In this document: positions 1-64,000 of the stretch, piece by piece
Layout: each line of letters opens with the position of its first letter
Position numbering within the stretch: position 1 is the stretch's first letter
From: Lichina pygmaea
Lineage: Eukaryota; Ascomycota; Lichinomycetes; Lichinales; Lichinaceae
Direction: 5' to 3'
Assembly: GCA_963422465.1 (NCBI GenBank)
Contig: OY730171.1
Location: forward strand, 992,001 to 1,056,000
Length of the DNA stretch: 64,000 nucleotides
Notes under the pieces: generated by a model
What the model was told of the DNA's origin: nothing
The model's input: only the letters and a program-made list of their open reading frames with translations
Databases searched by the model: none
Made by a program: the position numbers and the translations under genes

Positions 1-1317
1 GCCGTCGGCTGCTTCGTGCGCGACTCGACCGAGCCCTACTCGCCCTTCGCCGGAGAGATCTTCTGGCGGCACTGCATCGGCTACCACGGATGGCGCTGGG
101 AGCTGTGGGGCGGCGGCATCTACCTCGCCGAGCGCATCTACCGCGAGATCCGGAGCCGGCGCGAGACGGAGATCATCCGCGTCGTCCGACACCCGTACGG
201 TATGTCGTCCGCGACGTCGAAGACGGAAGTCGAGACCCCAGATCGATCGTGCTGACTCGGGGACCCGAAAAAAAAAAAGACGTGCTCGAGATCCAGATGC
301 GCAAGCCGTCGATGAAGTACAAGGCCGGCCAGTGGCTGTTCCTCAACGTGCCGTCCATATCGCGAGGACAGTGGCATCCCTTCACCATCACGTCCTGTCC
401 CTTTGACCCGTACGTGTCCGTGCACGTGCGGCAGGTCGGCGACTGGACGCGCGATCTCGGCAACGCCGTCGGGGCCGGCCCGCTGCAGGAGAAGGAGATG
501 GACAACCTCGACCCCATGGGCCTGTACGAGATTGCCTTGACCAACGGCGAGGTCATGCCGCGGATCAAGATCGACGGGCCGTACGGAGCCCCGGCCGAGG
601 ACGTACGTGCCCTGTCCCGTCTTCTCGTGGCCGCGATCGTCTTCTCGTCGCGCTGACCCCATCCGACCGGCAGGTGTTCGACAACGAGATCGCGGTGCTC
701 ATCGGCACCGGCATCGGCGTGACGCCGTGGGGCTCGATCCTGAAGAACATCTGGCATCTGCGCAACTCGCCGAACCCGCCGCGACGGCTGCGCCGGGTCG
801 AGTTCATCTGGGTGTGCAAGGAGACGGGCTCGTTCGAGTGGTTCCAGACGCTGCTCTCGTCGCTGGAGGCGCAGTCGATCGCGGCCGCGACCCGGCCCGG
901 CAACGAGGGGCCGGAGTTCCTGCGCATCCACACGTACCTGACGCAGAAGCTCGACATGGACACGACGCAGAACATCGTGCTCAACAGCGTCGGCTCGATC
1001 AGGGACCCGCTCACCGAGCTCAACAGCCGCACCAACTTCGGCCGGCCCGACTTCTCCCGCCTCCTCGTCGCGATGCGCAACGGAATCCTCGACCAGACCT
1101 ACATGTCCGGCCTCGAGGGCTCGCTCAAGACCACCGTCGGCGTCTACTTCTGCGGTCCGACCGTGGCCGCCCGCGACATCAAGCGCGCCTGCAAGGACGC
1201 CAGGTGCGAGGAGGTCGACTTTAGGTTCTGGAAGGAGCAGTGAGTCTTGCTATCCTCATCCTTTTTTTCCCATCCCGGAGCGACGGCGATGGACTGACTC
1301 GTGAACGCAGCTTCTAA
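1..1317 (+). CDS. noxA: NADPH oxidase NoxA-type, C-terminal 364 residues (5' end outside window)
   Basis: Four exons are read: 1-199, 280-602, 674-1239 and 1311-1317. The introns at 200-279, 603-673 and 1240-1310 have GTATGT, GTACGT and GTGAGT donors and CTGAC-type branch sites. The family moves electrons from NADPH through FAD and haems to make superoxide at membranes and controls fungal differentiation. Visible motifs are HPFTITSCP (FAD binding), GPYGAPAEDV and GTGIGVTPW (NADPH binding), FIWVCKETGSFEWF, and VYFCGP near the end. The haem-binding membrane part lies upstream of the window. Reading through the last donor would give a tail ending KEQ with a stop at 1241-1243. Splicing a 7-nt exon restores KEHF-stop, the usual NoxA C-terminus as I know it. 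NoxA rather than NoxB rests on family knowledge of the C-terminal half. Confidence 0.93.
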
Positions 1318-1390
1318 AACACAGGTCGTCTGCACCACCTGCCGCCGGGTGGGGGGAAGAAAGTCGGGTCCTTTATATCATGCATCTCCG

Positions 1391-1414
1391 GCTGTCCTGT
1401 CCTGTCCTGTCCTT
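1391..1414. repeat. (TGTCC)n microsatellite
   Basis: Four consecutive CTGTC/TGTCC units are seen downstream of noxA. Confidence 0.85.
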
Positions 1415-1471
1415 GTGCAATCGGCCACGAAAGTCTTTCAACGCTTTCAATGTATCTACTTGTTCGGTATT

Positions 1472-1520
1472 TGTGTCTGTGTCCGTGTCTGTGTCCGTGT
1501 CTGTGTCCGTGTCTGTGTCA
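1472..1520. repeat. Tandem TGTCTGTGTCCG minisatellite
   Basis: Alternating TGTCTG and TGTCCG hexamers form about four 12-bp units. Confidence 0.85.
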
Positions 1521-1810
1521 TGCGTCTGCTGCTACGTAGCATATGTCACTTGTTCCAGCCTAGCCAAAATACCAGTTGTTCTTGACTTGATCCGGTCCGT
1601 TCGACCCACCTTCATTGGCTTACTCGTACGTAGTACGCAAATCTTTGTTCATCTAACGTAGGAGGTGCTGTATGTCGTATATGTACGTATGGAGTACACA
1701 GTACGGAGACGGAGTAAAATCACAGAGTACCACCGTGGCATTTGACAAGGAACCTGATGAATACTGTACAGTCGACGGGACTGATTACTGTACCTCACCA
1801 TGCTCACTTT

Positions 1811-1830
1811 CCCCCCCCCCCCCCCCCCCC
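1811..1830. repeat. Poly-C run of 20
   Basis: Twenty consecutive C residues are read; length in the source DNA may be affected by sequencing error. Confidence 0.9.
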
Positions 1831-2113
1831 AACAGACTGACCTCCATTTCCCTTTCCTTTCCTTTCCTTTGCTCTCCTTCCCTTTCCAACCGGAATCCAG
1901 GCACGTGCCATGACTACGTATTGCTCTCTGCTGGGAACCCTGGTGGGAACCCCGCCAAGAGAAGAGAGGAATATCGCCCCCTCTTAGCAGGGGTAGATTA
2001 TGACCTCTATATACAACCCTTCTTAGTTGCGCCGACCAACATCAGTTTCTTTGTTCCAGAGCAACTAGTAGTGTCTTCCACTTCTTAAGTTTTCTGCTCG
2101 GTCTAGTGAACAG

Positions 2114-2173
2114 CTACTACTGCTGCTGCCGCCACTGCTGCTGCTGCCGCCACTGCTGCCACTGCTACCACTA
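2114..2173. repeat. CTG/CCG/CCA trinucleotide repeat tract
   Basis: Imperfect CTG-rich triplets with a repeated CTGCTGCCGCCA block; no supported coding frame. Confidence 0.8.
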
Positions 2174-2986
2174 CAGAGGATCACGCTCAGAACATGGGGG
2201 TGGCGTCAATACCTGCCTCGTCAGTGTCAGCCTCCGTCTGTGAGTCAACCAAACGACATGGTGATTTAATAGGCATGGGCGGAGTCCAGAGATCTGGATC
2301 AGGATACAGTATCTTAGTGCAAGTTCCACCACCCAACATCAACATCGCCAAAAGTCAGACACACTGTCTGAACACAGCAAATCAAGTCCACAAACAGGAT
2401 ATACCGTACCGGTACCGTACCGGTATATCCCAGTCTCACGACCCATCCACTCTCTCCCCTCCACTTGTTTCGAGGAATTAGATATTGCTGGAGCTACCCA
2501 AGGCAATGGCCTGCTCTGAGCGGGGAGAAAGATGATTATCATTGACGCTCTCTCTCGGACCCGAGGGGCTATATGGCCCCCCTATCCAGCTGACTAACAC
2601 TATGGTACTGTACCGTACGGTACCGGTACCGGTACCGACTAAGCCAGCCTCACCGGTAGCCCTGTGGCCGCAACAGATAATCTTCAGACATGAACAATAA
2701 CCCCCCGGTGCCCCCCTGGTACTCTGAAATCCATTCATCAACAACAGTCAGTACAGTGGTTGCAAAACAGTTGCAAGCATCGCTTGCGACATGGTAAGAG
2801 TTTCCCCAAGTTCTTTTTGTCTTCAGTCCAATGAAACGGCCGACAATAGATCGTGACAGTGATAGGTGTCTTGGAATTGGACGTTGTGGCTGTGGAGCCC
2901 CTAAGCCCTAAAGCCGTAAAGCACCGTCACATGTGCTCTTGGCCCCCCAATGTATTTACCTACCGTAGCTACTTCTCTTCAAAAAT

Positions 2987-2987
<1 letters not shown>

Positions 2988-3028
<41 letters not shown>

Positions 3029-3029
3029 G
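2988..3029. repeat. (ATC)n microsatellite
   Basis: About 13 uninterrupted ATC/CAT triplets lie in the spacer between noxA and DSK2. Confidence 0.9.
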
Positions 3030-3094
3030 TCTCCTTCTACTGTGCCTCCGGCCTTCATCAGGCCATACCAGAAGAAAAAAAGGGGTTTTTAAAA

Positions 3095-3111
3095 CCCCCC
3101 CCCCCCCCCCC
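3095..3111. repeat. Poly-C run of 17
   Basis: Seventeen consecutive C residues follow an AAAA run. Confidence 0.85.
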
Positions 3112-3292
3112 ATTTGAGATCTACAGTGACTTTTTACTTACAAGTACCGGCCGTACCGAAGCAAACTACTCGTAAGCCTGCCTTGAGTGGGTTCTACCGA
3201 GCGTCGATATTCTACTAGTGCACGTCGAGATCGGGTCTTGGGTTCTGCCGAGGGCGGAGATCAGCCGTGTCGAATCGGACGAGAGAGAGGAT

Positions 3293-3313
3293 GGGATGGG
3301 ATGGGATGGGATA
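3293..3313. repeat. (GGGAT)n microsatellite
   Basis: Four GGGAT units are present. They are not the telomeric TTAGGG repeat. Confidence 0.85.
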
Positions 3314-3524
3314 TGATGGAATGACTGGGCAAGATGGGATGGATGTGGCGGGATAGGCTGACGGAGACAGATGTACAGCCAAGATTACGACGGACACGAC
3401 AGTACTACTTTGGTGGAGAGCACCCAAAGTAAGTACGGCATGTTCTGAAGAGCCTCCCCTCGTCATTTTGAACCGGGATGATACCGCTACGCACAGTTCC
3501 AGGCGCAAAAAAACCCCCCACCGG

Positions 3525-5038
3525 TCAATGCGTCAACAGATATTCGACCGCTCCGTTGACGTTCCCGCCTGTCCGTCGCAGCGCCTCGACGTTCCGATCA
3601 AAGTCGTAGAAGCCCATCTCGTTCAGCTGTCGCAGCTGAGCCTCGTACCGCTCCTCCGGAGGACGCGAGTCGCCCGCCGCTGGTGCTGGACTCGATCCCG
3701 AGCCGGCCGCGCTTCTCGACCCGGCGTCTGTGCCCCCGCCAGCGCCACCACCGCCAGCCATCGCGAGACCGGCTGGGAAGAGAAAAGGAAACGTCGGGCC
3801 GGAGGGCTGTGCGCCAGCGTTGGTCTGCCCCTGACCGGGCCCGCCCTCGTTGGTGTCGCTGCTGCCGCCGTCCGCGTTGTTCAGCCCGAGCAGGGTGCTG
3901 AGCATGTTCAACGTCTGGGCGTTGGGTGCGCCGGCGGGGTTGAACGGGAAAGACGGCGGCGGCGGCGTCGTCGTCGTCGTCGTCGTCGTCGTCGCACCGG
4001 TGGCAGGTGGAGTCGCAGGGGGAGCAGCAGCAGCAGCGTTGAACAGTGCCGCCACCGGATTCGGCGGTGCTGGATCCGAGCCTGCGTTAGCCGTTCCGTA
4101 ACGCCGTAACTGAGCGTCGGTGGTGGGAATCGTGCCACCGAGGACGGTTGTCCGTCCGTCGTTGGTCTGGGTCGTCGTTGGAGCGCCGGCGCCGCCGGTG
4201 CCAGCGGCGTTTGGCGGAGTCGTGTCGGTGATACCCGGAGCTGGGAAGGCGTCTGGATTTCCCTCCCCGAATCCCCCGTAGAGGGTTCGTCGCATCAGGT
4301 TCATCTCGCGAAGGGTGTTCGGATCGGTCATCATGCGACGGAACTGCTCCGAGCCCAGCATCTGCCGAGCGATCGGTCCCATGTCACGGAGCGGACTCTG
4401 GTTCATCAGCATGTCGATGACGGCCGGGTTGGACAGCGCCTCGTTCATGGTCGACGCAAACTGCGGATCCGAGAGCATCTCGGCCATCCTCTCGGGCGAG
4501 GGAGGAGCGCCCATCTGGAGCAAGGAGCGATGAGCTCAGTCACCTCGTCTTCCAACGGCTCGACACTCACCCCGCCGTCGGGCCCGAACATCTGCGCTCC
4601 CGGCAACTGAGCGAGACCGGCGTAGCGTGCTCCCGTGAGACCGGCCAGCGGGTTGTTTCCCGGTCCGGTCGCGAGGTTGGCCGGAGCCTGGGGCGTGCCT
4701 CCTGGCCCGGAGCGGCCGTCGGACGACGCCGCGGCCGAGGACGAAGACGCACCACCCGGAGCCTGGTTGCTGGGGGCGCTCTTGACGAGATGCATTGTGT
4801 TACCCTCCTTGATGTTGTACGTCGCCAGCAGCTCGGGGTCCTTGAGGACGCGACCCGAGTAGATCAGACGCTGGCGTTCGGCCGGCACGTTGCTGTACTC
4901 CTCCGCCGCGAGCTTCTTCTTCAGCTCCAGCACCGTCATCGACCGGGGCACGGTCAGGGTGTAGCGAGCATCGCTCGAAGACTTGACGTGGAAGGTGACG
5001 GGCGCATCCTCGGCCGGCGGAGAGCCTTCGTCCGCCAT
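3525..5038 (-). CDS. DSK2: Dsk2/ubiquilin family UBL-UBA shuttle protein
   Basis: Two exons, 5038-4571 and 4514-3525, flank a 56-nt intron with a GTGAGT donor and a CCAG acceptor. The spliced product is 485 residues. The family carries ubiquitinated clients to the proteasome. An N-terminal ubiquitin-like domain (about residues 13-90, with [11 protein letters not shown]) is followed by a Ser/Gly/Pro linker. An STI1-like region (about 157-250, with [15 protein letters not shown] and the MLMNQSPL stretch) comes next, then a low-complexity linker containing a run of nine Thr and a Pro run. A UBA domain ends the protein (about 440-485, with LNEMGF and GAVEYLLTH). The ATG at 5038 opens directly into the UBL domain. 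The Thr run is encoded by a GTC/GAC triplet repeat that also gives artefactual open frames on the other strand. Domain order and length fit Dsk2 well. Confidence 0.95.
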
Positions 5039-6138
5039 CTTCTGACGCCGTGGGTTCCAACTTTGAGCTCTGCCGAGGTGTTGTGGAGGATGGGTCGAGT
5101 AAGGTGGAGCAGCGTCAGTGGGGAGCCTTCCTAGACGGACAGCAGGGCGGAGGTTGTCCTACTGTACGAGGTACGAGGGTACGAGTACGCACTAGTAGTG
5201 CACAGAGTACGTAACGTACCTCCGAAACGCAGATAAGCTACTCGATCACGTGCAGACGCTACACTAGTAATGAGTCTGACAACCGATGATAAACTGCTCG
5301 ATCAGTCGCATTACTACTGCATTGAAGCACGTGATGAAGTTACTTTGATCGGAAACGTCGGGGCCAAGTGGGTGTTACAGTGTTGTGACATAGATCTGAC
5401 CGAGCTGGTTGCTGCTTACAAACCTTTGAGTCATAAGTAGTGATGATATGAGAAGTAGTACATAGGTATAGTACTTCTGTAGAGTTGTCATATCAATGCT
5501 GATTGCTCACCTACAACTATTGCTCTCAAATGAATCACTGGAGTCAACTTTGTACGGAGGCTTGTTCAGATTCGTGTCAAACCACGGTGACTCAAGCGAG
5601 GCTACAGTCGACAAGTCAGCAGCCAAGATGGAGTCATTATATACGTACTTTTGGACTACAGCACTGTTCTGCAGATGTCTACAAAAGTTCCAACTGATAC
5701 ACCAGCGACACTCATTGCTTGTGGACATTCCGGGCTCTTGAAGCCCTATTGTAGTATTCAAACAGCGCCAATTTAGAGCCGATGCCGTGTCTTACGTACT
5801 GATGTGTGCTACGGTACCCTTGTGCTACAGCACATATAGGTGTAGATTAGCGTATTCAGGTGCGATGTCGAAGCGACCTTTAACAAGACTTTACAAATCA
5901 CTCTTGGAAGAGTCCGTGAAGAAATGACAGCTGAGATGTATAGGTAATGAGCAACTGCTTCTCATAAAGTACGTCATCTACAGCACAACGGCGGTTGACC
6001 AGTTCAACCGTCAACGTTGTTTGATGGGCTGAAGAGATTGATCGCGCGATGCAGGAAAATACCTTTCTACCTTATAGGTACCCAGTGATAAATGGTAGGG
6101 TTGTGGTTTGATATCAGCTACTACTGAATGTATGCCAG

Positions 6139-6179
<41 letters not shown>

Positions 6180-6458
6180 GCACTGGCCCTGAGCGCCCAT
6201 GTAAAAGTCCCGGGAACCCAAGTGTGTACACGGAAAGAACAAGAACCAGAAGAAAGCGAGTCGTTTCAGGGCATGAGGGGCAAGGAAAACGTCAATGCGG
6301 AGGGAACGATGCGGTGGGTCGTCCTGGCGAGTCTGGCATGGCAGATCATCGAATGCAAGCGGTCGTCCTGACGAGAGGCACGCTCGAGACAGCAGCATCC
6401 AACTGTGCCGGCCCGAGATGCAGCATCGACAACAGCCGCAGCGTAGCAGCAGACTAGT
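5039..6458. other. Intergenic spacer, no supported gene
   Basis: This is the upstream region of DSK2 and the downstream region of the next minus-strand gene. It contains GTACGAG-type short tandem repeats near 5164-5190 and an ATG triplet repeat. No coding frame with protein-family character is seen. Confidence 0.7.
6136..6178. repeat. (GAT)n microsatellite
   Basis: About 14 uninterrupted GAT/ATG triplets; it produces spurious Met, Asp and His homopolymer frames. Confidence 0.9.
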
Positions 6459-7245
6459 TCAAACGGTCCAGACGGTCCAGCCGACAATGGAGACGACAAC
6501 CCACCATCCTGCGTTCTCCAGGACGACGCGGCCCAGACTAAGAGCGCCGCTGCTTTCGCCACCCGGGGCGGTGGTGCCGTTGGCGAGGGTCCCGTTGATG
6601 ACGACGGAGCGGGTGCCGTTGACGTCGGCGATGCGGACCAAGGAGTTGTCGTTGGCCGGCTCGGCCGTGCCGTTGGGTAAGATGTCGGCGAGGAACTCGT
6701 TCTGGGACCCGTCGTCGCAGCCGCAGACGGAGTACTGCTGACACAGGCAGATGACCGGCAAGACCTGGACCTTGTCCTCCTCGGCCGTCTGCCTGCGCGT
6801 GCTGTCGTCCAGCTGAGGCGGCGGGTCCGTGCCGTTGCGCCAGTAGTAAGGGTGGGTGTACGGATAGGTGTAGACCGAATAAAGCCAGGCGCCGGCGAAG
6901 AAGCCGAGAGCGGCGGCAGGCAGGATGAACGGCGAGATCCCCCCTGGCGACTTGGAGCCGGACCTGAACGGCACCGACGCACCGCCGCCGTAGTACTTTC
7001 CACCGCCATACGACCGCGGCGCGCCAGAGCCTGATCGCGTCATACCGCCAGCATTCGCACTCGATCTCGATCTGATAAGGCCTTTGGTCAGCGTCATGGT
7101 CGCATTGGCCAGTTCTCCCAGCGCATCAAAGATTTTGGCCCACCCGCTACTGCCGCTTCCTCGTGATCCGCCACTCGAGCTGCCCCTCGACGACGAGCTA
7201 GACGACGAGCTCCGACCGCCGCTTGATGAGGTCCCTCCTCCTCTA

Positions 7246-7276
<31 letters not shown>

Positions 7277-7448
7277 GACGCTTCTCCAGTCTGCGGTCCG
7301 AGACCTCGAGAGACCGCTCTTCGACGCCGGCCCTTTCTGGTTGATCTTCGACCGCCGCTCGTCTCAGGAGACAGCCAGACCGAGGACATGCCGACCGGGC
7401 GAGGGCTGTGCAAGTGAAGAGGAAGGTCAGGACCACTGCTGCCTTCAT
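6459..7448 (-). CDS. Secreted Gly/Ser-rich fungal protein, possibly GPI-anchored (DUF7732-like)
   Basis: A single exon encodes 329 residues from the ATG at 7448. I chose it over an in-frame ATG at 7619 because it opens into a clear signal peptide (KAAVVLTFLFTCTALA). After the signal come an Arg-rich stretch, a run of ten Gly, and a Ser/Gly low-complexity block (about 65-100). A GGGKYYGGGASVPFRSG segment and a hydrophobic stretch with YTYPYTHPYYW (about 175-210) follow. The next element is a Cys cluster (CLCQQYSVCGCDD, about 250-262). Several NGT N-glycosylation sequons follow. The C-terminus is hydrophobic (WWVVVSIVGWTVWTV) after a small-residue stretch, as in GPI-anchored proteins. I recall this layout from a conserved fungal family of unknown function (DUF7732), but did not check. 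The function is unknown; a cell-surface location is inferred. Confidence 0.75.
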
Positions 7449-8378
7449 CTTTGCGACGACCGATCCGACACGATGGCCAACGGTCGACGCGGAGTGTAGA
7501 CGTGAGGCCAATAGACGACACCTGTCCTGTCGATGACAGCGATTTGATCTGGGAGATGCCGATGGGTGGAGATGGCGTTTGTTTGATGGCGGGGACGATG
7601 ATGCCGTTTGCGGCCGCAACTTGCCTTAAGTATCCTCCGCCACCTGAGCTACGGTAAAAAGTAAGTTGATTCGCCTCAGCCGAACGGGGGATGGGCCCTT
7701 CCCCCTTTCAGGCTTAGTGCACGTAGGGCTCTCCAACCCCTGGGGTAAGTATGTCGACAGGCAGTCTTACAGTAAGCTGCGTACGTTTCTACACGGGGCT
7801 TTGTCTCGGTAGAGCTGCCGTGCATCAGCTGAGAGACAGCTCGACCGTTCCGCGTTTCCCCCTCGGCTGATAAGTGGGGAAGGGCGTTCTCCAGCTTCGG
7901 CGCCCGACTTGAAGATCATACGCTCTTACGACAAGGCACAGATGTCGATAGACATCACTTCTGATAGTCAGGTACCGATTTCGTATTTCCTGTCTTATCA
8001 TGTGCTTTTCATCGGCCTGGTTGGAAACTGCCCCACAGCCGGAAGGAACGGAAGGATGGATGACGGCGTTGCAATACGTACCGTACGTACGTAGTACGTA
8101 CGGGAGTACTGCAACGGACCGAGTGGGCGATACCGATCGATTCTCAATACATATGAGACTTTCCACCGTAAGCGGTGGCGGTGTCAAAGGTCCTTTGATG
8201 ACATATCGAGACGCTGCTTCTGTAATACGTACCTCGTACGGTACGAGGATACGTACGCACAGTACTTTCTTACGTAAGTCTCCCCGCACTGGCCCGGAGA
8301 TTTCGTCGGACGTCCGATAGGCCAGGCTGCGCCACCGTAGCGGGGGTGGCGCTGGTGGCTTGGTAAGATCTACGGACA

Positions 8379-8490
8379 ATTCCTCAAGTCTACCCCAGTT
8401 ATGCAAAATCTTCCCCACGTATCCCCCCTTCCCTGGGATATACCCCTCTGAGCGCCACACCCCATGCGACTCTCGCGCCACTTGTGCCAC
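8379..8490 (+). repeat. Inverted-repeat arm 1
   Basis: This segment, from CAATTCCTCAAGTCTACCCC to GCGCCACTTGTGCCAC, is repeated in reverse complement at 8841-8940 with a few mismatches. The spacer is about 350 bp. Confidence 0.85.
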
Positions 8491-8840
8491 CACAAGCCGT
8501 GTACCTACAACTTGCCCTGTCTTTGCACTGCACAGCAAGTACTCAACCTGCCAACTGCCTGCTGATGACTACCCTGCGCTCCACCGACTTCCTGTGACTG
8601 TCCGACTACCCTGACCAACCACCCACCCTCTCTGTACAAAGGACGAGGGGGTGGTATGTCATGTACCTTTGTATGTACCCATACGTACTGGTCGGGTATT
8701 ACATAATGTAGGGTACGTACCTCCCGTACAAGGTACGAGGGTACTTCAGTACATACTGCTTGATTCTCATTAGATACTTAGAATGTAGTGAGACGATAGG
8801 GGAAATCCAAGGTAGACATAGCTTGAACCTTCTTGGTTTG

Positions 8841-8940
8841 GCGCAAGTGGCGCGGGCGGGTGGCGCTCAGAGGGGTATATCCCAGGGAAGGGGGGATATA
8901 TGGGGAAGATTTTGCATGACTGGGGTAGACTTGAGGAATG
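8841..8940 (-). repeat. Inverted-repeat arm 2, abutting the LINE 3' end
   Basis: Reverse complement of arm 1 with small indels near its inner end. LINE-A1 begins 2 bp beyond the arm, so the insertion lies at the end of this repeat. Confidence 0.85.
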
Positions 8941-9049
8941 GTCTGTAATTTTATTTTTATTTTATTCTTACTCTGATTTGGCTGGTGAGCCATGCAGAAC
9001 TTCTAGATACATACTTTTTTTTCCCAGAAAACCTTGGGAGGAATAAAAA

Positions 9050-9384
9050 CTGAGACTTGGGTAAGACTAGGGAATTATCTGGGAGAATATGCAGTGTCTG
9101 GACAAAATAAAATCACAGAGATGATAGGTTTTCTGGTAAGAGTTGGTGTGCTAAGTTAAACTGGTCTAGTCTTTTCAAAAACATAAACCAGAGAAGAAAT
9201 TCTTTAAGCACTTTAGGCTTTTGAAGTAAAGTAGAGAAATTGTAGGAAAGAAAAGTGGCTTGCTGTCTTTGAGTAAGAAACTTGTTACAAGAGAAAGTGA
9301 TATGTTGAGCAGTCTCTTCTCCAAAACCACAGGAACATAGAGGGGATTGGAAGTCTGGAACATTTGCTCTGAAAAGAAAGCTGG
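9050..9384 (-). pseudogene. LINE-A1 C-terminal zinc-knuckle fragment
   Basis: Distal part of the LINE-A1 ORF, separated from the main ORF by Gy1-a. It encodes FRANVPDFQSPLCSCGFGEE, a His/Cys knuckle, and the closing FMFLKRLDQFNLAH segment shared with LINE-A2. The 3' UTR and tail follow to 8943. Confidence 0.8.
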
Positions 9385-9811
9385 TGTTACGGGCCGGGCC
9401 GGGTTCACACAGAAGGCGGCTCGGTCTGTTGCTTTGTAGGGCGGATTCTAGACAGGGACTCGGTAGAGGAATAGACAGGTGGGGTAACTCTCCTGTGCTA
9501 TTGTCTCAGTACGATGGGTTCGTATTGTGTGTTCAGCCTGGAGAGCTAATCCCTCCGGGCCCTTTGGGGGGTCTTTATACAGATGCCCCAAGGGGGGGGG
9601 TCTCCTCGAGGGGTATCATCCTTTTGCGTGGACGAGCTCCTCGCTTAGCTCTTGCTTGTCCACCGGACAAGCTCCTCACTTAGCTCCTGCTCGTCCACCG
9701 GACAAGCTCCTCGCTTAGCTCCTGCTCGTCCACCAGATCGGTCGGATGTTGTTCTGCATGACTAACACTCCTCCCTCACTTACCTGGGCTGTTCCAGCCT
9801 AGGCCTTAACA
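9385..9811 (-). repeat. Gy1-a 3' LTR (427 bp, three 35-bp units)
   Basis: Bounded by TGTTA...TAACA. Three copies of a 35-bp repeat (core GCTCCTCGCTTAGCTCCTG) occur at about 9629-9735. It is 70 bp shorter than the partner LTR, exactly two repeat units. Confidence 0.9.
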
Positions 9812-9832
9812 CTATCCCCTCCCTCCAAGGGT
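9812..9832 (-). other. Gy1-a polypurine tract
   Basis: On the minus strand GGAGGGAGGGGATAG directly precedes the 3' LTR. This is the expected primer site for plus-strand DNA synthesis; Gy1-b has the same tract. Confidence 0.75.
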
Positions 9833-9872
9833 TCTGTCCCCAGATTCTTTTCGTTCCTGCTCCTCTTTTGTC

Positions 9873-10445
9873 ATGAACCAAAGCCAGACAACTTGAACTT
9901 GTTGTCGTGGTTTTCTCTCTTGTCGTATTGGCAAAATAGGCAAGGAATTGAAAATCGCATGCGGTGCTTGTCGTCATGACCACGCCAAGTGTGTTGTGAG
10001 CTCCACGTCATCTTTTTGTTGTCGGTGTGTTGAGAAGAGTTGTCGCTGCGACCTTCATCTCTCGGAATCAGAATGGAAGAAGATGGAACTTGAGCGTGAG
10101 CAGCTTGAGGCTCAGCTGCGGGAGACTGATGACCAATTGTCAAAGTTGCTTCCCCGGCAGATCCACCTCCACTGGCAGCTGGGTTGTCTCTCACAGAAGG
10201 AGGCTGATGCCATCCGTCGTGAGCTGTCCACTATCAAGGATCAGGAATCCCTTGATGCTCAGGAACAGGAGGCTCTCCGCGTTATCCGCGAACGGGAGGC
10301 CAGTCAGGCTGCTGCTCCGCTGTCCTTTGAGGACATCTTCTCTTCAGAGGCTTTGGCTTCTCTCGAGCTGTTGTCTCCGTCGGACCTGGTCACTGCGGGT
10401 TTGCTTGGTGGTAATCCACCAGCTTCTGGTTCATCGCAGGGCTGA
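9873..10445 (+). pseudogene. Gy1-a antisense ORF3, Zn2Cys6-type protein (one TGA)
   Basis: A 190-codon frame lies opposite to gag-pol, between the pol 3' end and the 3' LTR. It has the same length as the intact Gy1-b copy at 53613-54185. One TGA interrupts it at codon 8. Cys spacing is C-x2-C-x6-C-x8-C-x2-C-x6-C (CGACRHDHAKC, then CCRCVEKSCRC), matching fungal Zn2Cys6 binuclear clusters. A charged, Leu-rich coiled-coil stretch follows (EWKKMELEREQLEAQLRETD). The C-terminus is GGNPPASGSSQG. Its 3' end overlaps the antisense of the pol chromodomain C-terminus. Function is unknown; DNA binding is inferred from the motif only. Confidence 0.75.
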
Positions 10446-13400
10446 AGTTCTCGGTTGGTTCCCACGAATTTTCCTCTTCATCAAATCCTAACCACTTCAC
10501 CAGGTACTCAGTCTTCCGTCTGTTTCTTCGACTATCCAGGATCCTTTCAACATCGTACTCTTCTTTGTCATCCTCGAAGTTCCATTCTGTCTCAATCTCT
10601 GCGTCGCTGGGTGCTGGTTCGAGCAGCGAGACGTGGAATACTCAGTGTATCCTTGCTTTTTGTGGTAGTCTCAGTCGATAGTTGACCTTCCCAGTGCGCT
10701 TCTTGATTTTGAATAGTCTGATTCGTACATGATCCAGCTTTTTGCTCAGTCACTTTGAGTGCAGGTTTTTTGTTGATAGGTAGACCTTATCCCCCCTTTC
10801 CAGGGTTGGTCCCTTCAACCTTTTGTTGTGTAATCAGTGGGCGGTGGTGTTCTGGGCACAGTCAATCATTGTTTTCATCATCTTGTGCATAGCAGCGAGT
10901 TTGCTAACATCAACAATATCACCTCCTGCTGTTGCCTGCCATCGGGGGTTTCTTCCGTAGTTCGCAAAGAATAGTGTTGTCCCTGTCACACTATGTTGCT
11001 GGTCGTTGTACGCAAACTGGGCTATTGGTAGCAGTTCCACCCAGTTATCCTGCTGGTGGTTGATGTAGTGTTGTAGATACTGCTCCATTGTCTGGTTTGT
11101 CCGCTCAGTTTGTCTGTCAGTTTGTGGGTGGTAGGCTGTTGACATCCTTGTATCAATGCCAAGTTGCCTTGTCCACGTGTCCCAGAATTTTGAGGTGAAG
11201 AGTTTGTCTCGATCTGAGATGATTGTCTTTGGTAGCCCTCGGTGGCTTACCAGCTCTCTGAGTAGGACACTCACAAGTTCATTCACAGTTCCTGACTCTT
11301 TCCACAGGACCAGGTGGGTGTATTTGGTGAGCTTGTCAACAACCACCAAAATGCTATTGTATACCACCTTTGTTGCTGGGTCTGTTGACTTTGGCAACTT
11401 GACCACAAAATCCATCGTGATAGTTTCCCATGGTGCCTCAGGTAGGTCCATTTGCTGTGCCTGCCCATAGGGCTTATGTCTTGATGGCTTGTTCTTTGCA
11501 CACTGTTCACAGTTGCGAATGAACTCCATCACCTTGTGCTTCATTCTGTTGAAGCGGTAATTCCTTTGGATTTTCTCCAAGATTTTATCTCGCCCGGGGT
11601 GTCTGTGCAAAGGCCTGTCATGGTGCCTCCGGATCACCTCCTCTTGTGCTCTTTCTGGCACAATTTCCTTTTTGTTTGCTGTCTTGTGGCCAAGGGTAAG
11701 GAGTGGACTCTTTGTTTCTGTTGTTGCCAGTTGGGGTTGGGCATAGACCAGGGTTTGTCCTTTTGTCGCTAGGATTGGGTGTTCCTCTGTTGTTTTCTCA
11801 TCCATCAGGTCTGGTCGCCTGCTGAGAGCATCCGCTCAAGCATTTTCAGTGCCCTTCCAGTAGAGGATTTGGAAGTTGTATGATGCTAACAACTCTGCCC
11901 ATCGAACTTGTTGTCAGTTTAGCTTCTTTGTTGTTGTGAAGTAAGCTAAGTTCTTGTGGTCTGAGTACACGTCTACCGTGTATTTTGCCCCTTCCAAGTA
12001 AGGCCTCCATTCTTGGAATGCGTTGATGATTGCTAGCAATTCTTTGTCGTGAACATCGTACCTCAGTTCTGGGCCAGAGAACTTTCTTGATTGATACGTG
12101 ACAGGGTGTAAGCGGTTGTCGGCGTCTGGTTGACACAAGCAGGATCCCAATGCTTGGTCCGAGGCATCAGTTTCCAGAATGATCCTCTTCTCAGGATCAA
12201 ATGATGCCAAAATGGGTGCGGAGATGAATTTATCCTTCAACTCCTGGAAGGCTGCTTGTTGGCTCTCCCCCCACCTGAAAGATTCGTTCTTTCTGGTTAA
12301 CTCTGTCAAGGCTGCTGCTGTTCTTGAGTAGTCCTTGATGAATTGTTGGTAGAAGTTTGCAAATCCTAGGAAGGATTGTACTTCTTTGAGGTTTTTGGGT
12401 GTTGGCCAGTCTCGTACTGCTACTATCTTTGTGTCGTCTATTCGGATTCCTTCTGTTGTCAGGATCAACCCCAAATATTCCACTTCCTTTGTGTGGAAAA
12501 CACTTTTATCAAGGCGTAACCTCATGCCTGCTTTCTGGAGTGCATGTAGGATTGTTTTGACATGCTGTTTATGCTCCTCCAAGGTTCCATTGGTGTATAC
12601 CAAGACATCGTTGATATAAGTGGTGACAAATATGTCCAGGTATTGTCGGAGGACAGTGTTAATAAGTGATTGGAATGTCGCCAGTACATTCGTAAAGCTG
12701 AATGGCATCACAGTATACTTGTAGTGCCTGTACCTTGTACGAAAGGCTGTCTTCTATTCCTCGCTGTCTTTCATCCTAACCAGGTTGAAAGCGTCTTGAA
12801 TGTTGAACTTGGTGAACTATTTGGCTCCTTGGATCCAGTCTTGGATTTCTGATATCAGTGGCAGCGGGTAACAGTTTTTCACTGTAATCGCATTTAGCCA
12901 CCAGTAATCAACACACAGTCAAAGTTTGCCATCTTTCTTTGGCACAAACAATATCGGGTATCCAGCCGGTGATGTTGAAGGTCTTATGAACTTTTTCACT
13001 AGGTTCTCGTCCAGGTAGTCTCTCAGGGCCTCAAGCTCTTTTGCTGACAGAGTGTAGATAGGGCTGTGTGTGGGTTTTTTTCTGTCTTCTAGCAGAATCT
13101 CGTGGTCCCACTCCTGATGTTCTGGTAGTGTCACGATCACTGTTTCTTCGAACATCTCCTGGTATCTTTTATACTCACTTGGCAACTGCGGTGCCTGAGT
13201 CTCGCCCACGGCGTCTTGCGTGGTGCAAAGTTGTTGTGTTCAGGGTTTCATCCAGGCCACACAGGCCTGCCCATGCTGGTGGTATTTCTTCCAGCGTGTC
13301 AGTGAGATTTCTTTAATCGTCACCCCTGGTTCTGACATGACCAGTGTCTTATCTGGAAAGACTAGTTGCTTTCTTCTCCAGTCAATCCTTGGGTTTTGTT

Positions 13401-13893
13401 TTTCCAACCACGGAAGTCCCAATATAACTTTATGTGGTATCCGGACCAAGTCAAATTCCTCTGTTCTGATTGTCATGCCATGGACACTCAGTCTCAGGCT
13501 CTTGGTCTCCTTTGTCACTTGTCCCTTGTCTTTGGAGAGTGGTGTTCTGTCCACTACCGTCAACTGGTAGAGGTCTTTCTTGCCTTGGACTGGAACCTTG
13601 TTTCTTCTGGCAAAGCTTTCTGACATGAAGTTGCCAGTCGCACCAGAGTTGATCATGGCCTTAGCCAACCACCCATTGACTCTGATCTTGATGCGAAAGT
13701 GTGGGCTGCAGGCTGTTGCGTCAAGGCTCAGCTTGACTCCTTCCTCCCGGGGTGTTGTCTTGCCTGCTCTTCCGACCCCGGTTTTGAAGAGTGCTGCTAG
13801 TTTTTTGAGCTGCCTAGACCCTGGGCCTGACACTCTACCGCGTGTTGTTTGCATCGTGTGGTGGTGCATTGTTCCCCCAGATCTTGGTTGCAA
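10282..13893 (-). pseudogene. Gy1-a pol: protease, RT, RNase H, integrase, chromodomain
   Basis: This frame lies -1 relative to gag and is 1204 codons long including the stop, without net indels. The protease site reads NSGA where DSGA is expected. The RT box reads YIND (12607-12618) where YIDD is expected. RNase H is visible (ETDASDQALGSCL, DKELLAI, DHKNLAYFT). Integrase has a CEQC zinc motif, MDFVVKLPKS, SDRDKLFTSKFW and HPQTDRQTE. A degenerate chromodomain precedes the stop at 10282-10284. Stops include TAG at conserved Trp positions and TGA at Arg positions. It would act in reverse transcription and integration, but this copy is dead. Confidence 0.9.
13797..13806 (-). promoter_or_regulatory. 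Putative -1 frameshift site before gag stop (Gy1-a)
   Basis: On the minus strand the gag codons read TCA AAA AAC TAG. This forms the classic slippery heptamer A AAA AAC directly before the stop. pol continues in the -1 frame. The site is identical in Gy1-b. Confidence 0.7.
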
Positions 13894-15167
13894 TCATCAG
13901 CAATGTCTCTGACCTGTGTGATGCTGAGGGTATTGTCGACCCATCGTGGCACTTGCGCCTCCCCTATTTCTGATAGGGTTGTGTCCTGTCGTCGAAGGAC
14001 AGTTTTGTCAGGAACTGGTGGTGGCTGGGGTTCTTCGTCATCGACCTGTTCCTCTATATAGCCAGTTGTGTCAAACTCGGAGATCAGGTCATCCTCCCAG
14101 TGGATTCTGTCGACCTTCCTTCAGACCTTGTCAAGGTGGTCCAAGGTTTCTTGGAGCATGTTCTCAAGTTTTTCGGCGTGTTGTCAGAGGTTGTCCTCCT
14201 CTCTGAGGAGTGCCGCCTCAGGGTGATTGTAGGGCAGTGTGCCTTGGGGGGCCCTCTGGGGCTCCTCCATCTCCCTGCCTTTCCAGGCACTCGTGGTGTT
14301 CAACTGCTTCCCTTTGCCCTTCTTGTTCTTCTTCTTGCTCCTGCAGTTCACCGCAAGGTTGCCCACTTTCTGACAGTTGTAACACTTCCGTGTCTCCTTC
14401 TTTTGTGGTTCCACTGCATCGATTTCCATGGGTACCAAGCTGTAGTTATCTTTGGCAGGTGTTGGCTTTTTCTTCACCCATGGTTTTGTCTGCTTGCCTC
14501 ACTTCTCAAGCTCTCTCTCGAACTGTCAGTCGTCAATGTGAGCTGCAGTCTTGATCATTTTGTAGAGCTCGGTTGGTCAGTCTCCTCGTGTAATGTCATC
14601 CTTGACTTGTTCCTTGAGGCCTTGGTAGAATAGTGCTGTTAGTGCACTGTCCCCCCACTGAGTCCTCACTGCTAGTTGTTAGAACTTCACCACAAATTCT
14701 GATGCCAATCCAGTTTGCCGCAGTGCTTGGAGCTTTTGTTCCACATCCCTTTCCTTGTCAAGGATCCCAAACGTCTTCCTCATGGCTGTCTTAAAGGTTT
14801 TCAAGCTTCCCATGACCTGTCGGGTATTATCTTCTTGCTCCTTGGGGTCTGCCTGATTGTCTAGGTAATCCCTTAAGTAGACGTTGAACCAAGTGAAGGC
14901 TGGTCCTTCCAGGTAGAAGGCTGCAAACAGCACCTTCTCCTGGTCTGTCAGGAACTGGGCTGTGTTGAACCCATAGTAGAGCTCCAGCTGTGAGAAGAAC
15001 AACTCCAGTCCTCCCCTGGATCCATCATACCTCTTCAGGGCACCTACCTTCAAGGGCTTCGGGGGTAGGTTAACAATAGGTGCCACCTGGACAGCCTGGG
15101 CCTGAGCCGCCTGAGCAGCTTGGGCTTGGGCTGCCTGAGAAGGGGTAGGGCTTTGTGGATCCACCAT
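13797..15167 (-). pseudogene. Gy1-a gag (capsid/nucleocapsid), degenerate
   Basis: The frame runs from the ATG at 15167 to a TAG at 13797-13799, 457 codons with several internal stops. An Ala/Gln-rich N-terminus leads into a capsid-like region (GGLELFFSQLELYYGFN, EGPAFTWFNVYLRDYL). A CCHC knuckle follows (CYNCQKVGNLAVNC) with Lys-rich flanks. One W-x2-C-x4-C-x2-H-type module remains near the end, with its Trp changed to Gly. Relative to Gy1-b, 174 nt (58 codons) are missing in frame, removing the first of two such modules. Confidence 0.88.
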
Positions 15168-15205
15168 CGTATCGAGTCAGTGTCCTGTATGTTAGAGGCT
15201 GAAAC

Positions 15206-15702
15206 TATTACAGGCTGGGCCGGGTTCACACAGAAGGTGGCTCAGTCTGTTGCTTTGTAGGGCGGATTCTAGACAGGGACTCGGTAGAGGAATAGACAGG
15301 TGGGGTAACTCTCCTGTGCTATTGTCTCAGTACGATGGGTTTGTATTGTGTGTTCAGCCTGGAGAGCTAATCCCTCCAGACTCTTTGGGGGGTCTTTATA
15401 CAGATGCCCCAAGGGGGGGGGTCTCCTCGAGGGGTATCATCCTTTTGCGTGGACGAGCTCCTCGCTTAGCTCTTGCTTGTCCACCGGACGAGCTCCTCGC
15501 TTAGCTCCTGCTTGTCCACCGGACAAGCTCCTCGCTTAGCTCCTGCTCGTCCACCGGACGAGCTCCTCGCTTAGCTCCTGCTCGTCCACCGGACGAGCTC
15601 CTCGCTTAGCTCCTGCTCGTCCACCAGATCAGTCGGATGTTGTTCCGCATGACTAACACTCCTCCCTCGCTTACCTGGGCTGTTCCGGCCTAGGCCTTAA
15701 CA
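15206..15702 (-). repeat. Gy1-a 5' LTR (497 bp, five 35-bp units)
   Basis: It carries five 35-bp units at about 15446-15621. Differences from the 3' LTR, apart from repeat number, are mostly CG against TG or CA. Confidence 0.9.
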
Positions 15703-15834
15703 GCTGGCTAGTCCTATCCTTGCTGATAGAATCTGCAAGTAAAGACTAGCTTCAGCTTTTCTCAAGTCTTTGAAAACTTTGAGATTTTTCCTTTGGGGTA
15801 GTCTGCAAAATAGCTCCCAGACTGGAGAACACTT

Positions 15835-18351
15835 CTATCTGTTTGCCTGCCATCTGGCTTCCCACTCTTTCTGAAACACTTCTTGAAATTGTTTCTTAGA
15901 GTAATCTTGGTTAGTGATTAGTTCTTCTAGCCATCTTGCTTTCCAGTTAGGTGTGACAGTAGACAGAGACTTTGGAGGTGTTCTCAGAGTAGAAACAAAA
16001 ACAGTGATCTGGGAAAAGAGCTTATAGAGAAGTGAGGAGAGAGGATTAGAAGAAGTATTAGAAAAATAGAAAGATTGTAGGAAAGTTGCTGTTCTAAATT
16101 TGAAATAAAGATCAAGAGGTGGTAGGAATAGTTCTCCTTCAATAAGAAATGTAGGAGTAGCTTTGAAGACACCTTCTATAGTTTTTAGACATTTAGTCTG
16201 GAAAAGATTTAGAGAAGAAATATTAGAAGGTTTTTTGTGGGGATTGAACCAGACTCCTACTGCATAGCTGAGAAGTGATCTCAGTATTGCAGTGTAGACA
16301 AGTCTAGCAGAGAGAACAGGTAGACCCCATGTAGAAAAAGTAGTTCTGGAAAGTGCTGAGAAAAACTTGGAAGCTTTCTGTAACATGATTTTCTGGTGTT
16401 TTTTCCAGAGAAGCTTGGAATCATAGTGTAGTCCCAGAATACGCACTTCTTTCTTAGGCTGTAGTACCACTTCTCCAAGTCTTAGACTGAGCTGAAGATT
16501 ATCTGTTCTTCTTCTAGAAAAATGGAGAAGTTCATACTTTTCAGGTGCAAACTTCATTCCATGTTTTCTTGCCCAGTCTAAACACTTGGAGTGAGTAGAC
16601 TTTAGCTTCAGGAGATTGCTTTTAAGAGAAGGGGAAAATGCCAGAAGGTTTGTGTCATCTGCAAAGCCCAGAGCTGATACACCTTTCTCTGGTGTATGAA
16701 CAATATTATGAAGATCTGAAATATAGAAAAGAAATAAAATAGGAGAGAGAGGTGAACCTTGAGGGACTCCACAGTGTACTGGAAACAAAGAAGACTCTGA
16801 ATCATCAAAAACAAGAGAGGTTTTTCTTTGAGTAGTGAAAGAAAAGATCCAGTTAACAAACCAGCTGGGGATTCCTTTTCTCTCCAGGATTTTCTTGAGA
16901 ATTTCTGGCAGAACTCTATCATAAGCTCCTGAGATATCCAGAGAAAGAAGACTGGCTACCATTCCTTCCTTCCAGACTTTTTCAACTTGGGAAGTGAGTA
17001 GAAATAGTGCAGACTCAGTTGATCTTCCTTTTCTGAAGCCCATCTGGATTTCTGGTAGCAGGTTTTCTTTCTCAGCCAGTTCACTTAGCTTTGTGGCTGC
17101 CAGAGCTTCCATCAGCTTCCCAATTGTGTTGAGAAGTGCTATTGGCCTCCAAGCTTTGGCATAGCAATAGGATCCTTTGCTAGGCTTTCTCAAGTATATT
17201 GTTCTGGCTGCTTTGTATCTGTCAGGGAAATATTCTAGCTTCCAGCAGGCTTCCAGAACTTTGGCTATCTTTTCATTGAAAGAGTCTCCTAATACCTTTA
17301 GAAATCCGTTGGGTAGAGTGTCTTTCCCAGGAGCTGTAAAAGGTTTTTTCTTTTTCAAAATATTGTGTATATCTTCTTTGGAGATTTCCTGAGATAGCTG
17401 GTGTTGTTGGTGGTTGGCTGGCTGGTCCTGGGATTCTGGTACTGGCTGGAGAGGTAGAGGGAAGAACTGGGTTTTGAATACTTCTACTTTTTCTGTGAAA
17501 GTTCTGGTAGTTTCTCCATCTTGCTTTGTGAGCTCTGGAACAATTGGAAGTTCTGGTGGTTTGCCAGCTTTTTCTTTACCCCACTTGGCTATTTTCCAGT
17601 GCTTTTGTGTTTCAGCCAGGTTCTGGAGTTGTTCTCTGAATATCTTTCTTTTAGCATTCTTGATCAGGTGTTTCTTTTCCTTTATTACCTTTTCAAGTTT
17701 GTAGACTGGTTCTTGGTTTTGGAAGACTTTTCTTCTTAGTTTTCTTTCCTCTTTAATTTTCTCTTTAATCTCTTGGTTCCACCAGGGAACAGTGTACTTT
17801 GAGTCTCTCAGAGGTCTTGTTGTCTTGTCAGCCAGTTTTTGAAGAGCTTTGTCCAGGTTCTCCAGATAGTTGTCCACTTCCTCTCTGTTAAGTAGTGGTG
17901 GAATAGGGGGAAGATTCTTAGCTTCTTTCTTGACTTGGTCCAGATCTAGTGTTCTCCAGTTTCTTTGGTGGGTTCTGGCTTTCTTTGGTGTTTCCAGACT
18001 TAGGATTGTCTGAACTGGTCTGTGGTCTGAACCTGTGTGGAAGTCTAGGTTAATCTGGGAAGAAATAAAGGAATTAAGAAGTGACATAGAAATAAAAGAT
18101 AAGTCAATAGCAGAGGAGGGAGGCTCTGCCAGTGTTCTTGCTCTTGTTGGTGTGAAAGGTGCTATTGCCAGCTCTAGTCCTTGATTATCTGTGAGTTCTT
18201 TGAACTTAGTAGCTAGTTCAGAGTAGAGTTGGGAAGATTTTGACCAGGATGGGTGGTGGAGGTTCGAGTCAGTCAGAAGAATATGTTCTCCTTCTTTCTC
18301 CAGTGCCTGGGCCAGTACATCCAGTAGAGCTTCTGCTGATGCTCTGTAGTT
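15835..18351 (-). pseudogene. LINE-A1 endonuclease/reverse transcriptase ORF (truncated, interrupted)
   Basis: The frame is open from the LINE-B junction near 18351 down to 15835. It begins in the C-terminal part of an APE-type endonuclease (HILLTDSNLHHPSWSKSS, SAIDLSFIS, SDHRPV). The reverse transcriptase follows, with WRPIALLNTIGKL, GFRKGRSTESALFLLTSQ, LLSLDISGAYDRV, CGVPQGSPLSPILFLFYIS and the catalytic FADD box (ALGFADDTNLLAF). A TAG stops the frame at 15835. Homology then continues to 15708, where Gy1-a splits the protein inside an ASFLFRANVP-type segment. The part at 9050-9384 carries the C-terminal CCHC-like motif (CSCGFGEETAQHITFSC). FADD and the overall layout fit I/Tad-like LINEs; the clade is inferred. 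Confidence 0.85.
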
Positions 18352-18363
18352 TTCCTGGTTTGT

Positions 18364-18776
18364 TTTTTTTTATTTTTATTTTATTTGATTCTTACACTGG
18401 TAGTAGCTTTACAGCCATGCAGATCTTCTAGCTAATAGTGAACTCCTTCAGAAAACCTTTGAAGGGATAAAAACTGAAGGCAGGGTGTGACTAGGGAATG
18501 TAACAAAAGGAATCTTGAAGTTTCTGGTAAGAGAAGAGAATCTAGGTATTGGATTGGGAATAGTGGAGTTTGAAAGCTAGATTAAACTGGTTTAGTCTTT
18601 TCAAAGACATAAACCAGTACAAGAACTTCTGTAGTAGCTCTGGGTTTGAAATAATAGTGGTGAAGTCTTGGGGATTAAAAGAGACTTGTTGTCTTTGTCT
18701 TGAATAAAGAGAGCATGAAGAGGTGATATATTTTGCAGTTTCTTCTGCTTGGCCACACACACATAGTGGGGTAGAG
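18364..18776 (-). mobile_element. LINE-B1, 5'-truncated LINE fragment inserted in LINE-A1
   Basis: The fragment has a 12-bp duplication TTCCTGGTTTGT at 18352-18363 and 18777-18788. It keeps only the C-terminal coding end (MCGQAEETAKYITSSCSLYS, FMSLKRLNQFNLAFKLHYS), the 3' UTR and an A-rich tail of the LINE-B family. It inserted into the LINE-A1 endonuclease region, so it is younger than LINE-A1. Confidence 0.9.
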
Positions 18777-19030
18777 TTCCTGGTTTGTAGGTGTGAAGTA
18801 CAGGTTATGTACCCAAATAGTCCGTAAATAAGATCTGTGAAAGGAACTTTCTTACAAGAACGCTTTCTTCAAGACTTCTGACACTTATAGCATGCTCAAT
18901 CTGAAGTGATACCTGGCTCTAGGTGGGATAGCTAGGCAAAGTTGATATAGTACAGTACCTCCCCTAAGCGGGAGTGGCACCGAGGCATTGTCAACCTCTT
19001 TCCGGATTCAAGACTCCTATGTGATTAGCT

Positions 19031-19463
19031 GGGGCGGCATAGTGTAGCGGGAAGCTGGTGAGAGTTTCCCACTACGTGGCACCCATGACCCGGAACTAGT
19101 GGTGTCAGGCCTGGAGAACCTGACTAAACTAGTCGTCAGTTCGAATCTGACCCACCCCACATTCTGCCACAAAAACCCCGAGATTCATAGAACTTGTCTA
19201 AGATGTACTCCTCGCAAGATGTATGAAAACCCCCAAGAAATAGCTCACCCAATATCTGTCAAGATCCACAAAACTCTTATTACTGTGGTTTTCCTATTTC
19301 CCCTACGGGGTTTGGGGTTTTCCCACAGTACGTACACTACAAACCACAGGGTGTACGGTAAATGCGTGAGGTCTCCAAGTCAAGTCTACCAGAGACAAAA
19401 ATCCTTCAAGAAGTTCTGCGTGGCTTAACAGCCAAATCAGTGTAAGAATCAAATCAAATCAAA
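19031..19463 (+). mobile_element. SINE-1, tRNA-derived SINE with LINE-type 3' tail
   Basis: A 433-bp element is flanked by the 12-bp duplication ATGTGATTAGCT (19019-19030 and 19464-19475). Pol III boxes are visible: A box TAGTGTAGCGG at 19040-19050 and B box GTTCGAATC at 19139-19147. The body has no coding frame of note. The last ~50 bp (GTTCTGCGTGGCTTAACAGC, then CAGTGTAAGAATCAAATC) match the LINE 3' ends in this window. That is how SINEs recruit a partner LINE's reverse transcriptase. A second copy is at 22415-22851. Confidence 0.9.
19040..19147 (+). promoter_or_regulatory. SINE-1 internal RNA polymerase III promoter (A and B boxes)
   Basis: TAGTGTAGCGG fits the A-box consensus TRGYNNARNGG. 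GTTCGAATC fits the B-box consensus GWTCRANNC. Their spacing of about 90 bp is longer than in a normal tRNA gene, as in long-variable-arm or SINE-type promoters. Confidence 0.75.
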
Positions 19464-19796
19464 ATGTGATTAGCTATGTATAGGGGCTTTCCTCACTATA
19501 TATTTTAGCTGTCTCTCTTCCTTCTCGCTTCTCCTCTCACCTCTCCTCTCTCATCCTCACTTGTTCCCTCACATCCTCCCCACCAGCTTTCGCTGGCAGT
19601 TGTCTCAGTTGATTCTCTTTGCAAGTTCTTCCCATCAGTTGTCACTGTCAGTTGTCACTGTCAGCTGTCATCATCAGTTTTCTCCATCACTTTCCCTATC
19701 AGTTACTGTATCACTGTCAGCTTCTTACAGTTAGTTCTTACTGTCAGTTCTCACCCTTGATTCTCCACACCTCCTGACTACTCTAGCATCGCAGCC

Positions 19797-19958
19797 ATGC
19801 TATTACCACCGACCACTCCATCTTTGCCACCCCACAGGCATCATCAAAAGAACAGATCATCAGAGGAAAAGGCATATGTTGGTCCAGCCAAAGCAGACAA
19901 TGTGCAGCTCCTGTCTCCAACTTTGACAGATAACAAAACTCTGCCAAGGTCAATCAAG
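19797..19958 (+). pseudogene. ORF-X fragment A: N-terminus of an unrecognised gene
   Basis: The ATG (context GCAGCCATGC) opens a frame of 54 codons that runs exactly to the Gy1-b insertion. The sequence is Pro/His/Lys-rich at the start (LLPPTTPSLPPHRHH) with no recognised domain. The frame continues at 54590 after Gy1-b is removed. Codon 55 there is TGA, plausibly a decayed CGA Arg, and is followed by MKQLRGLPDHYRP. The start codon is a judgement based on the TATA-like and CT-rich upstream sequence. Confidence 0.55.
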
Positions 19959-20297
19959 TGTTAAGGCCTAGGCCGGAACAGCCTAGGTAAGCGAGGGAGG
20001 TGTGTTAGTCACACGGAACAACGTCCGACCGACCGGAGGACGAGCAGGAGCTAAGCGAGGAGCTTGACCACGTGAAGAGACAATACCCGTCAAGGAAGAC
20101 CCCCCCCTTGGGCATCTGTATAAAGACCGCCCCAAAAGCCTAGAGGGATTAGCTCTCCAGGCTGAACATCGTATTAGAACAATAGTACAGGGAGAGCTAC
20201 CCACCTGTCTATTCACCTATCGAGTCCCTGTCTAGAATCCACCCTGCGAAGCAAAGACCGTACTGATTTCTGTGTGAACCCGGCCCGGCCTTTAACA
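19959..20297 (+). repeat. Gy1-b 5' LTR (339 bp)
   Basis: TGTTAAGG...TTTAACA. A TATA-like TATAAAG lies near 20120. A CCGACCGACCGG cluster is present near 20025. The leader that follows (GTTTCAGCCTCT) should hold the primer-binding site. Confidence 0.9.
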
Positions 20298-20318
20298 GTT
20301 TCAGCCTCTCACATATAG

Positions 20319-20750
20319 TGTGACGAGGCAATGGCAGAGCAGAACTCGAGCCTAACTGATTCAGTAACCTTGACCTGACTTGGCTTGAGACTTGAGACTT
20401 GGATTGATGTACAAGACGAAAGACAAGGAAGGAAGAAAAAGAGAAAAGAAGAAGGGAAGAAGCTGGGGGAGCAGGATGTGACGAGGCAATAGCAGAGCAG
20501 AACTCAAGCCTAACTGATTCAGTAACCTTGACCTGACTTGGCTTGAGACTTGAGACTTGGATTGATGTACAAGACGAAAGACAAGGAGGGAAGAAAAAGA
20601 GAAAAGAAGAGAAGAAGCTGGGGGAGCAGGAGAAGTTCTTATAGGCAGGGGATCAGGCAACAGCAGAGCAAACAGGCAACAGTGCAGATGGAACTTCCCG
20701 GCAAGGTGCGTGACTTGTGCCAGATATGCAACTGGGCCAGAACTGTGACA
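20319..20750 (-). repeat. Gy2 3' LTR with internal 158-bp tandem duplication
   Basis: TGTGACGAGGCAAT at 20319 recurs at 20477, followed by the same ~150 bp ending in AGCTGGGGGAGCAGGA. The partner LTR has the same duplication, so it predates this insertion. Confidence 0.9.
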
Positions 20751-20768
20751 TTACCCCCCTCCTTCACA
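20751..20768 (-). other. Gy2 polypurine tract overlapping the pol stop
   Basis: Minus strand GTGAAGGAGGGGGGTAA abuts the LTR. Its TAA is the pol stop codon. Confidence 0.75.
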
Positions 20769-22402
20769 TGGCGAACTCCTGTGAGCCTCAGGCCGCTTGT
20801 GGGCGTAGTTCCGTGGCTGTGGTTTCCTTGGGTATTTCTCATGGAAGTTGTAGATGGTGTCTTTGGTGTTGTCAAGATGCTCAATAGTCTCTTCAGTGGC
20901 ATCTTCAATTGGCCATCCGGACTATTTGACCAGGTACTTGAACTTCTGTCAAGACGTTGCTGGCTTGGAGTCAAGGATTTCTTCAACCTGGAACTCTTCA
21001 TCTGTGTCTTGACCAATGACAGGGCCAGGGTGTTTATTTGATTGGCCAGAGATAGGATTAGCAGGTGTCAGACGTAGAAGGGAAACATGAAAGACAGGGT
21101 GGATCTTGAGAGTGTGTGGAAGCTCCAGATGGCAGGCACAGCTTCCGACTGTCTTCAACACCTTGAATAGTCCAATCCACTTGTCGTCAAGCTTTTTACA
21201 TGGGTGGCGTGTTCTGATGTTCTTGGTATTCAGCCAAACAAGATCTCCAGTTTGATAGGACAGTGACGGGACTTGATACAAATTGGCAGCGTGAGCTTGA
21301 GCTTCCTGGGATAGTCGGAGTTCAGCTTGCAACTGTTCCAGAATCTGTGTCATTTCTCCAGAGATTTCCATAGCATCTTGGTTGCAGGCTTCACTCGTGG
21401 GTGTGATACTGAGCTGTGGATAGAACCCTTTGTTGGCAAAGAACAGTGACATGCCAGAGGAATCAGACTGGGAGTTGTTCTGCGTGAACTCTGCCAGAGG
21501 AAGCCATTGGACCCAGTCATCTTGGAGATAGTTGACATAGGATCTCAGGTAGTGTTCAAGCTCCTGATTCTCTTGTTCTGTCTGACCATCTATCTCTGGG
21601 TGGTGTCCTGAGGATAGTTGTAGCATGACGTCAAGATAGGCACAGAGTACTTTCCAGAATAAGCTGACAAACTGACCTCCTCTGTCTGAGACAATGCTCC
21701 TGGGTAAGCCATGGGTACAGACAACAAACTGGATGAACATCCAGACAAGATGTGAGGTTGTCATCTCAGTACATAGCACAAAGTGGTGTTCTTTGGTGAG
21801 ACAGTCAGTGATGACCCAGATGTGCTTGGCACCAGGGAAGCAGGCATCTCTTGACTTGGGCAAGTCAGTAATGAAATCCATAGCCAGATCCTGCCAACAT
21901 TGCTGAGGCATGGGAAGAGACAGCAGCTCTCCTTGGCGATCACGGGCAGGCTTTGCTTAAGAGTAGACATGACAATTCCTGATGTACTGCTGTATGATGT
22001 TCACCATCTTTGGCCAATAGTACCAACAAGACAGGAGATTGTGGGTCTTGGCAATCCCAGTGTGGCCAGCCATTGCTTGGTCATGGACTTCTTGGAACAG
22101 GTGTAGGTGTAGCTTATTGTTCTCAGGGATCCAGAGTCAGTTCTTGTAGAAGAGACAGTCATTTTCCAAGCTGCAGTCTGAGAGAGACACTTCTTGACTG
22201 TGCCTGACACTATCCCTTAGCATCTGTGACACTGTTGCCACTGGATCACCTTCAGCAAGGTTGTTATAGGCAGCTTGGATAACATCTGAAAAAGGTGCAG
22301 CATCAGGTTCAGTGTCAACTGGTGCAGCTTCTGAACATCTCAGGATCTGGATGGGCTTGACTTGAACCTCTGAATGTGCAAGATTCTTGGGCTTGAGGAC
22401 AA
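20751..22402 (-). pseudogene. Gy2 pol C-terminal half: RNase H end, integrase, chromodomain
   Basis: The frame holds a degenerate zinc region (GHTGIAKTHNLL, RNCHVYS with one Cys lost) and an integrase core (MDFITDLPKS, SDRGGQFVSLFW, HPEIDGQTE). A beta-barrel segment (YQTGDLVWLNTKNI) and a chromodomain (EEFQVEEILDSK, KYLVK, then a stop at a Trp position) follow. Integrase would insert the cDNA, and the chromodomain would direct it to modified histones. Stops interrupt the frame at several sites. Confidence 0.85.
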
Positions 22403-22414
22403 CTTGCTCCATGA

Positions 22415-22851
22415 TTTTGATTTTGATTTGATTCTTACACTGATTTGGCTGTTAAGCCATGCAGAACTTCTTGAAGGATTTTTGTCTCTGGTAGACTTGA
22501 CTCGGGGACCTCACACATTTACTGTACACCCTGTGGTTTGTAGTGTACATACTGTGGGAAAACCCCAAACCCCGTAGGGGAAATAGGAAAACCACAGTAA
22601 TGAGGGTCTTGTGGATCTTGACAGATATTGGGTGAGCTATTTCTTGGGGGTTTTCATACATCTTGCGAGGAGTACATCTTAGACAAGTTCTATGAATCTC
22701 AGGGGTTTTTGTGGCAGAATGTGGGGTGGGTCAGATTTGAACTGACAACTAGTTTAGTCAGGTTCTCCAGGCCTGACACCACTAGTTCCGGGTCATGGGT
22801 GCCATGTAGTGGGAAACTCTCACCAGCTTCCCACTACACCATGCCACCCCT
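22415..22851 (-). mobile_element. SINE-2, second SINE copy inside Gy2 pol
   Basis: Reverse-oriented copy of SINE-1. The 12-bp duplication CTTGCTCCATGA is at 22403-22414 and 22852-22863. The tail (TGATTTGATTCTTACACTG on the plus strand), the body and the 5' head (CACCATGCCACCCC) are all present, so it is full length. B-box CpGs have decayed. Confidence 0.9.
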
Positions 22852-22863
22852 CTTGCTCCATGA

Positions 22864-24281
22864 AGTCTTGACAGGGATCACTGTCTGACAGGAGGTCTTG
22901 GGAACATCAAGTGAGGGTGTTGGCCTTGCACTGACTGCCTGGACAGTAGCTGATCTTGAAATTGAAGCATGACAAGAACTCACTCCAACAGGCTTGACAG
23001 TGGGAAAGGCACTTTAACAACATGAAGTACTCCAAGTTCTTGTGATCAGAGATCACCTTGACAGGTTCTGGAGATCCTTCAAGCTCTGCTCGCCATTCTT
23101 CAAAGGCACAGACAATTGCCAGCAACTCTTTGTTGTAGATCTTGTAGTTGCATTCTGCTGGCAGATGGTGGTGTGACAAGAAGGCAACAGGGTGTAGAAC
23201 TCCTTCATGGTCTGGCTGTGACAGGACAGCACCAGAGACATAGTCAGAAGTGTCAGTCTCAACAACACACTCCTTCTCCAGATCAAAGTGCTGCAGGATG
23301 AGTGCAGTGCTGAACACCTTCTTGATACTTTCAAACAAGTGCTGCTCTGGGGTTTCCCACTTGAAGGCAACATTCTTCTTGGTCAGAGCTGTGAGCAGGG
23401 ATGCAAGCTTGGCAAAGTCTTTGATGAAATGGTGGTAGAAGTTTGCAAAGGCAATGAAGCTCTGCACTTCCTTGAGACTGGCAGGAGGCTTCCACTCCTT
23501 GATGGTGTCAGTCTTGGCTGGGTCCATGCTCACAGATCTGGGTCAGCTGTCTTCAGTGGCAGACTGAATGATGAGGCCAAGGTACTTGACTTGATACACT
23601 TCAAAGTCACACTTGGAGATGTCAACTTGCAGGCTTGTGTCTTGTAGTCAACTGAGAACAAGCTTGACGTGCTTCCAGTATTCCTTGAGTGTCTGACTGT
23701 AGATAAGGATGTCATCCACATAGGCAGTGCCAAAGACGTCAAGGATGTCAGGTCCCAAAACATCATTGATGTAGTTCTGGAACATGCTTGGAGTATTGGC
23801 AAGACCATAGAGCATGACAAGGTATTCGTAGAGGTCTGAGCGTGTGCGGAACGCAGTCTTCCATTCTTCACCTTCCTTCATCCGGATACGGTTGAAGGCA
23901 CCAACAATGTCAAGCTTGGTGTACCACACAGCTTTGCAAAGCTGGTCCAACATCTCCCAGATCAGTGGCAGGGGGTAACAGCTCTTGATGGTGATGGTGT
24001 TGAGTGCTCTGTAGTCTACACAGAAACACAATCCACCTTCTGGCTTCTTGACAAAGAGGACTGGTGCAGCAGCAGGTGATGAAGATGCTTGAATAAAGTC
24101 CTTGTTCAGGTTCTCTGTCAGGTACTTCTTGAGAACTTCAAGTTCTTCTCTGCTCATGCTGTACAGAGATCCAGAGGGTGCCTGGGTTCCTGGTTCTATC
24201 TTGATCTTGTGGTCAACTCCTGAGTGTAGAGGAGGAAGCTTGTCAGTGTCATCCTTGCTGAAGATGTCCAGGAACTTGTGG
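22864..24281 (-). pseudogene. Gy2 pol: reverse transcriptase and RNase H
   Basis: It begins at HKFLDIFSKDD next to the LINE junction. SMSREELEVLKKYL, CVDYRALNTITIKSCYPLPL and the catalytic YVDD (23711-23722) follow, then RNase H (ETDTSDYVSGAVLSQ, NKELLAIVCAFEEW, DHKNLEYF). The catalytic box is intact, but stops occur near 23648 and 23530. It is separated from its protease by the inversion. Confidence 0.88.
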
Positions 24282-24448
24282 TTTTTTTGATTTGATTCTT
24301 ACACTGTTTGTAGCTTTACAGCCATGCAGATCTTCCAGCTAATAGTGAACTTCTTCAGAAAACCTTTAAAGGAATAAAAACTGAAGACAGGGAGGTGACT
24401 AGAAAGTGTAGCAAAAGGAAATCTTGTAGTGTCTGGTAGGAAAAGCTT

Positions 24449-26701
24449 CTAGATGTTGGAGTGTGAATAGTGAAGTTTGAAAGCCAGATTAAATTGGTTT
24501 AGTCTTTTCAAAGACATAAACCAGTACAGAAACTTCTGTAGAAGCTCTGGGTTTGAAATAATAGTAGTGAAATCTTGGGGGTTAAAGAGAGCATGTTGTC
24601 TTTGACTTGAGTAGAGAGAGCATGAAGAGGTGATATACTTTACTGTCTCTTCTGCTTGACCACACATGCATAGGGGGGTAGGAAAGTCAGGGACTCCAGC
24701 TCTGAAAAGAAAACTTGCTAGACCAATTCTCCCAGTTCTGGTTTGCAGTAGTAGACTTGCCTCAGCTTTCTGTAGCTCTTTGTAGAGCTTTAGGTTGTTG
24801 TAGTGAGGTTTTTGGCAAAACACCTGCCATCCAGCATAGCCTTTTCTTTTCTTCTCCTCCCATTGGTTTTCCCACTCTTTAGTAAAGAGTATTTGTAGTT
24901 CTTTCTTTGAACTAGCCTGGTTAGTAGTTATTTGACTTAACCAAGTGAACTTCCAATTAGGAGAGATAGTTGAGCATTTCTTTAAAGGTTTCCTCAGTGA
25001 AGAAGCATAGGAAGAAATAGTAGAAAAGATACTGTCAAGAAAGTCTTTCAGAGAGGAGGTTTGGATAGAAGATAGAAAACAAGCTGTGCGAAATTTAAAA
25101 TAGAGATCTAGAGGTAAAAGAAAAAGCTCACTCTCTAATAGAAAAGAAGGAGTGGCTTTGAAAGCACCCCCAATAAGTCTCAGACATTTGTTTTGGAATA
25201 TGATAAGAGAGGAAATATTAGAGGATTTTCTGAGTGGGTTGAACCAAATTCCCACTGCATAGCTCAGTACAGATCTGAGTATTGCAGTGTACACAAGGCG
25301 TGCTGTGAGAACTGGAAAGCCCCAGGTGGAGTAAGAGGTTCTAGAAAGAGAAGATAGTGCTTTTTGTGCTTTTTGAAGAATAATTCTCTGGTGTTTGTGC
25401 CAGTGGAGTTTGGCATCCAGGTACACTCCCAATACTCGCACTTCTTCTTTTGGTTTTAGAATCACATTCCCAAGTCTAAGCTTGAGCTGCAGATTGTCTG
25501 ATCTTCTTCTGGAAAAATGAAGTATTTCATATTTCTCAGAAGAGAAGACCATTCCATGTCTTGCAGCCCAAGATAGACATTTAAGATGTGTATTCTTCAA
25601 CTTCAGAAGGTTGCTTTTAAGAGAGTGTCCAAATGCAAGCAGATTTGTATCATCTGCAAATCCCAGAGCAGAAACACCAGTAGTAGGAGAATGTACAGTC
25701 TCATGAAGTTCAGAAATATAGAATAGAAAAAGAATAGGAGACAAAGGGGAACCTTGGGGAACTCCACAGTGAATAGGAATAGAAGAGGACTCAGAGTCAT
25801 CAAAAACTAGGGTGGTGGTACGTCTGGTACAGAAAGAGAAGATCCAAGAAGTTAGCCAGAGAGGGATTCCTTTTCTCTCCAGAATCTTTTGAAGAATCTC
25901 TGGAAGAACTCTGTCATATGCTCCTGAGATGTCCAGAGAAAGTAGAGATGCAACCATGCCTTCTTTCCAGACTTTTTCCACTTGGGAAGTTAGAAGGAAA
26001 AGTGCTGATTCAGTTGATCTGCCTTTCCTGAACCCCATCTGGATTTCTGGCAAGAGTTTAGCCTCTTCTGCTACCTTGCTTAGTCTGGCTGCTGTAATAG
26101 CTTCCATCAGCTTGCCAGTTGTGTTTAGCAGAGCTATAGGGCGCCAGGCTTTAGCTTGGTTATAGATTCCCTTGCCAGGTTTTCTTAGACAGACTGTTTT
26201 TGCATTCTTGAATTTCTCTGGAAAGTATTCCAGTCTCCAGCATGTTGATGTGAGAACAGCTATAGCTTGGCAGAACTTGGGACCCAGAGCTTTCAGAAAT
26301 CCATTTGGCAGCTTGTCTTTTCCTCCTGCTGTAAAAGGTTTCTTCTTGTTCAGAATTTGCTCCACTTCTTCAGTGGTAACCTCCTGAGAAAGCTGGATCT
26401 CTGGGGTACTCTGGTGACTTTCTGTACTTGGTTCTGGAACATGTGCTTCTGGAAAGAATTGAGCTGAGAAAGATTTTGTCTTCTCCTCAAAGCTTTTGGC
26501 TAGTCCTTCTTGAGTCTCCAGATCAGGGACCAGAGGAAGATCAGGGGTCTTGTTAGCTTTTGATTTTCCCCACTTTGCAAGCTTCCAGAATTTTGAGGAA
26601 CTGGCTAGCTCATGAACTTGTTTTCTGAAGGTGTTCTGTTTGCCTTCTCTGACAGCTTTCTTCTTGAGCTTAGTTGCTTCTTCTAGCTCTTCTTGGCCAC
26701 A
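24449..26701 (-). pseudogene. LINE-B reverse transcriptase ORF, 5'-truncated but open
   Basis: The frame is open from 26701 to the stop at 24449, about 750 codons, with no start of its own. It lacks the endonuclease domain. RT motifs are intact: KAWRPIALLNTTGKL, GFRKGRSTESALF, LLSLDISGAYDRV, CGVPQGSPLSPILF and ALGFADDTNLLAF. The C-terminus has the His/Cys knuckle (CMCGQAEETVKYITSSC). The protein is identical over its length with the plus-strand copy at 30825-32924. It is probably inactive because of the truncation. Confidence 0.9.
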
Positions 26702-27820
26702 GTTGAGCTATGCCGAGGCATAGCGCAGAGTCAACATCCCGTGCAGGGTCTCTGCCACGCTTCCCCGCAGTCCTGAGGTCTTTTGCGCTCCGCCGTGTAC
26801 GCTCACCCCTAGGTCCTGCTTCGGAGCGCCGGGTTGCCAGCCCGGAGCCCACGCTCCAACTGCAGTTTGCTCCTTGAGCCCGTCATTTGCAGCCTGAGCC
26901 TGCACTCTGTACGGACCAGCATGCGCTTCTGTCCTCTCGGGCTATATAGACAGTCTCGTAGTAGGCCCAGACCCTACTGCCGTCACTGCCATTATATGCC
27001 ACGCCCCGCAGCTCTCGCTGTTTCGTGTTATCTCTGTAGATCTCTCGTACAGAGGCCGACCATGCCTCGCAGACTCTACGGACCCTGCAGGCCATGCCAG
27101 CACCTGCAGGACCGCCTTTCCAGCCCACTAACCAAGTAGGGAGAAGTCTCTGTCTGCCCGCTGTCGCCTGTGGGACCCCGGATGTACGTGGTGGCCCACT
27201 GGAGAACCTCCAGTGCCCTAGCCCCAGTCCGTAGGTGGCCCGAAGAGAATCCGTGGCAAGACCTTAGGCAAAACCATCAAGCCAGCACTTTGACTATCAC
27301 ACAGCCCTTAGGTACTGGAGTGGCGGAAACCCTTCGTGCCACCTGCTCACCTTCTTTAACATGTAGTCCCTGTTCGATTAACAACACCGCGGTACAGACA
27401 TCGCTCCCCTCCTAGAACAAGATCCTCGATGCATCAGCTGCTGGAGACTCTGCCAGAAGGGGGGTGTGTGATAGGAACTCCTCTTGTCTACTCCAGAGGT
27501 GCCCTGTCGGGTGTCTAGACTTCACATCCACCAGTTGCAAGGCTGGCTTCGGGCTGTAGCGTACACGGTAGACATCTGTCGGGTGGTTTTCATAACCAGT
27601 TTGGTCGAAGTCCTCTGTTCTGCTGATGTCACTTCACGGGGGTGTCCAGGGTGCCTGCACGACACCTCCGGTGGCCTGTCGCTCCACGGGCACCAGCAGC
27701 TCGACCGGTGACTCAATTAGCTCTCGGTGCAGCGACTACAAGCAGCTTGGGAGACTGCCTGCCATCGCTGCCCCGAGGTTCCCAGCCTGCACCGCGTGGA
27801 GGTTTGAGTCTTCGCAGGCC
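26702..27820 (-). mobile_element. 1.1-kb CpG-rich segment fused to the LINE 5' end (MINE/WEIRD-like), no coding frame
   Basis: This stretch separates the LINE ORF (ending 26701) from the Gy3-a gag flank (27821). It has far more CpG than the elements around it, no recognisable ORF on either strand, and no match to any other part of the window. It lies inside the LINE-Y target duplication ATCAGCA, so it entered with the LINE. That is expected if the LINE reverse transcriptase switched to another RNA during insertion. MINE elements in Magnaporthe have the same build, as I recall. Identity of the donor RNA is unknown. Confidence 0.6.
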
Positions 27821-29226
27821 TGCTGATACTTGTCACATCCAGGCTTGAGGCAGTACTGCCAATTGTTGATGTAGCAGTTGTGGTTGTTGCCTTACTGTAG
27901 GAACATGAGGTGTTTGTGCTAATCATGTGTGTGCCCAGGGAATGTGGTGTGTTGGTATTTGTCCCAAAGATGGATCTCACACGCATCCTTCCTGCAATTG
28001 ACCTAATACTTATGGCAGGTGGCACAGTAGGGTGAATGTCCTCTGTACCTTTGTAGTTGTTCGTGGTAGGTGCAGTAGTGTTTTGTGCAAAACCTCCACT
28101 GTAGTTCGCCATGCTGTAGGTTTCATGGGTCCATGCTGTAAGCATAGCTTCCTTGTGGTATTTCTTCTTTGATAGACGTGGGTTTGTCTCAGTCCCCATC
28201 AGAGGTGGTTAAGAGCTCCTGTCCCTTGTCCTGACCTGTCTGTTCTGGTAGATCCTTGCCTCCTGATGTTGCCAGTTGGTGGGCTGCTTCCAATGTCTGA
28301 TTGTAGTTGTCCTATTGTTCAAAGGATAGCTGAGCCTCTTCTGGTGGGTCCTCTGGCTTGATGACATTCCAGCCTCCGTCAAGCGTATTAAGTTACTGTC
28401 AGTGCACCTTGTTCTTTGAACAACAGTCTTTTGCTATGTGGCCTAGCTTGCCACAGGCATAGCACTTCAGTGCTTTCCTCTTTTTGTTGTTTCTTCCCTT
28501 TGTGAACCTTCCCTTGTGGTGGACTGCATCCAGTTCTATGGGTGTATAGCCATATGGGTCATGTGGTGGTGCCTTGTTAGGCAGCTTGTAGTGGTTGCTC
28601 ACATACTATGTGGGGTGGCTGTATCCTCTGTTGTGGTACTTCTCCATCACTCACTTGAATAGCTTGTCATCAATGTTGATTGCTTGTGCGATGAGCTTGT
28701 CCAGTGTGTTGACCACTCGTCTGTCAAAAGTGATTTTGTCCTTCATGTTTTCTTTGAGTCCATGTCAGTACATGACCATCAGGGTGTTGTTGTCCCAGTC
28801 AGTCAGTACTGAGTATTGCTTGAACTGTGTGGTGTACTCTGCAGTGGAGTGTTGTTGTTTGATGTGCTGGATCATTTGTATAGCCACTTTGTCTTTGTTA
28901 GATAGTCTAAGGATCCTTTTGATCTTGTCCTTGAATCATGTCTATTTTGTCATCTATTCTGTCATACTGTTGTGGTCTCTGTTTCCTGAGAGATGTTTGT
29001 TGACGTAGGGCTTGATCTATCAATAAGCATTGCCTCTCATGTAAGTGGTTGCAAAGAGGGGTCACTTTTCCTTAGGCAGCTTCATCTCTGGTTGGAATTG
29101 AAAGTAGACTTGGAGTTGCATAAGCCAGTCGTTGACCTTGTTTCTTTCACTGTAGAACAGGTCTGGCTTGGTGACGCTAATCTTTCCATCTAGGAAGTTG
29201 GGGTTGGTTGCTCCTGAGGTACTCAT
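27821..29226 (-). pseudogene. Gy3-a gag, 5' part (on the inverted segment)
   Basis: The ATG at 29226 opens MSTSGATNPNF-like sequence (compare 63602). The capsid-like region and CCHC knuckle (CYACGKLGHIAKDC, about 28430-28475) follow, then the Cys/His-rich C-terminal part up to CDKYQQ. There the chimeric LINE interrupts it. The remaining gag (QDKFMNRFLRTDG) is at 33090-33190 on the plus strand. Many TGA and TAA stops occur. Confidence 0.85.
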
Positions 29227-29244
29227 CCTTGAGGGTCTTCAAAG

Positions 29245-29846
29245 TGTTGCGGTCTGTACCGTGCTGTCCTAACTGAGTATAGGATTAAGGGTGAGATGTG
29301 GAAGGCAGGTTGGTTCTTGCAGGAGAGGAGTGTCAAGGAGTGCGAAGGGGTTTGGTGGAACATGGTGGTGGTGACACCTGATCAATAGCTTTGTACAAAA
29401 GGATTGTATTAAAGTAGATCTAGTTGTCTGGATCACAACATAAGTTGAAGATGATTGTTCCATAAGGGAACTATCACCAGACTATATAGTGCTGGCCTGT
29501 CAAGACAATTGAGATTGTCTTGACAGTCTCAATGTCAAGACAGGTGAGATTGTCTTGACAGTCCCACCATGTTATACACCCTGTGTCAAGACTGGTGAGA
29601 TTGTCTCAATGCTTCATGCATCCTGTGTCAAGACTGGTGAGATTGTCTTGATGCTTCATGCATCCTGCGTTGAGACTGGTGAGATTGTCTTGATGCTTCA
29701 TGCATGCTGTGTTGAGACTTCTGTGTGTGTCTTGACAGTCACGTGACTCCTTGTTGGTTGGTCACTTGACTTCCATGGTGTCCTCTTGCCTGGCCCGCAG
29801 CCTGATTGCCTATAAATAAGTGGCTCCCATCCCATAGGTTGTAACA
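29245..29846 (-). repeat. Gy3-a 5' LTR (602 bp), on the inverted segment
   Basis: TGTTGCGG...GTAACA on the plus strand, with 42-bp internal repeats near 29570-29720. The outer flank CCACC (29847-29851) is the reverse complement of GGTGG beside the partner LTR at 40980-40984. This proves both belong to one insertion whose ends were later flipped. Confidence 0.9.
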
Positions 29847-30824
29847 CCACCCAAGCCTCAGTTCCACAGTCAGGAGCTTCAGTTCTGCGTCCAGGGTTCA
29901 TCAAGCCAGTCTTCACACCACAGCCACCAAGTCCTACCATGGATCTCAGCCACTCTAAGCTGACACCAGAAGAGTGAGAACATCACTGAAGCAAAGACCT
30001 CTGCTTCTACTTTGGGAACCAAGGTTATGTCTCAACCTTCTGTCCAGTGAAAAGCATGCCTGTTGTTGCCACCACCACAACCACCACCAAGTCTGCCACT
30101 GTTGAGACTACTCCAGAGTCGGAAAACAAGTAGTCCTTGGTCATCATCACACCCAAGGACATGAAAAAGATCTCCATGTTGGCTATCTGTCTCCAGACCA
30201 GCAATTGGACAGCAAGTGCTTGTTTCTTCCTTGTATCCTAGATAGGAAATTCAAGTGCAATGCTCTTATTGACTCTGGCTGTTCAGCATTTGGCTGCATT
30301 GGTGCTTCCTTTGCGCAATCTCTTCACCAAGAACCTCTCCCCTACCCACGCACATTGCGATTGTTCGATGGCAAGACATCACAAACCACACATCTCACCA
30401 AGACAATCATGACCACAGCACATGGTGTGCACCAGGAGGAAGTCTCTCTCTTTGTGTCTCCTGGTCTTCACTATGATGTGATTCTGGGGATGCCATGGCT
30501 CCAGAAGCACAGGCTACACATTGATTGGACAAACACCTCAATCATGTTCAAGTCAGATCACTGCTGATCTGCATGCCTCAAGTCAAACAATAGCTATCCA
30601 ATCTCTTTGGATCTTGAAGCCAAGATGTCTGCTGGAAAGCCTCAGGATCCCAAGCCTCTTTCTGCTACACCAATCCCCATCAATACTGCCATATTTTCTC
30701 TCCTTGCTGCCAAGCCAGATCACCAGGTGTTCAGTGTTTCTCTGAGAGACATTGAGTAGGTGTTGAAGCCAAAGAAGTGTGTGGATTCTGCCACACTTCT
30801 CCCTGCTCAGTACCACAAGTTCCT
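29847..30824 (+). pseudogene. Gy2 gag end and protease, on the inverted segment
   Basis: Plus-strand frames continue Gy2 gag after the Gy3-a insertion point. MDLSHSKLTPEE and a degenerate zinc knuckle (LCFYFGNQGYVSTFC, one Cys replaced by Phe) come first. The retropepsin follows at about 30205-30567 (CNALIDSGCSAFG, with ILGMPWLQKH downstream). The segment ends in LLPAQYHKF at the LINE junction. HKFL resumes on the minus strand at 24281, at the start of Gy2 RT. Gy2 otherwise reads on the minus strand. Confidence 0.85.
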
Positions 30825-32924
30825 ACCCCTGATCTTCCTCTGGTCCCTGATCTGGAGACTCAAGAAGGACTAGCCAAAAGCTTTGAGGAGAAGACAAAAT
30901 CTTTCTCAGCTCAATTCTTTCCAGAAGCACGTGTTCCAGAACCAAGTACAGAAAGTCACCAGAGTACCCCAGAGATCCAGCTTTCTCAGGAGGTTACCAC
31001 TGAAGAAGTGGAGCAAATTCTGAACAAGAAGAAACCTTTTACAGCAGGAGGAAAAGACAAGCTGCCAAATGGATTTCTGAAAGCTCTGGGTCCCAAGTTC
31101 TGCCAAGCTATAGCTGTTCTCACATCAACATGCTGGAGACTGGAATACTTTCCAGAGAAATTCAAGAATGCAAAAACAGTCTGTCTAAGAAAACCTGGCA
31201 AGGGAATCTATAACCAAGCTAAAGCCTGGCGCCCTATAGCTCTGCTAAACACAACTGGCAAGCTGATGGAAGCTATTACAGCAGCCAGACTAAGCAAGGT
31301 AGCAGAAGAGGCTAAACTCTTGCCAGAAATCCAGATGGGGTTCAGGAAAGGCAGATCAACTGAATCAGCACTTTTCCTTCTAACTTCCCAAGTGGAAAAA
31401 GTCTGGAAAGAAGGCATGGTTGCATCTCTACTTTCTCTGGACATCTCAGGAGCATATGACAGAGTTCTTCCAGAGATTCTTCAAAAGATTCTGGAGAGAA
31501 AAGGAATCCCTCTCTGGCTAACTTCTTGGATCTTCTCTTTCTGTACCAGACGTACCACCACCCTAGTTTTTGATGACTCTGAGTCCTCTTCTATTCCTAT
31601 TCACTGTGGAGTTCCCCAAGGTTCCCCTTTGTCTCCTATTCTTTTTCTATTCTATATTTCTGAACTTCATGAGACTGTACATTCTCCTACTACTGGTGTT
31701 TCTGCTCTGGGATTTGCAGATGATACAAATCTGCTTGCATTTGGACACTCTCTTAAAAGCAACCTTCTGAAGTTGAAGAATACACATCTTAAATGTCTAT
31801 CTTGGGCTGCAAGACATGGAATGGTCTTCTCTTCTGAGAAATATGAAATACTTCATTTTTCCAGAAGAAGATCAGACAATCTGCAGCTCAAGCTTAGACT
31901 TGGGAATGTGATTCTAAAACCAAAAGAAGAAGTGCGAGTATTGGGAGTGTACCTGGATGCCAAACTCCACTGGCACAAACACCAGAGAATTATTCTTCAA
32001 AAAGCACAAAAAGCACTATCTTCTCTTTCTAGAACCTCTTACTCCACCTGGGGCTTTCCAGTTCTCACAGCACGCCTTGTGTACACTGCAATACTCAGAT
32101 CTGTACTGAGCTATGCAGTGGGAATTTGGTTCAACCCACTCAGAAAATCCTCTAATATTTCCTCTCTTATCATATTCCAAAACAAATGTCTGAGACTTAT
32201 TGGGGGTGCTTTCAAAGCCACTCCTTCTTTTCTATTAGAGAGTGAGCTTTTTCTTTTACCTCTAGATCTCTATTTTAAATTTCGCACAGCTTGTTTTCTA
32301 TCTTCTATCCAAACCTCCTCTCTGAAAGACTTTCTTGACAGTATCTTTTCTACTATTTCTTCCTATGCTTCTTCACTGAGGAAACCTTTAAAGAAATGCT
32401 CAACTATCTCTCCTAATTGGAAGTTCACTTGGTTAAGTCAAATAACTACTAACCAGGCTAGTTCAAAGAAAGAACTACAAATACTCTTTACTAAAGAGTG
32501 GGAAAACCAATGGGAGGAGAAGAAAAGAAAAGGCTATGCTGGATGGCAGGTGTTTTGCCAAAAACCTCACTACAACAACCTAAAGCTCTACAAAGAGCTA
32601 CAGAAAGCTGAGGCAAGTCTACTACTGCAAACCAGAACTGGGAGAATTGGTCTAGCAAGTTTTCTTTTCAGAGCTGGAGTCCCTGACTTTCCTACCCCCC
32701 TATGCATGTGTGGTCAAGCAGAAGAGACAGTAAAGTATATCACCTCTTCATGCTCTCTCTACTCAAGTCAAAGACAACATGCTCTCTTTAACCCCCAAGA
32801 TTTCACTACTATTATTTCAAACCCAGAGCTTCTACAGAAGTTTCTGTACTGGTTTATGTCTTTGAAAAGACTAAACCAATTTAATCTGGCTTTCAAACTT
32901 CACTATTCACACTCCAATATCTAG
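30825..32924 (+). pseudogene. LINE-B reverse transcriptase ORF, open and 5'-truncated
   Basis: The open frame reads from the Gy2 protease flank directly into the LINE (PTPDLPLVPDLETQEGL) and on to the stop at 32924, about 700 LINE codons. An upstream ATG in Gy2 sequence (30777) is fortuitous. All RT boxes are intact, including FADD in ALGFADDTNLLAF, and the C-terminal His/Cys knuckle is present. There is no endonuclease domain. The near absence of damage marks this family as the youngest in the window. Confidence 0.9.
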
Positions 32925-33089
32925 AAGCTTTTCCTACCAGACACTACAAGATTTCCTTTTGCTACACTTTCTAGTCACCTCCCTATCTTCAGTTTTTATT
33001 CCTTTAAAGGTTTTCTGAAGAAGTTCACTATTAGCTGGAAGATCTGCATGGCTGTAAAGCTACAAACAGTGTAAGAATCAAATCAAAAA
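30825..33089 (+). mobile_element. Hybrid LINE-B: 5' end of LINE-X joined to 3' part of LINE-Y
   Basis: It is 2.27 kb and nearly identical to the reverse complement of 24283-26548. One difference is seen by eye near 30931 (ACG here, ATG at the matching place in the other arm). The left flank is ACCACAAGTTCCT (Gy2) and the right flank ATCAGCA (Gy3 gag), which is not a matching pair. The partner flanks lie at the other LINE-B copy. Confidence 0.9.
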
Positions 33090-34450
33090 ATCAGCAAGAC
33101 AAATTCATGAACAGATTCCTCAGAACTGATGGGAATAGCTGAACCTATTGCCCAGTCAGTGGAAAGACACTTCAATCAGGAAAAGACTGAACTCCCTTGT
33201 CAAGGGGTGACATCAGGAGCTCAACAACATGACCCCTAGCAACACAAAGCACCTGTGATTACCTGTGTCACTACACGCCAACACGCCAGTACAGACATAC
33301 ACACTTGTTGACTCTGGAGCCAGTGGGAACTACATTTCAAGACAACTTTACAACACCCTCAGCACTGGAAGGAGACGCAAGCAGCAGCCCTATCAGCTTG
33401 TGATGGCAAATGGACAGACAGAGCTAGTCTGCCATAAGATGCAGCCAATGGAAATAGTTACTGGACACTATACTGAAAGAATCCACCTTGATATCGTCAA
33501 GTTGGCCACTCAGGATATCTATTTGGGGATGCCTTGGCTAAAGAAGCACAACCCAGTTGTTAACTAGAGGACAGGAGTACTCATGTTTAGGAACTGCACT
33601 AACAACACAGCTTGGACCTGTTACCAGCCACAGAAGGCGTGGACAGATGAGGGAAGAAGTCCTCAGTGGAACTTCACTGACAGAAAGGACAACTCTCAAG
33701 AGAAGAGGTCTGCCTTGACAGGCACACCCCAGAACCAGGTGGCCAAACAGTCAGAGATGAAGAGAGAGGAAGTTGTTAACTTTCTGGAGATCCCTGAAGA
33801 GTACTGACCTGGGTATGATAACCTCTTTCAGGAAGAGACAACAACAGCAGTGTTGCCTAAGCACCAACCTTGGGATCATGAGATCAAGTTGCAACCAGGG
33901 ACAGAGCCAGGATTTGGACTAATTTACCAGTTATCAGAGAAAAAGCTCCAAGTACTTCGCGAGTACCTGGAGGAAAACCTGAAAAAGAGTTTCATTCAAG
34001 AATCTCAATTGCCAGCAGGATACCCAATACTATTTGCACCAAAGAAAGACAGAAGTCTTCAACTTTGTGTGGATTACAGGAAACTCAACAACATTACCAT
34101 CAAAAACTGATATCTGTTGCTAAATGCGAACGAATTGCGAGACAGGATCAGCCAAGCTACAATCTTTACCAAGCTGGACTTGAAAGAAGCATACAACCTG
34201 ATACACATGAAAGAAGGAGAAGAATGGAAGACAGCCTTCAGAACCTGATACAGACACTACGAGTATCTGGTTATACTATTCAGACTCACGAACACACCAG
34301 CAACATGTCAAGCATTGATCAACAACATCATCAGAGCACACCTGGACCAAACAGCTATTGCCTACCTGGACAACATTCTTGTCTACTTGAACACACAACA
34401 GGAACATACCAAACATGTGAAGGATGTTCTATGATGCCTACAAGAGGTAG

Positions 34451-37400
34451 AGTGGACATCATCACTCTGCAAGAACCCTGGAAAAACCCCCACCAAGAAT
34501 CAAGCATCTCTACAACATTCTCAGCCTTCTACCCTTTACAAAGCCAGGAGCTAGGGAGAACACTTGTTCTTGTTAACAGAAGAATTTTGCGGTCATCTAT
34601 AAGCCCAATTTTCTGGAGTAAAGATCTAGTCTCCTTGGAGATAAGAGTTCAAACAAAGTCATTCTGGATCCACAACCTCTATTTCACACCCACAAGCCAA
34701 AGGAACTATAGAGAGTCAGCTCAGACTCTTCTAGACCTACTGGAACAAGCTATCCAAAAAGAGGGTGAACATATTCTCCTGACAGACTCAAATCTCCACC
34801 ACTCAAGTTGGTCAAAGTCAAGCCAGCTATACTCAGAACTGGCCTTATCCTTCAAGAACCTAACAGACAAATAGGGACTAGAGCTGGCAATAGCTCCCTA
34901 CACACCAACAAGAGCAAGAACTCTTCTAGAACCACCTTCATCAGCAATTGATCTTTCTTTTATTTCAAGTTCTTTACTTAATTCTCTTATTTACTCACAA
35001 ATTAACATGAGATTCCACACAGAGTCAGACCACAGACCAGTGCACACAATTCTCAGTCTGGAGACTCCAAGAAAAACCAGAACAGACAAAAAGAACTGGA
35101 GAACTCTGGATGCTAGTCAAGCAAGACAAGAAGCTGATAACCTACCACCTATTCCATCTTTTACTAGCAAGAAAGAAGTGGATGATTACCTGGAAAGACT
35201 GGACAAAACTCTCCAAGAAATTGCAAACAAGACAACCCAACCTTGCAAAGAGTCCAGGTATGCAGTACCATGGTGGAACCAGGAAATCAAAGAAATAATC
35301 CAGGAGGAAAGAAAAGTAAGAAGAAAAGTACTCCAAGACCAAGAGGAAACCACCAGACTAGAGGAGATAACTAAAAAGAAAAAGAGTCTGATCAGACAAG
35401 CCAAAAGAAAGACATTCAGAACACATCTCCACCAGCTAGCAGAAACCCAGGACTACTGGAGAATTGCCAAATGGGGAAAAGAAAAAGCCAGCAAAGTTCC
35501 TGACCTACCAATAGTCCCAGAACTTATAGGACAACAAGGACAGCTGGCAAAGTCTTTTGAAGAGAAAACAGAAGCTTTCAGGACTTAATTCTTCCCTCTT
35601 CCCCTACAGCCAGAGCCAGAGGAACAGGACCTGCCAGAAGAAACCCAGGAATGGCAACTATCCCAAGAAGTCTCCAAGGAAGAAGTACAAGAGGTTCTAA
35701 AGAAGAAAAAACCTCTCTCAGCACCAGGCCAAGATACTCTACCAAATGGATTTCTAAGAGCACTGGGAGACCCTTTCAACAAAAGAATTGCTAAGGTTTT
35801 GGAGGCTTGCTGGAGACTGGAATACTTTCCAGACAGGTACAAGTCAGCCAAGACAATCTGCCTAAGGAAACCTGGCAAGGGATCCTACTGTCAAGCAAAA
35901 GCATGGCGCCCTATAGCTCTCCTGAATACAATTGGGAAGCTAATGGAAGCTATTGCAGCTGCAAGACTAAGTGAACTAGCTGAGAAAGAAAATCTCTTGC
36001 CAGAAATCCAGATGGGATTCAGAAAAGGAAGATCAACAGAATCAGCACTTTTTCTTCTGACCTCCCAGGTAGAAAAGATCTGGAAAGAAGGAATGGTTGC
36101 TAGTCTTCTCTCTCTAGACATCTCTGGAGCCTATGACAGAGTCTTGCCAGAAGTTCTCAGAAAGATCCTGATTAAGAGAATGATTCCTAAGTGGTTTGTA
36201 TCCTGGATCTTTTCCTTCACTACTTCACGTACTACCTCTCTGGTGTTTGATGACTCAGAATCCCCCCAGTTCCCTATATACTGTGGAGTCCCTCAAGGAT
36301 CACCTTTCTCTCCTATTCTATTTCTTTTCTATATCTCAGAACTGCACAATACTGTACACACCTCTGAGAAAGAAGTTTCAGCACTTGGTTTTGCAGATAA
36401 CACTAATCTTCTTGCATTTTCCTCCTCCTTGAAAAGCAACCTTCTCAAGTTGAAGTCTACACATTCCAAATGTCAGGACTGGGCAAGAAAACATAGTATG
36501 AAGTTTGCACCTGAAAAGTATGAACTTCTCCATTTTTCTAGAAGAAGAAGAGACAATCTTCAGCTCAGTCTAAGACTTGGAGAAGTGGTACTTCAACCAA
36601 AAGAAGAAGTGCGCATCTTGGGACTTTACTTTGACTCAAAACTTGTCTGGAAAAAACACCAAAAAATCATGTCACAGAAAGCCTCCAAATATTTCTCAGC
36701 TTTATCCAGAACAACCTACTCTACTTGGGGACTACCAGTCCTAACAGCACGTCATGTCTACACTGCTATACTAAGATCTCTTCTTAGTTATGCAGTAGGA
36801 GTCTGGTTCAATCCCCAAAAGAAACTCTCTAATATTATTTCATTATCTACTTTCCAAAATAAATGTTTAAGAACTATAGGAGGTGTCTTTAAAGCCACTC
36901 CTATTTTCCTACTTGAATCAGAACTATTTCTACCCCCTCTAGACTTATACTTCAAGCTGAGAACAGCATGTTTTCTTTCATCTTTCTATTCAAACACACT
37001 ACCCAACTCTCCTTCTACACTTCTCCACAAACTACACAGTCAAATTTCTCTCTATGTTTCTTCTCTCAGAACTACACCAAAGTCTCTGACAACTATTTCT
37101 CTAAACTGGAGAACAGTCTGGCTGGAACAACTAACTACTAACCAAGACTTCTCAAAGAAAAGTCTACAGGAGGTTTTCCACAAAGAATGGGAAGCCAGAT
37201 AGCAGGTAAGCAGAGGAAATTGTTCTGCTATTTGGGACATGTTCACCAGAAGGCCACAGAAGAAAAACCTCAATATCTTCAAAGATTTGAGAAAAGCTGA
37301 GTCTAGTCTATTTCTTCAAATTCTGTCAGCAAGAATAGGACTGGCCAGTTTTCTTTTCAGAGCAAATGTTCCAGACTTTAACTCCCCTCTATGCACATGT

Positions 37401-37598
37401 GGTTTTGGAGAAGAAACAGCCCAACACATCACTTTTTTCTGTAACAAATTTTCAAACCAAAGACAACAAGTCCAATTCCCTCTACAAGATTTCCCATCTA
37501 TCTTATTCTCCTCCAAGCTACTTCCTAAACTTCTTTTCTGGTTTATGTCTTTGAAAAGACTTGACCAGTTCAACCTAGCCCACCAACTCTCTTTCTAA
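34451..37598 (+). pseudogene. LINE-A2 endonuclease/RT ORF with stops
   Basis: The frame starts inside the APE endonuclease (VDIITLQEPW, HILLTDSNLHHSSWSKSS, SAIDLSFIS, ESDHRPVHTIL). It continues with the RT (WRPIALLNTIGKLMEA, GFRKGRSTESALF, CGVPQGSPFSPILF and FADN in place of FADD). It ends with CTCGFGEETAQHITFFC and FMSLKRLDQFNLAHQL. Stops at 34873, 35586 and 37200 fall at codons that are Asn, Gln or Trp/Gln in relatives, and FADN is likely inactivating. Confidence 0.88.
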
Positions 37599-37812
37599 GC
37601 TCTACCAAGTCAACTGTTTATTTTAACAAATAGCTACATGTACAAATTTCCTTAGCTACTGCATATTCCACAAGATTTTCCCTAGTCTCTCCCAAGCTCC
37701 AGTTTTTATTCCTCCAAAGGTTTTCTGGAGAAACAAACATGTACCTAGAAGTTCTGCATGGCTCTACAGCTAAATCAGTGTAAGAATAAAATAAAATAAA
37801 ATAAAATAAAAA
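34451..37812 (+). mobile_element. LINE-A2, 5'-truncated non-LTR retrotransposon inside Gy3-a RT
   Basis: Bounded by the 11-bp duplication ACAAGAGGTAG (34440-34450 and 37813-37823). The 3' end carries repeated AAAAT units after GTTCTGCATGGCTCTACAGC. It is the same family as LINE-A1. Confidence 0.92.
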
Positions 37813-39832
37813 ACAAGAGGTAGGGCTCAAGCTCAACCTGAAGAAATGCGAGTTTAACAAACTGGAAGTTGAATTCCTCAGGTACATCATAGGGATTGAA
37901 GGGATCAAGATTGACTCTGAGAAAATCAAAGTGATTCAGCAATAGCCAACACTGACATCAGTCAAGGAAGTACAAGCCTTCCTAGGATTTGCCAACTTCA
38001 ACTGACAGTTTATTAAGAACTACTCACAGATGGCAACACCACTGACAGAACTCACAAAGAAGGATGTGAAGTACTGGTGGACAGAGAGACAACAAAAAGT
38101 ATTCCAACAGCTCAAGGACACTTACACCAAGGAACCAGTTCTTCTCAACTTCAAGACAGGCCAACTGACACAAATCAAGACAGACACTTCAGATCAGGCA
38201 GTGGGAGCATGTTTATGCTAACAGGCAGACAGCAAGTGGCACCCAATTGCCTACTACTCACACAAAATGTCACAAGCAGAACAAAACTATGATATCTACG
38301 ACAAAGAGCTACTGGCAGTTGTCAACGCACTCGAACATTGGAAAGTGTATGCGGAAAGCAGTTCTGAACTCACTATTCTCACAGACCACAAGAATCTGAC
38401 AATGTTCACGACAACCAAGAAGCTGAACAGACAACAAGTCAGATAGGCTAAACTCCTAGGGCAACACAAGTTCAAGATCTTGTACACCCCCAGACAAGAC
38501 AATAGGAGAGCAGATATACTAAGCTGACAAAAAGACCACATGGAAGATGATGAACACCAAGGAACAATCTTACAGCAGGACCAGCAAGGGAACCTGGTGC
38601 CTTGACCACAGATCAACAAGCTCATAGCAGAAGACACTGAAGAATTAATAAGGAACTACCACAACAATCCAGCACATAGTCATCTAGGAATCTCCAAGAC
38701 CACAGACCTTATCTAACAGGCAGGGAACAATATCATCAATCTCTGACAACATGTCACAAGCTACATCAACAAATGTCTACTATGCCAGAAAAACAAGCAT
38801 GGAAGACACAAGCTATATGGAGAAGGACACCTGAACACAATACTGAGAGGCCTGTAGGAAGACATATCAATGGACTTTATCATGAAGCTACCCAAGTCCA
38901 AAGACCCAGTCACAGGAATCACCTACAACTTGATTATGGTGATAGTGGATAGATTTACAAAATATCTAATAGCAGTACTATTCAAGGAGACCCACACAGC
39001 AGAGCAGTTGGGACACCTCTTACTGGACAGATTGGTCAGAGACCACAGAGTTCCAATCATGATCATTACAGACAGAGACAAACTCTTCACATCCAACTAC
39101 TGGAAGACAATCAGTACAGCCATAGGAACAAAACCCAAAATGTCTACAGCCTATCACCCACAAACTGACAGCCAGACAGAGTGAGCAAACCAAGTCCTGG
39201 AGACTTACTTACAGTATTACATCAACCAGACCCACAGCAATTGGGTACAATTATTACCAGTGGTACAGCTGGCAATCAACCAGCACAGATCAGACTCAAC
39301 AAAGGAATTGCCATTCTTTGCCAATTTTGGACAACACGCAAACATCAGAATGCCAAGCAGAGCTTTACCAAACACAGAGAAAGCACTCCAACATGACAAG
39401 CTCCTACAACAAACACACATGATGATGAGGTATTACCTTCAAGAGACCTCAGAAAGGATGTAACGCCAAATAGACAAAAAATTGAAAATGGCACCTCAGC
39501 TGAAGAAGGGGGATAAAGTCTACCTCCTCACAAAAAATTGGAAAGTCAAGAAACCAAGAACAAAGAAACTGGACTATGTCAAGGTCAGACTATTTTCAGA
39601 ACTGGACCAGTCAACATCAGACTGCGACTACTGAGAGACACTCAGGTACACCCAAACTTTCACATCTCAATGATCAAATTAGCTGACCAGAGCACACCCT
39701 TGCAGGAAATATTTCATTACCAACCAGAGGAAGAACAGGAATTTGAGGTTGAACAGATCTTGAAGAGAAAAGGTCAGCAATACCTTGTCAAGTGGAAAAA
39801 CTACCCAGACTCAGAAAATACCTGGGAACCAC

Positions 39833-40333
39833 TCAGGAACCTTGCGAACTGCCAGCTCCTCCTGCAGCAGTTCTGGCAGAAGCAGGACTGAACAGCTCAG
39901 CCTGCAGTGCAGACATGTCAATGACTGTCGCCAACAAGTCTTCACTATCTGCCTCCATTTTAGCAACAAGGCACTGGAGCTTCTTCTTTGCTCAACCCTC
40001 AGTACCTTCAAGAACCTTTCGCTTTCAGGACACACAAGCCTGCAGCTTAGCAAGCTGCTCAACAAGAGTATCCTGCTTGGCCTCATCAACAGCCAAATCC
40101 TTGCGAAGGTTATCTTGGGTCATGTTCAGCAACTCCCAAGAAAGTGACACACAGGACTTCCCACGACAAGTGCATTCAGTGCACTTCAACTTATTGTTGT
40201 CATCAGACATTCAGAAGCAGGGCTTGTGGTTCAAAACACAGAAGTCACACAGAGCAAGCGACATGAAGTTATGATCACAGATCTGGGCTGCCAGTTGTTT
40301 TCAGTAAGCAGAGGCACGTGATTTTGCAGACAT
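39833..40333 (-). pseudogene. Gy3-a antisense ORF3, Zn2Cys6-type protein (four TGA)
   Basis: A 166-codon frame runs opposite to pol, from the ATG at 40333 to a TGA at 39833, with four internal TGA codons and no frameshift. Cys spacing is C-x2-C-x6-C-x11-C-x2-C-x6-C (CDFCVLNHKPC, then CTECTCRGKSC). A coiled-coil stretch follows (DEAKQDTLVEQLAKLQ). The C-terminus is GGAGSSQGS, close to the Gy1 ORF3 ending. Its stop lies opposite the WEP motif of the chromodomain, the same place as in Gy1. A TATAAATAA lies on this strand in the LTR at 40405-40413, about 72 nt upstream of the ATG. Confidence 0.7.
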
Positions 40334-40377
40334 ACTCAAGAATTCATCAGGACAATGAATGAAGAAGAGGAGGGTAG

Positions 40378-40979
40378 TGTTATGAACCATAGGATAGGAG
40401 CCACTTATTTATAGGCAATCAGACTGTGGGCCAGGCAAGAGGACACTATGGAAGTCAAGTGACTAACCAACAAGAGGTCACGTGACTGTTGAGACACACA
40501 CAGGAGTCTCAACACAGCATGCATGAAGTATCAAGACAATCTCACCAGTCTTGACGCAGGATGTATGAAGCATCAAGACAATCTCACCAGTCTCAACACA
40601 GGATGTATGAAGCATCAAGACAATCTCACCAGTCTTGACGCAGGGTGTATAACATGGTGGGACTGTCAAGACAATCTCACCTGTCTTGATGTCAAGACTG
40701 TCAAGATAATCTTGATCATCTTGACAGGCCAGCACTATATAGTCTGGTGATAGTTCCCTTATGGAATGATCATCTTCAACTCATGTTGTGATCCAGACAA
40801 CTAGATCTACTTCAATACAATCCTTTTGTACAAAGCTATTGATCAGGTGTCACCACCACCACATTCCACCAAACCCTTTCGCACTCCTTGACACTCCTCT
40901 CCTGCGAGAACCAACCCACCTTCCACATCTTACCCTTAATCCTATACTTGGTTAGGATGGCATAGTACAGACCACAACA
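40378..40979 (+). repeat. Gy3-a 3' LTR (602 bp)
   Basis: Starts TGTTATGAACC and ends ACCACAACA. It contains ~42-bp internal tandem repeats at about 40500-40640 and a sense TATA-like CTATATAG near 40734. Confidence 0.9.
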
Positions 40980-40984
40980 GGTGG

Positions 40985-41654
40985 GAGTTGCTTGACGTGG
41001 ACAGTGAGAGTTGGCAGAAGTGGCACGCAACTGGTTGTCCTGCAGCTGGCATTCCTCAACAAGCTTCTGATAGCTGATGTCCTTGAGGTTGATGCTGACA
41101 AGCTGTTTGGCAAGCTCTTCAGAGACAGTGCATCGAAGATGGCACTTCAAGGTCTTGTTGTTGAAGTCTGTGCGTGGAGCATACTGATTGAACTCTGTGA
41201 AGAACTCAGCAAAGGAACAGTTGGCCTGACACAAGATGATGAGCTTTCTCTGAGCTAGGAACTCTGAGTCTGGGTCAGAGAAGGTATTCCAGAGATCTTG
41301 GACAATGTTGTGCCAGTCAATGTACTGGCCAGCTGTGATCTTAGCTGAGATGTAGGACTGCGCAGTGCCAGTCGTGCGTGAAAAGACATACGCAATCCAC
41401 GATGTTTCTGTGGGGTACCAGTCAGTGTTGAGTGTCATCTTGGGTGACAGTGACATGATGAAGCTCTCAAGCTTCTCATGTGTGATTTCCGTGTTTCTGT
41501 CATCACCACTGAAGATCTCTGGGTCAGCAGTGTGTTTGGACTTGGACTTGGGAGTGGTGTTGGTAGCTTGAATTCACATAAACTCTGCAAACATGTTGCG
41601 AAGGAACTTGTCATTTCCAGCAACTGGCATGGCTTGGTCTGGTTGTTGAGACAT
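40985..41654 (-). pseudogene. Gy2 gag, N-terminal part
   Basis: The ATG at 41654 starts SQQPDQAMPVAGNDKF. One TGA falls near 41576. The capsid-like region follows (DPEIFSGDDRNTE, WIAYVFSRTTGTAQSYI, FAEFFTEFNQYAPRTDF). The frame runs to the Gy3-a insertion at 40984 and resumes on the flipped piece at 29852. The 58 bases between the 5' LTR and the ATG hold the leader. Confidence 0.8.
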
Positions 41655-41712
41655 GACAAGGACATGAACATGGCTTGGTGAAGTGTGTTATGGTTGGGTA
41701 GGTCTTTTGTAG

Positions 41713-42144
41713 TGTGACAAGGCAATGGCAGAGCAGAACTCAAGCCTAACTGATTCAGTAACCTTGACCTGACTTGGCTTGAGACTTGAGACTTGGATTG
41801 ATGTACAAGACAAAAGACAAGAAAGGAAGAAAAAGAGAAAAGAAGAAGGGAAGAAGCTGGGGGAGCAGGATGTGACAAGGCAATAGCAGAGCAGAACTTG
41901 AGCCTAACTGATTCAGTAACCTTGACCTGACTTGGCTTGAGACTTGAGACTTGGATTGATGTACAAGACGAAAGACAAGGAAGGAAGAAAAAGAGAAAAG
42001 AAAAGAAGAAGCTGGGGGAGCAGGAGAAGTTCTTATAGGCAGGGGATCAGGCAACAGTGGAGCAAACAAGCAACAGTGCAGATGGAACTTTCCGGCAAGG
42101 TGTGTGACTTGTGCCAGATATGCAACTGGGCCAGAACTGTGACA
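41713..42144 (-). repeat. Gy2 5' LTR (432 bp)
   Basis: Same length as the partner LTR and with the same 158-bp internal tandem duplication. Differences include CG against CA (for example GACGAGG and GACAAGG). Confidence 0.9.
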
Positions 42145-42166
42145 TATAGGACACTGACTTGATACA

Positions 42167-43711
42167 ATAGTGGATCCACGAAGCCCTACCCCTTCTCAGG
42201 CAACTCAAGCCCAGGCTGCTCAGGCAGCTCAGGCTCAGGCTGTCCAGGCAGCACCTATTGTCAACCTACCACTGAAGCCCTTGAAGGTAGGAGTGCTGAA
42301 GAGGTACAATGGATCCAGAGGAGGACTGGAGTTGTTCTTCTCACAACTTGAGCTTTACTATGGGTTCAACATGGCTCAGTTTCCAACAGACCAGGAGAAG
42401 GTGCTGTTTGCAGCCTCCTACCTGGAAGGACTGGCCTTCGCTTGGTTTAACATCTATTTGAGGGATTATCTTGACAATCAAGCAGACCCCAAGAAGCAAG
42501 AAGACAATACCCGACAGGTTATGGGGAGCTTGAAAATCTTTAAGACAGTCATGAGAAAGATGTTCAGGATTCTCGATAAGGAAAGAGATGTGGAACAAAA
42601 GCTCCAAGCACTGCGGCAAACCAGATCAGCATCAGAATTTGTGGCAAAGTTCCAACAACTAGCAGTAAGAACCCAGTGGGGGGATAGCGCACTAACAGCA
42701 CTATTCTACCAAGGCCTTAAGGAACAAGTCAAGGATGACATCGTGTGAGGAGACTGACTCACCGAGCTCTATGAAATAATCAAGACTGCAGCTCACATTG
42801 ACGACTGACAGTTTGAGAGAGAGCTTGAGAAGTGAGGCAAGCAGACAAAACTATAGCTGAAGAAAAAGCCAACACCTGCCAAAGATAACTACAGCTTGGT
42901 ACCCATGGAAATCAACGTGGCAGAACCACAAAAAAAGAAGACACGGAAGTGTTACAACTGTCAGAAAGTGGGCCACCTTGCGGTGAACTGCAGGAGCAAG
43001 AAGAACAAGAAGGGCAAAGGGAAGCAGTTGAACACCACAAGTGCCTGGAAAGGCAAGAAGACAGAGGAGCCCCAGAGAGCCCCCCAAGACACACTGCCCC
43101 ACAATCACCCTGAGGTGGCACTCCTCAGAAAGGAGGATAACCTCTGACAACACACCATAAAACTTGAGAACATACTTCAGGAAACCTTGGATTGCCTCAA
43201 CAAGGTCCAAAGGAAAGTTGACAGAATCCACTGGGAGGAAGACCTGATCTCCAAGTTCAACACAACCAGCTATATGGAGGAACTGGCTGATGACAAGGAA
43301 GCCAAGCCACCACCAGTCCCTGACAAACCTGTCCTTCAATAACAGGATGTGACCCTATCAGAAATAGGGGAGACGCAAGTGTCATGATGGGTTGACGATA
43401 CTCTCAGTATCACACAGGTCAGAGACATCACCACACAAGTGGACCTACACCAGGCTACAACAGCAGCCTGCGGACAACCTTATTGGAAGGTGTGCAAAGA
43501 CAACCACTGCAAGGAACACCTTCTAGAGAAAAGAAAGAAGATGTGGTTCCCAGAGTCTGAGGTGGAAGCGCGATGGAATATGCACATCCAAAAGGTCAAC
43601 CCTGAACAAGATGATTGCAACCAAGATCTGTGGGAACAATGCCTCACCACACGATGCAAACAACACGCAGTAGAGTGTCAGGCCCAGGGCCTAGGCAGCT
43701 CAAAAAACTAG
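42167..43711 (+). pseudogene. Gy1-b gag
   Basis: A 515-codon frame ends at the TAG at 43709-43711. The start is ATA where Gy1-a has ATG. The capsid-like region and CCHC knuckle (CYNCQKVGHLAVNC, 42954-42995) are followed by two W-x2-C-x4-C-x2-H modules. These are YWKVCKDNHCKEH near 43481 and LWEQCLTTRCKQH near 43628. Several TGA stops occur, three of them shared with Gy1-a at Arg-type positions. Confidence 0.88.
43702..43711 (+). promoter_or_regulatory. Putative -1 frameshift site before gag stop (Gy1-b)
   Basis: gag codons TCA AAA AAC TAG contain the heptamer A AAA AAC. The protease frame is -1 relative to gag and overlaps gag from about 43615. The site is identical to Gy1-a. Confidence 0.72.
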
Positions 43712-43912
43712 CAGTGCTCTCCAAAACCAGAGTTGGAAGAGCAGGCAAGACAACACCCTGGGAGGAAGGAGTCAAGCTGAGCCTTGACACGACAGCCTGC
43801 AGCCTGCACTTTCACATCAAGATCAGAGTCAATGGATGGTTGCCTAAGGCCATGATCAACTCTGGTGCGACTGGCAACTTTATGTCAGAAAGCTTTGCCA
43901 GAAGAAACAAGG

Positions 43913-44513
43913 TGTTGCGGTCTGTACCGTACTGTCCTATCCGAGTATAGGATTAGGGTGAGAGGTGGAAGGTGGGTTGGTTCTTGCAGGAGAGGAGTGT
44001 CAAGGAGTGCGAAGGGGTTTGGTGGAACATGGTGGTGGTGACACCTGATCAATGGCTTTGTACAAAAGAATTGTATTGAAGTAGATCTAGTTGTCTGGAT
44101 CATAACATGAGTTGAAGATGATTGTTCCATAAGAGAACTATTGCTGGACTATATAGTGCTGGCTTGTCAAGACAATCAAGATTGTCTTGACAGTCTTGAC
44201 ATCAAGACAGGTGAGATTGTCTTGACAGTCCCACTATGTTATGCACCCTGCGTCAAGACTGGTGAGATTGTCTTGATGCTTCATGCATCCTGCGTCAAGA
44301 CTGGTGAGATTGTCTTGATGCTTCATGCATCCTGCGTCAAGACTGGTGAGATTGTCTTGATGCTTCATGCATGCTGCGTCAAGACTCCCGTGTGTGTCTT
44401 GACAGTCACGTGACCCCTTGTTGGTTGGTCACTTGACTTCCATAGTGTCCTCTTGCCTGGCCCACAGCCTGATTGCCTATAAATGAGTGGCTCCTATCCC
44501 CTGGGTCGTAACA
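43913..44513 (-). repeat. Gy3-b 3' LTR (601 bp)
   Basis: Contains ~42-bp tandem repeats at about 44245-44385. On the plus (antisense) strand TATAAATG at 44478-44485 faces ORF3, whose ATG is at 44558. Confidence 0.9.
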
Positions 44514-44557
44514 CTACTCTCCTCTCCTTCATTCATCATCCTGATGAATTCTTGAGT

Positions 44558-45059
44558 ATGTCTGCAAAATCACGTGCCTCTGCTTACTGAAACCAACTGG
44601 CAGCTCAGATCTGTGATCATAACTTTGTGTTGCTTGCTCTATGTGACTTCTGTGTTTTGAACCACAAGCCCTGCTTCTGAATGTCTGATGACAACGATAA
44701 ATTGAAGTGCGCTGAATGCACTTGTCGTGGGAAGTCCTGTGTGTTACTTTCTTGGGAGTCACTGAACATGACTCAGGATAACCTTTGCAAGGATTTGGCT
44801 GTTGATAAGGCTAAGCAGAATGCTCTTGTTGAGCAGCTTGCCAAGCTGCAGGCTTGTGTGTCCTGAAAGTGAAAGGTTCTTGAAGGTGCTGAAGGCCTGA
44901 GCAAAGAAGAAGCTCCAGTGCCTTATTGCTGAAATGGAGGTGGATGGTGAAGACTTATCGGTGACAGTTATTGACATGTCTGCGCTGCAGGCCGAGCTGT
45001 TCAGTCCTGCCTCTGCCGGAACTGCTGCAGGAGGAGCTGGCAGTTCACGAGGTTCCTGA
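44558..45059 (+). pseudogene. Gy3-b antisense ORF3, Zn2Cys6-type protein
   Basis: The ATG at 44558 opens MSAKSRASAY. The frame has TGA codons at the same first three places as Gy3-a and a single-base insertion near 44905. The cluster CDFCVLNHKPC...CAECTCRGKSC is preserved, followed by the Leu-rich helical stretch. The final TGA is at 45057-45059. Confidence 0.68.
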
Positions 45060-48000
45060 GTGGTTCCCAGGTATTTTCTGAGTCTGGGTAGTTTTTCCAC
45101 TTGACAAGGTATCACTGATCTTTTCTCTTCAAGATCTGTTTGACCTCAAATTCCTGTTCTTCCTCTGGTTGGTAATGAAATGTTTCCTGCAAGGGTGTGC
45201 TCTGGTCAGCTAATTTGATTATTGAGATGTGAAAGTTTGGGTGTACCCAAGCATCTCTCAGTAGTCGCAGTCTGACGTTGACTGGTCTAGTTTTTTCTTT
45301 GACTGAAAATAGTCCGACCTTGACATAGTCCAGTTTCTTTATTCTTGGTTTCTTTGTTTTCCAATTTCTTGTGAGGAGGTACACTTTATCTCCCTTCTTT
45401 AGCTGAGGTGCTATTTTGGATTTCTTGTCCATTTGACATTGCATTCTTTCTGAGGTCTCTTGAAGGTAGTGCCTCATCATTGTGTGTGTTTGTTATAGGA
45501 GCTTGTCATGTTGAAGTGCTTTCTCCGTGTTTGGTGAAGCTCTGCTTGGTATCCTGATGTTCACATGTTATCCAAAATTGGCAAAAAATAGTGATTTCTT
45601 TGTTGAGTCTGATCTGTGCTGGTTGATTGCCAGCTGTGCCACCAGTAATAACTGTACCCAATTGCTGTAGGTCTTGTTGATGTAATGCTGTAAGTAAGTC
45701 TCCAGGACTTAGTTTGCTTGCTCTGTCTGGCTGTCAGTTCATGGGTGATAGGCTGTAGACATTTTGAGTTTTGTTCCTATGGCTGCACTGATTGTCTTCC
45801 AGTAGTTAGATGTGAAGAGTTTGTCTCTGTCTGTAATGATCATGATTGGAACTCTGTAGTCTCTGACCAATCTGTCTAGTAATAGGTGTTCCAACTGTTC
45901 TGCTGTGTGGGTCTCCTTGAATAGTACCACTATTAGATATTTTGTGAATCTGTCCACTATCACCATAATCAAGTCGTAGGTGATTCCTGTGACTGGGTCT
46001 TTGGACTTGGGTAGCTTTGTGATGAAGTCCATTGACACATCTTCCCACAGGCCTCTTGGTATTGTGTTCAGATGTCCTTCTCCATATAGCTTATGTCTTC
46101 CATGTTTGTTTTTCTGGCATAGTAGACACTTGCTGATGTAGTTTGTGACATGTTATCAGAGGTTAATGACATTGTTCCCTGCCTGTTGGATAAGGTCTGT
46201 GGTCTTGGAGATTCCTGGGTGACCATGTGCTGGATTATCGTGGTAGTTCCTTATTAGTTCTTCAGTGTCTTCTGCTGTGAGCTTGTTGATCTGTGGTTGA
46301 GGTACCAGGTTTCCTTGCTGGTCCTGCTGTAAGATTGTTCCTTGGTGTTCATCATCTTCCATGTGGTCTTTTTGTCAGCTTAGTGTGTCTGCTCTTCTAT
46401 TGTCTTGTCCAGGGGTGTACAAGATCTTGAACTTGTGTTGCCCTAGGAGTTCAGCCCATCTGACTTGCTGTCTGTTCAGCTTCTTGGTTGTTGTGAACAT
46501 TGTCAGATTCTTGTGGTCTGTGAGAACAGTGAGTTCAGAACTGCTTTCCACGTACACTCTCCAGTGTTTGAGTGCGTTGACAACTGCCAGTAGCTCTTTG
46601 TCGTGGATATCATAGTTTTGTTCTGCTTGTGTCATTTTTCATGAGTAGTAGGCAACTGGGTGCCACTTGCTGTCTGCCTGTTGGCATAGACATGCTCCCA
46701 CTGCCTGATCTGAAGTGTCTGTCTTGATTTGTGTTGGTTGGCCTATCTTGAAGTTGAGAAGAACTGGTTCCTTGGCGCAAGTGTCCTTGAGCTGTTAGAA
46801 TACTTTTTGTTGTCTCTCTGTCCACCAGTACTCCACGTCCTTCTTTGTGAGTTCTGTCAGTGGTGTTGCCATCCGTGAGTAGTTCTTTATGAACTGTTAG
46901 TTGAAGTTGGCAAATCCTAGAAAGACTTGTACTTCCTTAACTGATGTCAGTGTTGGCTATTGCTGAATCACTTTGATTTTCTCAGGGTCAATCTTGATCT
47001 CTTCAATCTCTATAACATATCTGAGGAATTCAACTTCCAGTTTGTTGAACTTGTATTTCTTTGGGTTGAGCTTGAGCTCTGCCTGTTGTAGGTATTGTAG
47101 AACATCCTTCATGTGTTTGGTATGTTCCTGTTGCATGTTCGAGTAGACAAGAATGTTGTCCAGGTAGGTGATAGCTGTTTGGTCCAGGTGTGCTCTGATG
47201 ATGTTGTTGATCAATGCTTGACATGTTACTGGTGCGTTCGTGAGTCTGAATGGCATAACCAGATACTCGTAGTGTCTGTATCAGGTTCTGAAGGCTGTCT
47301 TCCATTCTTCTCCTTCTTTCATGCGTATCAGGTTGTATACTCCTTTCAAGTCCAGCTTGGTAAAGATTGTAGCTTGGCTGATCCTGTCTCACAATTTGTT
47401 CACATTTGGCAACAGATATCAGTTCTTGATGGTAATGTTGTTGAGTTTCCTGTAATCCACACAAAGTCAAAGACTTCTGTCTTTCTTTGGTGCAAATAGT
47501 ATTGGGTATCCTGCTGGCGATTGAGATTCTCAAATGAAACCTTTTTTCAGGTTTTCCTCCAGGTACTCGCGAAGTACTTGGAGCTCTTTCTCTGATAACT
47601 GGTAAATTGGTCCAAATCCTGGCTCTGTCTCTGGTTGCAACTTGATCTCATGATCCCAAGGTTGGTGCTTAGGCAACACTGCTATCATTGTCTCTTCCTG
47701 AAAGAGGTTATCATACTCAGGTCAGTACTCTTCAGAGATCTCCAGAGGGTTAACAACTTTCTCTCTCTTCATCTCTGACTGTTTGGCCACCTGGTTCCGG
47801 GGTGTGCCTGTCAAGGCAGACCTCTTCTCTTGAGAGTCATCCTTTCTGTTGGTGAGGTTCCACTGAGGACTCCTTCCCTCATCTGTCCACACCTTCTGCA
47901 GCTGGTAACAGGTCTGAGCTGTGTTGTTAGTGCAGTTCCTAAACGTGAGTACTCCTGTCTTCCAGTTAACAACTGGGTTGTGCTTCTTTAGCCAAGGCAT

Positions 48001-48300
48001 CTCTAAATAGATATCCTGAGTGGCCAACTTGACAATATCAAGGTGGATCCTTTCAGCATGGTGTCCGGTAACTATTTCTATTGGCTGCGTCTCATGGCAG
48101 ACTAGCTCTCTCTGTCTATTTGCCATCGTGAGCTGATAGGGCTGCTGCTTGTGTCTCCTTCCAGTGCCAAGGGTGTTGTAAAGTTGTCTCAAGATATAGT
48201 TTCCACTGGCTCCAGAGTCAACAAGTGTGTATGTCCGTACTGGCGTGTTGGTGTGTAGTGACACAGGCAATCACAGGTGCTTTGCGTTGCTAGGGGTCAT
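45001..48300 (-). pseudogene. Gy3-b pol
   Basis: An 1100-codon frame (including stop) runs from the ATG at 48300 to TGA at 45001-45003. The protease has LVDSGASGNYI. RT has YLDN at the catalytic box, with TGA after NNITIKN and after AFRT. RNase H and integrase (MDFITKLPKS, ITDRDKLFTSNYW) follow. The integrase E-motif reads DSQTEQ, where the other copies have TGA after DSQTE. The chromodomain is at the C-terminus. Confidence 0.88.
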
Positions 48301-48338
48301 GTTGTTAAGCTCCCAATGTCACCCCTTGACAAGGGAGT

Positions 48339-49838
48339 TCAGTCTTTTCCTGATTGAAGTGTCTTTCCACTGACTGGGCAATGGGTCCAGCCATTCCCAT
48401 CAGTCCTGAGGAATCTGTTCATGAATTTGTCTTGCTGATGCTTGTCACATCCAGGCTTGAGGCAGTACTGCCAATTGTTGACGTAGCAGTTGTGGTTGTT
48501 GCCTTGCTGTAGGAACATGAGGTGTTTGTGCCAATCATGTGTGTGCCTGGGGAATGCGGTGTGTTGGTGTTTGTCCCAAAGATAGATCTCACACGCATCC
48601 TTCTCGCAATTGACCCAATGCTTGTGGCAGGTGGCGTGGTAGGGTGAATGTCCTCCGTACCTTTGTAGTTGTTTGTGGTAGGTGCAGTAGTGCTTCATGC
48701 AAAACCTCCACTGTAGTTCACCGTGCTGTAGATTTCGTGGGTCCATGCTGTAAGTATAGCTTCCTTGTGGTATTTCTTCTTTGATAGACGTGGGTTTGTC
48801 TCAGTCCCCATCAGAGGTGGTTAAGGGCTCCTGTCCCTTGTCCTGACCTGTCTGTTCTGGTAGGTCCTTGCCTCCTGATGTTGCCAGTTAGTGGGCTGCT
48901 TCCAATGTCTGATCGTAGTTGTCCTATTGTTCAAGGGATAGCTGAGCCTCTCCTGGTGAGTCCTCTGGCTTGATGACATTCCAGTCTCTGTCAAGCGTAT
49001 TAAGTTGCTGTCAGTGCATCTTGTTCTTTGAACGACAGTCTTTCACTATGTGGCTTAGCTTGCCACAGGCATAGCACTTCAGTGCTTTCCTTTTTTTGTT
49101 GTTTCTTCCCTTTGTGAACCTTCCCTTGTGGTGGACTGCATCCAGTTCCATGGGTGCATAGCCATATAGGTCATGTGGTGGTGCCTTGTTAGGTGGCTTG
49201 TAGTGGTTGCTCACATGCCATGCAGGGTGGCTGTATCCTCTGTCATAGTGTTTCTCCATCACTCGCTCAAATAGTTTGTCATCAATGTTGATTGCTTGTG
49301 CGATGAGTTCATCCAGTGTGTTGACCACTTGTCTGTCAAAGGTGATTTCATCCTTCATGTTTTCCTTGAGTCCACGTCAGTACATGACCATCAGGGCATT
49401 GTTGTCCCAGTCAGTCAGTACTGAGTATTGTTTGAACTGCGTGGTGTACTCTGCGGCTGAGCGTTGTTACTTGATGTGCTGGATTATTCGTATAGCCACT
49501 TTGTCTTTGTTAGATAGTCCAAGGATCCTTTTGATCTTGTCCTTGAATCATGTCTATTTTGTTATCTATTCTGTTGTGCTGTCGTGGTCTCTATTTCCTG
49601 AGAGATGTTTCTTGATGTAGGGCTTGATCTATTGATAAGCATTGCCTCTTATGTAAGTGGTTACGAAGAGAGGCCACTTTTCCTTAGGCAGCTTTGTCTC
49701 TGGTTGGAATTGAAAGTAGACTTGGAGTTGCATGAGCCAGTTGTCAACCTTGTTTCTTTCACTGTAGAACAGGTCTGGCTTGGCAACGCTAATCTTTCCA
49801 TCTGGGAAGTTGGGGTTGGTTGCTTCTGAGGTACTCAT
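48339..49838 (-). pseudogene. Gy3-b gag with Cys/His-rich C-terminal modules
   Basis: A 500-codon frame runs from the ATG at 49838 to TGA at 48339. N-terminal NFPDGKISVAKPDLFYSERN and a capsid-like region come first, then a CCHC knuckle (CYACGKLSHIVKDC). Downstream are W-x2-C-x4-C modules: WRFCMKHYCTYH, WVNCEKDAC and WQYCLKPGCDKH, plus WTHC, between 48370 and 48710. These are spaced by His-rich segments. Several stops interrupt the frame. pol lies in the -1 frame relative to gag. Confidence 0.88.
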
Positions 49839-49856
49839 CCTTAAGGGTCTTCAAAG

Positions 49857-50457
49857 TGTTGCAGTCTGTACTGTACTGTCCTATCTGAGTATAGGATTAG
49901 GGCAAGAGGTGGAAGGCAGGTTGGTTCTCGCAGAAGAGGAGTGTCAAGGAGTGTGAAGGGGTTTGGTGGAATGTGGTGGTGGTGACACCTGATCAATGGC
50001 TTTGTACAAAAGGATTGTATTGAAGTAGATCTAGTTGTCTGGATCACAACATGAGTTGAAGACGATTGTTCCATAAGAGAACTATCACCAGACTATATAG
50101 TGCTGGCCTGTCAAGACAATCAAGATTGTCTTGACAGTCTTGACATCAAGACAGGTGAGATTGTCTTGACAGTCCCACCATGTTATGCACTCTGTGTCAA
50201 GACTGGTGAGATTGTCTTGATACTTCATGCATCCTGTGTTGAGACTGGTGAGATTGTCTTGATGCTTCATGCATCCTGTGTTGAGACTGGTGAGATTGTC
50301 TTGATACTTCATGCATGCTGTGTTGAGACTCCTGTGTGTGTCTCGACAGTCACGTGACCCCTTGTTGGTTGGTCACTTGACTTCCATAGTGTCCTCTTGC
50401 CTGGCCTGCGGCCTGATTGCCTATAAATAAGTGGCTCCCATCCCCTGGGTCGTAACA
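49857..50457 (-). repeat. Gy3-b 5' LTR (601 bp)
   Basis: Pairs with 43913-44513. In the first ~130 aligned positions eight of nine differing sites are CG against TG or CA, or TG against CA. Confidence 0.9.
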
Positions 50458-53400
50458 CAAGGTTCCAGTCCAAGGCAAGAAAGACCTCTACCAGTTGACA
50501 GTGGTGGACAGAACACCACTCTCCAAAGATGAGAGACAAGTGATGAAGGAGACCAAGAGTCTAAGACTGAGTGTCCATGGCACAACAATCAGAACAGAGG
50601 AATTCAACTTGGTCTGAATACCACACAAAGTTATATTGGGACTTCCGTGGTTGGAAAAACAAAACCCAAGGATTGACTGGAGAAGAAGGCAACTAGTCTT
50701 TCCAGACAGAACACTGGTCATGTCAGAACCAGGGGTGATGATTAAAGAAATCTCACTGACATGTTGGAAGAAATACCACCACCACAGGCAGGTCTGTGTG
50801 GTCTGGATGAAACCCCAAACCCAACAACTTTGCACCACGCAAGATGCTGTGGGCAAGACTCAGGCACCACAGTTGCCAAGTGAGTATAAAGAATACCAGG
50901 AGATGTTCAAAGAAACAGTGATCACGACACTACTGGAACATCAGGAGTGAGACCACAAGATTCTGCTGGAAGACAGAAAAAAACCCACACATAGCTCTAT
51001 CTATACTCTGTCAGCAAAAGAGCTTGAGGCCCTAAGAGATTACCTGGACAAGAACCTAGCGAAAGAGTTCATAAGACCTTCAACATCACCAGCTAGATAC
51101 CCGATATTGTTTGTGCCAAAGAAAGATAGCAAACTTCGACTGTGTGTTGATTATCGGTGGCTAAATGTGATCACAGTGAAAAACTGCTACCCACTGCCAT
51201 TGATATTGGAAATCCAAGACCAGATCCAAGAAGCTAAATAGTTTACCAAGTTTGATATTCAAGGCACTTTCAACCTGGTTAGGATGAAAGATGGTGAGGA
51301 ATGGAAGACAGCTTTTTGTACAAGGTACAGGCACTACAAGTATACTGTGATGCCATTCAGCCTTACGAATACACCGGCAACATTCCAATCACTTATTAAC
51401 ACTGTCCTCCGACAATACCTGGACATATTTATCACTGCTTATATTGACGATGTCTTGGTATACACCAATGGAACCTTGGAGGAGTATAAACAGCATGTCA
51501 AAACAATTCTACATGCACTCCAGAAAGCAGGTATGAGGTTACACCTTGATAAAAGTGTTTTCCACACAAAAGAAGTGGAATATTTGGGGTTGATCCTAAC
51601 AACAGAAGGAATCCGAATAGACAACACAAAAACTATAGCAGTGCAAGACTGGCCAACACCCAAAAACCTCAGAGAAGTACAATCCTTTCTGGGATTTGCA
51701 AACTTCTACTGACAATTCATCAAGGACTACTCAAGAACAGCAGCAGTCTTGACAGAATTAACCAGAAAGAAGGAATCTTTCAGGTGGGGGGAGAGCTAAC
51801 AAGTGGCCTTCCAGGAGTTGAAGAATAAACTCATCTCCACACCTATTTTGGCATCATTTAACTCTGAGAAGAGGATCATTTTGGAGACTGATGCCTCAGA
51901 CCAAGCATTGGGATCCTGCTTGTGTCAACCAGACACCGAGAATTACTTACACCCTGTCGCATATTGATCAAGAAAGTTCTCTGGCCCAGAACTGAGGTAT
52001 GATGTTCACGACAAAGAGCTGTTAGCAATTGTCGACATATTCCAAGAATGGAGGCCTTACTTGGAGGGGGTAAAATACACAGTAGACATGTACTCAGACC
52101 ACAAGAACTTAGCTTACTTCACAACAACAAAGAAGCTAAACTGACAACAAGTTTGATGGGCAGAGCTGTTGGCATCATACAATTTCCAAATCCTCTACCG
52201 GAAGAGCACTGAAAATACTCAAGCGGACACACTCAGCAGGCGACCAGACCTGATGGACAAGAAAACAACAGAGGAACACCCAATCCTAGTGACAAAAGGA
52301 CAAACCCTGGTCTATGCCCAACCCCAACTGGCAACAACTGAAACAAAGGGTCCACTTCTTACCCTTGGCCACAAGGTGGCAAACAAAAAGGAAATTGTGC
52401 CAGAAAGAGCACAAGAGGAGGTGATCTGGAGGCACCATAACAGGCCTTTGCACAGACACCCCAGGCAAGATAAAACCTTGGAGAAAATCCAAAGGAACTA
52501 CCACTTCAACAGAATGAAGCACAAGGTGACAGAGTTCATCCACAACTGCGAACAGTGTGTGAAGAACAAACCATCAAGACATAAGCCCTACAGGCAGGCA
52601 CAGCAAATAGACCTACCCGAGGCACCATGGGAAACTATCATGATGGATTTTGTAGTCAAGTTGCCAAAGTCAATAGACCCAGCAACAAAGGTGGTATACA
52701 ATAGTATTTTGGTGGTTGTTGATAAGCTCACCAAATACACTCACCTGGTCCTGTGGAAAGAGTCAGGAACCATGAACAAACTTGCGAGTGTCCTACTCAA
52801 AGAGCTGGTAAGCCACTGAGAGCTACCAAAGACAATCATCTCAGATTGAGACAAACTCTTCACCTTGAAATTCTGGAACACGTGGACAAGACAACTTGGT
52901 ATTGATACAAGGATGTCAACAGTCTACCACCCACAAACTGACAGACAAACTGAGCAGACAAACCAGACGATGGAGCAGTATCTACAACACTACGTCAACC
53001 ACCAGCAGGATAACTGGGTGGAACTGCTACCAATAGCCCAGTTTGTGTACAACAACCAGCAACACAGTGTGACAGGAACAACACTGTTCTTTGCGAACTA
53101 CGGAAGAAACCCCTGATGGCAGGCAACAGCAGGAGGCAATGTTGTTGATGTTAGCAAACTCACTGCTATGCACAAGATAATGAAAACAACAATCAACCAT
53201 GCCCAGAACACCACCGCCCACTGATTACACAACAAAAGGTTGAAGAGACCAACCTTGGAAAAGGGGGATAAGGTCTACCTATCAACAAAAAACCTGCACT
53301 CAAAGTGACTGAGCAAAAAGCTGGACCACGTACAAATCAGACTATTCAAAATCAAGAAGCACACTGGGAAAGTCAACTATCAACTGAGACTACCACAAAA

Positions 53401-53612
53401 AGCAAGGATACACCAAGTATTCCACATCTCACTGCTTGAACCAGCACCCAGCGACACAGAGATCAAGACAGAATGGAACTTTGAGGATGACAAAGAGGAG
53501 TACAATGTTGAAAAGATCCTGGATAGTCGAAGAAACAGACAGAAAACTGAGTACCTGGTGAAGTGGTTAGAATTCAACAAGAAGGAGAATTTGTGGGAAC
53601 CAACCAAGAACT

Positions 53613-54185
53613 TCAGCCCTGCGATGAACCAGAAGCTGGTGGATTACCACCAAGCAAACCCACAGCAACCAGGTCTGACAGAGACAACAGCTCAAGAGAA
53701 GCCAAAGTCTCTGAAGAGAAGATGTCCTCAAAAGACAGTGGAGCAGCAGCCTGCCTGGCCTTCTGTTTGTGAATAACGTGGATAGTCTCTTGCTCCTGAG
53801 TGTCAAGGAACTCTTGATCCTTGACGGCTGACAGCTCACGTTGGATGGCATCAGTCTTCTTCTGTGAAAGACAACCCAGCTGCTGACAGAGACAGATCTG
53901 CCAGGGAAGTAACCTTGACAATTGATCATCAGTTTCCTGCAGCTGAGCTTCAAGCCACTTGCACTCAAGTTCCATCTTCTTCCATTCTGATTCTAAGAAA
54001 TGAAGGTTGCAGCGACAACCTTTCTTGATGCACCGACTGCAAGAAGACAATGCAGAACTAACAACACACTTAGCGTGGTCATGATGACAAGCACTGCATG
54101 TGATTTTCGATTCCTTGCCTATTTTGCCAATACGACAAGAGAGAGAACTGCGACAGTGAGTACAAGTTGCTTGATCTTGGTTCAT
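53613..54185 (-). CDS. Gy1-b antisense ORF3, intact 190-residue Zn2Cys6/coiled-coil protein
   Basis: An uninterrupted frame runs opposite to gag-pol. Its 3' end overlaps the chromodomain end of pol (53613-53776), and its ATG is 61 bp from the LTR. Residues 8-17 hold CTHCRSSLSC. Residues 30-59 hold C-x2-C-x6-C-x8-C-x2-C-x6-C, the spacing of fungal Zn2Cys6 DNA-binding clusters. A basic stretch is followed by a coiled coil (about 66-95). The C-terminal third is Leu/Ser-rich and ends GGNPPASGSSQG. It is conserved in length with Gy1-a and in layout with Gy3. It may be an element-encoded regulator; this is inferred from the motif, and expression is not shown. Confidence 0.7.
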   Translation of the reverse strand: MNQDQATCTHCRSSLSCRIGKIGKESKITCSACHHDHAKCVVSSALSSCSRCIKKGCRCNLHFLESEWKKMELECKWLEAQLQETDDQLSRLLPWQICLCQQLGCLSQKKTDAIQRELSAVKDQEFLDTQEQETIHVIHKQKARQAAAPLSFEDIFSSETLASLELLSLSDLVAVGLLGGNPPASGSSQG

Positions 54186-54231
54186 GACAAAAGAGAGAGA
54201 AGCAGCAAAAGAATCTGGGGACAGAACCCTT

Positions 54232-54246
54232 GGAGGGAGGGGATAG
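54232..54246 (+). other. Gy1-b polypurine tract
   Basis: GGAGGGAGGGGATAG lies immediately before the 3' LTR and is identical to the Gy1-a tract. Confidence 0.75.
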
Positions 54247-54585
54247 TGTTAAGGTCTAGGCTGGAACAGTCTAGGTAAGTGAGGGAGGTGTGTTAGTCAC
54301 ACAGAACAACATCTGACTGACCGGAGGACAAGCAGAAGCTAAGTGAGAAGCTTGACCACGTGAAGGGACAATACCCCTCAAGGAAGACCCCCCCCTTGGG
54401 CATCTGTATAAAGACCACTCCAAAAGCCTAGAAGGATTAGCTCTCCAGGCTGAACATCGTATTAGAACAATAGTACAGGGAGAGCTACCCACCTGTCTAT
54501 TCACCTATCAAGTCCCTGTCTAGAATCCACCCTGCGAAGCAAAAACTGTACCGATTTCTGTGTGAACCTGGCCTGGCCTTTAACA
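54247..54585 (+). repeat. Gy1-b 3' LTR (339 bp)
   Basis: TGTTAAGGTCTAGG...TTTAACA. It equals the 5' LTR in length; differences are largely CG against TG or CA. Confidence 0.9.
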
Positions 54586-54589
54586 CAAG

Positions 54590-55377
54590 TGAATGAAACA
54601 ACTTCGTGGTTTGCCAGATCACTATAGGCCCCGTGAGCACAACAGACTCATCATCGAGCAGGACCATGTTGGAACTCCGCCACTATGCCGACTCCCATTG
54701 ATCATCAGTGTCCTCCATCACAGCAATCCTTTCATGGTGACAGCAGAGTGGATTCAGATCAGTGTGCTTGCCATCCTCCGTACACAACAGATTGATTGGT
54801 TGACTTGCGCTGTTGTGACTCAGTGATGGTGGTTTCATCCCAGTGACAATAATGCAGACCCACCACTGACCCTTCTGGTCATCACTTCACTGCATAACTG
54901 TGGGGACAAGGCAGCTGTGTGCGTGTTGCTGAGGGAGTATATCAATCAGTTGGACACAGGGAAAGTACTACTAATTGAAATCATCAATGTCAAGGTGACT
55001 GAGGAGCTGCTCTTATTTCCCATCTACCCACACAAAGCTATTGTTGCCAAATAGACAGCAGTCAAACCAAAGATCATTGACGTGCTTCTTCTGGCAGATG
55101 TGATCTTCTTCACAGTAATCTGACAAGGCAAAGAACAAATTTCTGATGACAATCCAGTCACACTGTTTGTCTCAATCCTTGAGGAGTTGGATATCAACTG
55201 GTTCAACATCTGCAAGCAAATTACTGATGTTCTAGATGTGGCATGTCTTGATGAGGTTGTGATAGAGGTCAGCCAGAGCACACATTGGCCTCAAGCTTTC
55301 TCTAGTCATACCACAGCAGTACCATCATCAATCTGGGGGCCTGCCTTGATGGTGGAGCACAGTTTCAGTGTCTATGA
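54590..55377 (+). pseudogene. ORF-X fragment B: middle of an unrecognised protein
   Basis: This is one continuous frame of 262 codons with stops at 54590, 54827, 55052 and 55121. It joins fragment A in frame and ends at the Gy3-c insertion. Readable stretches include HYRPREHNRLIIEQDHVGTP, HNCGDKAAVCVLLREYINQ, and VTLFVSILEELDINWFNICK followed by ITDVLDVACLDEVVIEV. The last resembles, from memory, a segment found before trypsin-like domains in uncharacterised fungal proteins. No retroelement motif is present. Base composition and decay resemble the elements around it. Confidence 0.55.
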
Positions 55378-55979
55378 TGTTATGACCCATAGGATGGGAG
55401 CCACTTATTTATAGGCAATCAGGCCACAGGCCAGGCAAGAGGACACCATGGAAGTCAAGTGACTAACCAACAAGGGGTCACGTGACTGTTGAGACACATA
55501 CAGAAGTCTTGACACAGCATGCATGAAGCATCAAGACAATCTCACCAGTCTTGATGCAGGATGCATGAAGCATCAAGACAATCTCACCAGTCTCAACACA
55601 GGATGCATGAAGTATCAAGACAATCTCACCAGTCTTGACGCAGGGTGCATAACATGGTAGAACAGTCAAGACAATCTCACCTGTCTTGACATCAAGACTG
55701 TTGAGACAATCTCAATCATCTTGACAGGCCAGCACTATATAGTCTGGTGATAGTTCCCTTATAGAATGATCATCTTCAACTCATGTTATGATCCAGACAA
55801 CTAGATCTACTTTAATACAATCCTTTTGTACAAAGCTATTGATCAGGTGTCACCACCACCATGTTCCACCAAACCCCTTCGCACTCCTTAACACTTCTCT
55901 CCTGCGAGAACCAACCTGCCTTCTGCATCTTGCCCTTAATCATATACTTGGTTAGGACAGCACAGTACAGACTGCAACA
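55378..55979 (+). repeat. Gy3-c 5' LTR (602 bp)
   Basis: TGTTATGACCC...CTGCAACA, with ~42-bp tandem repeats at about 55505-55640. Confidence 0.9.
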
Positions 55980-55997
55980 CTTTGAAGACTCTCAAGG

Positions 55998-57497
55998 ATG
56001 AGTACCTCAGGAGCAACCAACCCCAACTTCCCAGATGGAAAGATTAGCATCACCAAGCCAGACCTGTTCTACAGTAAAAGAAACAAGGTTGATGACTGGC
56101 TTATGCAACTCCAAGTCTACTTTTAATTCCAACCAGAGATGAAACTGCCTAAGGAGAAGTGGCCCCTCTTTGCAACCACTTACATGAGAGGTAATACTTA
56201 TTGATAGATCAAGCCCTACGTCAACAAACATCTCTCAGGAAACAGAGACCACGATAGCATGTCAGAATGGATAACAAAATGGACATGATTCAAGGACAAG
56301 ATCAAAAGAATCCTTGGACTATCTAACAAAGACAAAGTGGCTATACGAATGATCCAGCACATCAAACAACAACACTCAGCTGCAGAGTACACCACGCAGT
56401 TCAAACAATACTCAGTACTGACTGATTGGGACAACAACACCCTGATAGTCATGTACTGATGTGGACTCAAGGAAAACATGAAGGATGAAATCACCTTCAA
56501 CAGACAAGCAGTCAACACACTGGATGAACTCATCACACAAGCAATCAACATCAATAACAAACTATTCAAGCAAGCGATAGAGAAACACCACAACAGAGAA
56601 TACAGCCACCCTGCATGGCATGTGAGCAACTATTACAAGCCACCTAACAAGGCACTGCCACATGACCTATATGGCTATACACCCATGGAACTGGATGTAG
56701 TCCACCACAAGGGAAGGTTCACGAAGGGAAGGAACAACAAAAAGAGGAAAGTACTGAAGTACTATGCCTGTGGCAAGCTAGGCCACATGGTGAAAGACTG
56801 TTGTTCAAAGAACAAAGTGCACTGACAGCAACTTAATACACTTGACAGAGACTAGAATGTCATCAAGCCAGAGAACCCACCAGGAGAGACTTAGCTATCC
56901 CTTGAACAATAGGACAACTACGATCAGACATTGGAAGCAGCCCACCAACTGGTAACATCAGAAGGCAAGGACCTACCAGAACAGACAGGTCAGGACAAGG
57001 GACAGGAGCCCTTAACCACCTCTGATGGGGACCAAGACAAACCCATGTCTATCAAAGAAGAAATACCACAAGGAAGCTATACTTACAGCATGGACTCACA
57101 AAATCTACAGCACAGTGAACTACAGTGGAGGTTTTGCACAAAGCACTACTGCACCTACCACAAACAACTACAAAGTTACAGAGAACATTCACCCTACTGC
57201 GCCACCTGCCACAAGCATTGGGTTAATTGCAAGAAGGATGTGTGTGAGATCCATCTTTGAGACAAACACCAACACACCACATTCTCCGGGCACACACATG
57301 ATTAGCACAAACACCTCATGTTCCTACAGCAAGACAACAACAACAACTGCTACATCAACAACTGGCAGTACTACCTCAAGCCTGGATGTGACAAGCATCA
57401 GCAAGACAAATTCATGAACAGATTTCTCAGAACTGATGGGAATAGCTGGACCCATTGCCCAGTCAGTGAAAAAACACTTCAATCAGGAAAAGACTGA
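55998..57497 (+). pseudogene. Gy3-c gag
   Basis: The frame runs from the ATG at 55998 to TGA at 57495-57497 with several internal stops. It has a capsid-like region, the CCHC knuckle (CGKLGHMVKDC with a preceding YYAC) and the Cys/His modules (WRFCTKHYCTYHK, WVNCKKDVC, WQYYLKPGCDKH with one Cys changed to Tyr). Confidence 0.87.
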
Positions 57498-57535
57498 ACT
57501 CCCTTGTCAAGGGGTGACATCAGGAGCTCAACAAC

Positions 57536-60500
57536 ATGACCCCTAGCAACACAAAGCACCTGTGATTACCTGTGTCACTACACACCAACACGCCAGTACA
57601 GACATACACACTTGTTGACTCTGGAGCCAGTGGGAACTATATTTCAAGATAACTTTACAACACCCTTGGCACTGGAAGGAGATGTGAGCAGCAGCCCTAT
57701 CAGCTCACGATAGCAAATGGACAGACAGAGCTAGTCTGCCATAAGACGCAGCCAATGGAAATAGTTACTGGACACCATGCTGAAAGGATCCACCTTGATA
57801 TCATCAAGTTAGCCACTCAGGATATCTATTTGGGGGTGCCTTGGCTAAAGAAGCATAACCCAGTTGTTAACTGGAGGACAGGAGTACTCACGTTTAGGAA
57901 CTGCACTAATAACACAGCTCAGACCTGTTACCAGCCACAGAAGGTGTGGACAGATGAGGGAAGGAGTCCTCAGTGGAACCTCACTGACAGAAAGGACAAC
58001 TCTCAAGAGAAGAGGTCTGCCTCAACAGGCATACCCCAGAACCAGGTGGCCAAACAGTCAGAGATGAAGAGAGAGGAAGTTGTTAACCCTCTGGAGATCT
58101 CTGAAGAGTACTGACCTGGGTATGATAACCTCTTTCAGGAAGAGACAACAACAGCAGTGTTGCCTAAGCACTAACCTTGGGATCATGAGATCAAGTTGCA
58201 ACCAGGGACAGAGCCAGAATTTAGACCAATTTACCAGTTATCAGAGAAAGAGCTCCACGTACTTTGTGAGTACCTGGAGGAAAACCTGAAAAAGAGTTTC
58301 ATTCAAGAATCTCAATTGCCAGCAGGATACCTGATACTATTTGCACCAAAGAAAGACAGAAGTCTTCAACTTTGTGTGGATTATAGGAAACTCAACAACA
58401 TTACTATCAAAAACTGATATCTGTTGCCAAATGCGAACAAATTGCAAGACAGGATCAGCCAAGCTACAATCTTCACCAAGCTAGACTTGAAAGAAGTATA
58501 CAACCTGATACACATGAAAGAAGGAGAAGAATGGAAGACAGCTTTCAGAACCTGATACAGACACTACAAGTATCTGGTTATACTATTCGGACTCACGAAC
58601 ACACCAGCAACATGTCAAGCATTGATCAACAACATCATCAGAGTACACCTGGACTAAACAGCTATCACCTACTTGGACAACATTCTTGTCTACTTGAACA
58701 CACAACAGGAACATACCAAACATGTGAAGGATGTTCTACGATACCTACAAAAGGCAGGGCTCAAGCTCAACCCAAAGAAATGCGAGTTCAACAAACCAGA
58801 AGTTGAATTCCTCAGATACATCATAGGAATCAAAGGGATCAAGATCAACTCTGAGAAAATCAAAGCAATTCAACAATAGCCAACACTGACATCAGTTAAG
58901 GAAGTACAAGCCTTTCTAGGATTTGCCAACTTCAACTGACAGTTTATTAAGAACTACTCACAGATGGCAACACCACTGACAGAACTCACAAAGAAGAATA
59001 TAGAGTACTGGTGGACAAAGAGACAACAAAAAGTATTCTAGCAGCTCAAGGACACTTGCACCAAGGAACCAGTTCTCCTCAACTTCAAGACAGGCCAACC
59101 AACATGAATCAAGACAGACACTTCAGATCAGGCAGTAGGAGCATGTTTATGCCAACAGGCAGACAGCAAGTAGCACCTAATTACCTACTACTCATGAAAA
59201 ATAACACAAGCAGAACAAAACTATAATATCCACGACAAAGAGCTACTGGCAGTTGTCAACACACTTGAACACTGGAGAGTGTACGTGGAAAGCAGTTCTG
59301 AACTCACTATTCTCACAGACCACAAGAATCTGACAATGTTCACAACAACCAAGAAGCTGAACAGACAGCAAGTCAGATGGGCTGAACTCCTAGAGCAACA
59401 CAAGTTTAAGATCTTGTACACCCCTGGACAAGACAACAGGAGAGTAGACGCACTAAGCTGACGAAAAGACCACATGGAAGATGATGAACACCAAGAAACA
59501 ATCTTACAGCAGGACCAGCACAGGAACCTGGTACCTCAACCACAGATCAACAAGCTCACGGCAGAAGACACTGAAGAATTAATAAAGAACTACCACGATA
59601 ATCCAGCACATAGTCACCCAGGAATCACCAAGACCACAGACCTTATCCAACAGGCAGGGAACAATGTCATCAACCTCTGACAACATGTCACAAGCTACAT
59701 CAGCAAATGTCTACTGTACCAGAAAAACAAACACGGAAGACATAAGCTATATGGAGAAGGACACCTGAACATGATACTGAGAGGCCTGTGGGAAGATGTG
59801 TCAATGGACTTTATCACAAAGCTACCCAAGTCCAGAGACCCAGTCACAGGAATCACCTACAACTTGATTATGGTGATAGTGGACAGATTCACAAAATATC
59901 TAATAGTAGTACTATTCAAGGAGACCCACACAGCAGAACAGTTAGGATACCTCTTACTGGACAGATTGGTCAGAGACTACAGAGTTCTAATCACAATCAT
60001 TACAGACAGAGACAAACTCTTCACATCCAACTACTGGAAGACAATTAGCGCAGCCATGGGAACAAAACCCAAAATGTCTACAGCCTATCACCCACGAACT
60101 GACAGCCAGACAGAGTGAGCAAACCAAGTTCTGGAGACTTACTTACAGCATTACATCAACCAGACCCACAGTAATTGGGTACAGTTATTACCGGTGGCAC
60201 AGCTGGCAATCAACCAGCACAGATCAGACTTAACAAAGGAATTGCCATTCTTTGCCAATTTTGGACAACACACAAACATCAGAATACCAAGCAGAGCTTC
60301 ACCAAACACAGAGAAAGCACTCCAACATGACAAGCTCCTACAACAAACACACACAATAATGAGGTATTACCTTCAAGAGACCTCAGAAAGGATGCAACAC
60401 CAAATGGACAAAAAATTGAAAATGGCACCTCAGCTGAAGAAGGGGGATAAAGTCTACCTCCTCACAAAAAATTGGAAAGTCAAGAAACCAAGAACAAAGA

Positions 60501-60835
60501 AACTAGACTATGTCAAGGTCAGACTATTTTCAGTCAAAGAAAGAACTGGACCAGTCAACGTCAGACTGCGACTACCAAGAGACACTCAGGTACACCCAAA
60601 CTTTCACATCTCAATAATCAAATTAGCTGACCAGAGCACACCCTTGCAGGAAATATTTTATTACCAACCAGAGGAAGAACAGGAATTCAAGGTCAAACAG
60701 ATCTTGAAGAGAAAAGGTCAGTGATACCTTGTCAAGTGGAAAAACTACCCAGACTCAGAAAATACCTGGGAACCACTCAGGAACCTCGTGAACTGCCAGC
60801 TCCTTCTGCAGCAGTTCTGGCAGCAGCAGGACTGA
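57536..60835 (+). pseudogene. Gy3-c pol
   Basis: 1100 codons including the stop, no net indels. The protease has LVDSGASGNYIS. RT has YLDN at 58670-58681. RNase H is followed by integrase with MDFITKLPKS, ITDRDKLFTSNYW and DSQTE followed by TGA. The C-terminal chromodomain ([31 protein letters not shown]) completes it. The shared YLDN suggests that all Gy3 copies here lack RT activity. Confidence 0.88.
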
Positions 60836-61277
60836 ACAGCTTGGCCTGCAGCGCAGACGTGTTAATGACTGTTGCTGACAAGTCTTCACTATCCACCTCC
60901 ATCTCAGCAACAAGGCACTGGAGCTTCTTCTTCACTCAACCCTCAGCACCTTCAAGAACCTTTCACTTTCAGGACACACAAGCCTGCAGCTTGGCAAGCT
61001 ACTCAACAAGAGTGTCCCACTTAGCGTCATCAACAGCCAAATCCTCGCAAAGGTTATCTCAGGTCATATTCAGCAACTCTCAAGAAAGTGACACACAGGA
61101 CTTCCCACGACAAGTGCATTCAGTGCACTTCAACTTATTGTTGTCATCAGACATTCAGAAGCAGGGCTTGTGGTTCAAAACACAGAAGTCACACAGAGCA
61201 AGTGACACAAAGTTATGATCACAGATCTGGGCTGCCAGTTGTTTTCAGTAAGCAGAGGCACATGATTTTGCAGACAT
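60777..61277 (-). pseudogene. Gy3-c antisense ORF3
   Basis: A 501-nt frame of the same length and place as in Gy3-a, from the ATG at 61277, with in-frame stops. It is the third Gy3 copy to keep this antisense frame without net indels. Confidence 0.62.
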
Positions 61278-61321
61278 ACTCAAGAATTCATCAGGACAAT
61301 GAATAAAGGAGAGGAGGGTAG

Positions 61322-62569
61322 TGTTATGACCCATGGGATAGGAGCCACTTATTTATAGACAATCAGGCTGCGGGCCAGGCAAGAGGACACCATGGAAGTC
61401 AAGTGACTAACCAACAAGGGGTCACGTGACTGTCAAGACACACAGGAGTCTTGACACAGCATGCATGAAGCATCAAGACAATCTCACCAGTCTTGACGCA
61501 GGATGCATGAAGTATTGAGACAATCTCACCAGTCTTGACGCAGGATGCATGAAGTATTAAGACAATCTCACCAGTCTTGACGCAGGGTGCATAACATAGT
61601 AGGACAGTGGAGACAATCTCACCTGTCTTGATGTCAAGACTGTCAAGACAATCTTGATCATCTTGACAGGCCAGCACTATATAGTCTGGTGATAGTTCCC
61701 TTATGGAATAATTGTCTTCAACTCATGTTGTGATCCAGACAACTAGATCTACTTCAATATAATCCTTTTGTACAAAGCCATTGATCAGGTGTCACCACCA
61801 CCATGTTCCACCAAACCCCTTCGCACTCCTTGACACTTGTTGCGGTCTGTACTGTACTGTCCTATCTGAGTATAGGATTAGGGCGAGAGGTGGAAGGCGG
61901 GTTGGTTCTCGCAGGAGAGGAGTGTCAAGAAGTGTGAAGGGGTTTGGTGGAACGTGGTGGTGGTGACACCTGATCAACAGCTTTGTACAAAAGGATTGTA
62001 TTGAAGTAGATCTAGTTGTCTGGATCACAACATGAGTTGAAGACAATCATTCCATAAGGGAACTATCACTGGACTATATAGTGCTGGCCTGTCAAGATGA
62101 TCAAGATTGTCTCAACAGTCTTGATGTCAAGACAGGTGAGATTGTCTCGACAGTCCCACCATGTTATGCACCCTGCGTCAAGACGGGTGAGATTGTCTTG
62201 ATGCTTCATGCATCCTGCGTTGAGACTGGTGAGATTGTCTTGATGCTTCATGCATCCTGCGTCGAGACTGGTGAGATTGTCTTGATGCTTCGTGCATCCT
62301 GCGTCAAGACTGGTGAGATTGTCTTGATGCTTCATGCATGCTGCGTCAAGACTCCTGTGTGTGTCTCGACAGTCACGTGACCCCTTGTTGGTTGGTCACT
62401 TGACTTCCATGGTGTCCTCTTGCCTGGCCTGCGGCCTGATTGTCTATAAATGAGTAGCTCCCATCCTCTGGGTCGTAACAACACTCCTCTCCTGCAAGAA
62501 CCAACCTGCCTTCCACATCTCACCCTTAATCCTATACCTGGTTAGGATAGCACAGTACAGACCACAACA
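61322..62569 (+). repeat. Gy3-c 3' LTR, interrupted
   Basis: Parts are 61322-61837 and 62481-62569. The inserted LTR lies between, with the duplication ACACT. Confidence 0.88.
61838..62480 (-). mobile_element. Solo Gy3 LTR (643 bp) inserted in an LTR
   Basis: TGTTGCGG...GTAACA, flanked by ACACT at 61833-61837 and 62481-62485. It has one extra ~42-bp repeat unit compared with the 601-bp LTRs. No internal element sequence is present, so it is the product of LTR-LTR recombination. Confidence 0.9.
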
Positions 62570-62574
62570 TATAA

Positions 62575-63067
62575 TTGTGACCAGTCAGCAACACTTGGTG
62601 GCTTTGTTGATGTTCAGCATGTGAATAACCAATAGGAAACTTTTGCTGTCATGTGTTATCATTCTATCTTTCCTACCACAAAAGAGATAGACTGGATGCG
62701 CACTGTGAAGGAAGGTATGTTTGAGGCATGACTCACTCCACCACATGTTTTCTGATTTGCTAAACAGTCCTGAAGACATCCAACACTGGCATAAATCTGG
62801 CTTCAAACCCAAGCAGGCAACGCAGTTCCCTATATGTATAGTTCAATCTAGCTGGGCAGATGTTGAGCACACTGTTTGAGAATGGAAATCACTGTGGAAA
62901 CCAGCCAGGTCTGCAGCCCATCAGCTGAAAGACAAGCTACTACACAACAAGATCCTAACAGGTCTTGATGCACACTCACTGAGAATAGCCTGCTTGACAG
63001 TCACATACTACCAGTCAAAGATTGATCAGGCAAAGGATTTTGTCCAACATGGCCAGAATTACGTTGG
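62575..63067 (+). pseudogene. ORF-X fragment C: possible trypsin-like domain start and downstream part
   Basis: After removing Gy3-c and one duplication copy, the frame of fragment B continues into YDCDQSATLGGFVDV and FAVMCYHSIFP. A TLGGF motif followed by a Cys-Tyr-His is what I would expect around the catalytic His of a trypsin-fold domain; this is tentative. Stops occur near 62632, 62729 and 62752. A frame change then leads to SPEDIQHWHKSGFKPKQATQ and KDKLLHNKILTGLDAHSLRI. The fragment ends at Gy3-d. Confidence 0.5.
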
Positions 63068-63583
63068 TGTTACGACCCCTGGGATGGGAGCCACTTATTT
63101 ATAGGCAATCAGGCTGTGGGCCAGGCAAGAGGACACCATGGAAGTCAAGTGACCAACCAACAAGGGGTCACGTGACTGTCAAGACACACAGGCAGCTTAA
63201 CACAGCATGCATGAAGCATCAAGACAATCTCACCAGTCTTGATGCAGGGTGCATAACATGGTGGGACTGTCAAGACAATCTCACCTGTCTTGACGTCAAG
63301 ACTGTCAAGACAATCTTGATTGTCTTGACAGACCAGCACTATATAGTCTAGTGATAGTTCCCTTATGGAATAATCATCTTCAACTCATGTTGTGATCCAG
63401 ACAACTAGATCTACTTCAATACAATCCTTTTGTACAAAGCCATTGATCAGGTGTCACCACCACCACATTCCACCAAACCCCTTCACACTCCTTGACACTT
63501 CTCTCCTGCGAGAACCAACCTGCCTTCCGCATCTCACCCTTAATCCTATACTTGGTTAGGACAGCACGGTACAGACTGCAACA
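63068..63583 (+). repeat. Gy3-d 5' LTR (516 bp)
   Basis: TGTTACGACCC...CTGCAACA, with fewer copies of the ~42-bp repeat than the other Gy3 LTRs. Confidence 0.88.
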
Positions 63584-63601
63584 CTTTGAAGACCCTCAAG
63601 G

Positions 63602-64000
63602 ATGAGTACCTCAGGAGCAACCAACCCTGGATTCCCAGATGGAAAAGTTAGTGTTACCAAGCCAGACCTGTTCTACAGCAAAAGGAACAAGGTTGATGAC
63701 TGGCTTATGCAACTCCAAGTCTACTTTCAATTCCAACCAGAGATAAAGCTGCCTAAAGAAAAGTGGCCTCTCTTTACAACCACTTACATAAGAGGTAATG
63801 CTTATTGATGGATCAAGCCCTACATCAACAAACATCTCTCAGGAAACAGAGACTATGACAGCACAACAGAATAGATGACAAAATAGACATGATTCAAGGA
63901 CAAGATCAAAAGGATTCTTGAACTATCTAACAAAGACAAAGTGGCTATACAAATAATCCAGCACATCAAATAACAACACTCAGCTGCAGAGTACACCACG
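63602..64000 (+). pseudogene. Gy3-d gag, N-terminal part
   Basis: The ATG at 63602 opens MSTSGATNPGFPDGKVSVTK. The capsid-like region follows (LFYSKRNKVDDWLMQLQVYF, EKWPLFTTTYIRGNAY). TGA at 63808 and later TAG/TAA codons interrupt it. The window ends inside gag. Confidence 0.85.

Follow-up and report, generated by a model that had tools for sequence, protein, structure and literature searches.

The window analysed is a 64,000-nt stretch of the Lichina pygmaea genome (GCA_963422465.1, contig OY730171.1, 992,001-1,056,000), and features are given as positions within it. It carries two copies, Gy1-a and Gy1-b, of a Ty3/Gypsy chromovirus for which gag, protease, reverse transcriptase, RNase H, integrase, chromodomain and LTRs were all found. 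This assignment is based on Pfam matches in pieces of Gy1-a, the chromodomain of Gy1-b and the LTR pair of Gy1-a. In both copies a third gene, ORF3, is found on the strand opposite to pol. The features of the two copies, and of a separate LTR of the same type, are as follows.

53402..53776, plus strand: C-terminal end of Gy1-b pol, with a chromodomain at about 53501-53644 (Chromo, E=1.8e-12) and the stop codon TAA at 53774-53776
53613..54185, minus strand: ORF3 of Gy1-b (copy L009), 190 aa from ATG to stop
53682..53744, minus strand: acidic/hydrophobic conserved tail, ORF3 residues 148-168, from alpha/beta identity
53745..53993, minus strand: long helix, ORF3 residues 65-147, with leucine-rich heptads, a probable coiled coil, from AlphaFold2 models and a heptad count
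54009..54098, minus strand: six-cysteine Zn2Cys6-like stretch, ORF3 residues 30-59, from cysteine spacing and conservation across copies
54247..54585, plus strand: 3' LTR of Gy1-b, TGTTAA...TTAACA, from sequence and self-BLAST
9387..9811, minus strand: 3' LTR of Gy1-a, its U3 with three 35-bp units (by eye)
9873..10445, plus strand: ORF3 of Gy1-a, single TGA at codon 8 (CGA in CpG-rich copies)
10837..11805, minus strand: integrase piece of Gy1-a (Integrase_H2C2, rve)
11917..12711, minus strand: reverse transcriptase/RNase H piece of Gy1-a (Pfam)
13243..13893, minus strand: aspartic protease piece of Gy1-a (RVP_2)
14682..15167, minus strand: gag piece of Gy1-a (Retrotrans_gag)
15208..15702, minus strand: 5' LTR of Gy1-a, its U3 with five 35-bp units (by eye)
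19957..20297, plus strand: separate Gy1-type LTR, with CCGACCGACCGG at 20025

The initial annotation of this DNA had placed an antisense frame between pol and the 3' LTR of Gy1-b, and its strand, coordinates and length of 190 aa were all correct. The same-length version that it reported in Gy1-a was likewise recovered as a gapless 573-nt counterpart in which the one TGA is codon 8. Pol and ORF3 of Gy1-b overlap tail to tail at 53613-53776, and the 5' and 3' LTRs of Gy1-a are 96.6% identical over 351 nt. ORF3 is a genuine gene maintained by selection and no chance frame, as set out below.

A scan of the genome (32.5 Mb, 8 contigs) returned 277 candidates for ORF3, of which 150 were scored and 150 matched; this family, termed alpha, thus comprises at least 150 copies, 44 of them stop-free among those scored. 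A profile search using CpG-rich copies uncovered a second family (P0069 and others), termed beta, with a 176-aa version of ORF3; the same genome holds 61 copies of it at 85–94% identity to P0069, 53 of which contain no stop. The integrase lies on the strand opposite ORF3 in all 21 fully read alpha copies, and ORF3 is also antisense to pol in the one beta copy read with its flanks. Between alpha L042 and beta L092 a total of 114 of 176 aligned residues are identical, including 26/37 in the zinc stretch (residues 27-63), 47/72 in the helix, where 12 alpha residues are unaligned, and 16/21 in residues 148-168. Five old beta-like copies (L104-L108) retain 0–2 CpG and still align in frame without gaps. 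Relatives outside the two families were looked for in protein databases, with the best ~8,000 candidates scored in all searches but the first, and none below 52% identity to the query over the aligned part was among the matches listed; 21 of these listed relatives were examined as sequences.

For comparison among alpha copies 80 were retrieved and combined with Gy1-a, and three of the resulting 81 (L050, L054 and L071) were left out on account of indels. In the remaining 78, which are gapless relative to ORF3 and for which stop-free copies had been favoured, the frame holds no stop in 41 copies, one in 21, two in 13 and three in 3, and the codon-8 TGA is found in 27. The distance from the ORF3 ATG to the LTR edge, in the orientation of ORF3, is 59–62 nt in 75 of the 78, the edge not being found in the other three.

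Selection on ORF3 was evaluated by comparing alpha with beta over alpha codons 1-136 only, with sites masked wherever one or the other sequence reads CG, TG or CA. The alpha pol gene ends with TAA at the same site in 78/78 gapless copies (ORF3 codon 137) and the beta pol gene with TAG in 14/14 young copies, at ORF3 codon 129, which aligns close to alpha codon 143; the codons tested therefore fall outside pol in both families. A dN/dS outside the overlap had been put forward in the initial annotation as a check of the gene, and at 0.20–0.27 in eight pairs (four alpha by two young beta copies) it came out well below 1, in agreement with a real third gene between pol and the 3' LTR under purifying selection. 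Eight pairs involving two old decayed copies gave 0.19–0.49 outside pol. When all six frames were tested more strictly in three pairs, the ORF3 frame gave 0.20–0.24 (Fisher p 5.1e-5, 7.3e-6 and 5.3e-6) and the remaining five frames 0.39–3.65. The lowest rival frame, on the pol strand, reached 0.39–0.47 (p 0.006–0.03) outside pol, contains 3–5 stops and shares the third positions of ORF3. The ORF3 frame is free of stops in both members of two of the three pairs, L065 in the third carrying the codon-8 TGA. Inside the pol overlap the ORF3 ratio was 0.37–0.42 and not significant.

Within alpha, variants outside pol were counted in 76 copies, with L072 and L087 excluded and variants found in 2–3 copies not used. 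Shared variants comprised 24 synonymous and 13 replacement changes as opposed to 10 and 19 among singletons (p=0.025), meaning that ORF3 was constrained during spread of the element and released after insertion. A chance open frame was rejected on the basis of this contrast together with dN/dS between families. Sense-strand coding beyond pol was also rejected: in each of the three pairs tested, every frame of the pol strand is interrupted there in at least one member, and the position of the alpha pol TAA is constant in the 78 copies.

The initial annotation had based its case in part on an open ORF3 next to a broken gag-pol. The integrase part of pol is indeed broken in both copies, holding 3 (Gy1-a) and 5 (Gy1-b) in-frame stops in 322 aligned codons, but this turned out to be weak evidence since ORF3 is poor in CGA and TGG compared with the integrase. 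Young ORF3 has 1 CGA and 1 TGG in 191 codons and the beta integrase 7 CGA and 6 TGG in 323 codons. Over 21 copies, stops accumulated at 85 of 6742 integrase codons, a total to which three side matches contribute, as against 19 of 3990 ORF3 codons, and the codon make-up alone suffices to explain why ORF3 gathers few.

The CpG content of ORF3 ranges from 3 to 50 per alpha copy. In the 39 copies with 20 CpG or fewer, T occupies 38.7% (1508/3900) of the positions that are CpG cytosines in L042, which serves as a CpG-rich reference copy and not as an ancestor, compared with 7–11% at the other cytosines of L042. This decay converts CGN arginine codons to Cys, His, Gln and Trp codons and CGA to stop. 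Three DNA_methylase loci over cut-off are present in the genome (C4:1525480, C7:1329739 and C6:2989554), which would fit methylation-driven decay of repeats. The window copy is accordingly richer in cysteine than CpG-rich copies, because its CGN arginine codons have decayed to Cys. In residues 1-62 of decayed copies most of the other cysteines and many histidines occupy arginine positions of CpG-rich copies, and these other cysteines were rejected as extra zinc ligands for that reason. The six spaced cysteines are not at such decayed arginine positions. A further cysteine, C17, is present in 76/76 alpha copies, but the aligned beta protein has serine.

The spacing of these six, C30, C33, C40, C49, C52 and C59, is C-x2-C-x6-C-x8-C-x2-C-x6-C, exactly as the initial annotation had read it. 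Each of the six is kept in 73–74 of 76 alpha, 13–14 of 14 young beta and 3–5 of 5 old copies. The Zn2Cys6 pattern (PF00172) is C-x2-C-x6-C-x(5-12)-C-x2-C-x(6-8)-C, and the ORF3 cysteines agree with it. A Zn_clus profile match, for which the same annotation proposed a search, was borne out only in part. Nine of the 12 ORF3 proteins scanned individually gave sub-threshold matches of 11.1–20.0 bits, the best being L011 (E=7.5e-4) and P0002 (E=7.6e-4) at 20.0 bits, but none of the 12 reached the curated cut-off of 21 bits and no Zn_clus match was listed for P0010, L017 and the window copy. The window copy had no Pfam match at all at E<=10, its zinc-cluster signal having been eroded by CpG decay. 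Within the ORF3 alignment A2, Zn_clus was matched at E<=0.05 in 8 of 15 members.

Comparison with zinc clusters of the host was similarly mixed. A profile of 20 of these scored up to 14.8 bits, with 9 of 16 ORF3 proteins exceeding all of ~500 shuffles and 7 of 16, including the window copy, failing to do so (one by 1 in 500 only), and hhalign of ORF3 against the host clusters gave a probability of 36.7% (E=3.6e-4). PDB sequence searches with ORF3 proteins gave nothing at E<0.02, the weak matches of the less decayed copy L042 including PUT3 (E=0.13) and LEU3 (E=1.1), and the zinc region was of low confidence in both AlphaFold2 models. On account of the best Zn_clus score of 20.0 against 21 bits, the mixed host-profile and hhalign results and the low-confidence region, the stretch is named Zn2Cys6-like and not a Zn_clus member. 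Like fungal Zn2Cys6 regulators such as PUT3 and LEU3, ORF3 has six cysteines so spaced, with basic residues separating the second from the third, and a helix after a short linker. It differs from them in falling below the Pfam cut-off, in lacking both an aspartate after the third cysteine and a loop proline and in its 8-residue loop. It is also far shorter than typical host Zn2Cys6 regulators.

Where a coiled coil had been proposed to follow the cluster there is a long helix of 83 residues (65-147), predicted with high confidence in two AlphaFold2 models and leucine-rich at the a/d positions of one register by heptad count, although periodicities of 3.5 (coiled coil) and 3.6 scored equally. 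The helix is probably a coiled coil, and the protein may form a dimer. The conserved tail that follows (148-168) lies inside the pol overlap and its constraint is for that reason not assignable to one strand. Acidic and hydrophobic in make-up, the tail is more like an activating segment and may have an activation function.

The LTRs were inspected for the CGG-rich cluster that the initial annotation had described. In the window the exact CCGACCGACCGG occurs once, in the separate Gy1-type LTR, whereas in the LTR of Gy1-b the corresponding sequence is decayed. The U3 of that LTR has a single unit, likewise decayed, near 54320-54355 and a sense TATA box (TATAAA) at 54407-54412. In CpG-rich alpha copies U3 is made up of tandem 35-bp palindromic units that contain CGG, with CTCGTCCGGTGGACGAG at the joints; the unit is repeated 6.1 times in L047, and the length from LTR start to TATA varies among alpha copies in steps of 35 nt. 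Counted by the exact unit core, alpha copies have 0 to 7 units, with none in 6 of 78. The beta U3 has a 69-bp unit repeated twice. The cores CCGGTGGACGAG and CTCGTCCAC are common to the U3 of alpha and beta, and the group to which the window copy belongs carries CCGGAGGACGAG in their place. The 17-bp palindrome occurs 185 times genome-wide, at any location, and its reversed control 0 times. The array separates ORF3, which reads leftward, from the sense TATA box, which points rightward, and could be the operator of ORF3. Self-regulation, suggested in the initial annotation as a possibility, gains anatomical support from the palindromic CGG units and from a core shared by both families. The R/U5 of the CpG-rich alpha copies L042, L043 and L051 reads as that of beta, and L089, Gy1-a, L017 and L065 differ, which indicates that LTRs have recombined between the two families.

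We propose, as a judgement that stands evenly balanced, that ORF3 encodes an antisense Zn2Cys6-like regulator that switches on the LTR of its own element in a self-feeding loop. The U3 of the 3' LTR would drive transcription in both directions, with ORF3 made from the leftward transcript. The product would be a small zinc-binding, DNA-binding protein composed of the cluster, a coiled-coil-type helix and a tail possibly activating transcription, and would bind the tandem 35-bp CGG palindromic units in the U3 of either LTR. Once bound, it would activate transcription at both ends of the element, of gag-pol at the 5' LTR and of its own gene at the 3' LTR, closing the loop. More tentatively, and with somewhat less than even confidence, the retrotransposon may encode its own antisense, sequence-specific factor of fungal type from a two-way U3, the factor and an operator array of variable copy number having co-evolved in two families as a private, host-independent positive-feedback switch.

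The sign of the effect could be the opposite, the protein binding the U3 units and repressing sense transcription or limiting copy number. The same anatomy fits, as units near a promoter suit either sign, and the antisense HBZ of HTLV-1 lowers 5'-LTR expression according to the part of the source available (PMC10186651). The acidic/hydrophobic tail, 16/21 identical between alpha and beta, is however more activator-like, albeit inside the pol overlap, and such a brake is considered rather improbable. Selection could also maintain ORF3 for a cysteine cluster with another role, for example one that binds RNA or host chromatin or assists virus-like particles or nuclear import. Sub-threshold Zn_clus scores and a low-confidence fold of the zinc region are compatible with this, as is the description of the functions of plant-element antisense ORFs as unknown in the accessible text of PMC7264820, but the cysteine spacing, the helix that follows and the CGG-bearing U3 array jointly favour DNA binding and make such a role unlikely. 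That the antisense transcript alone matters, as a source of dsRNA from the tail-to-tail overlap of ORF3 and pol with the reading frame incidental, is very unlikely in view of codon-level selection in the ORF3 frame between families and the contrast of shared and singleton variants. A chance frame, open through its single CGA and TGG in 191 codons and with cysteines derived from CpG-decayed arginines as many in decayed copies are, is scarcely credible given that the six cysteines are at different positions and that the protein is maintained in a second family, with a dN/dS of 0.20–0.27.

An antisense ORF in this place is already known. According to the accessible text of PMC7264820, aORF-3R genes lie between pol and the 3' LTR in maize Grande (gene23), rice RIRE2, Silene Retand and bean PvRetro13, and ORF3 resembles them in place, orientation, many copies and selection-like conservation. 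The Grande product is described there as nuclear, and no clear protein similarity is described for the plant products except for an SMC domain in PvRetro13 (PMC7264820). ORF3 differs from these in its Zn2Cys6-type cysteine pattern, its fungal host and its U3 unit array. The closest precedent, likened by its description alone in the portions available, is brtn, an antisense gene of the fungal Gypsy-type element Boty of Botrytis cinerea that is also found in Sclerotinia sclerotiorum (PMC7264820, PMC8365987). HBZ is an antisense bZIP protein expressed from the 3' LTR that acts on its own LTR (PMC10186651, available part), and it and ASP of HIV-1, as described there, have in common with ORF3 an antisense gene beside the 3' LTR. 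HBZ is unlike ORF3 in being a bZIP and not a zinc-cluster protein and in belonging to an animal retrovirus, and the comparison concerns how the two would work and not homology. The literature searched, which lay largely outside subscription journals and was covered by titles and the openings of abstracts, showed no LTR element with a zinc-cluster protein on its antisense strand.

What antisense ORFs do in LTR retrotransposons is treated as unsettled in PMC7264820. ORF3 brings to this question a recognisable motif of DNA-binding type, selection shown outside the overlap with pol, and a candidate target in the U3 units, whose number varies between copies. Its role is thereby directly testable in yeast and, if the proposed loop is true, ORF3 would be the counterpart of HBZ in fungi.

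Other elements were observed in the window. A second Gypsy-like family occupies 55375-61838, and between its SH3_Tf2-1 piece and LTR no antisense ORF longer than 52 codons was found. A 2274-nt inverted repeat with 100% identical arms (24275-26548 and 30825-33098), each containing a reverse-transcriptase ORF (638 and 715 aa), represents a pair of very young copies of a different element. At the window edge a FAD_binding_8 domain (93-653) is encoded, presumably as part of an NADPH oxidase gene.
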